Of a stretch of 64,000 nucleotides of DNA, positions 1 to 64,000 are shown one piece after another. The notes beneath the pieces are model-generated. The model made no database searches, was not told the origin of the DNA, and worked only from the letters and a program-made list of their open reading frames with translations. The stretch covers positions 53,089,349 to 53,153,348 of the forward strand of contig CP136062.1 in NCBI GenBank assembly GCA_032622095.1, written 5' to 3'. The position numbers were made by a program, and so were the translations under genes. Origin of the DNA: Siphonodentalium dalli. Taxonomy: Eukaryota > Mollusca > Scaphopoda > Gadilida > Siphonodentaliidae. Numbering within the stretch: the first letter of the stretch is position 1; the number at the start of each line of letters is the position of its first letter.

Positions 1-761
1 CTGGAGTTATGTGTCAGAAGATCTGACTTCAAATAGATGTATTTAAGATATTATTATGATCACAATAGTGTCTTTTGCGCCGCAGGCGACGGGATTTGAA
101 TGCTACGCCCACAATAATAAAATGGATACAACCTCAAAATTTATGATTTATTCATGTGTATTTATTTGGTCAATGACTCAATTCAGTTAAGTATGACATT
201 ATTGACAATCTATCATAACTTATATTGAGAGATAGTATGCATTGAAAAGCTGAATGAGAGTACTATAGTATCTTTCGAAAGTTCAGCAAAAAAGTAACAA
301 AAAAAATGAAAATTCAATAATAAAAATAAATTAATTATCAAATTGATTATTAATTAATAATAATAAATTGATCTATATATAATTGTATTATGATTGTTGC
401 CATTTAATATACAAATAAACAGACTGATGGATTTTTTTTTACAAGTTCAATTGATTTATTATTTGTCTATCCTGTCCTCCATTTCAAAATAGTCCCAATT
501 GCAAATGTCTGGCTTATTATTGCCATTTTTCAGAATAGGGTACTCATAATTTGACTTCATTAATAAGAATTGTGTTCCTTCTTCTGCAGAAAGACGGCTC
601 CTCTCATGGAAAACAGATATGATGCTACATCTGTCACCAGAGTTTAACGATGAAAGTGGAAGTTGATAAAAGTTATCGGTACCTAAAGTGAACTGATTAT
701 AAAATGTTACAAATCTCTCTTAATTACTCTCATGATGTTCATATTTCAAAATGTTCAATAC
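1..761. other. Gene-free AT-rich DNA
   Basis: No open reading frame of note and no recognisable RNA gene. The stretch is AT-rich with simple A/T runs around 290-420. It ends at the CAATAC target duplication (756-761) of the next element. Confidence 0.6.
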
Positions 762-792
762 TATGGGAGGCCAAATTCACATTTAATAATTA

Positions 793-931
793 ATTGTGCT
801 TAAGCGCAATCAATTGTGCTTAAGCGCAAATAATTATGCTTAAGCGCAATCAATTGCGCTTAAGCGCAATCAATTTCGCTTAAACGCAATCAATTGCGCT
901 TAAGCGTAATTATTTGCGCTTAAGCGCAATT
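793..931. repeat. Left array of GCGCTTAAGCGC palindromes
   Basis: About seven copies of a roughly 20-bp unit built on the palindrome GCGCTTAAGCGC, separated by AATYAATT-type spacers, with point variants (for example GTGCTTAAGCGC). It forms the inner part of the left terminal repeat of the surrounding element. Confidence 0.85.
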
Positions 932-1450
932 CATGGTTATATGTAACAAAACACCCCTGGTGAATAAATAGGTTTCTCCATAACTTAGCATTAACTCCTA
1001 TTGACATGTCACCTCTTGGTTTCATTGGTTTGATTGGGTAGGGAGCTAGCCCAACTTCTTTATCAAAATGGCTGACTCGCAATAGTATCACCTTCTGTTT
1101 TAGTTGGAGCGACTCGTGATAGCATTATATTATCTTCGGTATATATTAGTTGGGGCTACTTGCAATAGCATTACTTTCTGTATTAGTCGGGGCGACATTG
1201 ATTTTCTTAAATTTTCGAGTATACAGGCACACCATATGAGGGAAGCAAGCCCTCGGTGACACCACATTCACACTATATGATCATGGAAATACTATAGATT
1301 TGTGCAAGAGATGCTAATTTAATAAGTAAAACTAGAGCTCCAGGACTGAGACACCAAAGCTCCAGTGATTACACACCATTTTTTGGACAGGGATGCTGAT
1401 AATATGAAAATAGGGTTTTTTTCCCCTGATTTAAGTCAATAAGTAAACCA

Positions 1451-1632
1451 TACAGTAATGCTCTAATTAATCGACTCCTTAACCACAGCAGAATTATGGA
1501 TAACTTTTCAGGATTTAGTCGGAAATATGGCTTTTCGATGAATGGCAACAAGCCATATTTCCGACTAAATCCTGAAACGTTACCCATAATTCTGCTGTGG
1601 TTAAGAAGTTGATTAATTAGAGCATTACTGTA
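1451..1632. repeat. 182-bp fold-back inside the TIR element
   Basis: Two arms of about 85 bp are near-perfect reverse complements, starting TACAGTAATGCTC on the left and ending GAGCATTACTGTA on the right, around a short loop near 1538-1548. The regions on either side (about 1213-1440 and 1634-1800) are diverged direct copies of each other, sharing a GGGATGCTGATAATATG motif. The 114-residue reading frame across this hairpin on the minus strand is therefore not a gene. Confidence 0.8.
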
Positions 1633-1923
1633 TGAGGTAAGAAAGCCCTCATGCAGTGACACCGCATGCATGTATAGGCTAAAATCTGTGCAAAAATACA
1701 TTAAAAACATCATACAAAAAATTACTAAGAGTTCCGGGAAGGCGACATCAATTCTTTGGATAGAGGGATGCTGATAATATGTAATTAGGGATTCTCCTTG
1801 TTGAACACATACTCACAGTTGACTGTTGAGTACAGGTCAAAATTAGCCCAATGCTCATCTTGTGTTGCTAGGTGATACACCAGGTCATGCTAATAGTTTA
1901 TGGGTAGGCTAGATAGTAGTCAC

Positions 1924-2055
1924 AATTATGCTTAAGCGCAATTGATTTGCGCTTAAGCGCAATTAATTGTGCTTAAGCGTAATTAATTACGCTTAAGCGT
2001 AAATGCCCTATTTGCGCTTAAGCACAATATGTGGTATTTGCGCTTAAGTGCAATT
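1924..2055. repeat. Right array of CTTAAG palindromes
   Basis: About six variants of the same GCGCTTAAGCGC unit as at 793-931, in the right terminal repeat of the same element. Several units have drifted (GCTTAAGCGTAA, GCTTAAGCACAA). Confidence 0.85.
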
Positions 2056-2309
2056 AATTATTAAATGTGAATTTGGCCTCCCATACAATACATGGTATGC
2101 ATTCCTCTATATGTGTTCTACATCTCTGTGAAGTTCCATTCCGTACGATTGTGGATTTATCAAGATTTTACCAAATTACCTGACCCACCCAAAATTGAAA
2201 TTTTTTTGGGCAAACGTGCGTCTCCCCCTTAACCCTCAATCTATCTCAATTATTCCTAGGTGCTTGCCACGGAAAAACTGAGGATGCAGGGGTTGTTGGG
2301 GGTTTGTAC

Positions 2310-2410
2310 AAATAATATCAGGTGAGTATAATTTACTCATAAAATTGTAACTTGATAAATCAAATTGTTAAATTTTACATTATAAATTAGGTACTCACCT
2401 GATATAATTT
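2310..2410. repeat. Fold-back sequence
   Basis: AAATAATATCAGGTGAGTA at 2310 is matched in reverse complement by TACTCACCTGATATAATTT ending at 2410, around a loop of about 60 bp. It resembles a small MITE. No target duplication was identified. Confidence 0.6.
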
Positions 2411-3350
2411 GTTCTGGATATTCCTGATTGAACAGCTCTGCTACTGGCTGCATCCGAGGATCACATTTCAGGGATTCATCCCCATGTGGAGTTCAATATT
2501 TTACACAACTATATACAAAACTGCAAATGTCTTTTCTAGATGAAAAACCGTGAATCCTTCACAGGTATATTGCTATCATAACAATCATGCATCTTCCAAG
2601 ATGGATGCTCTCACATCATGAAGATAAAAGTTTATGAGGCAGCAAACTTCTTCAATGTTGATGTAACCGTGCACGAGGGGGGGTGGGTGTGATTACTAGT
2701 ACCTCACAAAACTTATTTGGAACAAATAAAACTATCGTCATCAACTTATATTGACATATCTGTGTGAAGGAGATACCTGTTAGTATCAGTAATGTAAATA
2801 AATCCCTTAAATGTATGTAGTACAGACTGACCAACTTGTCAGAGCATGGGACGGTATAGCCAAGTTTGGCAATTTATGGTAAAAGGTCCACCCAGACAAA
2901 TCACATTGACCCATTGTGTTCATTCTGGTATCAACATGAGCGTAAATATATCCCCGACGAATTTAGTTAATAAAATGCGACATGAGCCAGCAAACTTCGA
3001 CACAAAATTGATGTAACCGGTTACCGGGGGTGTTTGTTGACATCAGAATTTCCAAATATCCAAGCTACAAAAACATGATTTCGCACTATTTAACTTATTG
3101 CCATTGATCGGGGTTAGTCGATTCCTGTGAAAAACACTCTATTCAATTTGATCGAGTAGTTGTCAAAGTTATATACTTGCGTCTTGTATTATTAAATTAG
3201 GAAAAACTTTCCGATGTTGAAATGTGCTTTTATATTTTAAAACAATATCTCACAAACCGGAAACACAATTCAAAATTCCATTTTCTGTTTATCCTATCCC
3301 TGTCCCTACGGGGCGAGTAGCAGGAGTTGGGACAGGGTACCAGTCTATGT
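2411..3350. other. No gene seen; diverged direct repeat pair
   Basis: No recognised gene. A segment at about 2637-2700 (CAGCAAACTTC, then TTGATGTAACCG, then a G-rich run) recurs in diverged form at about 2978-3040. This is a local direct duplication, not coding sequence. Confidence 0.45.
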
Positions 3351-3495
3351 TTAACCGGTTCTATATGGTATACGACCGGAAGTAGGTTATTTTGGACACT
3401 TTCTGTACCGGAAGTGACGTATTCTGTCAGTTTACCCGGTTCTCTCATATATACGACCGGAAGTAGGTTATTTGGACATTTATTGTACTAGAAGT
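3351..3495. repeat. Two tandem copies of an ACCGGAAGTAGG unit
   Basis: Two adjacent copies of about 65-80 bp share the order ACCGGTTCT, TATACGACCGGAAGTAGG, TTATTTTGGACA and GTACCGGAAGT. The second copy starts near 3431. No coding content. Confidence 0.6.
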
Positions 3496-3904
3496 TGAGA
3501 TAATATATATAGAACCAATATTTGTATTTGAACTTATCAAACATCAAACTTAGATACTCAACATATAACCACATAGATGATATTGATTAATAAACTCATG
3601 ATTACCTCGCTATTCTATTCTATTACACTGGCCCGGGGAGTGTGGAAACAATAAGACTTGGGAACCTGCGCCCACTAAGTAGTGTCCACAGCCCCTCCCC
3701 GCTTATGGGAACCCCCAGTTGACTACACATTTAAGAGAGCGCCACTTTACGTTACGTTAAGCGCGTGCTCTGATACTATTCTCAGGTAACGTGAACTATA
3801 TATAGAACACAATAATACAGCTTCATAGGTATACGGATCTCATGCGCGTTACCGTCATGAAAACTTTCAGATTTCGCTTTGCGAAATCTGATTAAGTTTT
3901 CTAT

Positions 3905-4160
3905 TAGGTCACCAAGTGTGTTAATTAAGACCGCACTGATGTCTCCACTTATTTCGTTTACGACGGGACTGTAATAACAAATTATATACTATAAGATGGC
4001 GCTGATGTCACCAATTATATGTTTTAAGACGGCCCTGAGGTAAAAAATTGTATACTTTAAGACGACATTGATGTCACCAATTAATTTGTGTCGGCACTGA
4101 GGTCACCAATGACATCGTTTCTGTTAAGGCGGCACTGTGGTCACCAATTATTCCAGTAAT
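3905..4160. repeat. Degenerate tandem repeat, CACTGATGTCACC type
   Basis: About six diverged units of 40-50 bp carry the phrases AAGACGGCACTGA and GGTCACCAATTAT. The units differ in length and sequence, so this is an old tandem array. Confidence 0.6.
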
Positions 4161-4255
4161 CTCAGTTCCTTAAACCTGAGAATTCGAAGATTGGATGCGA
4201 CTAACCAACTTGACATCTTTTCGGAACTATATGCACATGTACTATCGAAATGCAA

Positions 4256-4420
4256 GGGGCAAAACCAAAAATATGAGTCAGATAAAGGGCTATAGTCAAT
4301 GGGTCAGATATAGATATAAGGGCGACCATTCATGATTCAAATATAGCTGACATGTTATGTGAGTCAGATATAGCGGACATATTTTATGAGTCAGATTTAA
4401 CTGACATACTTTTTCAGCAG
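4256..4420. repeat. GAGTCAGATA short repeat field
   Basis: Four or more copies of GAGTCAGATA spaced by 40-60 bp of weakly similar sequence. The same phrase recurs in the fields at 35515-35570, 36720-36775 and 38225-38400, so it belongs to a dispersed family. Confidence 0.5.
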
Positions 4421-5058
4421 CAAATTTTTTTTTTTTAAACGAAAGTAAGTTGAACTCAAGTGGGTCCTTGCCATGCTAAATACTCATTGAAGAGTAGTTT
4501 TCTTAGGAAAAATGAGTTCAACAAACTACCATAGTCAATATTTAAAATGTCCTATACTGATCTCATGTTTGCCTCATCGATAGGTGACTTATAAATATCC
4601 GTTTGTTCTGCTTATTGTCTGAACAGTTCCCACCGAAGAATATGAATCCTTCTGCTTTTGTATTTTCATTTTGTCATACTGCCATCTGCTCATTGTTTCC
4701 TGAACTCAACTCCAACCGATTAATAGACAATGCCAATGTATACGTTTATAAGTGAATGGAAGAATGCTTATTTATAAATTATTGATATAGTCAGTAAAGT
4801 AAGGGTTAAACACAGAACGCAACGAGTGTATAATTGATTTGTAGATATGAAACGTGTGCTAGCGCAGAAGGATAACACGAGAGGCACAGCATCGAGTACT
4901 GTACTTCCGCGGTGGCACAACAGTAAAATAGTCTCGGTTTCTCTATATCCGACTTTTATCTACAAGTTTCGTTAGACCCTGGCCGATATAAAAACGTGTA
5001 GGATTGGCGCCGTAAAATAACACGACTTTCCCCGCCAAGTGCACATCCATAGCAATAC

Positions 5059-5399
5059 CATAGTAACGCTGAAGGGGTCACTCTCACCAAAAAAAGTGCT
5101 GAAGGTACACAGGTTTTGAAAATGTGCTGAATGGTATACAGGTTTGAAATATCGTTTTAAACGACGTTTAGTTTTCGTATTTGCCATGATTTCTGTTAGA
5201 GAGTAATTGTTTTACGTTCCAATGAACATTAAAATGAACTGAAAACAAACTGCTAATGGGCGCCAGAATTTCAGAAACAAAGTTTAAGTAACAGTGTTAG
5301 TGCCGGTCACAAATCATGTGTACCCCTCAGCACATTTTTAAACCCTGTGTACCATTCAGCACATTTTTTGGTGAGAGTGACCCCTTCAGCCATAGTAAC
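5059..5399. mobile_element. 323-bp MITE with 9-bp target duplication
   Basis: The element runs 5068-5390. GCTGAAGGGGTCACTCTCAC at the left end is repeated inverted at the right end; identity covers about 26 bp, and similarity continues about 60 bp with a repeated GTGCTGAA motif. CATAGTAAC lies directly outside both ends (5059-5067 and 5391-5399), a 9-bp target duplication. A duplication of that length is typical of Mutator-like elements; the superfamily is inferred from it alone. A shortened relative sits at 7115-7415. The 71-residue minus-strand frame here is a shadow of the MITE. Confidence 0.85.
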
Positions 5400-7114
5400 A
5401 CACGTTACAAGTTTCACGTACGTGTGGTTGATCCTGTCTAATATCACTGTTCAAACTTTCTGAGTAAATTTGAAACATGAGGAGTCCCAATTGAGTTATA
5501 ATTCACATACATGTAATTAACGTGTGCTTATTATAGCAGTTGTCTCCAGAACATCTACCTGGAGATATATAGTAAAATCAAAACTTGTTTTCTCCTAAAT
5601 AAATGTTTATTAGAAAAACAATAACAAGAAAAAGTGACATAAACAAAAACACTATATACTTTTCTAAAGCAAGATAGGAGATCCTTCACATTCGCACCTC
5701 TCTCACCAGGTCACTCACTTTACTTGCTAACTTTGTTCACTCAGCTTGTAATATACATGTAGAATAAGACAGTAGATTCAGTTCTTAAAAGTCGTGTTTT
5801 ATATGGGATGTTTTTGTATGTTCGACTCTCAACATGCAGATGATAGTGTGGGATGTGTGTAAAGTTTATATCAACGGACCCTATATGCCAAGAATCATTG
5901 TCATGTTTGTGGGGCATGTTAGATTGATGCTATTAGTGTTACCCATATCACCGAGTTCCTTGATAAATGTCTTTATATGTCTGACAGTTTCACTAACTAA
6001 CCAAAATAAGACGTCTGACTTGCTTACACTTCAGAGCCTCGTAGAACATATTTGATTTTTACCATTTCTTGTTATCGAAGAAGGTTCAAGAAAAATAGCA
6101 GATACACAAGCGCCAAACATCTCATTTAGAAATTGGTTGGATATTTATTATTTTGTACCCAGTATTATAACAAAGCTTGGACGTGACTTCGCAAAATTGG
6201 TATAAATGAAGGTGGAAGTCATGGATTGACCTTATCTGACACAACGGTGTAGAATAAATACAGAACACAACTTGCATCATAATCGAACTCGTTGCGGGCG
6301 ATGCATATAGTTACATTTCGCTACATTTCGCTACGCTCTCGCGAAATATATAATTGCGCCATCCGCAACTCATTCAATAAAAGATTGCCGATCAAGATGC
6401 GCGTTATAATCTGTCGATACATTATACTCTGGTAAATTTAATCCTGGGGAATTACCATTACATATAAACATTAACAACATGAGAGAGTATAGCCCAAGTG
6501 AAATCCTACACCACATGCCCAAATCGAATCTAAATTCGTCTGAAAATGAACAACACACAGGCCAACTTCAGCTGTAATGGGGTAGTGTCCCTGGGTCTAG
6601 GGTTTATATTGTTGATTGGCCGTGATATCGGGAACAATTCAGATCAGAAATATCCGTTTGTCAGCCAGCGAAGCACTGTGTATACAGGTTATGAGAGGTC
6701 TAGTCGGTAAGAAAATCAGAGGAGAAGTGAAGACTCGGCTATCACGAACGTATAGTTACTCTCAGTACCGCTGGTATATCATGTGTCCATATAAGGTCTG
6801 AGGTATCATGCTATCCATGCTATCTGGAACAGTCTATTATCTACTCACATACCTGCGTTGTACAATGAATGCAACCAGTCGACAATTAAGGTATGCTATG
6901 TTGCTTAGATATGTAAGCTTGTATTTATCGTTCCGTGTGCCTCTCCGTTTACCACACATTGCTTCACCATTAGATAATTAACCATATCAATACAATACAG
7001 GGAAATAGAACATAACACACAACAAACTCTATCTATATATATTCCGTCCATCTGATGTACTATCGGACAGTAGTTATATATATGTTGGGGGATTCATAAA
7101 ATACCATGAAAGCA
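5400..7114. other. No gene seen
   Basis: Only short random reading frames without recognisable domains. A small imperfect hairpin surrounds 6290-6370 (GTTGCGGGCGATGCAT against ATTGCGCCATCCGCAAC). No repeat array. Confidence 0.45.
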
Positions 7115-7415
7115 TACTCTGACCAAAACAAGTGTTGAAGGATACACAGGTTTTGAAAATGTGCTGAATGGTTACAATGGTATACAGGTTTTGAAATATC
7201 GTTTTAAACGACGTTTAGTTTTCGTATCTGCCATGATTTCCGTTCGAGAGTAATTGTTTTACGTTCCAGTGAATATTAAAATGAACTGAAAGCAAACTGC
7301 TGATGGGAGCCAGAATTTCAGAAACAAAGTTTAAGTAACAGTGTTAGTGTCGGTTACAAACATTGTGTACCCTTCAGCACATTTTTTAAACCCCGTGTAC
7401 CCTTCAGAACATTCT
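7115..7415. mobile_element. Second, end-truncated copy of the 5068-5390 MITE
   Basis: The body from ACTCTGACCAAAACAAGTG to the final TACCCTTCAGAACATTC matches the 5068-5390 element along its length with scattered substitutions and a small insertion near 7172. The outermost terminal-repeat bases and the target duplication are missing, so it is older or truncated. Confidence 0.8.
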
Positions 7416-7424
7416 TTATCTTAC

Positions 7425-7426
7425 TC

Positions 7427-7480
<54 letters not shown>

Positions 7481-7513
7481 CACCCCTCTCTCTCTCTCTC
7501 CCTCTCTCTATCT
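7425..7513. repeat. (CT)n microsatellite
   Basis: A nearly pure CT dinucleotide run of roughly 80 bp with a few interruptions. It abuts the truncated MITE. The Ser/Leu-rich reading frames over it are artefacts. Confidence 0.95.
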
Positions 7514-8014
7514 TAAACATGCTCTGTCCCCGCGCATATGTTTCTTACCGTACCATCTCCAATGCCTCTCTCGGTGACTGTCACGAAGACCCGATCTCTT
7601 CTCTCTGCTTTCCCAAAAAACTCTCTCTTTCTCTACTTATCTTACCCTCTCTCGATATTTCTATCAATTACACAACCTCCATTCCCACAAATCTGTCTCT
7701 TATTGTACGCACTCCATCTCTCGAACATATCTAGCTATGTCGGCCCAGAAAATCCACTCTCGTCTCACCGCTTACTCCTCACACACACGAAGTCACTCTT
7801 TATCGTCTCTTATCGACGCTCAATCAATATCTATATCATCTACCTAACTACTATACAAACGCAAATCTGACAAATTGAAGTTCCTACACAAACATGTGAG
7901 TGATGAGCGGCGTTGCTTTCTCGATATAAGGGCCATATCTTCGTATATTCCTGATAAAATATTCATGTCGTTGCCCATGACATGGTTCGAAGTTTTTACA
8001 TTGATCAGAGACTA

Positions 8015-9260
8015 GCAGAGTTACCAGGCGTTGCTCAGGTTAAAGTGATGTGAAACCCTCTGCGGAAATTTGGTGGGAATAGAGAATACTCTTGCTCTCA
8101 AAGTGTTACACGTATTCTCATAAATTGTATATCCAAATATCCCCCACCATCTCTCACCCAAACGGCACCAATTTCGCGTCATTAATTCACACGTTTATAT
8201 TCCTCGTATCACGGAGAAGAATAATATATCAATTTAGTCGAAATCTGCGCCAAAAATAGCCCCTCCCCTGTCACTTTAGAAAATTTTAACCCGCACCATT
8301 ATTTTACTCGTAAAATGTTACCCCTATTAGACCGCCTTGGAGCCATCTCGATTGTACCCTTAAAGTTATATATAGAACACAAACAGATATTCGCAAATAT
8401 TTGATTGTATCATTTGAGAAGAACGTGTATGAGTTTGATGGTAATTGGCATTAAACATATATTTATACGTTTTTGGTGACCCTCCCGTCCCTATTTCGGA
8501 CTCAAGTGGCGCCACTTTTGACATCTTTAAACCACACACTTAGACTCATTATAGAGATAAATATATATATAATTTATGAAAATTGGCGAGTATACAAATT
8601 CGCATCAAATTTAGGGCCGCCATATCTGCATATCTCTCACACAAAAGGCACGAATTTAAACCACACGATTAGATTATTCGTATCACGGAGTATCGATCAG
8701 GTGGAAATTGCTGCTAATCCGCGACTAAACAATTTTTTATCAAATTTAGTGACCACCCCACCCACCCCATCTCTCACCAAAGCAGCACCAATATGACGTC
8801 TTTAAAATCACTAAACCAATTCTTATCAGATTTATACCCACCCACCACCCCCAATCTCTCATCCCAACGACACCAATATTGGCGTCTTTAAATCACACAA
8901 TAAGATTCGTTGTATCATGGAGAAGATCTCAGAAGAATGTGCATCAATTTGGTGGAATTCCAAAATTATTTTTGATAAATTTTGGTACCCCTCTCCCCTT
9001 CCGAGCATCTCTGACGCGAACTGCGCGAATTTTGACATATTTAAACCACACCATTAGATTCCTCATAGTATGGGATGATTATATATATGTTTGGTGGCAA
9101 TCGGCGACAAATTATTGTTCTGCCTCTCCGCTTTTCTGCTCCTGATAACAACGGCATCACTTTAGAAAATTATAACCCTCGCCATTATCTTTCTCGTAAA
9201 AAGTTACCCATATTAGACCCCTTTTGTGCCATCTATGTGGTCCCCTGTGAATTTATTTAG
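8015..9260. repeat. Degenerate dispersed-repeat field
   Basis: Several diverged units of about 120-200 bp share the order CATCTCTCAC, CAAANGGCACCAAT, GACATCTTTAAACCACAC, TTAGATTC, CGTATCACGGAG and GGTGGAAATC. The field begins with a phrase containing AGGCGTTGC and GTGATGTGAAACCCTCT, which recurs near 63360-63405. A related block in the opposite orientation lies at about 16680-17000. This is a dispersed family flanking gene 1 on both sides. No reading frame here is convincing. Confidence 0.65.
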
Positions 9261-9624
9261 AACACAGACATACATTCGTAAATATAGATATAGATGAATG
9301 ACATCCTAATAAAGCTTAGACCATGTATATATGTGACATGAGATTGATCTCATAATTTGAGATACAGTCGTTTATAGCCACGTCTAGTGCTCGGTCATTT
9401 AATATGGTCAATGTATAATCACCAAAGCCATTGTTATGTCTGCACTTTTTTCGGTCTAGTGAACTAGTGAACGGGGTTGCATTTGTTTTTCCATAATGCG
9501 CGTCGGTTTGAAACATCTTATAAAACATATCGCGTTCAAACAATCTGCTGAGTAAATTTTTTCAGATAATGTTCACTTCATTTGACCCCAAATGACCCTT
9601 GTATCGAGAAAGCAGTGAGGCGTA

Positions 9625-10271
9625 TCATCCAGCCGAGCGGAGCATCATCGTGGTGTGCATCAAAAAGTTCCTGTCGAGATCGTAGTACCACCACATTCCG
9701 CGCCAAACTCCGTACGTTGTTTTTTGGTACTCTCCATTGAGGCTGCTCCATGTGCAACATTGGTACCACCACGCCCCGTGTTGGTCGATGGGACATGAAT
9801 CCCATGTACACCAGGATCCAGTTGGTGTGTGGTCGTTGTCAAACGTGCTGAAATTCCATCCGTCAACGTAGTCCATGGAATCGCCCGCGTCCCCGCTGTA
9901 TCCTGAGATGTGGAGAGTGTAGAGGTTTGATGCGTCGTCGATGCTGAAGCTGGAATATCGAGCATGTTTCTTCTGCCCGTCGTCTGTCGTCAGTGTTATG
10001 TACAGCTCGGTTCTGTCATTCGAGGAGAGTTGGTGAATGTTCTTCAGTCCGATCCAGTAGTTACCCTGTGGGGTTGGTTCACCAAATCCGTTTTCATACT
10101 CTATCCAGTTCCTGTAAAAATCAGTACACCCGTCTCGTCTCTGCTGCATAACAGTCCACCCGCCCCCGGCTGTCGTCATGTCGCAGACGACGTAGACTTC
10201 CGTGGCGTCACCTGGTGTTATTTTGTAGGTACCGTCATTTTGAACACCTGCTGCCTTCAATTCTTTACAAT
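9625..10271 (-). CDS. Gene 1 exon 6: fibrinogen-related domain (FReD), intact
   Basis: Terminal exon beginning after a TTTTATGTTGTAG acceptor; the first codon (Asp) is split, phase 1. It encodes about 215 residues of FReD: CKELKAAG, then VVCDMTTAGGGWTVMQQRRDG, the EYENGFGEPTPQGNYWIGL block, the FSIDDASN and GYSGDAGDSM segments, FSTFDNDH (calcium-site-like acidic residues), and SCPIDQHGAWWYQCC...LNGEY near the C terminus. It ends HTTMMLRSAG and a TGA stop. Length and motif order fit a complete FReD. It carries more Cys than a minimal FReD (for example adjacent CC after AWWYQ). The plus-strand frames over it are antisense shadows. Confidence 0.95.
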
Positions 10272-13200
10272 CTACAACATAAAAGCAACCAACGTACATA
10301 TAATATATGCCATGTAGTTGTATTCCATTACGTTGTACCTTCATGTACATGTAAACAATGTCTGTCACTTCGTATGAACTCCTTCACCAAATATGCAACA
10401 TGTACATAGGTACATGGTCTCCGTTATGGGTGTCCAATTGGAATTTCCACCGCACACGCCACCCGCCATTGATCGAGACCAATATTCCCAAATTCAGGAC
10501 AGTTTGTTCGCATCCCTCGGTTTGTACTTTTACAACTCTTACCTCAATATATCCATCTTTTGAACGTTTCCAATCTCTACCCCTTTGTTGGTAATTGTCC
10601 AGCCTAGTGGTAATTTCAGTCCAAAAATGTGACCAGCGTTTGGGGATCAAAACAAGGGCCATAACCCATTTACTAAATGTACGAATAAACCGAAAGAGCA
10701 GATATCTGTTACACATACTATTTCTGTCGAAATTAAGAAATTCCTGGTGGGCCCTATGCCAAAGATAATGGCTAAAATTTGAAGCACTGTACCTCTGCTG
10801 AAAATTGTGTATTGCTATATACCTAGTCTTAAGCAGTAATCACATCTACAAGCATTATCTCGGTGTGAATAGTGTAAATGGAATTACGAAATTGTTGGCA
10901 ATTTTAATTTTAATTGTTATGTATATACATACCTGCACCGGTTGCTGTTTGTTGCATTGTCGTGTTGGTTGTTTCTGTTTTACATCCTGTTGATTAAGAA
11001 ACAGTGAGATAATTTTCTCACTCAGAACAACACTACATATATGTGTGATACGGAGGGCTACTGTTACAATGGTGATTTTGACATAAGGGATGTGCACGGT
11101 AGTTCAGTAGAGAGTGAGTAATTATAATGTCCATGATATATTTCGCACCATGAGAGGAATCATAATTTTCTCAATCAATCACTGGATCAATTCAATAATT
11201 TTCATAGATGATTTATTCATAAAAATAAGTTAAAGACACAAACTCATAAATAGAGGATATGAAATGAGTGTTTCTCTCATATGATATTTATGAAACGAGT
11301 CTAAGAATTTTCAATTTTCTCGAGCCTCCGGCGAGAGAAAACTGAAAATTCGTGACGAGTTTCATAAATATCATATGAGAGAAACACGACTTACATATTC
11401 TATTTATCATATGACACCTATAAATTGATTATGATGTCCAAAACGCACACAAATCACTAAATAGCTATATGACATCGGCAGCAAAAGGTTAATGTGACGT
11501 CACTTCATTGCACCGGAAGCCCAATTACACCTGGTAAACTAGCAGAAATAATATGCACGCGAAGATATAGTGCGCTATTCTGTTTTCAGTTTGTGACATT
11601 ATATCGCATGTTTATTAGATCAATACGAATTACATATTCTATTTATCGTATAACAATGTCCAAAACTATATATTTCAAGATTATAATTGCGAGAATTTCG
11701 GCATCGCGTTGATTGACGCTCACGAAATTGACCTGCATTTAGTTAGAGATGCGGCTCGGCCCAGGCTGCCATTCAGCCAATCAGAACACACTTTTTGTTA
11801 ACAAAACAATTAAATTATCGGAAGGTGATATGAACTAGTAGTTCATATGAAATTGATTTATGACATACTTTCCAACGTAAATAATGATTGAGTCATATGA
11901 TAAATAAGGATATATATGTAATATATCTCATACGGTCATATCTTTATTCCTCATAGTAACATAATGGACTACGCTGTTATACAATGTAACGAGACATTTA
12001 AGTTAAAGGTACTCAATCCGATTCGATTGTCCCAATATAATCAGATTCCAACAACAACATTTTTAGAAATGCCGCCTCAGTTATCAGAATTGATATAGCC
12101 CATAAATAATGTCTATCAACTAAAGTATAAAATTACTCGAAACTTGTTACGTATCAACTTGTTGTTCGACGAAATTTGGCCTTTATGTCAGAAGAAAGCC
12201 TCTTGATTTTATGCATCTTCATCCGCAATTTGGTTCTCGTTGGTGAAATATAATACATTCGAAAAATCGGTATATAATAACTACTCTGAGCCATATGTGG
12301 GTTCCTCCTCTCGAATAAAATATTTTTTTACCAAATTTAATTGAAACAAATAGTTCCCAATAACAGAGCCAAGACATACAAAGAAGATGATGATATGTGA
12401 AATACGCGAGTTTTCGCTTGCATTTCTTTTCTGTATTTATGCCTAAAACACGTGCATAAAGGACTTATAATTATGGCCTTTTGTCTCGTCCCAGCTTATA
12501 TTCCGGTGCAACTAGTGTACAGAGAACAGATGGAGCTGCATATAATTGAGTCAGTTTTAATTTTAATTATTATGTATACCTGCTTCGGTCGTCATCGTTG
12601 TTGTTGTTGTCGTCGTCGTTGTTGTCGTAGTCGTTGTGGTCGTTGTTGTTGTTGTTTCACTTCCTGGTGGTGTGAGAAAGAGAGAATAATCTTCTATTCC
12701 ATCATAACAATGGAGATTATGTATAGTACATGTATATGATTTCCACTTGTAGGTGAAATAGATACTTTACTCGTATTTAAAATAACGCAATACAATTTTT
12801 CACGCGCCTATGTATGCGAATTTAAAACTGAGCTTTTTGGTCGTTTATCTTGCCCAGCGTCATATCTCGGTGCAACTAGTGTATATGGAAAAGCTGGATC
12901 TGCATTTCGTTGTGTCAGTTTCAATTGTGATTATTATGCATACCTGCTTCGGTTGTTGTTGCTGTTGTTGTCGTTGTTGTCGATGTTGTTGTCGTCGTTG
13001 TTGTCGTCGTTGTTGTTGTTGTTGTTGTCGTCGTCGCCGTTGTTGTTTTTGTTTTCGTCGTTGTTGATGTTGCTGGTAGTGTTGTTATTGTCGTCGTTGT
13101 TATTGTCGACGGTGTTGTTGTTGTTGATGTCGTTGTTTGTGTTGTTGTTGTCGGCGTCGTTGTTGTTGTTTCACTTCCTGGTGGTGTGATAAGGAAGAGT

Positions 13201-16165
13201 AATCTTCTATTCATTCATGTCAATCGATATCATGTATGGATTAGCGATCTCCACTTGTGGGTGGCATGGGATATCTTATTCGTATTTAAATTATGAAGTA
13301 CTAATTTTCACACACCTGTGTACACGAATTTAGAACTGAGCGAAAATTAGTACGACTCCTGGTTTATACGTAAACAAGGAGCATATGTTAATAAGATATA
13401 CATACATAAAGAAAGGCGATAAATAATGCATGGTCAAATCTGTTGTGGTTTTACTTCTTTCGAGTTCAGTTTCAAAGATGTCCATAACCATCCAAATATC
13501 ACAATGGATATTTGGATTATATAAACACTTCGCCCACATTCATAACTCAATCCAAAAATATAGCGAATCAGTTATATGTTATAGGTATAATTTCCTTCTT
13601 CTTCTTTTGCTGGACCATTATGTATCTTGTCCCATATATAAGTGTTCAATTGTCTTCGGTCAACATTTTCGCTGTACCAAAGCTACTTTAAACGGACATG
13701 GCTTATTCGGACCCTAAAGTTTATCCATACGTAATTCGGGAACATGGGTCTCAAAACATACATGTGTATTCCCGGGTTAATTAGTCGATAAAGCGCTAAA
13801 ATGCATTATGTTAATTATATATTTTTTGCGTAAATTTGATATCGTTTCGTTGCTCCTGTTAAATCAGCCGATCTCCCGAGTAATGACGCCATAAATTGTG
13901 CATTCTCGACACTGCCATATTTACACATCGTCTCAATCATTTTCAGTATGCGGTAAGGTGTTTGTGTTGGATCTTATTTGTCCATTCGAGAATAATAGTC
14001 TCTGTTGACAAGGATTTAATGATAGAACGGTTTTCCAGTTTATTACACACAATGTCAACATGGATTTTAGTCATTTGCATTGAACCATGGAACACATTAT
14101 TTTTTCTCAAATATACATGTACTCAAAAAGAAATTTTGCATAGTCGATAATAGTGAAAAAGAAATGGTATACACATTTGTCTCATGTCAATCTCACACGC
14201 AAATGGCTACTGTGACATATAATGTTTGGATGAATGTAGATAATGAGACAGCAGAGACAAAGTGGGCAGCGCATTAGTTTGATATGTTTATCGCACACGC
14301 AAGTACAAATATTTCCGCAATAATAGTTGCATGCAGTAAATGGACGTCACATTGGTTGGTGTTTGGCATTATAAATGAATATACTTACCGGCTCTACTGA
14401 ATGGAATGCAGCGGTATCTGGTATCACTGGTGAAGCTCGGCGAACATATTGATTTGGCGCCACATGGAGAGCTGACGCATGGGTGTGAAGGTTCCTGGAA
14501 GAATTGATTAGTTGAGCAACAGACCATGAACTGTTCAACATATATAAGCAGGGACGTAGATACAAGGGTAATGTTTCGCATCCCAACTGTAGTGGAAAAA
14601 CACCATGACTGTTTGATTCCCCTTTGCCTGACACGTCAACACTATACCTGGAAACTTTACACCACATATAGGTTGAAATTATTATCATTGTTTGATTTTA
14701 CAATAATTAATTAGAGGGAATTGTGTTGTCATGGGCCAACTGTATCATAATTATGTTGTCTACTATTTGCCTGAAATGGCCATTAGGGGGTGCCAGGTTG
14801 AAAATTGCCAACAGTTGATCTGGTCCAATGTGGAGTTCGGAAAGTTCAAGGTGGACACCCCAACAACGGCCATCTAGCCACATCCCTGTATACAAACTAT
14901 TAATTATTTAGAATATATGCCCTTCATGCGACGAAGCAGGTAATACCAACAATTGATTTGTGCTACGGTTTTATCCAAAGGAACCCACATTCGATTTGTA
15001 TTTATATTGTACGCAGCCAGATTAGGTCGAGATAATATGCCGATGCCATCATCCATCATCAATTATCTCCTCAATAAGATCAGTCGTTCAAATAATGTTT
15101 ACAAAAATATATCAGCAGAAGAACCGGACGGACAAAATCGTGAATATGTGACAAACTAAGGGACGCAAAAATATATAGGGATACAACTGGTGTATGCACT
15201 ATTTCTAGACGACGTGGCAAGCAACTTATGTACTATTTGTTGGAGTTATGAGGCTGGACGAAACAAATCTGAGAAATTTGACGCACGAAGGACCGTAACT
15301 TTGGGAAAACAATTGGGACAAACATGTATGCTTACTGAGATAGTATGGCAAGCGGACTTATGGAACTCAGCTCATATATGTTCGAGTTATTAAACCGGAC
15401 GCGAAAAATTGACAAACTAAGGTCCGTAACTCAGCCGAAGCAATCAGACCCACCTGGTTAGCTCACCGTGGTAAGCAACTTGTATACCCAAATTATCGAA
15501 ATTACGCAATCCAGTGTACTCCCGTTCTCGTCGATGTAGTATAATGCGAACATACAAGCCGCCTCCAACACTCGTTTTGTCAAGACCGATTCTAAACTTA
15601 TTAGACAAAAAAACAGAGATGCAGATTACTGAGATCGAATACACTCAGTAAACGTGATTTCCGTTAAGTAAAATATGTGTTGTGCTTGAAAAATATAGGT
15701 CGTTTGCATTGACAAAGCCTAAAGTCAACTTTAACTGGAAGGCCTTTCACCACTTATGGGCATAGTCTACCCAATCCTCTAGTTTATATTCAATTGAATG
15801 AAGCAATATCGATATAAATCTCAGTTTACTGTAAAAGCTGGTAAAAGATATATACATACCAGGACGGTCTTATGTGCGTATTCAAATGCACTGTCGTTAG
15901 GGATTTCTCTGCTTCCGTTTCCCAGGAAATGGCAGAGCTTCGTAGTCGTATCGTAGGCAACCTGTTGACATCCAAGCGTGTAAGCACACGCCCTTTGACA
16001 CCGCATCATGTTCAGACTATTCATGGTATGCATTATGGTCAGTGATGGATTTGGCACTATATTCATATCAGGTGGCTGGCATTGGTCGGCGATGGCATAC
16101 ATGCAGAGTGTGGTGACTGCAGCAAACGTCACCCCGGAAAGCCACATGACATCGCTCCGAGTCAT
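9625..16165 (-). CDS. Gene 1: PAN + EGF-like + mucin stalk + FReD secreted lectin-like protein
   Basis: Proposed CDS: join of 16165-15860, 14494-14389, 13177-12944, 12663-12580, 10986-10933 and 10271-9625 on the minus strand. It totals 1431 nt, 476 residues plus stop, and every junction has AG/GT signals and matching phase (0,1,1,1,1). Order: signal peptide (1-26), PAN/Apple-like (27-102), EGF-like (103-138), Thr-rich stalk (138-243), Cys/Thr/Gln linker (244-261), FReD (262-476). FReD proteins with N-terminal modules are known invertebrate lectins and immune receptors (FREPs, ficolin-like proteins); the role here is inferred. The start ATG has an in-frame TAG 18 nt upstream. Candidate poly(A) signals on the minus strand are ATTAAA at 9403-9398 and AATAAA at 9257-9252. 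Extra exons in the introns cannot be excluded. Confidence 0.8.
10933..10986 (-). CDS. Gene 1 exon 5: short Cys/Thr/Gln linker
   Basis: A 54-nt exon, phase 1-1, between a TTTCTTAATCAACAG acceptor and a GGTGCAG|GTATGT donor. It encodes GCKTETTNTTMQQTATGAG once flanking codons are completed. Its single Cys may pair with another chain or with the FReD. The paralogous exon at 54501-54448 has the same length and phase and differs by only a few residues, which supports it as a real exon. Confidence 0.8.
11246..11906. mobile_element. Insertion in a gene 1 intron, with a 155-bp fold-back
   Basis: Gene 2 lacks this block: its intron runs straight through the equivalent point (near 54750). In gene 1 the insert is bounded by direct ATAAATA copies (11246-11252 and 11900-11906), compatible with a target duplication. 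The left part is a near-perfect hairpin (about 11249-11405, arms about 70 bp, loop AGCCTCCGG). The phrase ACATATTCTATTTATC occurs near 11393 and again near 11631, so the element has internal duplication. No coding content. Confidence 0.7.
12003..12345. mobile_element. TTAA-flanked TIR element, right end lost, in a gene 1 intron
   Basis: Starts TTAA then AGGTACTCAATCCGATTCGA and is homologous along its length to the complete element at 31925-32375. The gene 2 intron has no such insert at the equivalent TTAA (about 54934). TTAA sites point to piggyBac-type mobilisation; this is an inference from the site only. The right terminal repeat is not recognisable. Confidence 0.65.
12580..12663 (-). CDS. 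Gene 1 exon 4: Thr-rich stalk exon
   Basis: An 84-nt exon, phase 1-1, flanked by CACACCACCAG|GAAGTGAAAC and GAAGCAG|GTATAC. It encodes 28 residues, nearly all Thr, opening GSETTTT and ending MTTEAG. Such Thr runs are typical O-glycosylation stalks. The exon and its flanking introns are a duplicate of exon 3 (12810-13280), with the same flanking phrase GTGCAACTAGTGTA downstream. Confidence 0.8.
12944..13177 (-). CDS. Gene 1 exon 3: long Thr-rich stalk exon
   Basis: A 234-nt exon, phase 1-1, with acceptor CACACCACCAG|GAAGTGAAAC and donor GAAGCAG|GTATGC. It encodes 78 residues, mostly Thr with some Ser, Pro, Ile, Ala and Lys, a mucin-like stalk. The TTG/TCG/GTT repeats on the plus strand are ACN codons on the minus strand, so this is a coding trinucleotide expansion. 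Plus-strand readings (Leu/Ser- or Cys/Arg-rich) are shadows. Confidence 0.8.
14389..14494 (-). CDS. Gene 1 exon 2: EGF-like module
   Basis: A 106-nt exon, phase 0 to 1, with acceptor AATTCTTCCAG|GAACC and donor GAGCCG|GTAAGT. It encodes EPSHPCVSSPCGAKSIC followed by about 12 residues, then YRCIPFSRAG. Four Cys (residues 108, 113, 119, 131) match the first part of an EGF domain; the last two Cys of a full six-Cys EGF are absent, so it is a short or degenerate EGF. The 5' phase matches the end of exon 1 exactly. Confidence 0.75.
15090..15510. repeat. Three diverged tandem units in intron 1 of gene 1
   Basis: Units of about 110-160 bp share CCGGACG, GACAAACTAAGG, CGTAAC and TGGCAAGCAACTT or TGGCAAGCGGACTT. 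The reading frames at 15190-15393 and 15444-15644 fall in this repeat and are not supported as genes. Confidence 0.55.
15860..16165 (-). CDS. Gene 1 exon 1: signal peptide and PAN/Apple-like domain
   Basis: A 306-nt first exon ending GTCCTG|GTATGT. Residues 1-26 are a typical signal peptide (hydrophobic core VMWLSGVTFAAVTTLCMY, cleavage likely after AIA). Residues 27-102 hold Cys at 29, 56, 60, 66 and 78, with MMRCQRACAYTLGCQQVAY and a KLCHFL end, the layout of PAN/Apple modules, which mediate protein or carbohydrate contacts. There is one N-glycosylation motif (NGS, residues 83-85). No second copy is in the window; that of gene 2 would lie past 64000. Confidence 0.8.
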
Positions 16166-16679
16166 TCCCCAACTTCCTCTATCCTATACCAACAGTGATG
16201 ATGTGATATATGGTACGTAACTGCAATCTTGTTGCACGTGGATAACTGCGAGGGAAATGGACAATAATTGAAAAGGAAGCGAAATTGATCAATGCACTAG
16301 TATAGAGAGGTTTCGCAAATTCACTTTGATTTTGACAAGTGCTGACTTTGTGGCGATCTTAAGAATCTCAGTCTTTATAGTCAATTGAATGACGAAACAG
16401 TTGTTGACTCTCTTGTTTTTTCAAACTAGATTATAAAATATATATAAATAATATGGATTTAGCTAATGCTTTGAAATTGAGGCTCCGAAATTAGATAAAC
16501 TCCCAATTTTGGAGACACGTAAGTGGAAAATTCAATGAATCTGGAATATATTAATGTCCCGTACTCAGCATCGTAAAATCTACTCAACAGGTATAATTAC
16601 AAAATAGAAGAACTTTAATATTCTAGCAATGTATAAATTCTCGATGACATGGCACCTTTCGAGGCAGCGGCGAAATTAA

Positions 16680-17000
16680 TATATTGAAAAAAAGAAGCGC
16701 CGAATCCGATATCCACCAAATTGATACATATTCTTCTCCATGATATGAGGAATATTATCGTGTGATTTAATGGCGCCAATTAAATTGGTGACGTTTGGGT
16801 GAGACATGGTGGCTACTAAATTTCTTAAGAATTTGCTTAAGTTACCGATCACCACCAAACGTATAAATAATCATCTACATGATACCAGGAGTTCAATTGA
16901 CGTGGTATAAATATGTTAAAAGTGCGAGTCATGAATGGGGAGGGGAGGGGAACCATAGCACTAATTTCCACCAGATTCATAAACGTTCTTCTCCAATGAT
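16680..17000. repeat. Reverse-oriented copy of the 8015-9260 repeat family
   Basis: Phrases such as GATATCCACCAAATTGATACA, TTCTTCTCCATGATA and AATTTCCACCAGATTCAT are the reverse complement of phrases in the field downstream of gene 1. No gene is supported here. Confidence 0.55.
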
Positions 17001-17005
17001 ACAAT

Positions 17006-17573
17006 AGTTAAAGCACCTGATACAGACCAATGTTAGTCTGTAGTAATACAAAACTATTAGTGATATAGGGTATGTGCCATGCCACGCCAGCCGTTGAGGC
17101 ATGCCGCATGCTCTTTGAAAAGCTAAAATCCTAACATTGCCAAAGGGTAATAACTCTATAAAAATGAACATTTACGAAATAACGGCGATTTGTATGAGAA
17201 ATAACAACACCGGGTTTGGTGGAGGTTTGGGGTACGCTCTTTAAAACACTTCTCCAAATATCTCCGTTATTTAGTTAATAAAAATAATTTCTTATTTCGA
17301 TAATTCGCGCTATTTCGTCATTTTGATGCATTTTTTATTCTCTAATTTCGCTGTATTTTCCTATTCGCTTTTTCGGTGCATTTTTTATTACGCTATTTCG
17401 CTTTTTCGTGGTATTTCATATTTCGATAATTCGCTATATTTGACATATTAAGAGATATTGGCATGCCTCAACGGCTGGCGTGGCATGCCACATACCCTAT
17501 ACCACTGAGGAATTTTAAGTAATAGTTTTGTATTACTACAGAGTAACATTGGTCTGTATCAGGTGAGTCAAAG
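17006..17573. mobile_element. 552-bp inverted-repeat element abutting the satellite
   Basis: The element (17014-17565) has about 100-bp inverted arms beginning CACCTGATACAGACCAATGT and including GGCATGCCTCAACGGCTGGC toward the interior. Flanks AGTTAAAG (17006-17013) and AGTCAAAG (17566-17573) agree at 7 of 8 positions, consistent with an 8-bp target duplication. The A/T-rich core with TTTCG phrases is related, inverted, to the core at 57520-57610. The 55-bp satellite begins directly beyond the right flank. Confidence 0.75.
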
Positions 17574-17580
17574 ACGCAAC

Positions 17581-20046
17581 ATGTTGATGAAAAATGTTCT
17601 ATTGTTATTCAGGGCATGTTAAGGAAATATAACTGTTATACATTGATATGTTTTATTGTTATTCAAGAGCATGTTGTGGAAATATAACAGCTATACATTG
17701 AAATGATTCATTGTTATTCAGGGGAAGGTTGGGGAAATATAACAGTTATGCATTAAAATGTTTTATTATTATTTAGTGGCTTATTGTGGAAATATAAGTT
17801 ATACATTGAAATCTTTTGTTCTTATTCAGGGGCAAGTTGATAAAATATAACAGTTATACATTGAAATATTTTGTTGTCATTCGGGGCCATGTTGAGGAAA
17901 TATAACAGTTGTATAAATTGAAATATATTATTATTCAGGGGCATGTTTTAAAATATAACAGTTATAAATTGAAATATTTTATTGTTATTCAGGTGCATGT
18001 TGGTGAAATATAACAGCTATACTTTGAAATATTTTATTATTCAGGGGCAAGTTGAGGAAATATAACAGTTATACATAGAAATATTTTATTGTTATTCAGG
18101 GGCAAGTTAAGGAAATATAACAGTTATGAATTGAAATATTTTATTGTTATTCAGGGCATGTTGTGGAAATATAACAGTTATACATTGAAATATTGTATTG
18201 TTATTCAGGGCCATGTTGAGGAAATGTAACAGGTATACATTGAAATGTTTTATTGTTGTTCAGGGCATTGTTGAGGAAATATAACAGGTATACATTGAAA
18301 TGTTTTATTGTTGTTGAGGGCCATGTTGAGGAAATATAACAGTTATGCATTGAAATGTTTTATTGTTATTCCGGGGCATGTTGTGGAAATATAACAGTTA
18401 TGCATTGAAAGGTTTTATTATTATTCACGGGCATGTTGTGGAAATATAACAGTTGTACATTGAAATGTTTTATTCTTACATGGGGCCATGTTGAGGCAAT
18501 ATAACAGTTATGCATTGAAATGTTTTATTGTTATTCCGGGGCGTGTTGAGAAAATATAACAGTTATAATTTGAATATTTGATTGTTATTCAGGGGCAGGT
18601 TGAGAAATTATAACAGTTATACATTGAACTGTTTTATTGTTATTCAGGGGCATGTTGAGGAAATATAACAGTTATACTTTGAAATATTGTATTGTTATTC
18701 AGGGCCATGTTGAGGAAATGTAACAGGTATACATTGAAATGATTTATTGTTGTTCAGGGCATGTTGAGGAAATATAACAGTACTGTTATAAATTGTAATG
18801 TGTTACTGTTATTGAGGAGCAAGTTGGTGAAATATAACAGTTTTTGATTGAAATATTGTATTGTCATTCAGGGGCATGTTGAGGAAATATAACAGTTATA
18901 CATTGAAATATTTTATTGGTATTCAGCGGCATGTTGCGGAATCAAATTTATACATTGAAATATTTTATTGTTATTCAGGAGCAAGTTGAGGAAATATAAC
19001 AGTTATACACTGAAAAGTTTTATTGCTATCCAGTGGCATGTTTTCGAAATATAACAGTTATACATTGAAATGTTTTATTGTTATTCAGGGGCAAATTGGG
19101 GATATATAACAGTTATACATTGAAATGTTATATTGTTATTGGGGGCATGTTGAGGACATATTACAGCTATACATTGAAATGTCCTATTTTTATTCAGGAG
19201 CATGTTGAGGAAATATAACAGTCATATATTGAAATGTTTTATGTTTATTCAGGGCCATGTTAAGGAAATATAACAGTCATACATTGAAATGATTTTTTAT
19301 TATTCAGGGGCATGTTGCGGAAATATAACAGTAATAAATTGAAATGTTTATATTTTTATTATAGGGGCATGTTGTGGAAATATAACAGAGATACATTGAA
19401 ATGTTTTATCATTATTCAGCGGCAAGTTGAGGAAATATACCAATTATATATTGAAATGTTCTAATGTTATCAGGGACACGTTGTGGAATATAACAGTTAT
19501 ACATTGAAAGGTTTTATTGTTATTCACGGGCATGTTGTGGAAATATAACAGTTTGTACATTGAAATGTTTTATTCTTACTTGGGGGCATGTTGAGGCAAT
19601 ATAACAGTTATGCATTGAAATGTTTTATTGTTATTCCGGGGCATGTTGAGAAAATATAACAGTTATAATTTGAAATGTTTGATTGTTATTCAGGGGCAAG
19701 TTGAGAAATTATAACAGTTATACACTGAAATGTTCTATTGTTACTGAGGGGCATGTTGACGAAATATAACAGTTATACATTGGAATGTCTTATTTTAATT
19801 CAGGGGCATGTTGAGGAAATATAAGTCATATATTGAAATGTTTTATTTTTATTCAGGGCAATGTTGAGAAAAAATAACAGTTATACTTTGAAATATTTTA
19901 TTATTATTCAGGGGCATGTTGCGGAAATATAACTGTACTACATTGAAATGTTTATATTTTTATTGATGGGCATGTTGAGGGAATATAATAGTTATACATT
20001 GAAATGATTTATTGTTATTCAGAGGCATGTTGTGGAAATAACAGAG
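17581..20046. repeat. 55-bp satellite array, block 1
   Basis: About 45 head-to-tail units of 55 bp. A typical unit reads ATGTTGAGGAAATATAACAG, then TTATACATTGAAATG, then TTTTATTGTTATTCAGGGGC. The period was measured between successive GGAAATATAAC phrases (for example 18385 to 18440). Units differ by substitutions and short indels. Because 55 is not a multiple of three, the short reading frames are incidental. Confidence 0.95.
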
Positions 20047-20779
20047 TCGACACAACGACAGATTTATCCCTCAGAGTCATGCTACACTGATCCGAAATTG
20101 AACACGTGCACCCCAGTGTTTATATAATAACAATAGAACCGATGTAAGATAATACGTCATGAACACGTGCAAGCGCTTTCGCTAAAATAAAGTGCGCACA
20201 GTGATACATGAATGTTAATTTCCGTAATCACGAATACAAATTCACAATAGTACTGGGTTTTTTACTTTCTTCTCAATTCTTGTTTAGTTTATACTTACGA
20301 CATACATAAACTTACCCTTCATCAAAGCAATCATTAAATGAAGGCCCTTGGCCAGTCTGATAAAGGAGCTATATTTCGGAAGCGGCTTAATATGGAAAGT
20401 ACAAGGTCACGGCCTTTTTTGTTGGCTACGAATTCATATAATAAGTCTGTTTATTTTACTCCCGCCCTCCCACCCTTGAGGTGCAATTCGACCTTTGACA
20501 TTTAAATTTACTTTCAGAGACTTTACTTAACCCATATGTTATTTCCAGGTCCAGTCGAACAGGACAGCATATGTTCCCATGCTTGGGGGCTCCACTCTGT
20601 TGCATGGTAGCTTCTCTATTCTGCGACGTGGTGCTTGTGGGACCAAAAAAAGGGGCGTAAATTTGCAATAGATGAAATCCTAAAGTTTAGACCAACATGT
20701 TTCGGCTACCTGTTCTACTTTCTGTTCATTCATCATTAAAGGTAGTCATTCGGGCAAACCTTTCTTTGTTATCATATGA
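20047..20779. other. 733-bp non-repeat segment interrupting the satellite
   Basis: Unique sequence between the two satellite blocks, starting at TCGACACAACGACAG. No terminal inverted repeat or target duplication was found. The 70-residue minus-strand frame at 20456-20668 has no recognisable domain. It may be an inserted transposon remnant or original DNA between two separate arrays. Confidence 0.5.
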
Positions 20780-23700
20780 CCATGTGGGATAAATAATAGT
20801 TATGCATTAAAATGTTCTACTGTTATTTAAGGCATGTAGAGGAAATATAACAGTTATACATTGATATGTTTTATTGTTATTCAGCGGCATGTTGCGGGAA
20901 TATAGCAGTTGTACAATGAAACGTGTTATTCATGTGAATGTTGTGGAAATATAATAGTTATACATTGAAATGTTTCATTGTTATTCAGGGGAAAGTTGAT
21001 GAAATATAACAGTTATACATTAAGATCTTTTGTTCATATTCAGGGGCATGTTGAGGAAATATAACAGTTATACTTTGAAATGTTTTAGTGCCATTCAGGG
21101 CAATGTTGACGAAATATAACAGTTATAAATTGAAATGTATTATTCGGGGGCATGTTATAAATTGAAATATTAAAATGTTATTCAGGGCATGTTGAGGAAA
21201 TATAACAGATATACATTGAAATGTGTTACTGTTATTGAGAAGCAAGTTGATGAAATATAACATTTATACATTGAAATATTTTATTGTTATTCGGTGGCAT
21301 GTTGAGGTAATATAACAGTTATACATTGAAATGTTTTATTATTTCTCAGTGGTATGTTGAGGAAATATAGCAGTTATACATTGAAATGTTTTATTGTTAT
21401 TCGGGGCATGCTGAGGAAATACAACAGTTATACATTGAAGTCAACATATATACATTGAACTGTTTTATTGTTATTCAGGGGCACGTTGACGAAATATCAC
21501 AGTTATACCCTGAAATGTTTTATTGCTATCCCGGGCATGTTTTGGAAATATAACAGTTATACATTGAAATGTTTTATTGTTATTCAGGGGCGTGTTTGAG
21601 AAATATAACAGCTATACATTCAGGGGCATTTTGCGGAAATATAAGTTATATATTGAAATATTGTATTGGTATTCAGCGGAATGTTGCGGAAATATAAGTT
21701 ATACATTGAAATACGTTATTGTTGTTCAGGGGCACGTTGAGGAACTATCACAATTATACACTGAAATGTTTTCTGATATCCAGGGCATGATTTGTAAATA
21801 TAACAGTTATACATTGAAATGTTTTATTGTTATTCACGGGTATGTTGGGGAAATATAACAGTCATACATTGAAATGTTCGATTGTTATTGAGGGGCATGT
21901 TGAGGACATTTAACAGTTATACATTGAAATGTCTATATTTTTATTTAGGGGCAAGTTAAGGAAATTTAACAGTTATACATTGAAATGTTTTATTGTTATT
22001 CAGGGGCATGTTGCGGAAATATAACAGTTGTAAAATGAAACTTGTTATTGTTATTCATGGGCATGTTGTGGAAATATAATAGTTATACGTTGAAATGTTT
22101 TATTGTTATTCAATAGAAAGTTGAGGAAATATAACAGTTATACATTGAATTGTTTCATTGTTTTTCATGGGAAAGTTTAGGAAATATGACAGTTATGCAT
22201 TTAAATCTTTTGTTATTATTGAGGGGCAAGTGATGTAATATAACTGTTGTATATTGAAATATTTTATGGTCATTCAGGGCCATGTTGACGAGATATAACA
22301 GTTATATGTTGAAATGTATTGACTCAGGGGCATGTTTTGGAAATATAAGTTATAAATTGAAATATGTTATTGTTATTCAGGGGCATGTTGGGGAAATATA
22401 ACAGTTATATTTTGAAATGTTTTATAGTTATTCAGGCCATGTTGAGGAATATAACAGTTATACGTTGAAACGTGTTACTGTTATTGAGGAGCAAGTTGAT
22501 GAAATATAAAAGTTGTTGATTGAAACATTGTATTGTCATTCAGGGGCATGTTGATGAAATATAACAGTTATGCATTGAAATATGTTATTGGTATTCAGTT
22601 GCATATTGCGGAAAGATAAGTTATACATTGAAATGTTTTACTGTTATTCAGGGGCACATTGAGGAATTATCACAGTTATATACTGAAATGTTTATTGCTA
22701 ACCAGGGGCAGTTTTGGAAATATAACAGTTATACATTGAAATGTTCTATTGTTGTTCAACGGCATGTTGGTGAAATATAACATTTGTACACTGAACTGTT
22801 TATATAACAGTTATACATTGAAATGTTGTATTGTTCTTCAGTGGTAAGTTGTGGAAATATAACACTTATACATTGAAATGTTCTGTTGTTATTCAGCGGC
22901 AAGTTGTCGAAAAATAACAGTTATACATTGAAATGTTCTATTGTTATTCAGCGGCATGTTGGGAAATTATAACAGCTGCACATTGAAATATTTTATTGTT
23001 ATTCATCGGCAAGTTGAGGCATTATAACAGTTATAAATTGAAATGTTTTATTTCTATTCAGCGGAAAGTTAAGGCAATATTACACTTATACATTGGTTTG
23101 TTTTAATGCTATCCAGCAGCATGTTGAGGAATTATAGCAGTTATACATTGAAGTGTTCTATTGTTATTCAATGGCATGTTGAGGAAATATAACAGGTGTA
23201 CATTGAAATGTGTTAATGTTATTCGTGGCATGTTGAGGAAATATAAAAGTTACACATTCTATGGTTTTATTGTTATTCATGAGCATATTGTCGAAATATA
23301 ACACTTGCAATGTTTTATTATTATTCAGCGGCAATTTGATGACATCTAACAGTTATACATTGAAATGTTTTATTGCTATTCCGGGACATGTTCTGAAAAT
23401 ATAACGGTTATACATTGAAATGTTTTATTGTTATTCGGCGGTAAGTTGAGGAAATATAACAGTTATACATTGAAATGTTTTATTATTATTCAGCTGCAAG
23501 TTGAGGAAATATAACAGTTATGTATTAAAATGTTTCAATGTGATTCAGCCGCAAGTTGAGGAAATATAACAGTTATACATTGAAATGTTTTATTGTTATT
23601 CAGCGGCATGCTGAGGAATTATAACATTTATACATTGAAATGTTTTATTATTATTCAGGGACATGTTGAGGAAATATAACAGTTAGGTATACATTAAAAT

Positions 23701-24554
23701 GTTTTATTATTATTCAACGTCATTTTGAGGAGAAATACCAGTTATTCATTAAAATGTTTTATTATTATTCAGCGGCAAATTGAGGAGATAAAACAGTTAT
23801 ATATTCAAATGTTTATTGTTATTCAGTGGCATGTCGAGGATATATAACATTTACGCACTGAAATGTTTTATTATTATTCAGGGACATGTTGAGGAAATAT
23901 AGGTTATACATTGAAATAATTTATTGTTATCAGGGGCATGTTGAGGAAATATAACAGTTATACATTGAAATGTTTTATTATTATTCAGCGGCATTTTGAG
24001 GAAATATAACAGATATACATTGAAATGTTTTGTATTATTCAGCGGCAAGTTGAGAAAATATAACAGTTATATGTTGAAATGTTTTATTATTATTCAGCGG
24101 CAAGTTAGGAAATATAACAGTTGTTCATTGAAATGTTTTATTATTAGTCAGCGGCAAATTGAGGAGATAAAACAGTTATATATTCAAATGTTTATTGTTC
24201 TTCAGTGGCATGTCGAGGAAATATAACATTTATGCACTGAAATGTTGTATTATTATTCAGCGGCATTATGAGTAAATATAACAGTTATACATTGAAATGT
24301 ATTATTTTTATTCAGGGGCATATTGAGCAAATATAACAGCTATATATTGAAATGTTCTGTTGTTATTCAGGGGCATGTTGAGGAAATATAAAGGTTATAC
24401 ATTGAAATGTTTTATTGTTATCCAGCGGCATGATGAGGAAATATAAGTTATACATTGATATGTTTTATGTTTATTCAGGGGCATGTTGAGGAAATATAAC
24501 AGTTATACATTGAAATGTTTTATTTTTATTCAGCTGCAAGTTGAGGAAATATAA
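20780..24554. repeat. 55-bp satellite array, block 2
   Basis: About 65-70 further units of the same 55-bp satellite. Toward the distal end (from about 22840) many units carry CAGCGGCAAGTTG instead of CAGGGGCATGTTG, so at least two local sequence variants exist. A few units are shortened (near 21160, 21620 and 22795). Frames of 93 and 76 residues across it are repeat artefacts. Confidence 0.95.
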
Positions 24555-24726
24555 TTATAGACGACAGACATATGAAATAATACACGCGCGGAAGGATTTA
24601 TATTCATTTGTGGGGAAAAGTTTATGCTCAGATGGCTGTTTAATGAACTTATTGTCTTATTATTTCCGAAAGAGTTTTCTCGTCGATGAGTATATGTGTG
24701 TAACTGTGTATTTAGTAAATACAAAC

Positions 24727-25494
24727 TTAAATGGGTACTGTACACTAAATCCGGCCATTTATTGGAATATCTCCTTTTATACTCAACAGAATATGTGCAA
24801 CGAGTTAATTAATTTGAGCCATGGATTGGTGAAAATTACATGGTAATTATAATGAAAATTGATAAATGGCTAGAGTTATAAATTCATTTTGTTATAATTA
24901 CCATGTTGTTTGCATCGTTCGTAGAGCATACAAGTGTATTTTGCACTAATACATGGTATAACACTCACCAGGTTCTTTAACACTAAGTTGTCAATTCTCA
25001 GAAACATGTTGATGATATTTATTCATACAAATATATACAAGTTAACACCACAGACAGGCGGTCACGGAGAATAACAATATAACATCTTCTCACACTATAC
25101 GTTCTGAACAAGAGTGAGTTCAGAATCAAATTCATTTTAGTCTCGGCTGAAACAAGTATATATGACAATCTGGAAGCCAACGCCTAATGGACTTAACGGA
25201 TGTGTAACAATATCATTGGTACACGTAGTGGCCTGCTCAACAGGTTAATATAATATATACTTATGGATCACTAGGCCGTGAGGAAATAGCACAGGCCATT
25301 TCCTCCCGGGTCAGTTTCCCACGCATAAAATATGGACATTTGAGCTAGGGTATTGACTTCCAAATTAACCTTACTTACGCCGTGTAACATACGAAAGTGT
25401 TACACTGGCTCAAATTTATTTGTTGCATATAGTCTGCTGTGTTTAAAGGAGATATAACATAAATGGCAGGATTTAGTGTACATTATCCCTTTAA
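24727..25494. mobile_element. 760-bp TIR element with TTAA flanks
   Basis: Element 24731-25490. The left end ATGGGTACTGTACACTAAAT and the inverted right end AGGGATAATGTACACTAAAT match over about 50 bp, and TTAA lies outside both (24727-24730, 25491-25494). TTAA targets are typical of piggyBac-type elements. A fold-back at about 24837-24907 (ATGGTAATTATAA) lies inside. No transposase seen. Confidence 0.75.
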
Positions 25495-26575
25495 GACTTA
25501 AACTAAGCTCTCGGTTAAATCGCTTTCTTTTCGTGGATCGTACCGTAGCCGATGAGGTTTTGGTTGTGAATGCCTCAGCAATTTGGGCTTGACGAGGAGG
25601 TAGTTTCTAACCCTGACATGAGTGAAAATTGGGACCAATTTTAAAGCTTTATCTATGGACATATCTACGTGTCATTTGGATCGTCACATGGTCATTTCGA
25701 TAAAAAACGAGAATGAATGCCAGTCATAATAAGTCAGTATTTACCGCATGTTGACATTTGCTTGTCTCTACTAAATGTTCATTAACGAGTATACATGTAG
25801 TTCCCATATGAAACGTTTACATGTATAAAACAAATTCAACCAATGATGAATTTTTAATCTCAACATAAAAATTTTCAGAAAATTTATATAAATCGTTCTG
25901 CACTTATCTGTCGTCTGAGTCACATTTCCTGAATACCCTCTAAATGAATATAATACAAATGTATTTTTCACAACTGAATTGAGTGATCTATGTAGTAAAT
26001 AAAGAGATTTTAAATTATCTAGTCAATATATTTCTTACCTTTAAAATTGGATAATGATAATCGCAGTCACAAAACACTTAATTCCGATAACAGTATGCAA
26101 TGGAAATCCTGGTTCCCGACTAATAAGCAGCTATATCCCCATCGAAATAACCTTATTTCCTTTCCACTATTGGTGAAGTGTGCCCCGTGGTCAGTATCGT
26201 GCCTTCCGATTGGCTGATAGTTTCCGCCTCATGAATATTTAATGATCTTCCCAGCCAATGTCATATTTAAATTTATTCCGGTCCAAAATTGTATAGATAA
26301 TTTCAATAGATTAAGGGCTTTGTTCGGATTCAAACACGTTATTCTGGTGAGTGGTATATGGCAGCTCTCCTTCTGCATTTTAAATCAGAGTCCAGCAGCA
26401 AACATCGTCGTTGGTGCTAATCAATAAGAGTATGTGTCCTCGGGTTCCTGTTCAATTGCCTCTAAGAGTTTATTCAGAAATAACCACAAGTACGGCTGTT
26501 TAGTGTAGTTGGATATTACATGTATACCAGATTCTACTCAATATATTTATCACAAATCTTTTATGTGCTAAAGTT
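25495..26575. other. No gene seen
   Basis: Mixed low-complexity and unique DNA. The frames at 25771-25971 and 26242-26427 are short and show no domain. Confidence 0.4.
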
Positions 26576-27537
26576 CAGGGGCCTGTTTCATGAAGCAAGG
26601 TCATAAGATTATTTTAAGATGGACTTAATCTAAGATCTAAGGTGGATCTTATGATGTAACTTTTCCGTTTCAAGAACGCGTTTCACAAAACAAGATTAAG
26701 TCATATACTTAAGTATAGTATTTTAAGTTCGCGTGCTTTTAGACTGGCTCTCGACAATTTATTACAGCTATGAGCAGAAAATGTTGGTTCTGTGTATGTT
26801 ATATGCCCAGGTACAGTGTCTGGTGACATATACTAGGGCGTGTCTAAGAATAATTATGATATTGTAATCCAAGGGTGATAATCAGTATAATGACTGGTGC
26901 ATACTTAACTGCACGAGCGCGCTTTTTAACTGTGTTTTCGCGTCAGACTCCATCCACACATAGCTGAGTGCTTCCAGTGCATATTTTAAACAAACGTAAC
27001 GAGCTCAAATATATTATTTCAGTTATTAAATGGACTTATACATCGTAACTCAGAATGTGAACCTTCACCCATATAACATGCCATTATGGCGACGCGAGAC
27101 ATATGTTCGCCCCTTTCAATGCAGATATTATAAGTTCTAATACAGTAAACGTCTTTGAAGCATCTATAATACCAGGAAACCGAATATGTCGCCACGACGG
27201 CATACGCATATAATACACCACGATGGAAGCACTGAACTAAACGCTCTTTATTGATTGCCAACATTCATGGAATACTAACACGAAACGCTCTTTATTTTTA
27301 TTATATGATCATAAGTTTCTTTCCCCAATTCCTAAGTTAAAACGTAACGAAAAAAATCGAGATATCTAACGATGTTCACCTCATTAATGAAACAACAGGT
27401 TAATATCAGTTCTGAGTGACGTCAGAAACTTCAGGGGTTAACATAACTTATTATCAGACCTGAAAATTTATCAGGTTTTCCAGCGACGTTCAACGTCACA
27501 ACGTCTTGTCCAATCAAAGCGCGTTTCATATAATAAA

Positions 27538-27683
27538 ACAGTTATCGCATTGTTTCTTGGTTTACACGAGGAATTGTCAGCCCATCGGAAGCCAATATTC
27601 ACCTCGGCCTACGGCCTTGGTGAATATTGACTTCATCGGGTTGACAACTCCTCGTGTCAACCTCGAAACAATGCGATAACTGT
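27538..27683. repeat. Fold-back sequence
   Basis: Arms of about 65 bp: CAGTTATCGCATTGTTTC on the left is inverted as GAAACAATGCGATAACTG on the right, with GCCAATATTCACC against GGTGAATATTGAC near the centre and a CCTACGG loop. Confidence 0.75.
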
Positions 27684-27975
27684 ATAATATTGCTATAATG
27701 TGAACAGGACTTCATATCGTGCTCCAAATAGACTTATTTCCAATCTGAGACGTACTTGTAGAAGCCTTATATAAATGATGTTAATGCCATTTGCTCTGGT
27801 TATGTTGACAAATATGCTAACGCCTGTTATAGTTAACAAACTGCGTATGAACTTCGAAAGTACGTTATGTTGAACGACATTTTGCATATATGTTTTAATA
27901 AAAACCAAAGCAACTACTTCTAATAAAGAGCGTATATAATTAACAACACGTGAACAGACGGTCGGTTCAAAGGCC

Positions 27976-28046
27976 CCTGGGGAAAATTACTAATATACCA
28001 ATATAGAGTATTATAGACTATATTGGTATTTTAGTAATTCCCCCAG
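27976..28046. repeat. Short fold-back
   Basis: CTGGGGAAAATTACTAATAT is mirrored by the inverse of ATTTTAGTAATTCCCCCAG, with TACCAATATAG paired in the centre. The arms are about 30 bp. Confidence 0.7.
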
Positions 28047-28342
28047 TGGTCTGTGGGCCGGTTCACAGTGATATGTTCTTTCGCGGATTCCGGTGTGCCC
28101 GCGCGGTCCGTATACTATATATATACATGCTATATATCTTTTTATTTCATAGTTAATAAACATGTGATGCAGATGTAATAAATGTATAAGATCTGAGATT
28201 CGCGTGGGTGGGTTATTATAATATACATAATAATAAAAAATAACACATATTATGTATTATTATCTTGCCGATATATATACGGGGTACATATACAATATAT
28301 TTTACTATCAAATTATAACATAATAATATAGAAAGGCAAGTA

Positions 28343-28364
28343 AATAATAATAATAATAATAATA
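28343..28364. repeat. (AAT)n microsatellite
   Basis: About seven AAT units. The 135-residue minus-strand frame crossing it is not recognised as a gene. Confidence 0.85.
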
Positions 28365-29624
28365 GCTGACATAAGCATTTATAAAAATAAACTGAGTATA
28401 AATCATTCACTATTATCCTCGATGTGAAAATGTTCGGACTAATTGTCTCAACATGATTATTGTCTACAGTGCGATTGGGTGATTTGAATCGTAAATGATG
28501 TCCAACTCTATGGAAATATATTCTTTTTGTCACAGCAATTAGAAATGTATATATAGTCCGGTCTTGGTGGTTTACAGTTAGTAGCGGACACCCCGCCAAT
28601 CTTGCAACCACTGGCCACGTCACTGCTATAGCTTACCAGTTGGTTATTAATTACTACCATTTCTGAAACACCCCTCCGTGCTAGCAAGATGTTATTCAGT
28701 TAAATGTGTTTATAATAATATATACATGAACTAGATCCCATCCACATTTCGGACCAACTGCGGATCACAACTTAGGTCTTAACTTAAAGATTATCTTATG
28801 ACACATCACAGCAGTCGTAAAGTTAAGACCAAAGTTAAGACCATCTTAAGTTAAGACCTTGTTCGTGAAACGCACTTATGACTGAAGTTTGAACTTATGA
28901 CCATCTTAAGTCCCAACTATGTCATAAGTTGCCTTTATGAAACAGGCCCCTGACAATTGGGTGCATGTGTTTAAATACATACATTTTTTCAACAAGCCAT
29001 CGGATGGATCTCGCTGCCTAAACCCCCTCACACAAAAATCTCGATATAATGGGTGACAGCTGTCTGTCCGTCCATCCGTCCCGACAAATATCCCAACCAT
29101 GATGTGTTTTAATTAATTGACATGTGGCAAATATATACAAAAACATTTAATTGAGTACCTGTCAAATGTCGGTTGTTATCCTATTTTCCGTTCTAGTTAT
29201 ACTTCGGTTATACAGCAGAGTTATTTATTGAGAGCTCTTTTAAATTGATCGTTGTATTGATTTATTCATCTACAATGATCTCTCACCTATGATACATGTA
29301 TCTCTCCAACTGAACATTTGGTCTGGTGATCATGTCGTCACAAATCTTTTAGAAAAGTTTCCAATGAGTTCAATGTTTTTCAAAGCTGGCAAGATGTAAC
29401 TCTATTAAAATTGCTCCATATTTCTACAGAAATAGAGGGCGGTAACAATGTGTAATACGTGTCAATTAAAGTTATCTAGAACCGAATTGTTCCCTTTCAG
29501 TGTCAATATAATAGATTCAAGTCCAATTTGATGAACGGCAGATAGTTGCAAATTAAAAAAAGGAATCGTTATTTTGAGCGGGTGGTTCCTCATTCTTAGT
29601 CGGATTCAGAATTGAATACATTTA

Positions 29625-30756
29625 TAAGGGCGCGTACACATGGCTAGCAAGAACATGTCAGGTATGCCCCATGTGACTTACCTGGCCAATGAAATAAATA
29701 ATACCGGAAAATATCCGACGAAGACAGCACGCTGATATTTTATCGCCAGTTGGTGATATGTGTTCACCTTGATTGGTGGCTATCGGTATCCGTTAACTAA
29801 ACTCAATAAGGGACACGCTGGTAACCGTTCACGCACCCGAGTTATGATCCATCAATATTATCGCCTGTTTCAACGATTGACTTCGTAATTCCATTTTGGA
29901 TTGTTTGACATAATCCGTGAGCTATTATATATGGAGATGTGTGGGGACGTATATCTTTTGAGGGTTTCCGCTGACGGAGGATATCCATGGATTTCCAACT
30001 GCACTCCCATCTTGAACCGGGCCAAAGACTCAAGATCACATAATTTAATTCCCCCCTCCCATCGTCTTTGAATTTCCCCACCTGGTACCTCACATGCATT
30101 GGACTTTGACTGGATACCGGAGAGGGAGGGGCCTATTGTTGTTGGTGTGAAATTTCCAACTAATATTGTTTCCAACTGGTGAAAATGTTGACCATAGTTG
30201 GCGGGGGTTTTATGTCCCCACATGCACCCATGTAAGTTCGGTAACGTAATATACACCACAGGCCCATGAACCAAGCGACATTCAATTGAAAACTTCATAT
30301 GGGTCTCAATGGGGGTGGGGTCTTCCGATTTGCCACAAAACCAAAATAACTTTTGTCACCCCACATATGCATGCATGCACTATGAAATTATAACATTTCC
30401 AAATTTCTGAATAACGTGACCACTTTCTCATTATGTAGAAGATCTTTATGCATGAGACCATGCAACGTTGCTACAGATCGGTGGGTGCCTCATCCCACCC
30501 GACTTCGGTAATACATGTCAACAGTTGGAAATTTCACAAAGCTATGAATTCCAAAATGGACTATATAGGTTATTTACCGGACGCAATTCACTTGAACCAA
30601 CATGGCTAATACTGTTATGATTGAGCTGAATCAACGCCGTCTAAACCGCCGCGTTCTCACGGGCGTAATATTTGTAGCAAGAAAATATCAGTGTGCAATT
30701 TTACCTGATATTTTCTTGCAGATATTTTCTTGCAGCTTCATGTGTACGCGCCCCTA
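29625..30756. mobile_element. 1.1-kb TIR element with TA flanks
   Basis: AGGGCGCGTACACATGGCTA at 29627 and the inverted GGGGCGCGTACACATGAAGC ending at 30754 match over about 17 bp. TA lies on both sides (29625-29626, 30755-30756), as for Tc1/mariner-type elements. Near the right end AAGAAAATATC occurs twice. The two overlapping reading frames at 29842-30298 have no recognised transposase domain. Confidence 0.65.
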
Positions 30757-31920
30757 ATGTCTGTCCAATAAATACATTTATGTTGTACCCGGAAATGTCG
30801 GCTCGGGTAAATTATATATTGCCAAGAAAAGTCGATCCCTTTATATTGCATGTGGCCTAAATCGGTCATGTCAAAATAGGGACTGACCTATAGACAAAAG
30901 TTACTCATAAATTGCCCCCTCCCCCATTTTGTACTAATGAGTGGACAATTGTTACTAACATATAAAAAGTCCTCTTCGAGACATTGCATCAGCTTTCGGT
31001 ATAGATATTATGGACTTGCTTGATAACTGGGAGAATGCAGCATTCCACTGACATCGTCGAAAATCTCAAAGAAATCGACCGCACCACTCCATAGAAAACA
31101 TCGTCTGAAATGTACGCGCAATAGTAAATATTTACATTTCAATTATGGACGATAAACCAACGCAAATTATTCCGCCATCGAAAGTCATTGCATTTAATAA
31201 GATATCAGAATGACTGTGTGGTTGTTGTAAATGTGAAATTAATCAACTGCTAATATTCGAAAAAAATACCACTTTGAGCAAGATTATTCCCCATTTCAAT
31301 CTGATCACCCTATACCATTGCTTTTATTTTCAGCTCACCCACTGAATGGGTTACCAGGCAAAATTTGCGATCACTATCATTCGTGTGGCACACGCATCGA
31401 GAAAGTACGTGAAATTGTCCATTAATTTTATATCGAAGACAAATACAAATGCGCATAACAGAGAACGCTCTTTATTGTTAATTTTTGGGGGCGACAGAAG
31501 CATGACACCCTTTAAATGAGGCAATCATTGCAATGTTTCCCAGACTGACACAAATTTAACACAAGTTATTACATCCTCTTTGAAAATTCGATATATTCTC
31601 ATCAAGACATCCTATTAAAGATTCATGGATCCGATTTGATTATTTTCTGGAATAAACAAAGTTACAGGTGGTGGTTTATAATGGTGTCAAATCGGTCAGG
31701 AAATCTTTAACGCTTAATGTGAACATAGTGAACATAGTCTACAATAAACCAGACACCGTCCATGGCATTGAGATAAATCAGATAAAACTAGTTGAACAAC
31801 TCCATCATTTATCAGAACTGTTTCCCTGGAGTTGAAAAACCATTAAACATATAGTTAGATGTCAGCCAACATTAAATATTGTCCAGAATATATATTGAAG
31901 TACACAAGTATGTGAACTGG
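30757..31920. other. No gene seen
   Basis: No recognisable reading frame, RNA gene or array in this stretch. Confidence 0.4.
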
Positions 31921-32379
31921 TTGAAGGTACTCAATCTGATCAGATGGTCAACATACCATCGAGATGCAACTACAACATTTCTTCAAAATACGTTTTAGTT
32001 ATAAGAATCGATTTAGTGCAACAGAATATGCTAACCGCTGTCAACTGTGGTATAAAATTTCCCAAAACTGGTTATTTATAAACATTTTGTTCAACAAAAT
32101 ATGGCCATATTTTCACTAAAGTGTCACGACATTTAACCGTAATACCGCTTAAGTTTAGAGTTATCCATCTGCATCCGCAATTTTCTCCGAGACCCTCAAT
32201 TTGACCACGTGTTTCTGGGCCACATATCATTACACATCTCGAGTAACAACAAACTTTAAAAATAGATATCTGATTTTGAGTTCTGATGGGTGGGTTCCTC
32301 GACTCGAATCAAATATTTTTACCCCCGAAGCCAAAGAAATAGTAATTTAGGGGCGTCTGATCGGATTGAATACCTTTAA
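31921..32379. mobile_element. 451-bp TIR element with TTAA/TTGA flanks
   Basis: Element 31925-32375. Its ends AGGTACTCAATCTGATCAGA and (inverted) AGGTATTCAATCCGATCAGA differ at only a few positions. The right flank is TTAA and the left TTGA. Homologous to the truncated copy in gene 1 (12007-12345), whose flank is TTAA. Confidence 0.75.
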
Positions 32380-32961
32380 CGTTATTGCGCGACAAATGCG
32401 TGCAATAACTTTAACATGTTCTCACAACTGTGTTGTTCTATGTTTATTGCAAACTCTGAAGAGTGTAGCTTGTAATATACTGAAATTTAGGTCGATATTG
32501 TTTTATTTAATCAACAAAAGGACAAAACAATTGTTTGTATTCAACGTTTTGAATAGTTCTGTATTTTACTTTATTTCGCCAAAAAAAAAAACGAATTTGT
32601 GCGCAATAAAATAAATAGCATGCATATTTTGCAAATATAAATAACACAGCCGACATGATGACGACAATAAATGAGGTTCATGTTCTCACGTGTGGTAATT
32701 GGGCCATACGGTCGACTCACGATTGTCCACGTGGAATTTGGGAAACGTTCGGGTTTTCCGGTAATGTACACGTAAAGGATTTTATGTAAACAAGTTAGAT
32801 GGAAATGTAGTGTTCAAAAGCCACAAATAGCACTAATCATCAACCGCGTTCGGAACGTGGTTAAAAATTATGTTATTTTATTGAAAATAGCTTTTGTTCC
32901 ATAAATAACCCCAGTTTATTATTAACCGACTTTCTGCATAGGAGATACGTCACCTCCGCTT

Positions 32962-34480
32962 TGCACACGGCACAGAAGGTTTCAAAGACAGGGGTGGTCC
33001 GGGCGGTGTTTAGTCACACCCATACATACGGTACAGAAGGTTACAAAGACAGGAGTGGTCCGGTGGTGTTTAGTCACACCCATACATACGGTACAGAAGG
33101 TGACAAAGACAGGAGTGGTCCGGGCGGTGTTTAGTCACACCCATGCACACGACACAGAAGGTGACAAAGACAGGAGTGGTCAGGGCGGTGTTTAGTCACA
33201 CCATGCATACGGTACAAAAGGTGTCAAATACAGGAGTGGTCCGGACTGTGTTTAGTCACACCCATACACACGGCACAGAAGGTGTCAAAGACAGGGGTGG
33301 GCTGGGCGGTTGTTAGTCACACCCATACATACGGTACAGAAGGTGTCAAAGACAGGAGTGGTATGGGCGGTGTTTAGTCACACCCATACATACGGTACAG
33401 AAGGTGTCAAATACAGGAGTGGTCCGGACTGTGTTGAGTCACACCCATACACACGGCACAGAAGGTGTCAAAGACAGGGGTGGTCTGGGCGGTGTTTAGT
33501 CACACCCATACATACGGTACAGAAGGTGTCAAAGACAGGGGTGGTCCGGGCGGTGTTTAGTCACACCCATACACACGGCACAGAAGGTGTCAATGACGGG
33601 TGGTCCGGGCGATGTTTAGTCACATCCATACATACGGCACAGAAGGTGTCAAAGACAGGGTGGTCCGGGCGGTGTTTAGTCACATCCATACACACGGCAC
33701 AGAAGGTGTCAAAGACAAGGGAGGTCCGGGCGGTGTTTAGTCACACCATACACACGACACAGAAGGTGTCAAAGACAGGGGAGGTCCGGTGGTGTTTAGC
33801 CACACCCATACACACGACACAGAAGGTGTCAAAGACAGGGGAGGTCCGGGTGGTGTTTAGTCACATGCATACACACGGCACAGAAGGTGTCAAATACAGA
33901 GGTGGTCCGGGCGGTGTTTAGTCACATCATACACACGACACAGAAGGTGTCAACGACAGTGGTGGTCCGGGCGGTGTTTAGTCACACCATACACACGACA
34001 CAGAAGGTGTCAAAGACAGGGGTGGTCCGGACGGGGTTTAGTCACATCATACACACGACACAGAAGGTGTCAAAGACAGGGGTGGTCCGGGCGGTGTTTA
34101 GTCACATCATACACACGACACAGAAGGTGTCAAAGACAGGGGTGGTCCGTGTGGTGTTTAGTCACACCCGTACACACAACACAGAAGGTGTCAAAGACAG
34201 GGGTGGTCCGGGCGGTGTTTAGTCGCACCCATACACACGACACAGAAGGTGTCAATGACAGGGGTGGTCCGGGCGGTTTTTAGTCACATCATACACACGG
34301 CACAGAATGTGTCAAAGACAGGGGTGGTCCGGGCGGTGTTTTGTCACACACATACACACGCCACAGAAGGTGTCAAAGACAGGGGTGGTCCGGGCGGTGT
34401 TTAGTCACATCATACACACGGCACAGAAGGTGTCGAAGATAGGGGTGGTCCGGGCGGTGTTTAGTCACATCCAAGCATTC
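32962..34480. repeat. 60/61-bp minisatellite, about 25 units
   Basis: Head-to-tail units of the form ACAGAAGGTGTCAAAGACAG, then GGGTGGTCCGGGCGGTGTTT, then AGTCACACCCATACACACGGC. Spacing is 61 bp in the left part (33336 to 33397) and 60 bp in the right part (33900-34140). The 60-bp units stay in frame, which creates artefact frames of 203, 111 and 72 residues with a repeating HTTQKVSKTGVVRAVFS peptide. There is no start context, upstream exon or outside similarity to support coding. Confidence 0.9.
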
Positions 34481-34559
34481 GGTCCCATCGGATTAATTTT
34501 ACTTTGTCCCCAAGTCGAGCGTTAGTCTAGTTTAGGATGCAGTATAAATGTGAAGTTAA

Positions 34560-37500
34560 TATATCTCTATTGATATGAGAATATGTATACTATCGCTTTA
34601 TCGAGTACTTTAGGGAATAACGTCAGCTTGGCTTCACACGAATTACCCCTTTGTTCCTATAAATAGGTTTACTGCTGTCCCATATTTACAAACCGTAAGG
34701 AACGTATCTATTTCATCCGATGTGTTTGTACCCACTTTTCAACTTTATTCATCAACCGAATTCAAAGTAAATTTTTAAGGCAACAGTAAAACACATTGTC
34801 CAGGTCACACTATTATCGCCGAATTTTTTAGATTTTACCAAAACAAATTTCAATTATTTAACGATACTTCCAAGATCGCTTCTGTTTTAAAATCAGATAA
34901 ACTTCTTGGTACAGAGAAAATTAATAATGCATGTGTTTCTTCAATACTCTATCAGAAATCTATTCATATTTATTTTTTCAAGCCAACATTTGTGAACTTT
35001 ACTCTCGATAATTGTCAATCAATCAGCACGCCTGTCAAATTTACTGACAGCCGCAGACACGTCTTGTTTTTTTTAATTCGTTTGATGAATACATTTTAAA
35101 CTTTGGGCACAAACACATGGAATGAAATAAAAAAGGTATGGGTTGCTTCGAATGACTTGCGGAACATATGTGAGCAATTATAGGTTATGTCATCGCCCTT
35201 AAGTACACGTTCGCGACACATTATTGCAAAGAAAATATTGATTTTATAACTAGGTCAAAGGCCGCTGTGCGGACAGGGAGATTGACGACCCGATATCTCG
35301 ATTTCGCTTCGTTCAATTCCGCCGAGTTATATGTCAAATGAAAATGACTTTTATTGTCAATAAGATACACCTAGGATATTTTGGCTGTAATTATCGATTT
35401 TTAGAATGTATTAGAGCTTTGATAATTTGTGTGGTTTTAGCCAAAATCGATCATTTGAACCTTGTCACTGGTCTTTATTGATATTTTAATAATTTTCCCC
35501 AGGTATCTGTGAGTGCAGATAAAGGGCAATAATGCATGAACCAGATACAGGGCGATAATTCATTAGTCCGATATGACATTGAGAATGTGTACCTCTATCT
35601 CAAGTACTTTCGGGAATAATGTCAGCTTGGCTGCTGTATCGCTGTAGATGCGAGGAATCGATGGCGCTCATAGATCATCACCAGGAATGTATACTCTCTT
35701 CAACTGCCACATTTCTTGTCGTTGGTACTCTAGAAACTGTATTTTTGATAAAATGTCAATACTCTCTTCGTCTGCCACTACATTCATAGGTATGACATTG
35801 GTGCTACAGAAACTTCACCCACGGATGGTACGCTCTTTAGCTGTTGGTGCACTGCGGTGTTAGTGCTCAAGAAACGATCTTTTTATTCAGGTCTTATTCA
35901 GGTCTTAAAAGGGGAAAATTTGGGATGATTAAAAGTCTAACTGCGAGCAGGAGGCCGAGTCCGGTAAAAGGTGTAGTTGGGGATTTCAATTTCGATTAGT
36001 GTCGTTAATTAACGTTATGTCAATTATTACATTATTATCTCAATAATGTTGGTTTTTGGTTTGTGATAAGCTATGTCAATTACAAATAAAAGAAATGAAA
36101 AAGATAATTTGTAAGTCTTATATTTCATCTTTTATAACCTTTTTTCGTTCCCCAGCCCATTGGGGGTTGTGGTCGAAGATGGCCGAGTCGACCGCCGAAT
36201 CGGCCACCGTTTCGTTAATGAGGTGCTGGTTGTTATTGTTACTTAAACGCAATTCTGAGTTGGTCATTCGCGAAAACAATATATTTTATATTCTATAATT
36301 ACAATCATGGGTATATAATATATGATCTTGAGCGCGTTATCATTTCTGACATTGGTTTTCTTGTCAAATGGGTTTGTGCTCTGTGAACTATCGTGATGCT
36401 CTCTCTATTTCACATCACGCTATTTTCGCAGAAATTAAATTTTTGATCAAAACAATTTCCAATTATTTAACGATACTTTCAAGTTAACTTATATTTTAAT
36501 ATCAGATAAACTTATTGGTAGAGAGAAAATTAATAATGCAAGTGTTTCATCAATACTCTATCAGATATCTATTCATATGTATTTTTCAAGCCACTTTTTT
36601 GTGAACTTTACTCTCGATAATTGTCAATCAATCAGCAAGCCTGTCAAATTTACTGCCGATGCAGACACGTCTGTAAACATGTATTTTTCATACATAAATT
36701 ACATGTATGTGTGTGTCCACCCCAAAGGGCGATAATTTATGAGTCAGATAAAAGGCGATAATTCATTAGTCCGATATGACATTGAGAATCTGTACCTCTA
36801 TCTCGAGTACTTCGGGAATAACGTCAGCTTGGCTGCTGTATCGCTGTAGATGCGAGAAATCGATGGCACTCATAGATCAAATTCAGGAAAATATACTCTC
36901 TTCAACTGCCACATTTCTTGTCGTTGGTACTCTAGAAACTGTCTTTTTTTATAAAATGTCGATACTCTCTTCGTCTGCCACTAGATTCATAGGTATGACA
37001 TTGGTGCTACAGAAACTGTCTGTTTCACACACGGATGGTACATTCTTTAGCTTTTTGTGGCGGTGCTCAAGAAACGATCTTTTTATTCAGGTCTGATCAA
37101 ATGTGTTTGTGCTCTTGTAACTATCGTGATGCGTTCTCTATTTCACATCAATGCAAAACAAATTCTAATTATTTACCGATACTTTCATGTTATCTTCTAT
37201 TTTAATATCAGATAAACGTCTTGGTAGAGAGAAAATTAATAATTCAAGTGTTTCTTCAATACTCTACCAGATATCTATTGATATTAATTTTTTCAAGCCA
37301 ACATTTGTGAACTTTGCTCTCGATAATTGTCAATCAATCAGCAAGCCTGTCAAATTTACTGACAGCCGCAGACACGTCTTGGTTTTTTTAATTCGTTTGA
37401 TGAATAAATTTGTAACATTATATGGGCATAAACACATGATATTTTGGCTGCAATTATTGATTTCTAGAATTTATTAGTGTGTTGATAGTTGGTGTGGTTT

Positions 37501-37605
37501 TAACCAAAATCGATCATTTGAACCTTGTCACTGGTAGAGTGTATATTGATATTTTAATAATTTTCCCCAGGGACATGTGAGTGCAGATGAAGGGCAATAA
37601 TTCAC
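34560..37605. repeat. Locally shuffled and duplicated blocks
   Basis: Three block types recur. Block A (GATACTTTCAAGTTA-type start to CAAATTTACTGACAGCCGCAGACACGTC) is at about 34825-35070, 36440-36675 and 37140-37385. Block B (GATATTTTGGCTGTAATTAT to TTTTCCCCAGG) is at 35373-35560 and 37437-37605. Block C (TTCATTAGTCCGATATGACA to GAAACGATCTTTTTATTCAG) is at 35555-35890 and 36765-37090, with a fragment at 34560-34640. The copies share many exact 20-bp stretches. Reading frames here (35648-35863, 36776-37096, 37187-37477) follow the copies and have no known domain. Confidence 0.75.
35920..36365. repeat. Dispersed repeat, also at 58141-58390
   Basis: Two pieces, ATTAAAAGTCTAACTG through GAGTCCGGTAAAAGGTGTAG and GAGTTGGTCATTCG through TATAATATATGATCTTGAGC, recur with few changes in a gene 2 intron. 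At 35.9-36.4 kb they are about 250 bp further apart, so that copy contains an insertion or the other a deletion. Confidence 0.7.
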
Positions 37606-38224
37606 AAGAAATCCATAGTCAGAAATGGTAACACCACCAAGATCATATTATTAGTCATAAATATAAATTATAACATAAAATATATTGGTTACATGAATGG
37701 ACCACCTCAGAATTCCGTTAAAACAACTAATCCTTCAAATTATTAAAAAAATACTACACCATATTACTGCAGGTTTCTCATTCACCACACCAGAAATCTT
37801 CTAAATGCGGATAAAAAATCGGAGGAATTGTGTTCCCGCCATGAGTGCATGGCCCAGCCATTGTCGAAAGCAATTAACGCGGTCATAATGGTTACATACT
37901 TCAACTTTAAGACATCCAGCGAATATACACCCCACGAAAACCCGAAATGTGTTGTCCTGCGAGATATCCCATCGCTATAGCTCAATTTGACACGGCCAGA
38001 TTAGCTTTTCTACAATATCCTAAAACAATAAAGCTTCTCAAATCATCGGCATAGTCAATAGAACTTTCACGAACTTGGACATTCCAACTACGAATTTAGC
38101 GCGTCCCAAAATAACCGCATTTGGGATAGCACTACAGCTTTTAAAGCGACCCAATCTATTTATAAAACCCACACGGGCCCACGTCTTTCTAATATTTGGC
38201 CGACAGTATACATCGGTAGTGTTA

Positions 38225-38400
38225 ATGAACCAGATAAAGGGCGATCATTCATGAGTCAGAGAATTGGCGACAATTCATTAGTCAGATAAAGGGCGATAAT
38301 TCATTAGTCAGATAAAGGGGCGATAATTCATGAGTCAGAAAAAGGGCGATAATTCATGAGTCAGAAAATGGCGATAATTCCTGAGTCAGATATAGCTGAT
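38225..38400. repeat. GATAAAGGGCGATAATTCATGAGTCA array
   Basis: About six units of roughly 27 bp combining GATAAAGGGCGATAATTCAT and GAGTCA. It is the tidiest example of the phrase also found at 4256-4420, 35515-35570 and 36720-36775. Confidence 0.8.
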
Positions 38401-38527
38401 AATTCACATGTTTGTCAGCAGTATATGTTCAAAAACTAAAGTAATTTGAACTTGAATTAACCCTTTATATACTAGTAGTAAATACTCATTGACGAGTAGT
38501 TACCTTATAACATGTTCAGATATAGAG

Positions 38528-38672
38528 GATCTCATATGAGTTTCTATTTTATACGGAATTTATCAATCGAGTTCAATAAATTCGATTTGAGCCGAGGTTT
38601 ACCCGAGGTTCAAATAGAATTTAGTGGACGAGGTCGATAAATTACGTGTAAAATAGGACGAGTGTGAGATAC
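38528..38672. repeat. Fold-back sequence
   Basis: Arms of about 70 bp pair ATCTCATATGAGTTTCTATT with the inverse of AAAATAGGACGAGTGTGAGAT, through to GAGCCGAGG against the inverse of GAGGTTC. The pairing is imperfect, so it is an aged hairpin. Confidence 0.65.
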
Positions 38673-38834
38673 CTTTTATTTTATCTCCTCCCACAAATGC
38701 ATATATTGAGTATTGCCATGGAATGTCTCAGTATTCCAAATTTCCAATTTATATACAGGCACCAACTTCGAAATTACTTTCCCAAAAATTCAATCATTAG
38801 TCGCTAGATATACAACGGCCTATGCAATTAGTCT

Positions 38835-38905
38835 AGGCAAATATGGACACAGGTGTCGCCTGGAGAGGGAATTTATGAGACCTACATTTTTGGTTAGCAT
38901 GAACA
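38835..38905 (-). repeat. Inverted partner of the repeat at 41752-41832
   Basis: The reverse complement of this segment reads GCTAACCAAAAATGTAGGTC, then TCATAAATTCCCTCTC, nearly identical to 41758-41830 on the plus strand. In both, one frame gives NQKCRSHKFPL-ATP-SIFA. The phase is kept but the flanking residues differ, so this may be a small repeat and not an exon. Confidence 0.65.
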
Positions 38906-39390
38906 CTTAACTTTCGGAATCCGTATGTTGGCTTTGTCAGATAGGCGGACTTTTTCGCACCGCGTGGTTTTATTGAGGCACCTGTTGATAAAATAAAGCC
39001 GACATTTTTGATAGAGTATGTTGACACCTTTTGAGAAGAGATATTCGTCCAATTTTGATACATGTGAATGGGGCGATAACCAGAGTAAGGTAATACATGT
39101 AACCATTGAAACTTGGAATGACAGTCATGACGTTACATGACGTCAAATAATTTTTAGGTTGAGAAGAATATGACGATTCACGCAAAGCGTTGTCTTTCGT
39201 TTCTTATAAAATCAGAAGTAAGATGGTTATGCCCAATTGTTGTATACGATGGAAAACTACTGCCAATTAGCTACGTTTTAGTATATCACTTATCGCTGTT
39301 GATCGGACTATTTTTTATCAAAGGCTGAAAAATCAACCCTCACCCTAAAGCTGAGAGGCGGCAGGCTATGGTGTAAGGCACACAGAAGGC

Positions 39391-40105
39391 ACGATTATGT
39401 GCCAAATTGTGAAATTAACACAACGGTCGTTGATGGACTGCTATGGTATTTTCTAATATATATGTTTCGAGCGACACAGTCGAGCATTAAAGTAACAATA
39501 TTACATAATGTACATCCAGACTCAATTTTTTAACAAATTTTAGATTTTTTCCCCCAAAAATATAATCTAAAATGCATTTTGTTTTCTTCCGGGAGGCAAA
39601 AATGAAAAAAATGTATTAAGGGTTGAGATAATTAGTGTATACGGTAATTTCGTTCCGTCTTGGTTTAAAACTGGCCTAATAACCCAAGATGGCTGCCAAT
39701 ATGGTGGCCGGTATATAGGTGGGAATTGTGAAATTTGTAAGAACGCACGATTACTTACCAAAATGGCTTAACTAACACAACGTCCGTTGATAAACTGCTA
39801 CAGTTTTGTGTAATATATTTATCCCGATCCATCGACTAGAACATTTAAGTAAAACCGGTCAAAAAGCACCTCCTGGTCCCAATTTTTGATTAAATATTTA
39901 ATTAGTTGAGTCCAAAACTAATCGCAAACCTATTTCTGTCATCTTCTGGAAATGCATAAAGACAATAATGTAGCGTGGGTGGATATAATATGTATGTACG
40001 ATAATTTCATGCAGTCGGCGGTTACTACATGACATATTAATCCCAAGATGGCTGCCTATACGGTTGCCGGTATATGGATTGAAATTGTAAAATCTGTCAT
40101 TTCGC
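39391..40105. repeat. Two diverged tandem copies of about 356 bp
   Basis: The phrases AACACAACGGTCGTTGAT (39417) and AACACAACGTCCGTTGAT (39773) are about 356 bp apart. The later phrase CCCAAGATGGCTGCC occurs in both copies. The start of a third copy may lie past 40098. No gene. Confidence 0.65.
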
Positions 40106-42819
40106 AAATAACACCACCATCGCAATGCAATGTCTTATAAAACCAATAGTCCCATTATATTCATATCATTTTGCAATACTAGGACGTAACAGTGGCCAGT
40201 TCCATTAAAATGACAATCACATTGGTACCCACGAGTGAGAGGATCAACAAATTTTGCATTCATTCGCGCTCAAGTAAGATTGTTCTTCGAAATCGGTGGC
40301 ATGTCGTGCAAATTATTTCACAATAAACATGAATGATTTAAGTCAGATGGCTGTCTGACTATCTTTGCGAAAAGAATATGGGAATTATGTAGGTTATATT
40401 AAATATAACACGACATTTAAGCATACTTGGCACTCTCTATGGCTATTTGTAACAAAATGCGACCGCGAATAACACAATTAACCAATTGACCAATTCGGAT
40501 ATATATCTCATCAAATAACTCATCGAATCGTTAGATACCCTCTATCAACGAGGCGTGGTTACAAGAACGGAGCTACTGATACATTGGGTCTCATGTATAC
40601 CGTTCTAATCGTAAATATAAATGGATCTCATTGACCAATAGCAATTACTGCCCAATCCGCAAGAGGACGTATCCAGCAAATTATCAAACCGTCACATCAT
40701 ACAGGTTCGTTCAGTTTCATCATCACGCAATAGACTCGTTGAATTTCGTATTTTAACATTTACCGGATTAGTTTCCATTACACATTTTTCGCACACAAGG
40801 AGATGGAAACCGGTTGAATTTTCTCTTGTATTTTGTTTTGTCTGCTGCTTAACGGGTGGGAGGTATTTGCTTGTACTAGCAGTTGATAAGTTGCAAAGCA
40901 AAGTCAAGGCTCTAAGCGAAATTTCCAACAACGAAAATACCAGTGATGTGGTAAATCACATAAAACTGTCAAACTATGTTCCTATATATTTCGATTGTAT
41001 TTTACTCTGTGTAGTATGGTACTGGAGTCTCGTGTCACCCATGTGCCCTCGTGATATCCAGAAGGTGACTGAACAATTGCCTGTAAGACAATGCACCCCA
41101 AATATGGACAGTTATCCCATGCTAGATGAACACTCATATTACCCATATCTTTCTAAGCTGATGAGTAGGTATGATTACTTCTGTAAGGCTGTACATTCAG
41201 AAAACAGCATATAGATCGGAGTATTGGCATGGAGATTATCATGTAGACTGATACATTTTGGACTTTTGGTATTCCAGTGTAAGTTTTAGCTCATTATGAC
41301 AACAAAATGAAACGGACGACAATTGCAATTATTTGTATACATGCCATACACAAGTTGATACCAGGAAGCATATAAGAACTTTCTAGATAAGTCCAAAGAT
41401 AATGCGATTAGGGACCTGCTGATGCCAGCGGGTCGGATGTCTGAAAGCATACCATATATTTATTTTTTATGGCCGTTCATGATTAAAGCATTATAATTCC
41501 ACCCACCGGTCATATCTAACGCCAGATGTGTTACAGTTAAATTCAAATGTTTCTATAGTTATCCCACTATGCGCGATGTGAGTGGACCGTATGTAGTGCG
41601 TATCCTGATATTATGTTGTGGTAGTGTTTGATGTGCAAATGGGATCACGAGTCTTGGTGTAATTTGTCACTGCATCTCAAAAATGACATATAGCAACAAC
41701 TTCTATGCAGACCAGAACCTGATCTACGATAACTCATTCCCAAATTTCAGTATTTACGCTAACCAAAAATGTAGGTCTCATAAATTCCCTCTCGATGCGA
41801 CACCTATTTCCATATTTGCCTGGCCTAAATTTGATGGAACTGAAAGGGTTTCAACCGATTTGGCAAATCTGCCGTCTTTTTAAAAGATTTATTAGTTCCA
41901 GGATTATACTTTATACAAGTTAACGTTATTTTTTCACAGAAATGAGATGGCAGATCATGTCCAGAGACCGTTCTGATGTCACCTTTTGTCGACTCTTTTT
42001 TAACCTCTTGGAGTGGCAGTCGAACAGGCATTCAAATACCATCAAAATGAAGGACTAGTGTACGTAAAAATGGCATTTAATCACACAACAGGACACAACG
42101 GATAACAGTGTATAACACATCCTGGATTATTACCATCTGCAATTTCATAAAGTAATAGTGAAACATTTGTGTCCGTGGATGGCATGACAACGCTGCGCGA
42201 ATACCATCTAGCTACATTTAAGAAAAGAAAAATATCCGTTTCTAATATTCCATAGCTATACCACCGCCAATACCGAAGACAACTCAGCAAATACAATCAA
42301 CACCACAGTGATCAACAATAATGGTGATAACCAATAAGGCACCACCACCACCAACAACAACAACAACAACACCAGAGCCTCAGGATTCCTGAAATTCTCA
42401 GCTCGGATCCAGCATGTGTTATCAGATCAACCACATCGAGTTGGAGCTTGTACATGTACCACAAACTTTCCATCTTTGAGTTAATTTCTAACGTTACACC
42501 CATGTGGTTGGCCATTTAAAATAATTGACATTTCAGTCCAAAACATATCTGACACAAATCGACTAACGTACAATTTCAAAGTAAAGTGGCATGTAGGCAT
42601 GCATGACATTTCCAAATATTGGCCATTTTGGCAAACGTTGGCGGAGTAGACACTCAAATCCCTTAACCAATGTTCTATAATAAATAGTTAACAATGAATA
42701 TTTTACCCATAATGATAACCAACTTCTCCCCGTTAACGCTCCATACATGAGCGTGTCGACATGGGGTGCTTTGGTAAATTTTTTCCACAATCGGAAATTT
42801 TATTCATGACACAACGTTA
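40106..42819. other. No supported gene
   Basis: The best frame, 115 residues at 40867-41214 on the plus strand, has no recognised domain and no homologous copy in the window. A CCA/CAA-type microsatellite lies at about 42330-42370. The rest is unremarkable. Confidence 0.4.
41752..41832 (+). repeat. Partner of the inverted repeat at 38835-38905
   Basis: Near-identical over about 70 bp to the reverse complement of 38835-38905. The frame gives NQKCRSHKFPLDATPISIFA here and the same with Q-ATPV in the partner. Function unknown. Confidence 0.65.
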
Positions 42820-43050
42820 GTTGGAAACGTTACACTAAGTATATAATAGGTTGAAATTGTTTCCATTGTTTGATTTTCCAAACAGTAATTAAGGGGGATA
42901 TTTTGTTTTCAGAAGAACGAAAGCATATTCATTTTATAATTTTGGTCTGAAATGGCCACCAGTTGAACATATTCCAACCTTAGTTTGGAAAATGTCCAAC
43001 AGTTGATGAGTTTGAAATGCCAGTTGGGAAGTTCCAATCAAGGTTGATGC
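42820..43050. repeat. Third copy of the intron block found next to the EGF exons
   Basis: The order GGTTGAAATTG, CCATTGTTTGATTTTCCAA, CTGAAATGGCCA, CAGTTGAACAT, TCCAACAGTTGATGAGTTTG and GAAGTTCCAA parallels 14650-14850 (gene 1, intron 1) and 61900-62160 (gene 2). No EGF-like exon remains beside it. Confidence 0.55.
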
Positions 43051-43146
43051 AATGGTATGTCAACTCTATTGATTTGGTCTGGTTGTTTGTGGATGGTTGC
43101 AGTTAAAAATGTCAAAGTGAAAAATCCAGAAGCCACGTCCCCTGAT

Positions 43147-43221
43147 ACTGGATATTGGTTGCTTACTATTAACACACTTATGACCCATAAGTGTGTTAGT
43201 AGTATGCAACCAATACCCAGT
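43147..43221. repeat. Near-perfect 75-bp palindrome
   Basis: Left arm ACTGGATATTGGTTGCTTAC and onward to CACACTTATG, three-base spacer, then the inverted right arm CATAAGTGTGTTAG ending AACCAATACCCAGT. The arms are about 36 bp with few mismatches. The reading frames on both strands over it are palindrome artefacts. Confidence 0.85.
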
Positions 43222-43264
43222 TTTTTTACAACAAACGAATATAGAAGACAATGCTTTATTGTGA

Positions 43265-43590
43265 ACACTTAATGCTTTGTCTTCTGCCTGTGGTGTGCAA
43301 TGCCATTGTTGGACTTGTAAACCCTGCCACATTCACAGCTGAATGTGGTCCCACTGTGTACGACAATTATGTAAACCCTTAAACTGCTTGCATCGGAGTA
43401 CACAGCGTACATTCTGAGCATGCATGCGTATAGCCAGAGATTCCACCGCATGCTTTTGCATGACGTTGTGGGTACTCTTTAGAGGTAAACGTTTTCCCGC
43501 GCGACTTACATTTATTTGGACATGAGCCAGTTTGTATATGCATGTGTGTCATGAACGCCTCATTCTTGTAAAATGAATTTGTTCTTAATG
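43265..43590 (-). pseudogene. Broken C2H2 zinc-finger relic
   Basis: Minus-strand translation gives NSFYKNEAFMTHMHIQTG followed by an NKCKSRGKTFTSKEYPQRH finger with a TG-type linker between them. Further on, shifted frames give VRCVLRCKQFKGLHNCRTQ and CECGRVYKSNNGIAHHRQ. These look like consecutive zinc fingers separated by frameshifts, with key Cys replaced (for example the Arg of KSRGKTF) and a stop at 43269. No intact frame joins them. Either a dead zinc-finger gene or part of a transposon-encoded protein. Confidence 0.6.
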
Positions 43591-44035
43591 AAAACCCCCT
43601 GAGGTTGTTGTTGTTGTTTTTTATTTAAACCCATAATTAGGCGTTTTTGTATGATTCTAACACACGGCAAGGACTTTTTCCTGTCAAAGTAATGTACATT
43701 TTTCCAATAGCTTCAATAACATGGACAATTGAATACGGTTGTGATTACATCAATATTTCGTCAGAAATTATTTACTCAGACTGTCAAATTGTCCAAGTAA
43801 TCATTTCAAATCATCAGAAAAATCACAATTTAAATGGGCCAGAGAATTTCTGTCAACGAGTGATTATACATCTACATAATATGTGGTTAATTGTTCTTCT
43901 GTGATATCGATTTGCAGTCATTTCAACGATGTTAGCATCCGTACCTTCCTATATCGCACGGGCTATGCGTGAACGGATTATCCCGATCGGTGGTCCGATT
44001 ACCGTGTTGGAGATACGCGGGTGACCGGTGTAGTT

Positions 44036-44130
44036 ATGTATAGCTCAGTTATACTAGTTGAGAAGAGTTGGCGAATGTTCCTCAGTCCGATCCAGTAGTT
44101 ACCGTATGGAGTTGGTTCATCACATAAGAC
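44036..44130 (-). pseudogene. FReD fragment (middle of the domain)
   Basis: One frame reads EPTPYGNYWIGLRNIRQLFS followed by TSITELYIT, matching EPTPQGNYWIGLKNIHQLSS of gene 1. The rest of the domain is missing on both sides. It lies on the same strand as the complete FReD exons. Confidence 0.85.
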
Positions 44131-44189
44131 GATAATTGCATGTATCATTCGTATCGGGACCACCACTATCATCCCACTCACCGAAGCAT

Positions 44190-44268
44190 CATCATGGTGT
44201 GCTTCCTTGCATTTGGGTCAAGATCAAGGTACCATTCAATTCCGTAATCAGTTGCGCTAAGGTATGTC
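44190..44268 (-). pseudogene. FReD fragment (C-terminal end)
   Basis: The frame reads YLSATDYGIEWYLDLDPNAR then KHTMMMLR and stop, matching the last residues of the gene 2 FReD. It precedes the middle-domain fragment in transcription direction, so the two pieces are out of order: either a rearrangement or remains of two decayed copies. Confidence 0.85.
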
Positions 44269-45224
44269 AGTGAAACCAGATAATTTGGGCTTCTGTCATA
44301 AAGAAATTATTTTGTATATGAATTATTTTCTATGAATCTGAACAGCTTTTGTGGCTATTTTAGAATATTGCTACATTTAGATTGAAAATTGATTTTTTCT
44401 TTTAAAATGTTTTCATGCGAACTATTTACAACAACAGATGTTTATCATGTGTTTGTTTGAGAAAAGCAATACTAAGCTGCCTTCGACGATTAGTTTCCTG
44501 GACATGGTGTTGTTGTTGTAGAAAGTTGTGACAGGAAGAGATATAGCATCTTTAACTAGATAAAGAACAATAAAGTACGACGTTTAATGGTTTCAGACTG
44601 AAAACTTTATAAAGATCTTTAGCCACATGTACTTGGGTGAAATGTCGGACTGCCATCTGTTCTTCTCCCTCCTAATCACCCTTAGTGATCGATACTGCTG
44701 TCCATTGTTCCGTTAACACAAGGCTTAATAAGTTCTTCTGTCACTAAAAAATAAAGAATTGTATGAATTATTTTCTATGAGCGAAACGTTGGCTGACCTT
44801 TTGTACTACTCCCCCCCCCCCCACATACCATTGGTATGCGATTTTGGTTTACGTTATAACGATATTACGTCGACAATGTTGTCTTGTACTGATGTCCGTT
44901 ATTCCGTTAACTCCTGTCTTAAGGCTGTTAAAAATTCATCTTCCGAAAAAATAAACTTGTATCTCCAATGTTGCAACGAACTTTGATGATACTTCAACGA
45001 AATAACGGGTAATTTAATGACGGAAAACGAAGTTAGATATGCGAAGTAGATTACATGAAATAACGATTGTTAAAAGTAAAAAGAAGAAGGAAACACAAAG
45101 TAGTTTTTACAGTGGGGTAAAAAAATTTTCATTGTTAACATTTAAGGCGGAAATTTTCCGCTAACTAATTTTCGAATGAGACGATAACTATAAGTATCAT
45201 TCGGAACCGGACAACTCACTCTCA

Positions 45225-45871
45225 TCACACTCGCCGAGGCATCATCGTGGTGTGTTTCATGACATTTGGGTTAAGATCATGGTACCATTCAATCCCATAA
45301 ACATTTGCACCAACATGTGTCACATTTAGATACTCTCCGTTGATGTGACTCCAGAAACAGCAGTAATACCACCACGCCCCGTGACGTGTGATGGGGCATG
45401 ACTCGGCGGGACATGCGGGATCGGGGTGGTCATTGTCAAACGTGCTGAACGGCTGCCCGTCGTGTATACATATCAAAGATTCGCCCGCGTCCCCGCTATA
45501 TCCTGACACGTGGAGAGCGTAGTAACTTGAAGCGTCGTCGATACTGAAACTGGAATAGCGAGCAAATTTATTCTGTCCGTCTGCTGTTGTCATCGTTATG
45601 TACAGCTCGGTTGTGCCATTTGATGAGAGTTCGCGAATGTTCTTAATTCCGATCCAGTAGTTACCGCGTGGGGTTGGTTCACCAAATCCGTTTTCGTACT
45701 CTGTCCAGTTCCTATAGAAATCAGTGCATCCGTCTCGTCTTTGTTGTATTACCGTCCATCCGCCGTCATATGTCGTCATGTCGCAGACGACAGTAATTTC
45801 TGTGGCGCCATCTGGTGTGATCCTGTATGAGCCGTCATTAAAATGTCCTGCTTCCTTCAACGTTTTACAAT
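45225..45871 (-). CDS. Gene 2 FReD exon, open throughout
   Basis: Acceptor TTTATGTTACAG, first codon split (phase 1), then CKTLKEAGHFNDGSYRITP, VVCDMTTYDGGWTVIQQRRD, EYENGFGEPTPRGNYWIGI, FSTFDNDH, SCPITRHGAWWYYCC...INGEY, and ending GIEWYHDLNP then HTTMMPRRV and TGA. It is similar to the gene 1 FReD along its whole length and has the same exon length (647 nt), so the domain itself is not decayed. It carries extra Cys in the LICIHDG and DPACPAESC segments. Translation depends on an upstream exon set whose EGF exon appears broken. Confidence 0.85.
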
Positions 45872-46139
45872 CTGTAACATAAACACAACTAACGTATATA
45901 TGTATATCAGTTTGATTCCATTAATACTGTACCTTCGTGCACATTACACAATGTTTGATGGACCATGTATGTCAGTTCATACGAATTTCTTACGAAATAT
46001 TCAATAGGATGTTATTGAACAGAGAGGTAGCTACAGTCTTCGTTATGGGTATCCGCTTAGAATATCCACCGCATCCCGGCCTTGAAGGACACCAATATCC
46101 CAAAGTTCAGGACAGTTTATTCACGTACCCACTATGATA

Positions 46140-47294
46140 TGAATTTTCCAAGTTGAAAATTCCCATCATGAATCCCCTCATGGTTGGCAAATTTCCAACT
46201 GAGGGTCAATTTCATTCCAAACATTTTACAAAAAACATTACACTAAATACTGGTTGGGATATCAAACTGTCAGAACAAAGTCATTCCTATGTTAGTCTTG
46301 TGTTGCTACTAATGTTGTGCCAGACATGTAATGTCCAACTGGTGGAAATTGTATCAGCAAAGATCCATGTCACTACGTCCATAATGTCAGGAACATGGGT
46401 GAAGGGCCGCTTTGTGGGTGTCCACCTTGGCATTTCTAACTGCACCCCGCCCCCTTAACGGAGACCAAATTCCATTTGCACCCCTAATAGCCCAGTGGCT
46501 CAGGGCCAACATTTAGCAAAATCGGATTAAAGCATGAAACTTTGCCGATGTGTAAAATGGGATATGGGAAACAATTTTTGGAGGGGAATGCCCGGGCTGG
46601 TCATGGTTTCTGAGAATTTCTGGTTTCCATGGTAACAGCATATAATATTTTGGGAAAAGTGAAAAAAATGCCTAGGTTTGGAAACAATTAGATTTGTGTT
46701 TGCATAAATGATGTGAACTCATAGTGCAACCAGTGGCCCATCAAATGAACTGGGGCACAATGACATATAGGGTCAAGGTCAACCACTAAGGTCAAGGTCA
46801 TTGGGAAAATGTAATTTTTCTGTCTATTTTTTATTGATGGTCTCATACGGCGCCAATCCTAATGCCTTAGTCATAAATGCAGTCCCTTTCATAAATGCAT
46901 AAATATTTTATTTCATACGGCTATTGTTTAGTTTTGGTAACCTTAAGTCCAGATCATCACATTTTTAGATACCACTTTTAAGGTAAATCAAGTGAACTTT
47001 AAATTTACCCTCACATATGAACATTAAATGTAGTAATACAACGTAAATATAGAGCCATTTTGTTGGGTTAATATTATTATTAGAGTTTTCAGGTTGAGTT
47101 GGTAATTTTAATATATAATACATATCGTTTTGCCGTGGCAACTGCTATCGAAAATATCGCAAAATTCAGAATGAAAATGATGAGGCTTGCGAATTATTTT
47201 CCGAGAAAAAATTCCACCAGCAGGTCCTGTATCAGAAATTCATTCACTTTGAAGGTAAAATATGGACTTATATGAACATAATTGTGGTTTCCAT
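46140..47294. other. Intron sequence with dispersed repeats
   Basis: Lies in the last intron of gene 2. The 46010-46130 part is homologous to 10420-10520 of gene 1 (CTTCGTTATGGGT through AATTCAGGACAGTTT). Phrases such as GGTCAAGGTCAACC and TTCCATGGTAACAGC are repetitive in character. No gene. Confidence 0.5.
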
Positions 47295-50200
47295 GACAAC
47301 CATTATCCCAAGTACTGTCACAATGGCCAATTCCAGTTCCTACACATTGGCTATTTGATTGATTTGTGACACTATTAATTATGCTATCTGTTCTTGGTTT
47401 CTAAAGAGACAAGAGAGGATATAGCATCAGACCCTGAAATTTATCAATGGCTGATGGTTTCATATTTAAATTACTTCATGAGTGTAAATGCAATGAATAA
47501 AGACGATGACATGATACATTCAAGATATTCGTTGGATAAATCGAGATAATTTATTCATTGGAAATTTCATGCATTCCTTGTTTGGATTTATGCAAAACTT
47601 GCAATGCTCTAATATAGCAGTATACGATATCACGGATTGTAGGAGGGCTAAAAATGATAAAAAAAAATAACTATATGGGGGCATAATTGTCAGTGTATCC
47701 TGCGTTAAATGTGACGCTATGTTGGTCTGATTATTTTACGTAACTGTTAATGTTAACAAAAAATGTTAATTATTTTCGTATTCAGTGCAGGCCAACTTCG
47801 TCTGTTTTTGGTTATCGGAATAGCCCGATTGCGTCCCCTTAATGTTGTCATCTCCACTTGACAATATTCAGAAATTGCTATAATAACTGTTTTCTATTTC
47901 AGATATGTTCAGTTCTGTTGTAGCTATATAATGTATGATAAGCTTATTTATTGACATTCGCTCTGTCATACTTGGTCTACTTTTGGGTTGAAAATGATAA
48001 ACGTATTCAAAATTGATTGGTAGAATGGAGCAAGGAGCATAACTCATTGGCAAATTGAACGAACAAACCTAAAGTACATATATTTTTGACACATACTATT
48101 TCTGTCAAAAATAAGAAATGTCTGATGGGGCCTTTTCCAAAGACAATGACTCAGTATTGATTTGAAGTACAGTACCCCGTCTCAATATTGGCCAAAAGTG
48201 CTGGAAATTGTGTATTGCTATCTAAGTCTTAAGTGCTACTTCATCTCCTGTCACAGACATGGAATATATCCTAGTAAGGGAATTTTAGCAGACGGAATTT
48301 CAGTGGAGACAGGTGAGAGCCGTCAGTGGTGAATAATTAATCGGTTTTCTCTACACAGAGATTGCTGTACTATTTATAGAAAATCAATACTTTTGGGCAT
48401 CTCGCATGCTGATTGGTCAATGTCGAGTATAACAAATATATGTTGTTGGAATTTATCAAAAGTCTTCGGACTTCTCACCTGTCAAGATCAAGAGCCGAAA
48501 TAAAGAGGCATCCCGCAGTGAAAATGGTCATGGAGAACACGGTCAGCCAAATGCATTGGTTGCCTTTACTATCGCCTAGCAGAAGACCGGAAAGTGGTCG
48601 GAGGTGTCTTTTGAAGAAAGACCAGTGGTAGGCTGGTAATATATTGTGAATCCCAGGTATTTGTTGACCAACGTGTGCTTCCATGACGTTTTTATTTGGG
48701 TTAAGCAGATCGAAGATTTACGAGAATCAGTGAGCATCCAATTCTCATTTTTTGGCATCCATAGGAATGCAAACCCTGATGGTAGACCAGTGGAAGAATC
48801 AATTCATGGAGAGATCATGCGCAGAGGCTGCGACATGTTGGGTATACATACTAAATTGTGCGACCAAATATTGTATGCACCATGAACGATTCTCATTTTG
48901 GTATCCCCTCGATTGGTAGTTTAAATTTAATTTGCGCTCTTTTATGGGCGACCTCTCAGTTGGACTCCTTCATATATTAGCAATTGTGGCTTGCTGATTT
49001 TTAATAGCTACTTGGTCCCCAACTGTCACACCAACTTGGGTCTGATGTGGGCAGCCACCGATAAGCAGACGATAGCCGATGAGAAGAGGTATCCCTCAGA
49101 GAATTCACGGTCAGCCAAATACATTGGTAACCCTTACTATCGCTTGCGATATATTGGAATCCGAGTATTTGGTGACCAATATGAACACCCGTTGGCGCAT
49201 CTCAATGTGGCGTACCTTAAAACATAAAAATGATTCACTGAGATTGGTCCATGCTTGGTTGGTCTCCCACTCGTTGACAACCTTCACAGCCAGACAATTA
49301 CCTGGGAAGACCAGAAAGCTCTTTAAGAATGATAAGGCGATGGGCTGGCTGTGTGGGTATGTCCTGTGTGCGATCCAACCTTGCACGATCGATATTCAAT
49401 TTTGATAAGATTACTTTTGCAGAATTTGTGTGGTTGGCTGCCCTTGTCTGTCTTGGTGGTTGGACGACAATTGGCTCCCAAGAAAATTGGCATGCAAGAG
49501 GAGCTGAAGTTGGGCGCCGTCACAGTGACACCACATGGTTAACACACTGAGGGCTTTTCACTTCATTTAGACCGGCGATAAGTAATTATAGAAGCCTTTT
49601 TGGACAATATGGCATCCCTGATTCCGGGTTGGCATCTCAGATGGAGCTCTAGTTCGGTGTCGACCATCAGAGGCGGACCAGGCAGATATAAAATGGATAA
49701 CCAGTGATGATGGTAACCAGAAAAGGTATACCCACTTGATTTTTTGGGACAACCTGTCTGATGGTCGATCACCCTGGGTTGAGTGACCGGACCAGATATT
49801 TCAATCAACGACTCCGTCGCAGATGGCAGGCACTCAACCCCGTCAGCAACACGTGATATGCCAACCCTCGTGATCCTGTGGCTACCTGACATATGCATAG
49901 ATATTGACGAAGACAATGCCGAGTTATACCACTTGGTTGACGAGCCATACCGGAGTCACACCAACCTGGACACCCTAAGGTCTTAGAATAGTAGGCGCAT
50001 ATTAAAGCTGTACAGACGAGATAGGCAGGAACCCAAGAGCTGTGTCCAGGCTGGATGTACTGGTATGTGTCGCCAAACACGGTGCGTTGGTCATATTTTA
50101 AATAGAGAAACTGCGGCATGGTAACGTCCTCCAGATGTGCGCCTTTTGTTTGATGAAGATGTGAAAATGAATAACCATGTCGAAATGCCCTCGGCCATGT

Positions 50201-50740
50201 GGTTTTGATGGTGGAATCTGATAATAACTAGGGCCAGGTGGGAAATGTGGTTTCTCCCCTTAGTATGCGGTAGAGCTGAGACTGGGGCTAGATGGAAATG
50301 TAGTTTCCCTCCCAGTGGTCCCACTGTCGAAACCTATGAGAATACAAATCTTTCATCAAACAAAGGTCGGCGTCACGGATTCCTTCCCTTGTGGTGCACA
50401 CTGGGTCTGATGTAAATTTACAAAGGCGAGGGTACTAACCTATAGATCATGATTTATCAATGTGGTGTCCATACTATACAACGCCCTGTACTACTTCAGG
50501 CTGCGAATGCAGAAATGGTTTCTCTCTGCACATGGTCGGGTAGATGACGATTTCGGTCATGGAAGTCAAGGGGAAAACAAACTCAAGACATATACATTTG
50601 TTGACAAATCGATATCTGACTGCTGATATGCAGCTGGCGTGACGGTCTAGATGTACGATTCGAGTGTCCGTGAATTACAACCTGACTAGGTTCTGTCCCT
50701 TAAACTGGCAGTAGACGGCACAGCCATTTATTTTTCCGGA
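47295..50740. repeat. Tandem duplication, copy 1 (3446 bp), in a gene 2 intron
   Basis: Starts GACAACCATTATCCCAAGTA and ends CAGCCATTTATTTTTCCGGA, the same phrases that bound copy 2. Contains a stretch (48090-48240) homologous to the gene 1 intron at 10711-10850. Reading frames (for example 117 residues at 49563-49916 and 108 at 49079-49405) recur in copy 2 with frame damage and have no recognised domain. Confidence 0.9.
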
Positions 50741-53700
50741 CAACCATTATCCCAAGTACTGTCACAATGGCCAATTCCAGTTCCTACACATTGGCTATTT
50801 GATTGATTTGTGACACTATTAATTATGCTATCTGTTCTTGGTTTCTAAAGAGACAAGAGAGGATATAGCATCAGACCCTGAAATTTATCAATGGCTGACG
50901 GTTTCATATTTTAATTACTTCATGATTGTAAATGCAATGAATAAAGACGATGACATGATACATTCAAGATATTAGTTGGATAAATCGAGATAATTTATTC
51001 ATTTGGAAATTTCATGCATTCCTTGTTTGGATTTATGCAAAACTTGCAATGCTCTAATATAGCAGTATACGATATCACGGATTGTAGGAGGGCTAAAAAT
51101 GATAAAAAAAATTAACTATATGGGGGCATAATTGTCAGTGTATCCTGCGTTAAATGTGACGCTATGTTGGTCTGATTATTTTACGTAACTGTTAATGTTA
51201 ACAAAAAATGTTAATTATTTTCGTATTCAGTGCAGGCCAACTTCGTCTGTTTTTGGTTATCGGAATAGCCCGATTGCGTCCCCTTAATGTTGTCATCTCC
51301 ACTTGACAATATTCAGAAATTGCTATAATAACTTTTTTCTATTTCAAATATGTTCAGTTCTGTTGTAGCTATATAATGTATGATAAGCTTATTTATTGAC
51401 ATTCGCTCTGTCATACTTGGTCTACTTTTGGGTTGAAAATGATAAACGTATTCAAAATTGATTGGTAGAATGGAGCAAGGAGCATAACTCATTGGCAAAT
51501 TGAACGAACAAACCTAAAGTACATATATTTTTGACACGTACTATTTCTGTCAAAAATAAGAAATGTCTGATGGGGCCTTTTCCAAAGACAATGGCTCAGT
51601 ATTGATTTGAAGTATAGTACCCCCTCTCAAGTTTGCCAAAAGTGCTGGAAATTGTGTATTGCTATCTACGTCTTAAGTGCTACTTCATCTCCTGTCACAG
51701 ACATGGAATATATCCTAGTAAGGGAATTTTAGCAGACGGAATTTCAGTGGAGCCAGCTGAGAGCCGTCAGTGGTGAATTATTAATCGGGTTTTCTACACA
51801 GAGATTGCTGTACTATTTATAGTAAATCAATATTTTTGGGCATCTCGTATGCTGATTGGTCAATGTCGAGTATAACAAATATATGTTTTTGGAATTTATC
51901 AAAAGTCTTCAGACTTCTCACCTGTCAAGATCAAGAGCCGAAATAAAGAGGCATCCCGCGGTGAAAATGGTCATGGAGAACACGGTCAGCCAAATGCATT
52001 GGTTGCCTTTACTATCGCCTAGCAGAAGACCGGAAAGTGGTCGGAGGTGTCTTTTGAAGAAAGACCAGTGGTAGGCTGGTGATATATTGTGAATCCCAGG
52101 TATTTGTTGACCAACGTGTGCTTCCATGACGTTTTTATTTGGGTTAAGCAGATCGAAGATTTACGAGAATCATTTCTCATTTTGGTATCCCCTCGATTGG
52201 TAATATAAATTTAATTGGCGCTCTTTTATGGGCGACCTCTCAGTTGGACTGATTTTTAATAGCTACTTGGTCCCCAATTGTCACACCAACTTTGGTCTGA
52301 CGTGGGCAGCCACCGATAATCAGACGATAGGGATGAGTAGAGGTATCCCTCAGAGAATTCACGGTCAGCCAAATACATTGGTAACCCTTACTATCGCTTG
52401 CGATATATTGGGAATCCCAGGTATTTGGTGACCAATATGAACACCCGTTGGCGCATCTCAATGTGGCGTACCTTAAAACATAAAAATGATTCACTGAGAT
52501 TGGTCATGCTTGGTCTGTCTCCCACTCGTTGGACAACCTTCACAGCGGCCAGACAATTACCTGGGAAGACCAGAAAGCTCTTAAAGAATGATAAGGCGAT
52601 GGGCTGGCTGTGTGTGTATGTCCTGTGTGCGATCCAACCTTGCACGATCGATGTTCAATTTTGATAAGATGACTTTTGCAGAATTTATGTGGCTGGCTGC
52701 CCATGTCTGTCTTGGTGGTTGGACGACAATTGGGTCCCAAGAAAGTTGGCATACAAGAGGAGCTAAAGTTGGGCGCCGTCACAGTGACACCACATGGTTA
52801 ACACACTGAGGGCTTTCCACTTCATTTAGACCGGCGATAGTAATTATAGAAGCCTTTTTGTACAATATGGCATCCATGATTCCGGGTTGGCATCTCAGAT
52901 GGAGCTCTTGTTGGGTGTCGACCGTCAGATGCGGACCAGGCAGATATTTATGGATGACCAGTGATGATGGTAACCAGAAAGGGTATACCACTTGATTTTT
53001 TGGACAACCTGTCTGATGGTCGATATTCCTGGGTTGAGTGACCGGACCAGATATTTCAATCAACGACTCCGTCGCAGATGGCATGCACTCAACCCCGTGA
53101 GCAACACGTGATATGCCAACCATATGCATAGATATTGACGAAGACAATGCCGAGTTATACCACTTGTTGACGAGCCATACCGGAGTCACACCAACCTGGA
53201 CACCCTAATTTCTTAGAATAGTAGGCGCCTATTAAAGCTGTACAGATGAGATAGGCAGGAGGCCGAAAGCTGTGTCCAGGCTGGATGTGCCGATATGTGT
53301 CGCCAACATGGTGCATTGGTCATATTTTAAATAGAGAAACTGCGGCATGGTAACGTCTCCAGATGTGCGCCTTTTGTTTGATGAAGATGTGAAAATGAAT
53401 AACGATGTCGAATGCCTCGGCCATGTGGTTTTGATGGTGGGATCTGATAATACTAGGGTCAGGTGGGAAATGTGGTTTCTCCCCTTAGTATGTGGTAGAG
53501 TTGAGACTGAGGCTAGATGGGAAATGTAGTTTACCTCCCCAGTGGTCCCACTGTCGAAACCTATGAGAATACAAATCTTTCATCAAACAAAGGTTGGCGT
53601 CACGGATTCCTTCCCTTGTTGTGAACATCTTGGTCTGATGGAAATTTACAAAGGCGAGGGTACTAACCTATATACTGTCTATACTATACAACGCCCTGTA

Positions 53701-53942
53701 CTACTTCAGGCTGGCGAATGCAGCAATGGTTTCTCTGCACATGGTCAGGTAGATGGCGATTTCGGGCATGGAAGTCAAGGGGAAAACTGACTCAAGACAT
53801 ATAAATTGTTGACAAATCGATATTTGACTGCTGATATGCCGTGACGGTCTAGATGTACAATTCGAGTGTCCGTGAATTACAACCTGACTGGGTTCTGCCC
53901 CTTAAACTGGCAGTAGACGGCACAGCCATTTATTTTTCCGGA
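50741..53942. repeat. Tandem duplication, copy 2 (3202 bp)
   Basis: Aligned to copy 1 along its whole length at high identity. It lacks about 190 bp present in copy 1 near 48735-48925; the deletion point sits at a short TTCTCATTTT homology that bounds the missing piece. Small indels account for the rest of the length difference. Confidence 0.9.
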
Positions 53943-54447
53943 ACTTAACGTCAAAAGGGATGCCGTTTCTGTCGTAAAGGTCCAAATTGAGTGTGACATG
54001 GACATTAGCAGGGATCTCAGCAAAGAATATGAGGGGGCTCACTCCAAAAGGATTAGATTTTATTTGGTGTGCATTGGGAACCGAAGAGACTTATTTTGAA
54101 GGCACACTACCATTTGTCGGAATAATTAGTTTTTGGCTCGTGACATTAGACACGTAATGCAGTTCCGATGGATTTGCGGATTTGGCGGTTACGTGTTGCA
54201 AATTTGAAACCCCGTGCACGTTATATAGGTGTAAAAATGCATGCGTAATTGTTAGAGTGTAAAGGGAGATGCGAGATCTCCATGCAACCTATCGGTGTAA
54301 ACTGTGTCATGCAGGTTTGTAAATAGTTCAAGTGTAACTTTACGGAGATGTGAGATCTCCAGGCAACATCTCGGTGTGTAGATGAAAGGGAACTTCGGGA
54401 TTTTCGCCAGTGTTCATTCTAATTATTATGTGTAGACATGTACAAAC

Positions 54448-54501
54448 CTGCACCAACTGCTGTTTGTTGCATTGTAGTGTTCATTGTTTCTGTTTTACAT
54501 C
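54448..54501 (-). CDS. Gene 2 linker exon
   Basis: A 54-nt exon, phase 1-1, with acceptor TTTCTTAATCAACAG and donor GGTGCAG|GTTTGT. It encodes GCKTETMNTTMQQTAVGAG, matching gene 1 exon 5 with three replacements. Neighbouring intron sequence (54500-54700) also matches gene 1 (10990-11210). Confidence 0.75.
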
Positions 54502-55120
54502 CTGTTGATTAAGAAACAGTGAGGTTATTATATATGTGTGGCACGGAGGGCTACACTGTTACACTGGTTATTTTGAGCCAAATGAGGTACACGATAATTC
54601 AAGGGAAATAGAGAGTGAGTAATCATAATGTCCATGATATATTTCGCAATCATGAGAGGAATCATAATTGTTTCGATCAATTCAAGAATTTTCATAGTCT
54701 TCTTAGTTATAAAAATAAATTAAAGAAAGAATCTGATAAATAAGGATATATCTGTAATATAGCAACATATTAATTCGATACCATGTCGGTTAACCAATGA
54801 CACATTGTGCTTCAGGTGAGTTATTTATAGGCTATAAATCTACACTCAAATCTCGGACCGTGATATCTTTCTTCCCCATTGTAACATAATGGATACCCCG
54901 TAGTATGCTGTTATACCATGTAACTAAACATGTACGTTAACTTTTGGGCACAAATGAGTTACCAATAATAGAGCCAATGCCATAAGATATGCAATGAAGA
55001 TGATGATATGTGAAATTCGAAAGTATTCGCTTGTATTTCCTGTCTTGATTTATGCAGAATAGAACGTGCGTATATGCCCTAATGCACTAAGATCGTTTAC
55101 CTCATACCAGGGCTATATAT

Positions 55121-56707
55121 CGATGCAGCAGGGGGGGGCCGATTTTTTTTTACGAGACATCAGGTGGGGGGTGGTGGGTGGTTAACCCGAAGCCGGAAAC
55201 AGTTTTTGACCACCTTTTTTGCATTTTTTTTTTCATTGACATATTTTCAACTGTTTTAAACATATTTGTTTATTTGTTGTGGCTTGTTGCAATATGAGAA
55301 GCACTAATACATTCAATATTGTTATAATTACCCCCATAAGTTGATATAAAATGGAAAAATAGTGAATATTGTTGGGGTGGGTCCCAAAATTTTCATTGAT
55401 TTTTTTGGCGCGCATTTTTTTTTATTGTGTCTGTTTCAGCTTGCTTGGCAGTTTTTATATTGAAAATTGTCTAGTTCACGGTGTAGATCAATAAAAAAAT
55501 ACTTCAGATAGCTCTAGGGTAGGGTGAACTTAATGCAGTCTGACAATATCAGCTAACAACTCATGACAGAATATTACAATAATTCTTATACTTTACTCAT
55601 ACAGTTAGTTGATGCATGAGTGTAATGTATGAACTAAATATTTGTATCAGTGTTTGTATACTAAATTGATTTTTAAATATACTTTTGTCAAATAATTATT
55701 TGAATTGTCAAATTATTTGTTTCAGTGTTGTTGACAACCATCAATAAGTAAATAAGTAGACATGAAATAAAGTTTTAATAACATTTATTGAAAGAAACAA
55801 AAATATAACCTTCCTTGGATAGTCTTCTGAAAAGTATTACTAGTATGTAAATGACACTTAATGTCTAATTCAGGCTAATTTGAAAATTATCAAAGAAGAA
55901 AATTAATTTACTTAATTATTGTATATTTATAAGATGATGTGCATGCAAGGAGGTCTAGTTTGAAGGCACACATAAAGGTTATGTACCGAATGTGTGTGAA
56001 TTTCTTATTGCACATGAACTCCATCCAGTACAAGACCGAAGTTCAGCTCTGATTGTCCAAATGAATCTCAGTAATATACATATGTGTATATGGATTTGGC
56101 ACTAAATTGACCATCAACGTTCAAACTCAAAGGGTTAAGCATTAATTTAGGCCTAGTTCTAAGTCGTAATGCGAGGTCGGGTCGGTGGTCATGCAGGCAT
56201 ACATAAAAGTTAATTCGTACACTGGTTCATATGCACATTTTCCTTTTTGGTATTACTATAGGCTCTAGGCCTACTAGTTGATGCTGGTTGATGTCTGAAA
56301 AAAGATAAATTTAAGTTTGTGTAATTTTTTATTCTACTGTAGGCCCTAACACTGGCCCTAGTTATTTTTGTTGTCATTCCAGGGGATTCAACATATTTTT
56401 CATCTACTCACCAGCTGTACTCACACAGATGAATAGGCTGGGTTATAAATTTACCAATATAATCACATAATATTCTACCTTTGTTGATTGCTTAGAGTTC
56501 AATTTTGCACATGTTTGTTAACAGGAAGTAACATTTAATTTGGTCTTTCAAAGAAGGGACCAATATAGAGCGGTTGGTCGTTTTTTACAGAGGGGACCAA
56601 CATAAAGTTTTGATGTTTTGGGGTGGGTGTCTAAAATTTTATGAAAAAAAAATGCAAGAAAGGGTGGTTGGGTGTAAAAAAAATGCCCCCCCCCCCCCCA
56701 CGATGCA
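55121..56707. mobile_element. 1.57-kb hAT-like insertion in a gene 2 intron
   Basis: CGATGCA occurs on both sides (55121-55127 and 56701-56707). The ends are CAGGGGGGGGCCGATTTTTT on the left and, inverted, a G run then CATTTTTTTTACACCC on the right. The equivalent gene 1 sequences (near 12500 and 12865) run uninterrupted as CGGTGCAACTAGTG, so the empty site is CGATGCAA and the duplication is probably 8 bp with a changed last base. An 8-bp duplication and CAGGG ends fit hAT. No transposase frame was recognised. Confidence 0.7.
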
Positions 56708-56799
56708 AGTGTAATATACATGTATAACTAGTAAATATGCATGGAGCAGCTGGAGCTGCACATTTCTGTGTCAGTTTTAATTGTGAGTATTATGCATAC

Positions 56800-56862
56800 C
56801 TGATTCAGACGTTGTTGTCGACGTTTGTGTTGTTATCGACGTCGTTGTTGTTGTTTCACTTT
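56800..56862 (-). CDS. Gene 2 Thr-rich stalk exon
   Basis: A 63-nt exon, phase 1-1, with acceptor CACACCATCAG|AAAGTGAAAC and donor GAATCAG|GTATGC. In the original frame it encodes ESETTTTTSITTQTSTTTSES. Only one such exon was found, against two in gene 1. A (GA)n microsatellite follows at 56876-56899. Confidence 0.7.
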
Positions 56863-57104
56863 CTGATGGTGTGAGAAAGAGAGAGAGAGAGAGAGCGAGT
56901 AATATTATGTTCATTTATAACAATGGATATTATGTTTGATGTATGATTTACACTTATGTGTGAGAAGAGATACCTTACTCGTATTTCCCTTACTCGTATA
57001 ATTATATAGTATGTATCTACACGTAGTTAAATAAGCGCAGTACTATTTTTAGCGCACCTATGTACGCGAATTTAAAAATGAGCGAAAAGTAGTACGACTC
57101 CTAA

Positions 57105-57357
57105 GTTTAACCAAAACAAGGAACATAAGAGGACTATGTTAATAATATAAAACAAGGAACATAAGAGGACAATGTTAATAATATAAAACAAGGAACATAA
57201 GAGGACAATGTTATTAATATAAAACAAGGAACATAAGTGGACCATGTTAATACATAAAAACAATGAACAGAAGAGGACAATGTTAATAATATAAAACAAG
57301 GAACATAAGAGGACAATGTTAATAATATAAAACAAGGAACATAAGAGGACTATGTTA
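57105..57357. repeat. 36-bp minisatellite, about seven units
   Basis: Units AACAAGGAACATAAGAGGAC then AATGTTAATAATATAA repeat every 36 bp (57121, 57157, 57193, 57229 and so on). Gene 1 carries a single diverged unit at the equivalent place (13370-13395). The in-frame 12-residue peptide repeat on the minus strand is an artefact. Confidence 0.9.
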
Positions 57358-57755
57358 AATCAGCCAATACGCCAATGATTTGATAGCAAACAATATGTAA
57401 TCGGGGTTCACGATTAGATGGCTAGTGGCATCTAATCACGATCACAGGTGGCACGTGATGTTCGATTGAATATAAGAATGTAGGGTATCATACATAATCC
57501 GATATTCCATAATATGTCAAACATAGCGAATTATCGAAATATGAAATACAACGAAAAAGCGAAATAAGTTTCTCATACAAACCGCCATTATTTAGTAAAG
57601 GTATATTCTTTATAGTTATTACCCTTCAGATTGCATATGATAGTCAATCGAAACGACGCGTGCCTCCTGTGGTCGCGATTATATGCCAATAGCCACCTAA
57701 TGGTGAATCCCGATTAGTTATCTTTTGGTAGTCAAGCGTGTGCGTATTAGGTGGT
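57357..57755. mobile_element. Inverted-repeat element related to the 17.0-17.6 kb element
   Basis: Arms at about 57360-57450 and 57665-57755 are inverted copies (GGGGTTCACGATTAGATGGC against the inverse of GCCACCTAATGGTGAATCCC). The core (57520-57610) is the reverse complement of the core at about 17160-17460, with phrases such as ATTATCGAAATATGAAATAC. No coding content. Confidence 0.65.
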
Positions 57756-57762
57756 TAATAAT

Positions 57763-57880
57763 ATAAAGATAGAACCGCACGAGTGTCGCATGACACTCGA
57801 GATTTGATGGCGGAGCGATACCTCGAGTGCCGGTATCGCGTTCCGCCAACAAAAGACACTCATGCGGTTCTATTTTTATT
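57763..57880. repeat. Fold-back sequence
   Basis: GATAGAACCGCACGAGTGTC is mirrored by the inverse of GACACTCATGCGGTTCTATT, and GGCGGAGCGATACC by the inverse of GGTATCGCGTTCCGCC nearer the loop. Confidence 0.75.
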
Positions 57881-58140
57881 ACATATCTCCGTATCATGGT
57901 AAGTTGACTCACAATCGTACATCTCCGGTACAGAAAATGTGAATTTAATTGAGTTTTAACACTGAATGAAATAGTTCCGTCAACAGATTGCACTATATAG
58001 TACGATTCTGAGAATTATCACACGTCTGGAAACTCGTGCGATCATTCGAATTACGTTGAGTAGACAATTATTTCACGCTCCGCGGGTATAATGTTTCGCT
58101 GTTTCTTGGTATACAGTGGGCGCATGGGCGTTTTATTTAT

Positions 58141-58390
58141 AGAATGGGAATTTTGGACGGATTAAAAGTCCAACTGTGACCCGGATGCGGAGTCCGGTAA
58201 AAGGTGTAGTTGGGAATATCAATTTCAATTTCAATTGTTATTCGGATGCCAAGAAGTGCAAGGCGATTAATTCTATGAGTTGGTCATTCGTGAAACCAAT
58301 GTATTATATATTCTATACTTACAATCATGGGTATATAATATATTATCTTGAGCGCGTTACCATTTCTGACTATGTTGTTCTTGTATTAAC
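58141..58390. repeat. Dispersed repeat, also at 35920-36365
   Basis: Starts ATTAAAAGTCCAACTGTGAC and carries GAGTCCGGTAAAAGGTGTAG and GGGTATATAATATATTATCT, shared with the copy at 35.9-36.4 kb. It lies within a gene 2 intron. Confidence 0.7.
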
Positions 58391-61300
58391 ATGCGGCCAA
58401 CAAATCTCGAGACCGTTACGTTAGGCGGTAAATACTCGATCGCGTTACATTTTTGGAGGTTTTTACTTCCTTCGAGTTAATTTTTAATGATGTCCAAAAA
58501 TATCGCAATGACTATTTGGATAAAATAAACATACAAGTGTTGATGTAGTAATTTTCTACCCGATGTAAATATTCGTGGTAGTGGTCTTTAATTAACACGG
58601 GTATATTTAGGAACGATTAACAAATGAAACTGACTTTAGATATAAGACTTATAAGAAAATATGTTTGTCAAATTTTAATTCGTGATGCACCCTGCGTGAA
58701 TTCACAACTGAGAGAACAAATACGAGTGAGGTACATGAGAGCGCAGGTACAGCATGATAGAGTACATGTACGTGTAGGATAGACGAGGCACTGTTTGACA
58801 ATGTGCATCTATAGGCATGCATGTCGCACAGAGAATGTACAGTTAATGTATATATACATGTAGAAGCAGATATATATTTGAAAATAATGTTTTCGTCTCA
58901 TACTGTACATGTGAGAGCTGGAGTTATACGATTGTGGCTTGCCAATATGAATCTTGTCCCATACATATAAGTGTTCAATTGTCCTCGGCCAACACTTTTC
59001 GCGATTTTCAAATTTAAACGCTAAAACTCCTTGAAAACATATTATATCGATATCCGATTTGTGAAGTATCCGATATAATTTCCCGGGATAGCACATTATT
59101 CTAATAGCTTTTGGAAAATATAGAACAAAATCGAAGGTTGAAATTGCCAGGCGTGATATTTTGCAGCACATTCGAGCACATTATGAGTCGACGTACAATG
59201 TATCTAATCATGTACATTGTTATGGGAATACCATAAAAAAAACGTTGCATGATGAAATTTAGACGGATATAAGTAGTTATGTATACTCGTGCGATATTAT
59301 TTAGACAACGTTTTCTTGTAATTATCACTTTCCGAATTATGGTGGGGGGGGGGGGGGTTACAAAATTTTGCCTTGCCACCCTTACACAGATTTGTAGCTG
59401 GTAATTTGTACGGTTCATCTCGAACAAAATCGCCTCCAGAATAGGAAACAGGGTTTGACGCATCAGAAAAAGTTCATAGAATTTGTGGGTGTCTACACTA
59501 AAATGTGCCCTACGGAAATAATCAACTAGATATAGGCCTACATACTCTTTGTCATGGAGAGTATTCAACACATGTCATGGTGCGGGAAGCAACATATTAT
59601 CATTGAGTAAATCGCTAACATAATTTATTATAACAGTCCATATATATACGAATGTTGGGACTATACATTGCGCAAAGTATTGTACAAGTTTACAATTCAA
59701 TCACAGGGCGAATACGGATGTCAGATGGATAGTGCGAGTGGGTGAAGTGATAGAGATAGAGCGTCGGAGTGATAGAGAAATGGTATAAACATGATACAAA
59801 TGTTGCAGCACATTGGTCTTATGTCTATCTCACACGCAAATGGCTACTGTGGCATATTATGTATAAATGTACAAAATGAGAAATTAGTGACAAAGAGTGC
59901 AAGTGTTTACTGTCCCAAATAATATTTGCATGCGGGACATACCAAACATCATAGCAAATTAGGTGGACCACTTAACAAGGATTGTAGGTGTAATTACGCA
60001 GTAAATAGTCGTCTCATTTCGTTGATGAGTGGCATTCTACAATGGATAGTATTCGAAGCAGAGGTAATCGGTAGTAGTATCGACGGGGCGCTTACGCCGA
60101 GTTGATTCTTGGCCGATTGCCCGATACTGAGAATATTATCTAACTTAAAACCCACCCATCGAACTGTCATTGAACCAACTCTGTCTTGATTACTTGTATA
60201 TACGCCCACATTTCAGCATGGACATTTATTGGTGTCCGCGGCGAAAAGTAACACGTTTCAATTATTATTTAATTCGAATTCGGACTCGCCAGTTGAGGAC
60301 GTTTCCTCCGAATTTTACCGTTGCGCTGTGGATTCGGCTAATGTGAGTTATACATGTATATTTCTATCCAATTTTATCTGTTGTGATTTTTTTTCTTTGT
60401 TGATTTGAAGATACCCCATTCAATTCGACATTAAGTAAGTTGACATACCATAAGACGTTTATCAGGCAAATAAAACAAAAACAATAATGACAATCGCCGA
60501 AACATTCAAAATAATGTGATCAGAATGAGCATAATTAGCTTATTTTCGAAAATGTTCGTCAATTTTCATCGTTGGTTGCCAATGAAGTAAAACTGCTCTT
60601 TATAAAATGTGATTTTTCGAATATTCTGGCAAAACCTGGTAAAACTGCCTCATTCAGAAGTCGAAAGCACGAAAGAAGCAAGCATAAATTGGTTGATTAC
60701 TTCTCATTGTTGTCTGGTGTAAAATACGTAATAATTTCAATTAATATCTGAAAGACACTTACTAGCTTGAATTCTATGTAACATCGTGTCCCATCATGTA
60801 TGTATGATACTCAACTCCCCACCACGTTGATATTACACACACCTTTAAGTATCGCCACAAAGGTTAACAAATGATCAGTGCACAAAGTATAACCTGTATA
60901 ACCTGTATAACCTGTGTTATTTTTAATACAATCGCGTGAATAGTGCCTATATATCGTTCAATATATAGTTGATTAGTCGTCAGTAACGTGACTATAGAGG
61001 GATCCGTGGGGTTCCAAGCTGCATCCTGCCCCTTTTAATCAGGCCGAATTCGCAACGTCGCGTAATTTCATTTGATTCCCACCCCATAGCTTGGAATTAC
61101 CTAACTACCTATTGTGGGGAGGAATCATGAAATAAGATCCTGAATACAGCAAAATCCTAGCATCTGCAAAAGTCTAACTCCATGGAAATCCAGGCCTCGA
61201 TTTGTTTTGTTTTTTGTTTTTAATTTTCTTTTAATCTGAACCTTACTCAAACATGTAGTTCTAGAATATATATATATACATGTATAATGTCTAACTACAG

Positions 61301-61671
61301 ACAAATTCAGGCCGCGATTGTTTTGTCTCTTTGTTTTATATGTAGCTTGTTTTGACTGGCTAATGATGAGTGAGGTGGGATAAATTGTAATTTGACTGGC
61401 CTCAAGATTTCCAAATGTTGGAAATTTCCAAACTGACACTAAGATCGGAAAATTTCCGTCGATAGCTTTGACCGAATGTAGGAAAGTGGTGTGAAACCCA
61501 ACAAATTTCCCACTAATTACCAATTATCCCCACCCAATATCAACGCCCGAGTCCCTGTTACAACAGTCGTTTCTTAAGAGAATGCCCACGGGTATTCTTA
61601 AAATTGGCGTAAAAATAACACCCATGTGATCAAAAAGCTTGAGTATTGTCAACTAATATGAATATACTCAC
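58391..61671. other. Gene 2 intron between the EGF and Thr exons
   Basis: Parts match the gene 1 intron (58445-58540, 58955-59000 and 59775-59900 against 13435-13560, 13625-13670 and 14160-14300). A G homopolymer lies at 59342-59357. The 156-residue frame at 59101-59571 and the 132-residue frame at 61125-61523 have no recognisable domain and lie within the intron. A short TATAACCTG triplicate is at 60890-60918. Confidence 0.5.
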
Positions 61672-61776
61672 CGGTCCTATGGAATGGAATGCAGCGGTAT
61701 CCGGTGTCACTGCTGACGCTCGGCGAACATATCGAGTTGCACCACATTCAGAGCTGATGCATGGGTGTGAGGATTC
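61672..61776 (-). pseudogene. Gene 2 EGF-like exon with a 1-nt deletion
   Basis: Acceptor TTCTTCCAG|GAATCC and donor GGACCG|GTGAGT. It starts ESSHPCISSECGA, matching gene 1, but one base is missing where gene 1 has AAATCAATATGT (here ACTCGATATGT). The third and fourth Cys are lost and the phase changes to 0. The length is 105 nt; gene 1 has 106. Confidence 0.8.
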
Positions 61777-62289
61777 CTGGAAGAAGGTACGAAGTGAGCA
61801 ATGGACAATGGACAATAGACTGTTCCTCTCATACAAATGGGTAGGGTGTCGCTCCACCAGCTTTATTCAAAATTTCAGTAGTTCGAAAATCGATGCCTGA
61901 CCCAACACTATGTTGGACATTTTACATCACATATAGGCTTTAAATATTACCATTGTTTGATTTTCCAAGAAGTATTTATCGGGGATTGTGGTGTGTTTAG
62001 ACCAACGGTAGCATATGGTGTATACTTCCTGCCTGAAATGGCACTCAGTTGAACATTTTGCAACCTTAGAAGTGTCCAGTTGAAAATTGCCGATAGTTGG
62101 TAAGTTTGAGGTAACAGTAATGTTGGAGAGTTCCGACCCAACGGTTCAAGGTGGGGGTTCAGTTGGAAATGTCATGGCGGACACCCCCCACCCAACGGCG
62201 ACACTCTAGCCACACACCTGTATACACGCAATTCATTATTTAGAAATGTATGTCCTTCATAATACGAAGCAGGTAATAACTAACATTAA

Positions 62290-62500
62290 TTTGTGCAACG
62301 GTTTATTGTTGAAAAAAAAATTAATTAAATTTTTAATTGTTTCCTTTTTAGATTTTTAGATTAAAACTTTAAACAAAATTAAATTAATTTTTTTTTAATT
62401 TTTTTTTTTAATTTAATGTTTAGATTTTTAGATTGAAACTTCTTGCACAAAAATTTTAAATTTTTAAAATAAAAAATTTAATTTAAAAAAAATAAGACCG
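62290..62500. repeat. A/T low-complexity stretch
   Basis: Runs of TTAATTTTT, GATTTTTAGATT and AAATTTAATTTAAA, partly self-complementary. No gene. It interrupts sequence homologous to gene 1 intron 1, so it lies where gene 2 has grown. Confidence 0.75.
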
Positions 62501-62638
62501 TTATAACATATGTCGGGGTACCCCGAGGCACCACACCAAATTTGGTTGAAATCGGTCAAAGGCTCTGGAAGAAAAATTTCAAACCGACCAGGGGTCTGAA
62601 AAAAAATCACGGATAAAAGGTGGAAATCTTGTGTTTTT

Positions 62639-62765
62639 CAGTTTTGGGGACCCACCACCCCGGGAGCGAAAGTATTTTCCATCCAGGTCTGGGACACCCA
62701 CCCGGAACCGTAAGTTTTTTCCAATCAGGTCTGGGACACCCACCCCCAAAATTTATGGAAGTCTT
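62639..62765. repeat. Tandem units with GGTCTGGGACACCCACCC
   Basis: Two full and one partial unit of about 50 bp with CCAGGTCTGGGACACCCACC and TTTTTTCCA. A related phrase is at about 63680-63725 (GGTGACACCCACCCACCC followed by TTTTTTCCGCC). The 89-residue minus-strand frame is this repeat. Confidence 0.65.
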
Positions 62766-63078
62766 GTAAATTCTACTAAATAATGTGTTGTTGGTAGGGT
62801 AAGGGTCTCTCATTGTGTCTGCACCTGGACTGAGAGAACGCTGATCAAGTATACCCACAAAAAATAAACAAGGCACATGGCTGAAAAATATGCCATCAAA
62901 ACCAGTGCCAAAACCTTTTAAAACCCAAATATTTATGGTTATATAGGTAAAATACCCACTTTAACAGGATAGTTGTGTCCCGTGTTAGCAATAGGTTAAA
63001 ATATGTGCATGTGTAAAGTAAAAACAATTTGATTAAATATAAACAAATGAGGCCAATGGTTTTTCGGCTTTATGACAG

Positions 63079-63533
63079 CAAATAAATCTAATGGGTCATA
63101 CATTACCGGTATTTATTTAAAAGTACTAGGGTTTCCAGTGGGATTTCAAGGAATGAGGGAACCAAGAACTTTTAAGCAATATGAATTTCTATGTTAGTTA
63201 CTATTTGTGTATTTTGTTGTATTTATGTTACATTATTTATGTTGTATGCAGTTCTATACAGTTTTATATTTTATATTTCACTGTGACCACTCATGAGATA
63301 CTTCCGGTATTCACTCAAAACACGCAGGTATCCTCTATGTATAATCAATTATAGTACTAACAGGGTTACCCGGCGTTGCACAGGTTAGAGTGATATGAAA
63401 CCCTCTACTGGCAAATCAATCTAATGGGTCATGCATTACCAGTATTTATTTAAAAGTACTAGGGTTTCCAGTAGGATTTCAAGGAATGAGGGAACCAAGA
63501 ACTTTTAAGCTATATGAATTTCTATGTTATAGG
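63079..63533. repeat. Direct repeat pair, about 120 bp, 333 bp apart
   Basis: TCTAATGGGTCATACATTAC through GAATTTCTATGTTA occurs at about 63085-63200 and again at 63418-63530 with few differences. Between them lies the phrase ACCCGGCGTTGCACAGGTTA and GATATGAAACCCTCTAC, also found in similar form at 8020-8065. Confidence 0.8.
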
Positions 63534-64000
63534 ATACCTGCGTGTATAATAAGTTAAAAAAGCCATAATAAACTATGAGAATGAATTTTTTTTCATTGCA
63601 ATTTTTTTCCTCGACAAAAAACCGGACCTACCCCATGGTTTCAACTGTTAAAGGGAGAAATTGTTCTGCATTCCGGGCCCGGTGACACCCACCCACCCAG
63701 TCCTTGTATTCTGTAAATTTTTTCCGCCCCCCCCCCCCCTCCTGAACAGACCAGAACAGACAGACAGATCCCTGAACTCTGTAATATATCTAAACCAGAT
63801 AACACACATTCGTTTTGCCATTAAATGTGAACATTATGACAAGTGTTATGCTAAATGAAAAACACTGTTATAATCACGGATCAATTTAGAACATCATGCC
63901 GCAAACATAAATCTCAGTATACTATGATTTGACAACAAAAATGTTTGTTTGAATATAGCCAATTTAACACTGAATGTATGCATGGATATAAAAATTAGGG
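63534..64000. other. No gene seen at the right edge
   Basis: A C homopolymer lies at 63727-63739. The first exon of gene 2 (PAN) is expected upstream of 61776 and was not found up to 64000, so it probably lies beyond the window. Confidence 0.45.

Follow-up and report, generated by a model that had tools for sequence, protein, structure and literature searches.

A predicted PAN, threonine-stalk and fibrinogen-related domain gene family in the scaphopod Siphonodentalium dalli, with a front end that appears also to precede C-type lectin and WSC exons

Introduction

Immune diversity in molluscs has mainly been told through the Ig-based FREPs. The VIgL proteins of Biomphalaria (FREP, CREP and GREP) join one N-terminal scaffold to alternative heads, including a fibrinogen-related domain (FReD) and a C-type lectin domain, as described in PMC5433772, and PMC8878817 states that VIgLs are restricted to Heterobranchia. 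PAN together with FReD has been reported for some FReDs of Lottia gigantea, for 4 genes of Crassostrea gigas and for one Biomphalaria FREP (PMC7588048).

The gene described here lies in a window of 64,000 nucleotides of the S. dalli genome (contig CP136062.1, positions 53,089,349 to 53,153,348). Its likeness to the PAN/Apple-FReD proteins of molluscs is the presence of PAN and FReD in one protein, here by predicted joining of exons. The Biomphalaria PAN-FReD protein carries an Ig domain as well, whereas the window protein shows no Ig match, and the available part of PMC7588048 does not mention a Thr stalk, a shared cassette or swapped heads, all predicted here, for mollusc PAN-FReDs. The arrangement resembles that of the VIgLs, but the scaffold consists of PAN, a 4-Cys module and a Thr stalk instead of Ig. 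As in rotifers, the FReD stands behind a low-complexity, in rotifers sometimes Thr-rich, region, although rotifer FReDs have no detectable N-terminal domain according to the available part of PMC8878817 and PAN is present here. Bivalve C-type lectin proteins include WSC and C-type lectin among their domain combinations, while the main text of PMC10140915, as available, makes no mention of PAN/apple. FReM proteins (EGF and FReD) require an EGF domain, unlike the window protein with its 4-Cys module lacking a Pfam EGF match. No report of head swapping on a PAN front end was found in the literature searched.

Results

Gene model and domain identification

Six minus-strand exons between positions 16165 and 9625 could be joined to a frame of 1431 nt (476 aa and a stop codon), as a sequence-only reading of the window had proposed. 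All five introns have GT..AG borders and the phases agree throughout (intron 1 in phase 0, introns 2-5 in phase 1). The exons, taken from the gene model and, for exons 1, 2 and 6, also from Pfam searches, are as follows.

15860..16165, minus strand: exon 1, with the start codon, a hydrophobic leader resembling a signal peptide (residues ~1-26) and the PAN domain
14389..14494, minus strand: exon 2, module of ~36 aa with 4 Cys, no Pfam match
12944..13177, minus strand: exon 3, Thr stalk A, 234 nt, class 1-1 (symmetrical)
12580..12663, minus strand: exon 4, Thr stalk B, 84 nt, class 1-1
10933..10986, minus strand: exon 5, 54-nt linker with one Cys, class 1-1
9625..10271, minus strand: exon 6, FReD and stop codon

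Profile searches bore out most of the domains proposed in that reading. The C-terminal FReD matched Fibrinogen_C with 167.2 bits (whole protein, Pfam cut-off 22). For the PAN domain, PAN_1 (PF00024) scored just above its cut-off of 21.4 bits with the whole protein (21.7 bits) and reached 25.3 bits with exon 1 alone. The same profile matched all 25 aligned PAN-exon peptides, chosen from 49, at E≤0.01; one of them matched RNase_PH_C as well, by chance. The Thr stalk was equally evident, with 79 Thr among the 105 residues 139-243. The short EGF assigned to exon 2 had to be given up: no Pfam EGF was found at E≤10 in the N-terminal 140 aa or at E≤1 in the exon alone, and the module contains 4 Cys instead of 6, so the label is unsupported.

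In a Pfam search at E≤10, whose profiles did not include mollusc-specific Ig profiles, the whole protein gave only PAN_1 and Fibrinogen_C. An IgSF domain is absent at this level, and the proposed difference from the Ig-FReD snail FREPs holds for the PAN, stalk and FReD order. The same search gave no collagen-like N-terminal region; the FReD is preceded by PAN, the 4-Cys module, the Thr stalk and the linker. Exons 3 and 4 share, together with their intron flanks, pieces that are 78-82% identical, which suggests that exon 4 arose from exon 3 by tandem duplication including the flanks.

A second copy of the gene was found in the same window, with the following parts.

45234..45872, minus strand: second FReD exon, 67% identical to the FReD of the window gene
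54449..54502, minus strand: linker exon
56786..56875, minus strand: Thr-rich stretch with exon-like borders
61670..61776, minus strand: 4-Cys exon with a one-base frame slip

Near this 4-Cys exon, no PAN was present among the matches listed (150 of 294 PAN candidates scored). Judged from its sequence, this second copy is broken.

Paralogues and exon borders

The possibility of a lone gene was rejected, as paralogues were found elsewhere in the genome. One locus (L001) keeps the order of PAN (69% identity), 4-Cys (81%), Thr, a linker-like stretch and FReD (75%); the stretch similar to exon 5 is not directly preceded by AG there. PAN, 4-Cys and FReD are present at two further places (L044+L043 and L002+L003), and three diverged loci (L004, L045 and L046) contain PAN, Thr and FReD, with an additional weak 4-Cys match in L004. 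Stops occur in some family members, with none in any of the 24 aligned FReD exons.

The exon borders are conserved as well. A GT donor stands at the same place in 49/49 PAN exons compared and a phase-1 acceptor precedes 24/24 FReD exons, the window exons included in both sets. For the 4-Cys exon, an AG acceptor was seen in 17/17 rows and a GT donor in the matching position in 15/17, the rows representing 16 different copies with the window copy entered twice. Because the order is kept in paralogues and both the PAN donor and the FReD acceptor are invariant, the gene model is more than a chance arrangement. The six-exon PAN, Thr stalk and FReD model is considered confirmed, with its splicing predicted from genomic DNA; where exons are separated by as much as tens of kb, their joining is likewise a prediction.

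The front end before other candidate heads

For the pairing analysis, 46 PAN exons of at least 50% identity were taken from the 150 scored candidates, leaving out two short fragments on contig C1 (83930146 and 83930075). They were compared with 52 of 113 4-Cys rows (the best-scoring and those near the 46 PAN exons), at least 100 FReD places and 90 of 117 C-type lectin domain (CTLD) rows, both on contigs C1, C2, C5, C7, C8 and C9, and all 18 WSC rows. Among the matches listed, which limit all counts in this paragraph, a 4-Cys exon followed downstream on the same strand in 38/46 PAN exons (0/46 with strands flipped) and was missing within 40 kb in 8/46. A FReD, CTLD or WSC exon was located within 60 kb downstream on the same strand in 20/46 (FReD 10, C-type lectin 5, WSC 5), compared to 0/46 with strands flipped, while 26/46 had none of the three heads within this distance. 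A control that looked upstream instead, again on the same strand, found a head in 12/46 and a 4-Cys exon in 3/46, reflecting tandem arrays; individual PAN-head pairings can therefore be wrong. Two PAN-WSC pairings stretch over 43 and 57 kb.

One example of each other head was verified by profile (Lectin_C 38.6 bits, cut-off 22.6; WSC 67.3 bits, cut-off 27.8). The introns joining cassette and heads are in phase 1: this phase was found for the acceptor in 4/4 WSC exons read and in CTLD exon A of the one locus read. At C7:99.94 Mb, the 4-Cys exon and the CTLD are separated by a class 1-1 Thr exon. By predicted joining, the front end of PAN + 4-Cys appears to precede C-type lectin and WSC exons as well, at other sites in the genome.

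In the PAN tree, the five CTLD-type PANs group together as a single clade (support 100/95). The head labels require 3 changes on this tree versus 9.1 when shuffled; taken singly, FReD requires 3, WSC 2 and CTLD only 1. A topology uniting the 10 close FReD-type PANs was not rejected (AU p 0.171), which leaves the number of head swaps unsure. Cys-rich exons were also noted at 33 places on C8, and those near the PAN exons at C8:106.588 and C8:107.527 would fit a fourth head, as judged by eye and without a control.

Variation of the FReD and its putative binding pocket

Variability was calculated from 19 of the 24 FReD sequences and regional dN/dS from 17. Residues 134-203 hold 17 of the top-20 variable columns (P 5.7e-7 for clustering, with region borders set after viewing the ranking), and dN/dS is 0.39 there versus 0.23 in residues 1-133. 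At the variable columns dN/dS is only 1.09, though these columns were picked for variability. The FReD median is 0.29 (136/136 close pairs), and no pair exceeded 1 among the 185 usable of 276 pairs or among the 136 close ones; positive selection across the whole FReD is not supported. For the PAN exon, the mature part showed a median dN/dS of 0.29 (8 of 775 used pairs above 1, from 820) and the leader part 0.68 (230 of 798 used pairs above 1).

As a profile, the FReD was closest to ficolin-2 in PDB, followed closely by tenascin-R and FIBCD1, while the window FReD alone matched tenascin-R best, then MFAP4, both ahead of ficolin-2. The family is similar to ficolins and FIBCD1 in its FReD profile, in the DxD motif and in 4 Cys aligned with those of ficolin-2, and differs in the lack of a collagen stretch, in an extra invariant Cys pair (155 and 172) and in the pocket. 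The DxD motif is presumably the Ca site, and the roles of the pocket residues are assumed likewise. D145 and D147 are present in at least 90% of the 24 FReDs and several positions around the pocket are variable. The second pocket Cys is followed by His in ficolin-2 but in only 5/19 family FReDs, so that acetyl binding of the ficolin kind may be missing or changed.

Discussion

The window gene probably encodes a secreted recognition lectin of a family in which a PAN + 4-Cys cassette is combined with FReD, C-type lectin or WSC heads by phase-1 shuffling. It would be a secreted, non-membrane protein with a leader, PAN, the 4-Cys module, an extended, putatively O-glycosylated Thr stalk and a C-terminal ficolin-type FReD, the latter binding glycans or other surface patterns. 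Cys residues of PAN and linker may link chains, and the protein could act in immunity as an opsonin or agglutinin. The N-terminal cassette, with a Thr stalk in some members, would have acquired its heads through phase-1 exon shuffling, duplication of symmetrical 1-1 exons would vary the stalk length, and the FReD copies would diverge mostly in the part carrying the binding face. The suggestion of a little-described lectin class held in part: a recognition lectin is plausible, but the family is large and PAN with FReD has already been reported in molluscs (PMC7588048).

A rather unlikely reading takes the protein for an adhesive or structural part of mucus, shell matrix or a gel and not for an immune molecule; PAN and FReD would then cross-link the matrix, and the Thr stalk would serve as a mucin. 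The Thr-rich stalk (79/105 residues) and the lone Cys of the linker would suit this role, and tenascin-R, which the single FReD sequence matches best in PDB, is a matrix protein. Epiphragmin has a FReD. It is cited as a snail mucus protein in PMC7588048. The large expansion of the family, the concentration of FReD variation in 134-203 and the two further heads of lectin or carbohydrate-binding type behind the shared front end nevertheless fit recognition better. It is also unlikely that the multi-headed family is illusory, the CTLD and WSC genes being separate neighbours of PAN/4-Cys genes in tandem arrays and only PAN-FReD forming one gene. Such an arrangement would account for the 26 of 46 PAN exons lacking a head and the 12 of 46 with one upstream (among the matches listed), and the PAN-head joins are predicted from genomic DNA. 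Against it stand the zero of 46 with strands flipped (among the same matches), the single CTLD-type clade, the Thr exon at C7:99.94 Mb and the CTLD and WSC acceptors, which are in phase 1, as needed. The window gene would very improbably be a decayed or unexpressed copy: the second copy is broken and some family members have stops, but here the whole frame is open, every splice border is GT-AG and the conserved PAN and FReD Cys are present.

It is an even question whether this family represents an independent, PAN-based counterpart of the VIgLs, a non-Ig modular repertoire with at least three heads, perhaps a fourth Cys-rich one, and diversified FReD binding faces. It would then be a second head-swapping scaffold, a sign that the modular exchange of heads has arisen as a solution more than once, and would provide a gene set for testing how invertebrate recognition diversifies without antibodies.

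Apart from this family, a search for haemocyanin as a mollusc marker gave no match, and neither did its control. A peptide-pattern scan of the genome gave 82 matches compared to 336 in the reversed control; 80 of the 82 were located in repeats, as judged by eye, and two in a single locus, which holds a precursor of amidated peptides of the RPGW/KPGW type, a mark of molluscs. Its ORF, at C2:148.65 Mb, carries the RPGWGK repeat five times and the KPGWGK repeat twice.

Window gene and its predicted protein

The six minus-strand exons of the window gene (16165-9625) joined into one frame of 1431 nt, coding for 476 amino acids and a stop. All introns had GT-AG borders, with phase 0 for intron 1 and phase 1 for introns 2-5, which bore out the exon positions, frame and agreeing phases of the sequence-only reading. 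Its PAN and FReD assignments also held in profile searches: PAN_1 scored 25.3 bits for exon 1 alone and 21.7 bits in the whole protein (Pfam cut-off 21.4), Fibrinogen_C reached 167.2 bits in the whole protein, and Pfam gave nothing beyond these two at E<=10. Exon 2, previously taken to be EGF-like, contains four Cys and had no Pfam match, and is therefore named the 4-Cys module. The Thr stalk was recovered as 79 Thr among 105 residues (139-243), presumably glycosylated. In the hydropathy profile the N-terminus forms a hydrophobic stretch ending in AIA-DQC, which fits a putative signal peptide, and no transmembrane-like stretch was seen past this leader (highest 19-residue mean after residue 30, 0.62).

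The stalk and linker exons (234, 84 and 54 nt) each lie between phase-1 introns and have lengths divisible by three, so duplication, loss or skipping of any one leaves the reading frame intact. Pieces of exons 3 and 4, including intron flanks, are 78-82% identical, and the two look like tandem duplicates made together with these flanks. A short way upstream of the gene lies a long tandem array with a 55-base unit (window 17592-20000, searched to 20000). Open frames at window 33256-34283 consist of short SHPYTRHRRCQRQGW-like units in tandem and probably represent a minisatellite.

A broken second copy was found in the same window:

45234-61776, minus strand: second gene copy, with FReD, linker, Thr and 4-Cys exons in order
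44032-44243, minus strand: scrambled FReD fragments, a short way downstream of the second FReD exon

The 4-Cys exon of this copy carries a frame slip of one base, and no PAN match stood beside it among the matches listed in the genome PAN search.

Family across the genome

Paralogues were searched for in the window's own genome (2.23 Gb, 9 contigs). The PAN exon gave at least 150 matches (150 scored among 294 candidates), the 4-Cys exon 113 (all 142 candidates scored), the FReD exon at least 150 (150 scored among 631) and the Pfam FReD model at least 150 (150 scored among 677). Locus L001 (contig C2:54.44 Mb) keeps the order of the window gene on a single strand: PAN and 4-Cys, then a Thr stretch, a linker-like peptide and finally FReD. 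No AG stands immediately upstream of the L001 linker, so this exon may be skipped there. PAN, 4-Cys and FReD are also present at L044+L043 and at L002+L003. The diverged loci L004, L045 and L046 carry PAN, a Thr stretch and FReD; of the three, only L004 gave a 4-Cys match, and a weak one (29% identity, E 0.83). PAN_1 was found in all 25 family members scanned (chosen from 49), and a profile of these had a single relative with E below 0.001 among solved structures, the PAN protein micronemal protein 4 (E 5e-6).

Identical PAN peptides in opposite orientations occur at C7:100.09 and 100.12 Mb, and identical CTLD (C-type lectin domain) peptides at C7:99.94 and 102.21 Mb, 2.3 Mb apart; both pairs are recent segmental copies or retained haplotypes.

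Different heads behind one front end

The PAN and 4-Cys exons, together the front end, also precede C-terminal domains (heads) other than FReD. At C7:99.94-99.95 Mb a class 1-1 Thr exon of 186 nt comes next, and then two last exons, which read as a C-type lectin domain with terminal stop (Lectin_C 38.6 bits, cut-off 22.6). WSC exons (Pfam WSC 67.3 bits, cut-off 27.8) lie behind the front end at C7:203.34 Mb.

The survey of heads covered 46 PAN exons of at least 50% identity, counting same-strand matches within 60 kb (4-Cys: 40 kb) and before the next such PAN exon. Among the matches listed, a 4-Cys exon lay downstream of 38, and the heads were FReD in 10 cases, CTLD in 5 and WSC in 5, with none of the three in the other 26. 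The strand-flipped control gave 0/46. Upstream on the same strand, 12/46 had a head and 3/46 a 4-Cys exon, as in tandem arrays, which leaves long single pairings, such as those with WSC over 43 and 57 kb, unsure. In the PAN tree, the five CTLD-type PANs form one clade (support 100/95). FReD required 3 label changes and WSC 2, and all three labels jointly 3 versus 9.1 in shuffles. A tree that unites the 10 close FReD-type PANs is compatible with the data (p 0.171), so a single origin for each head is possible.

Two C8 loci have Cys-rich exons downstream of the front end, a possible fourth head seen without a control comparison. At one, L042 (C8:106.59 Mb), the exons behind PAN and 4-Cys have similar counterparts at 33 places. 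At L048 (C2:53976550-53986450), a FReD apparently split by several introns lies downstream of PAN and 4-Cys exons; it could represent an older form of the gene or belong to a neighbour.

The exon borders are conserved. A GT donor follows the PAN exon in 49/49 copies. The 4-Cys exon has an AG acceptor in 17/17 rows (16 different copies) and a GT donor at the same place in 15/17, the exceptions being the broken second copy and locus L036. Phase-1 acceptors precede the FReD exon (24/24), the WSC exon (4/4 read) and the CTLD exon (the one read), as head exchange behind the same donor needs. Phase-1 exon shuffling is an established concept, and the combination of modules fits it.

Diversity of the FReD

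The aligned FReD exons (n=24) share six invariant Cys. Four align with those of ficolin-2; the pair 155, 172 comes on top of these. Of the 20 most variable columns, 17 fall within residues 134-203 (19 of 24 sequences; hypergeometric P 5.7e-7, with borders set post hoc), the part with the Ca site and ligand pocket in ficolins. Pooled dN/dS (136 pairs of 17 sequences) was 0.39 for residues 134-203 versus 0.23 (1-133) and 0.21 (204-215), so the frame is constrained and the 134-203 face freer to vary. A value of 1.09 was obtained in 17 columns whose choice, for variability, is circular. This pattern suggests that the face may have diversified adaptively.

Likely function and known systems

The anatomy of the window gene and its family are directly observed; the product of the predicted splicing is most likely a secreted recognition lectin, possibly multimeric, serving as opsonin or agglutinin. 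The FReD would bind microbial or foreign surface patterns as its ligand, the PAN domain and Cys-bearing linker would hold partners or other chains in oligomers, and the protein would have an immune role. The main alternative is that it serves as an adhesive in mucus or matrix: the best PDB match of the single window FReD is tenascin-R and that of the family profile ficolin-2, so a matrix role is compatible by similarity.

PAN with FReD has been reported in some of the FReDs of Lottia, in four genes of the oyster and in one FREP of Biomphalaria (PMC7588048), and PMC10140915 mentions WSC in C-type lectin proteins of bivalves. The VIgLs, snail immune lectins described as restricted to Heterobranchia (PMC8878817), pair an Ig scaffold with a FReD, a C-type lectin domain or a galectin domain (PMC5433772); here a PAN front end would be joined to FReD, CTLD or WSC. 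No account of one PAN front end common to these three heads was met in the literature searched, in which subscription papers are thinly covered.

A genome search for mollusc haemocyanin gave no match, and its control queries gave none either. A precursor resembling those of neuropeptides, a likely molluscan marker, was found at C2:148652500-148654100 (L038); it carries RPGWGK five times and KPGWGK twice.
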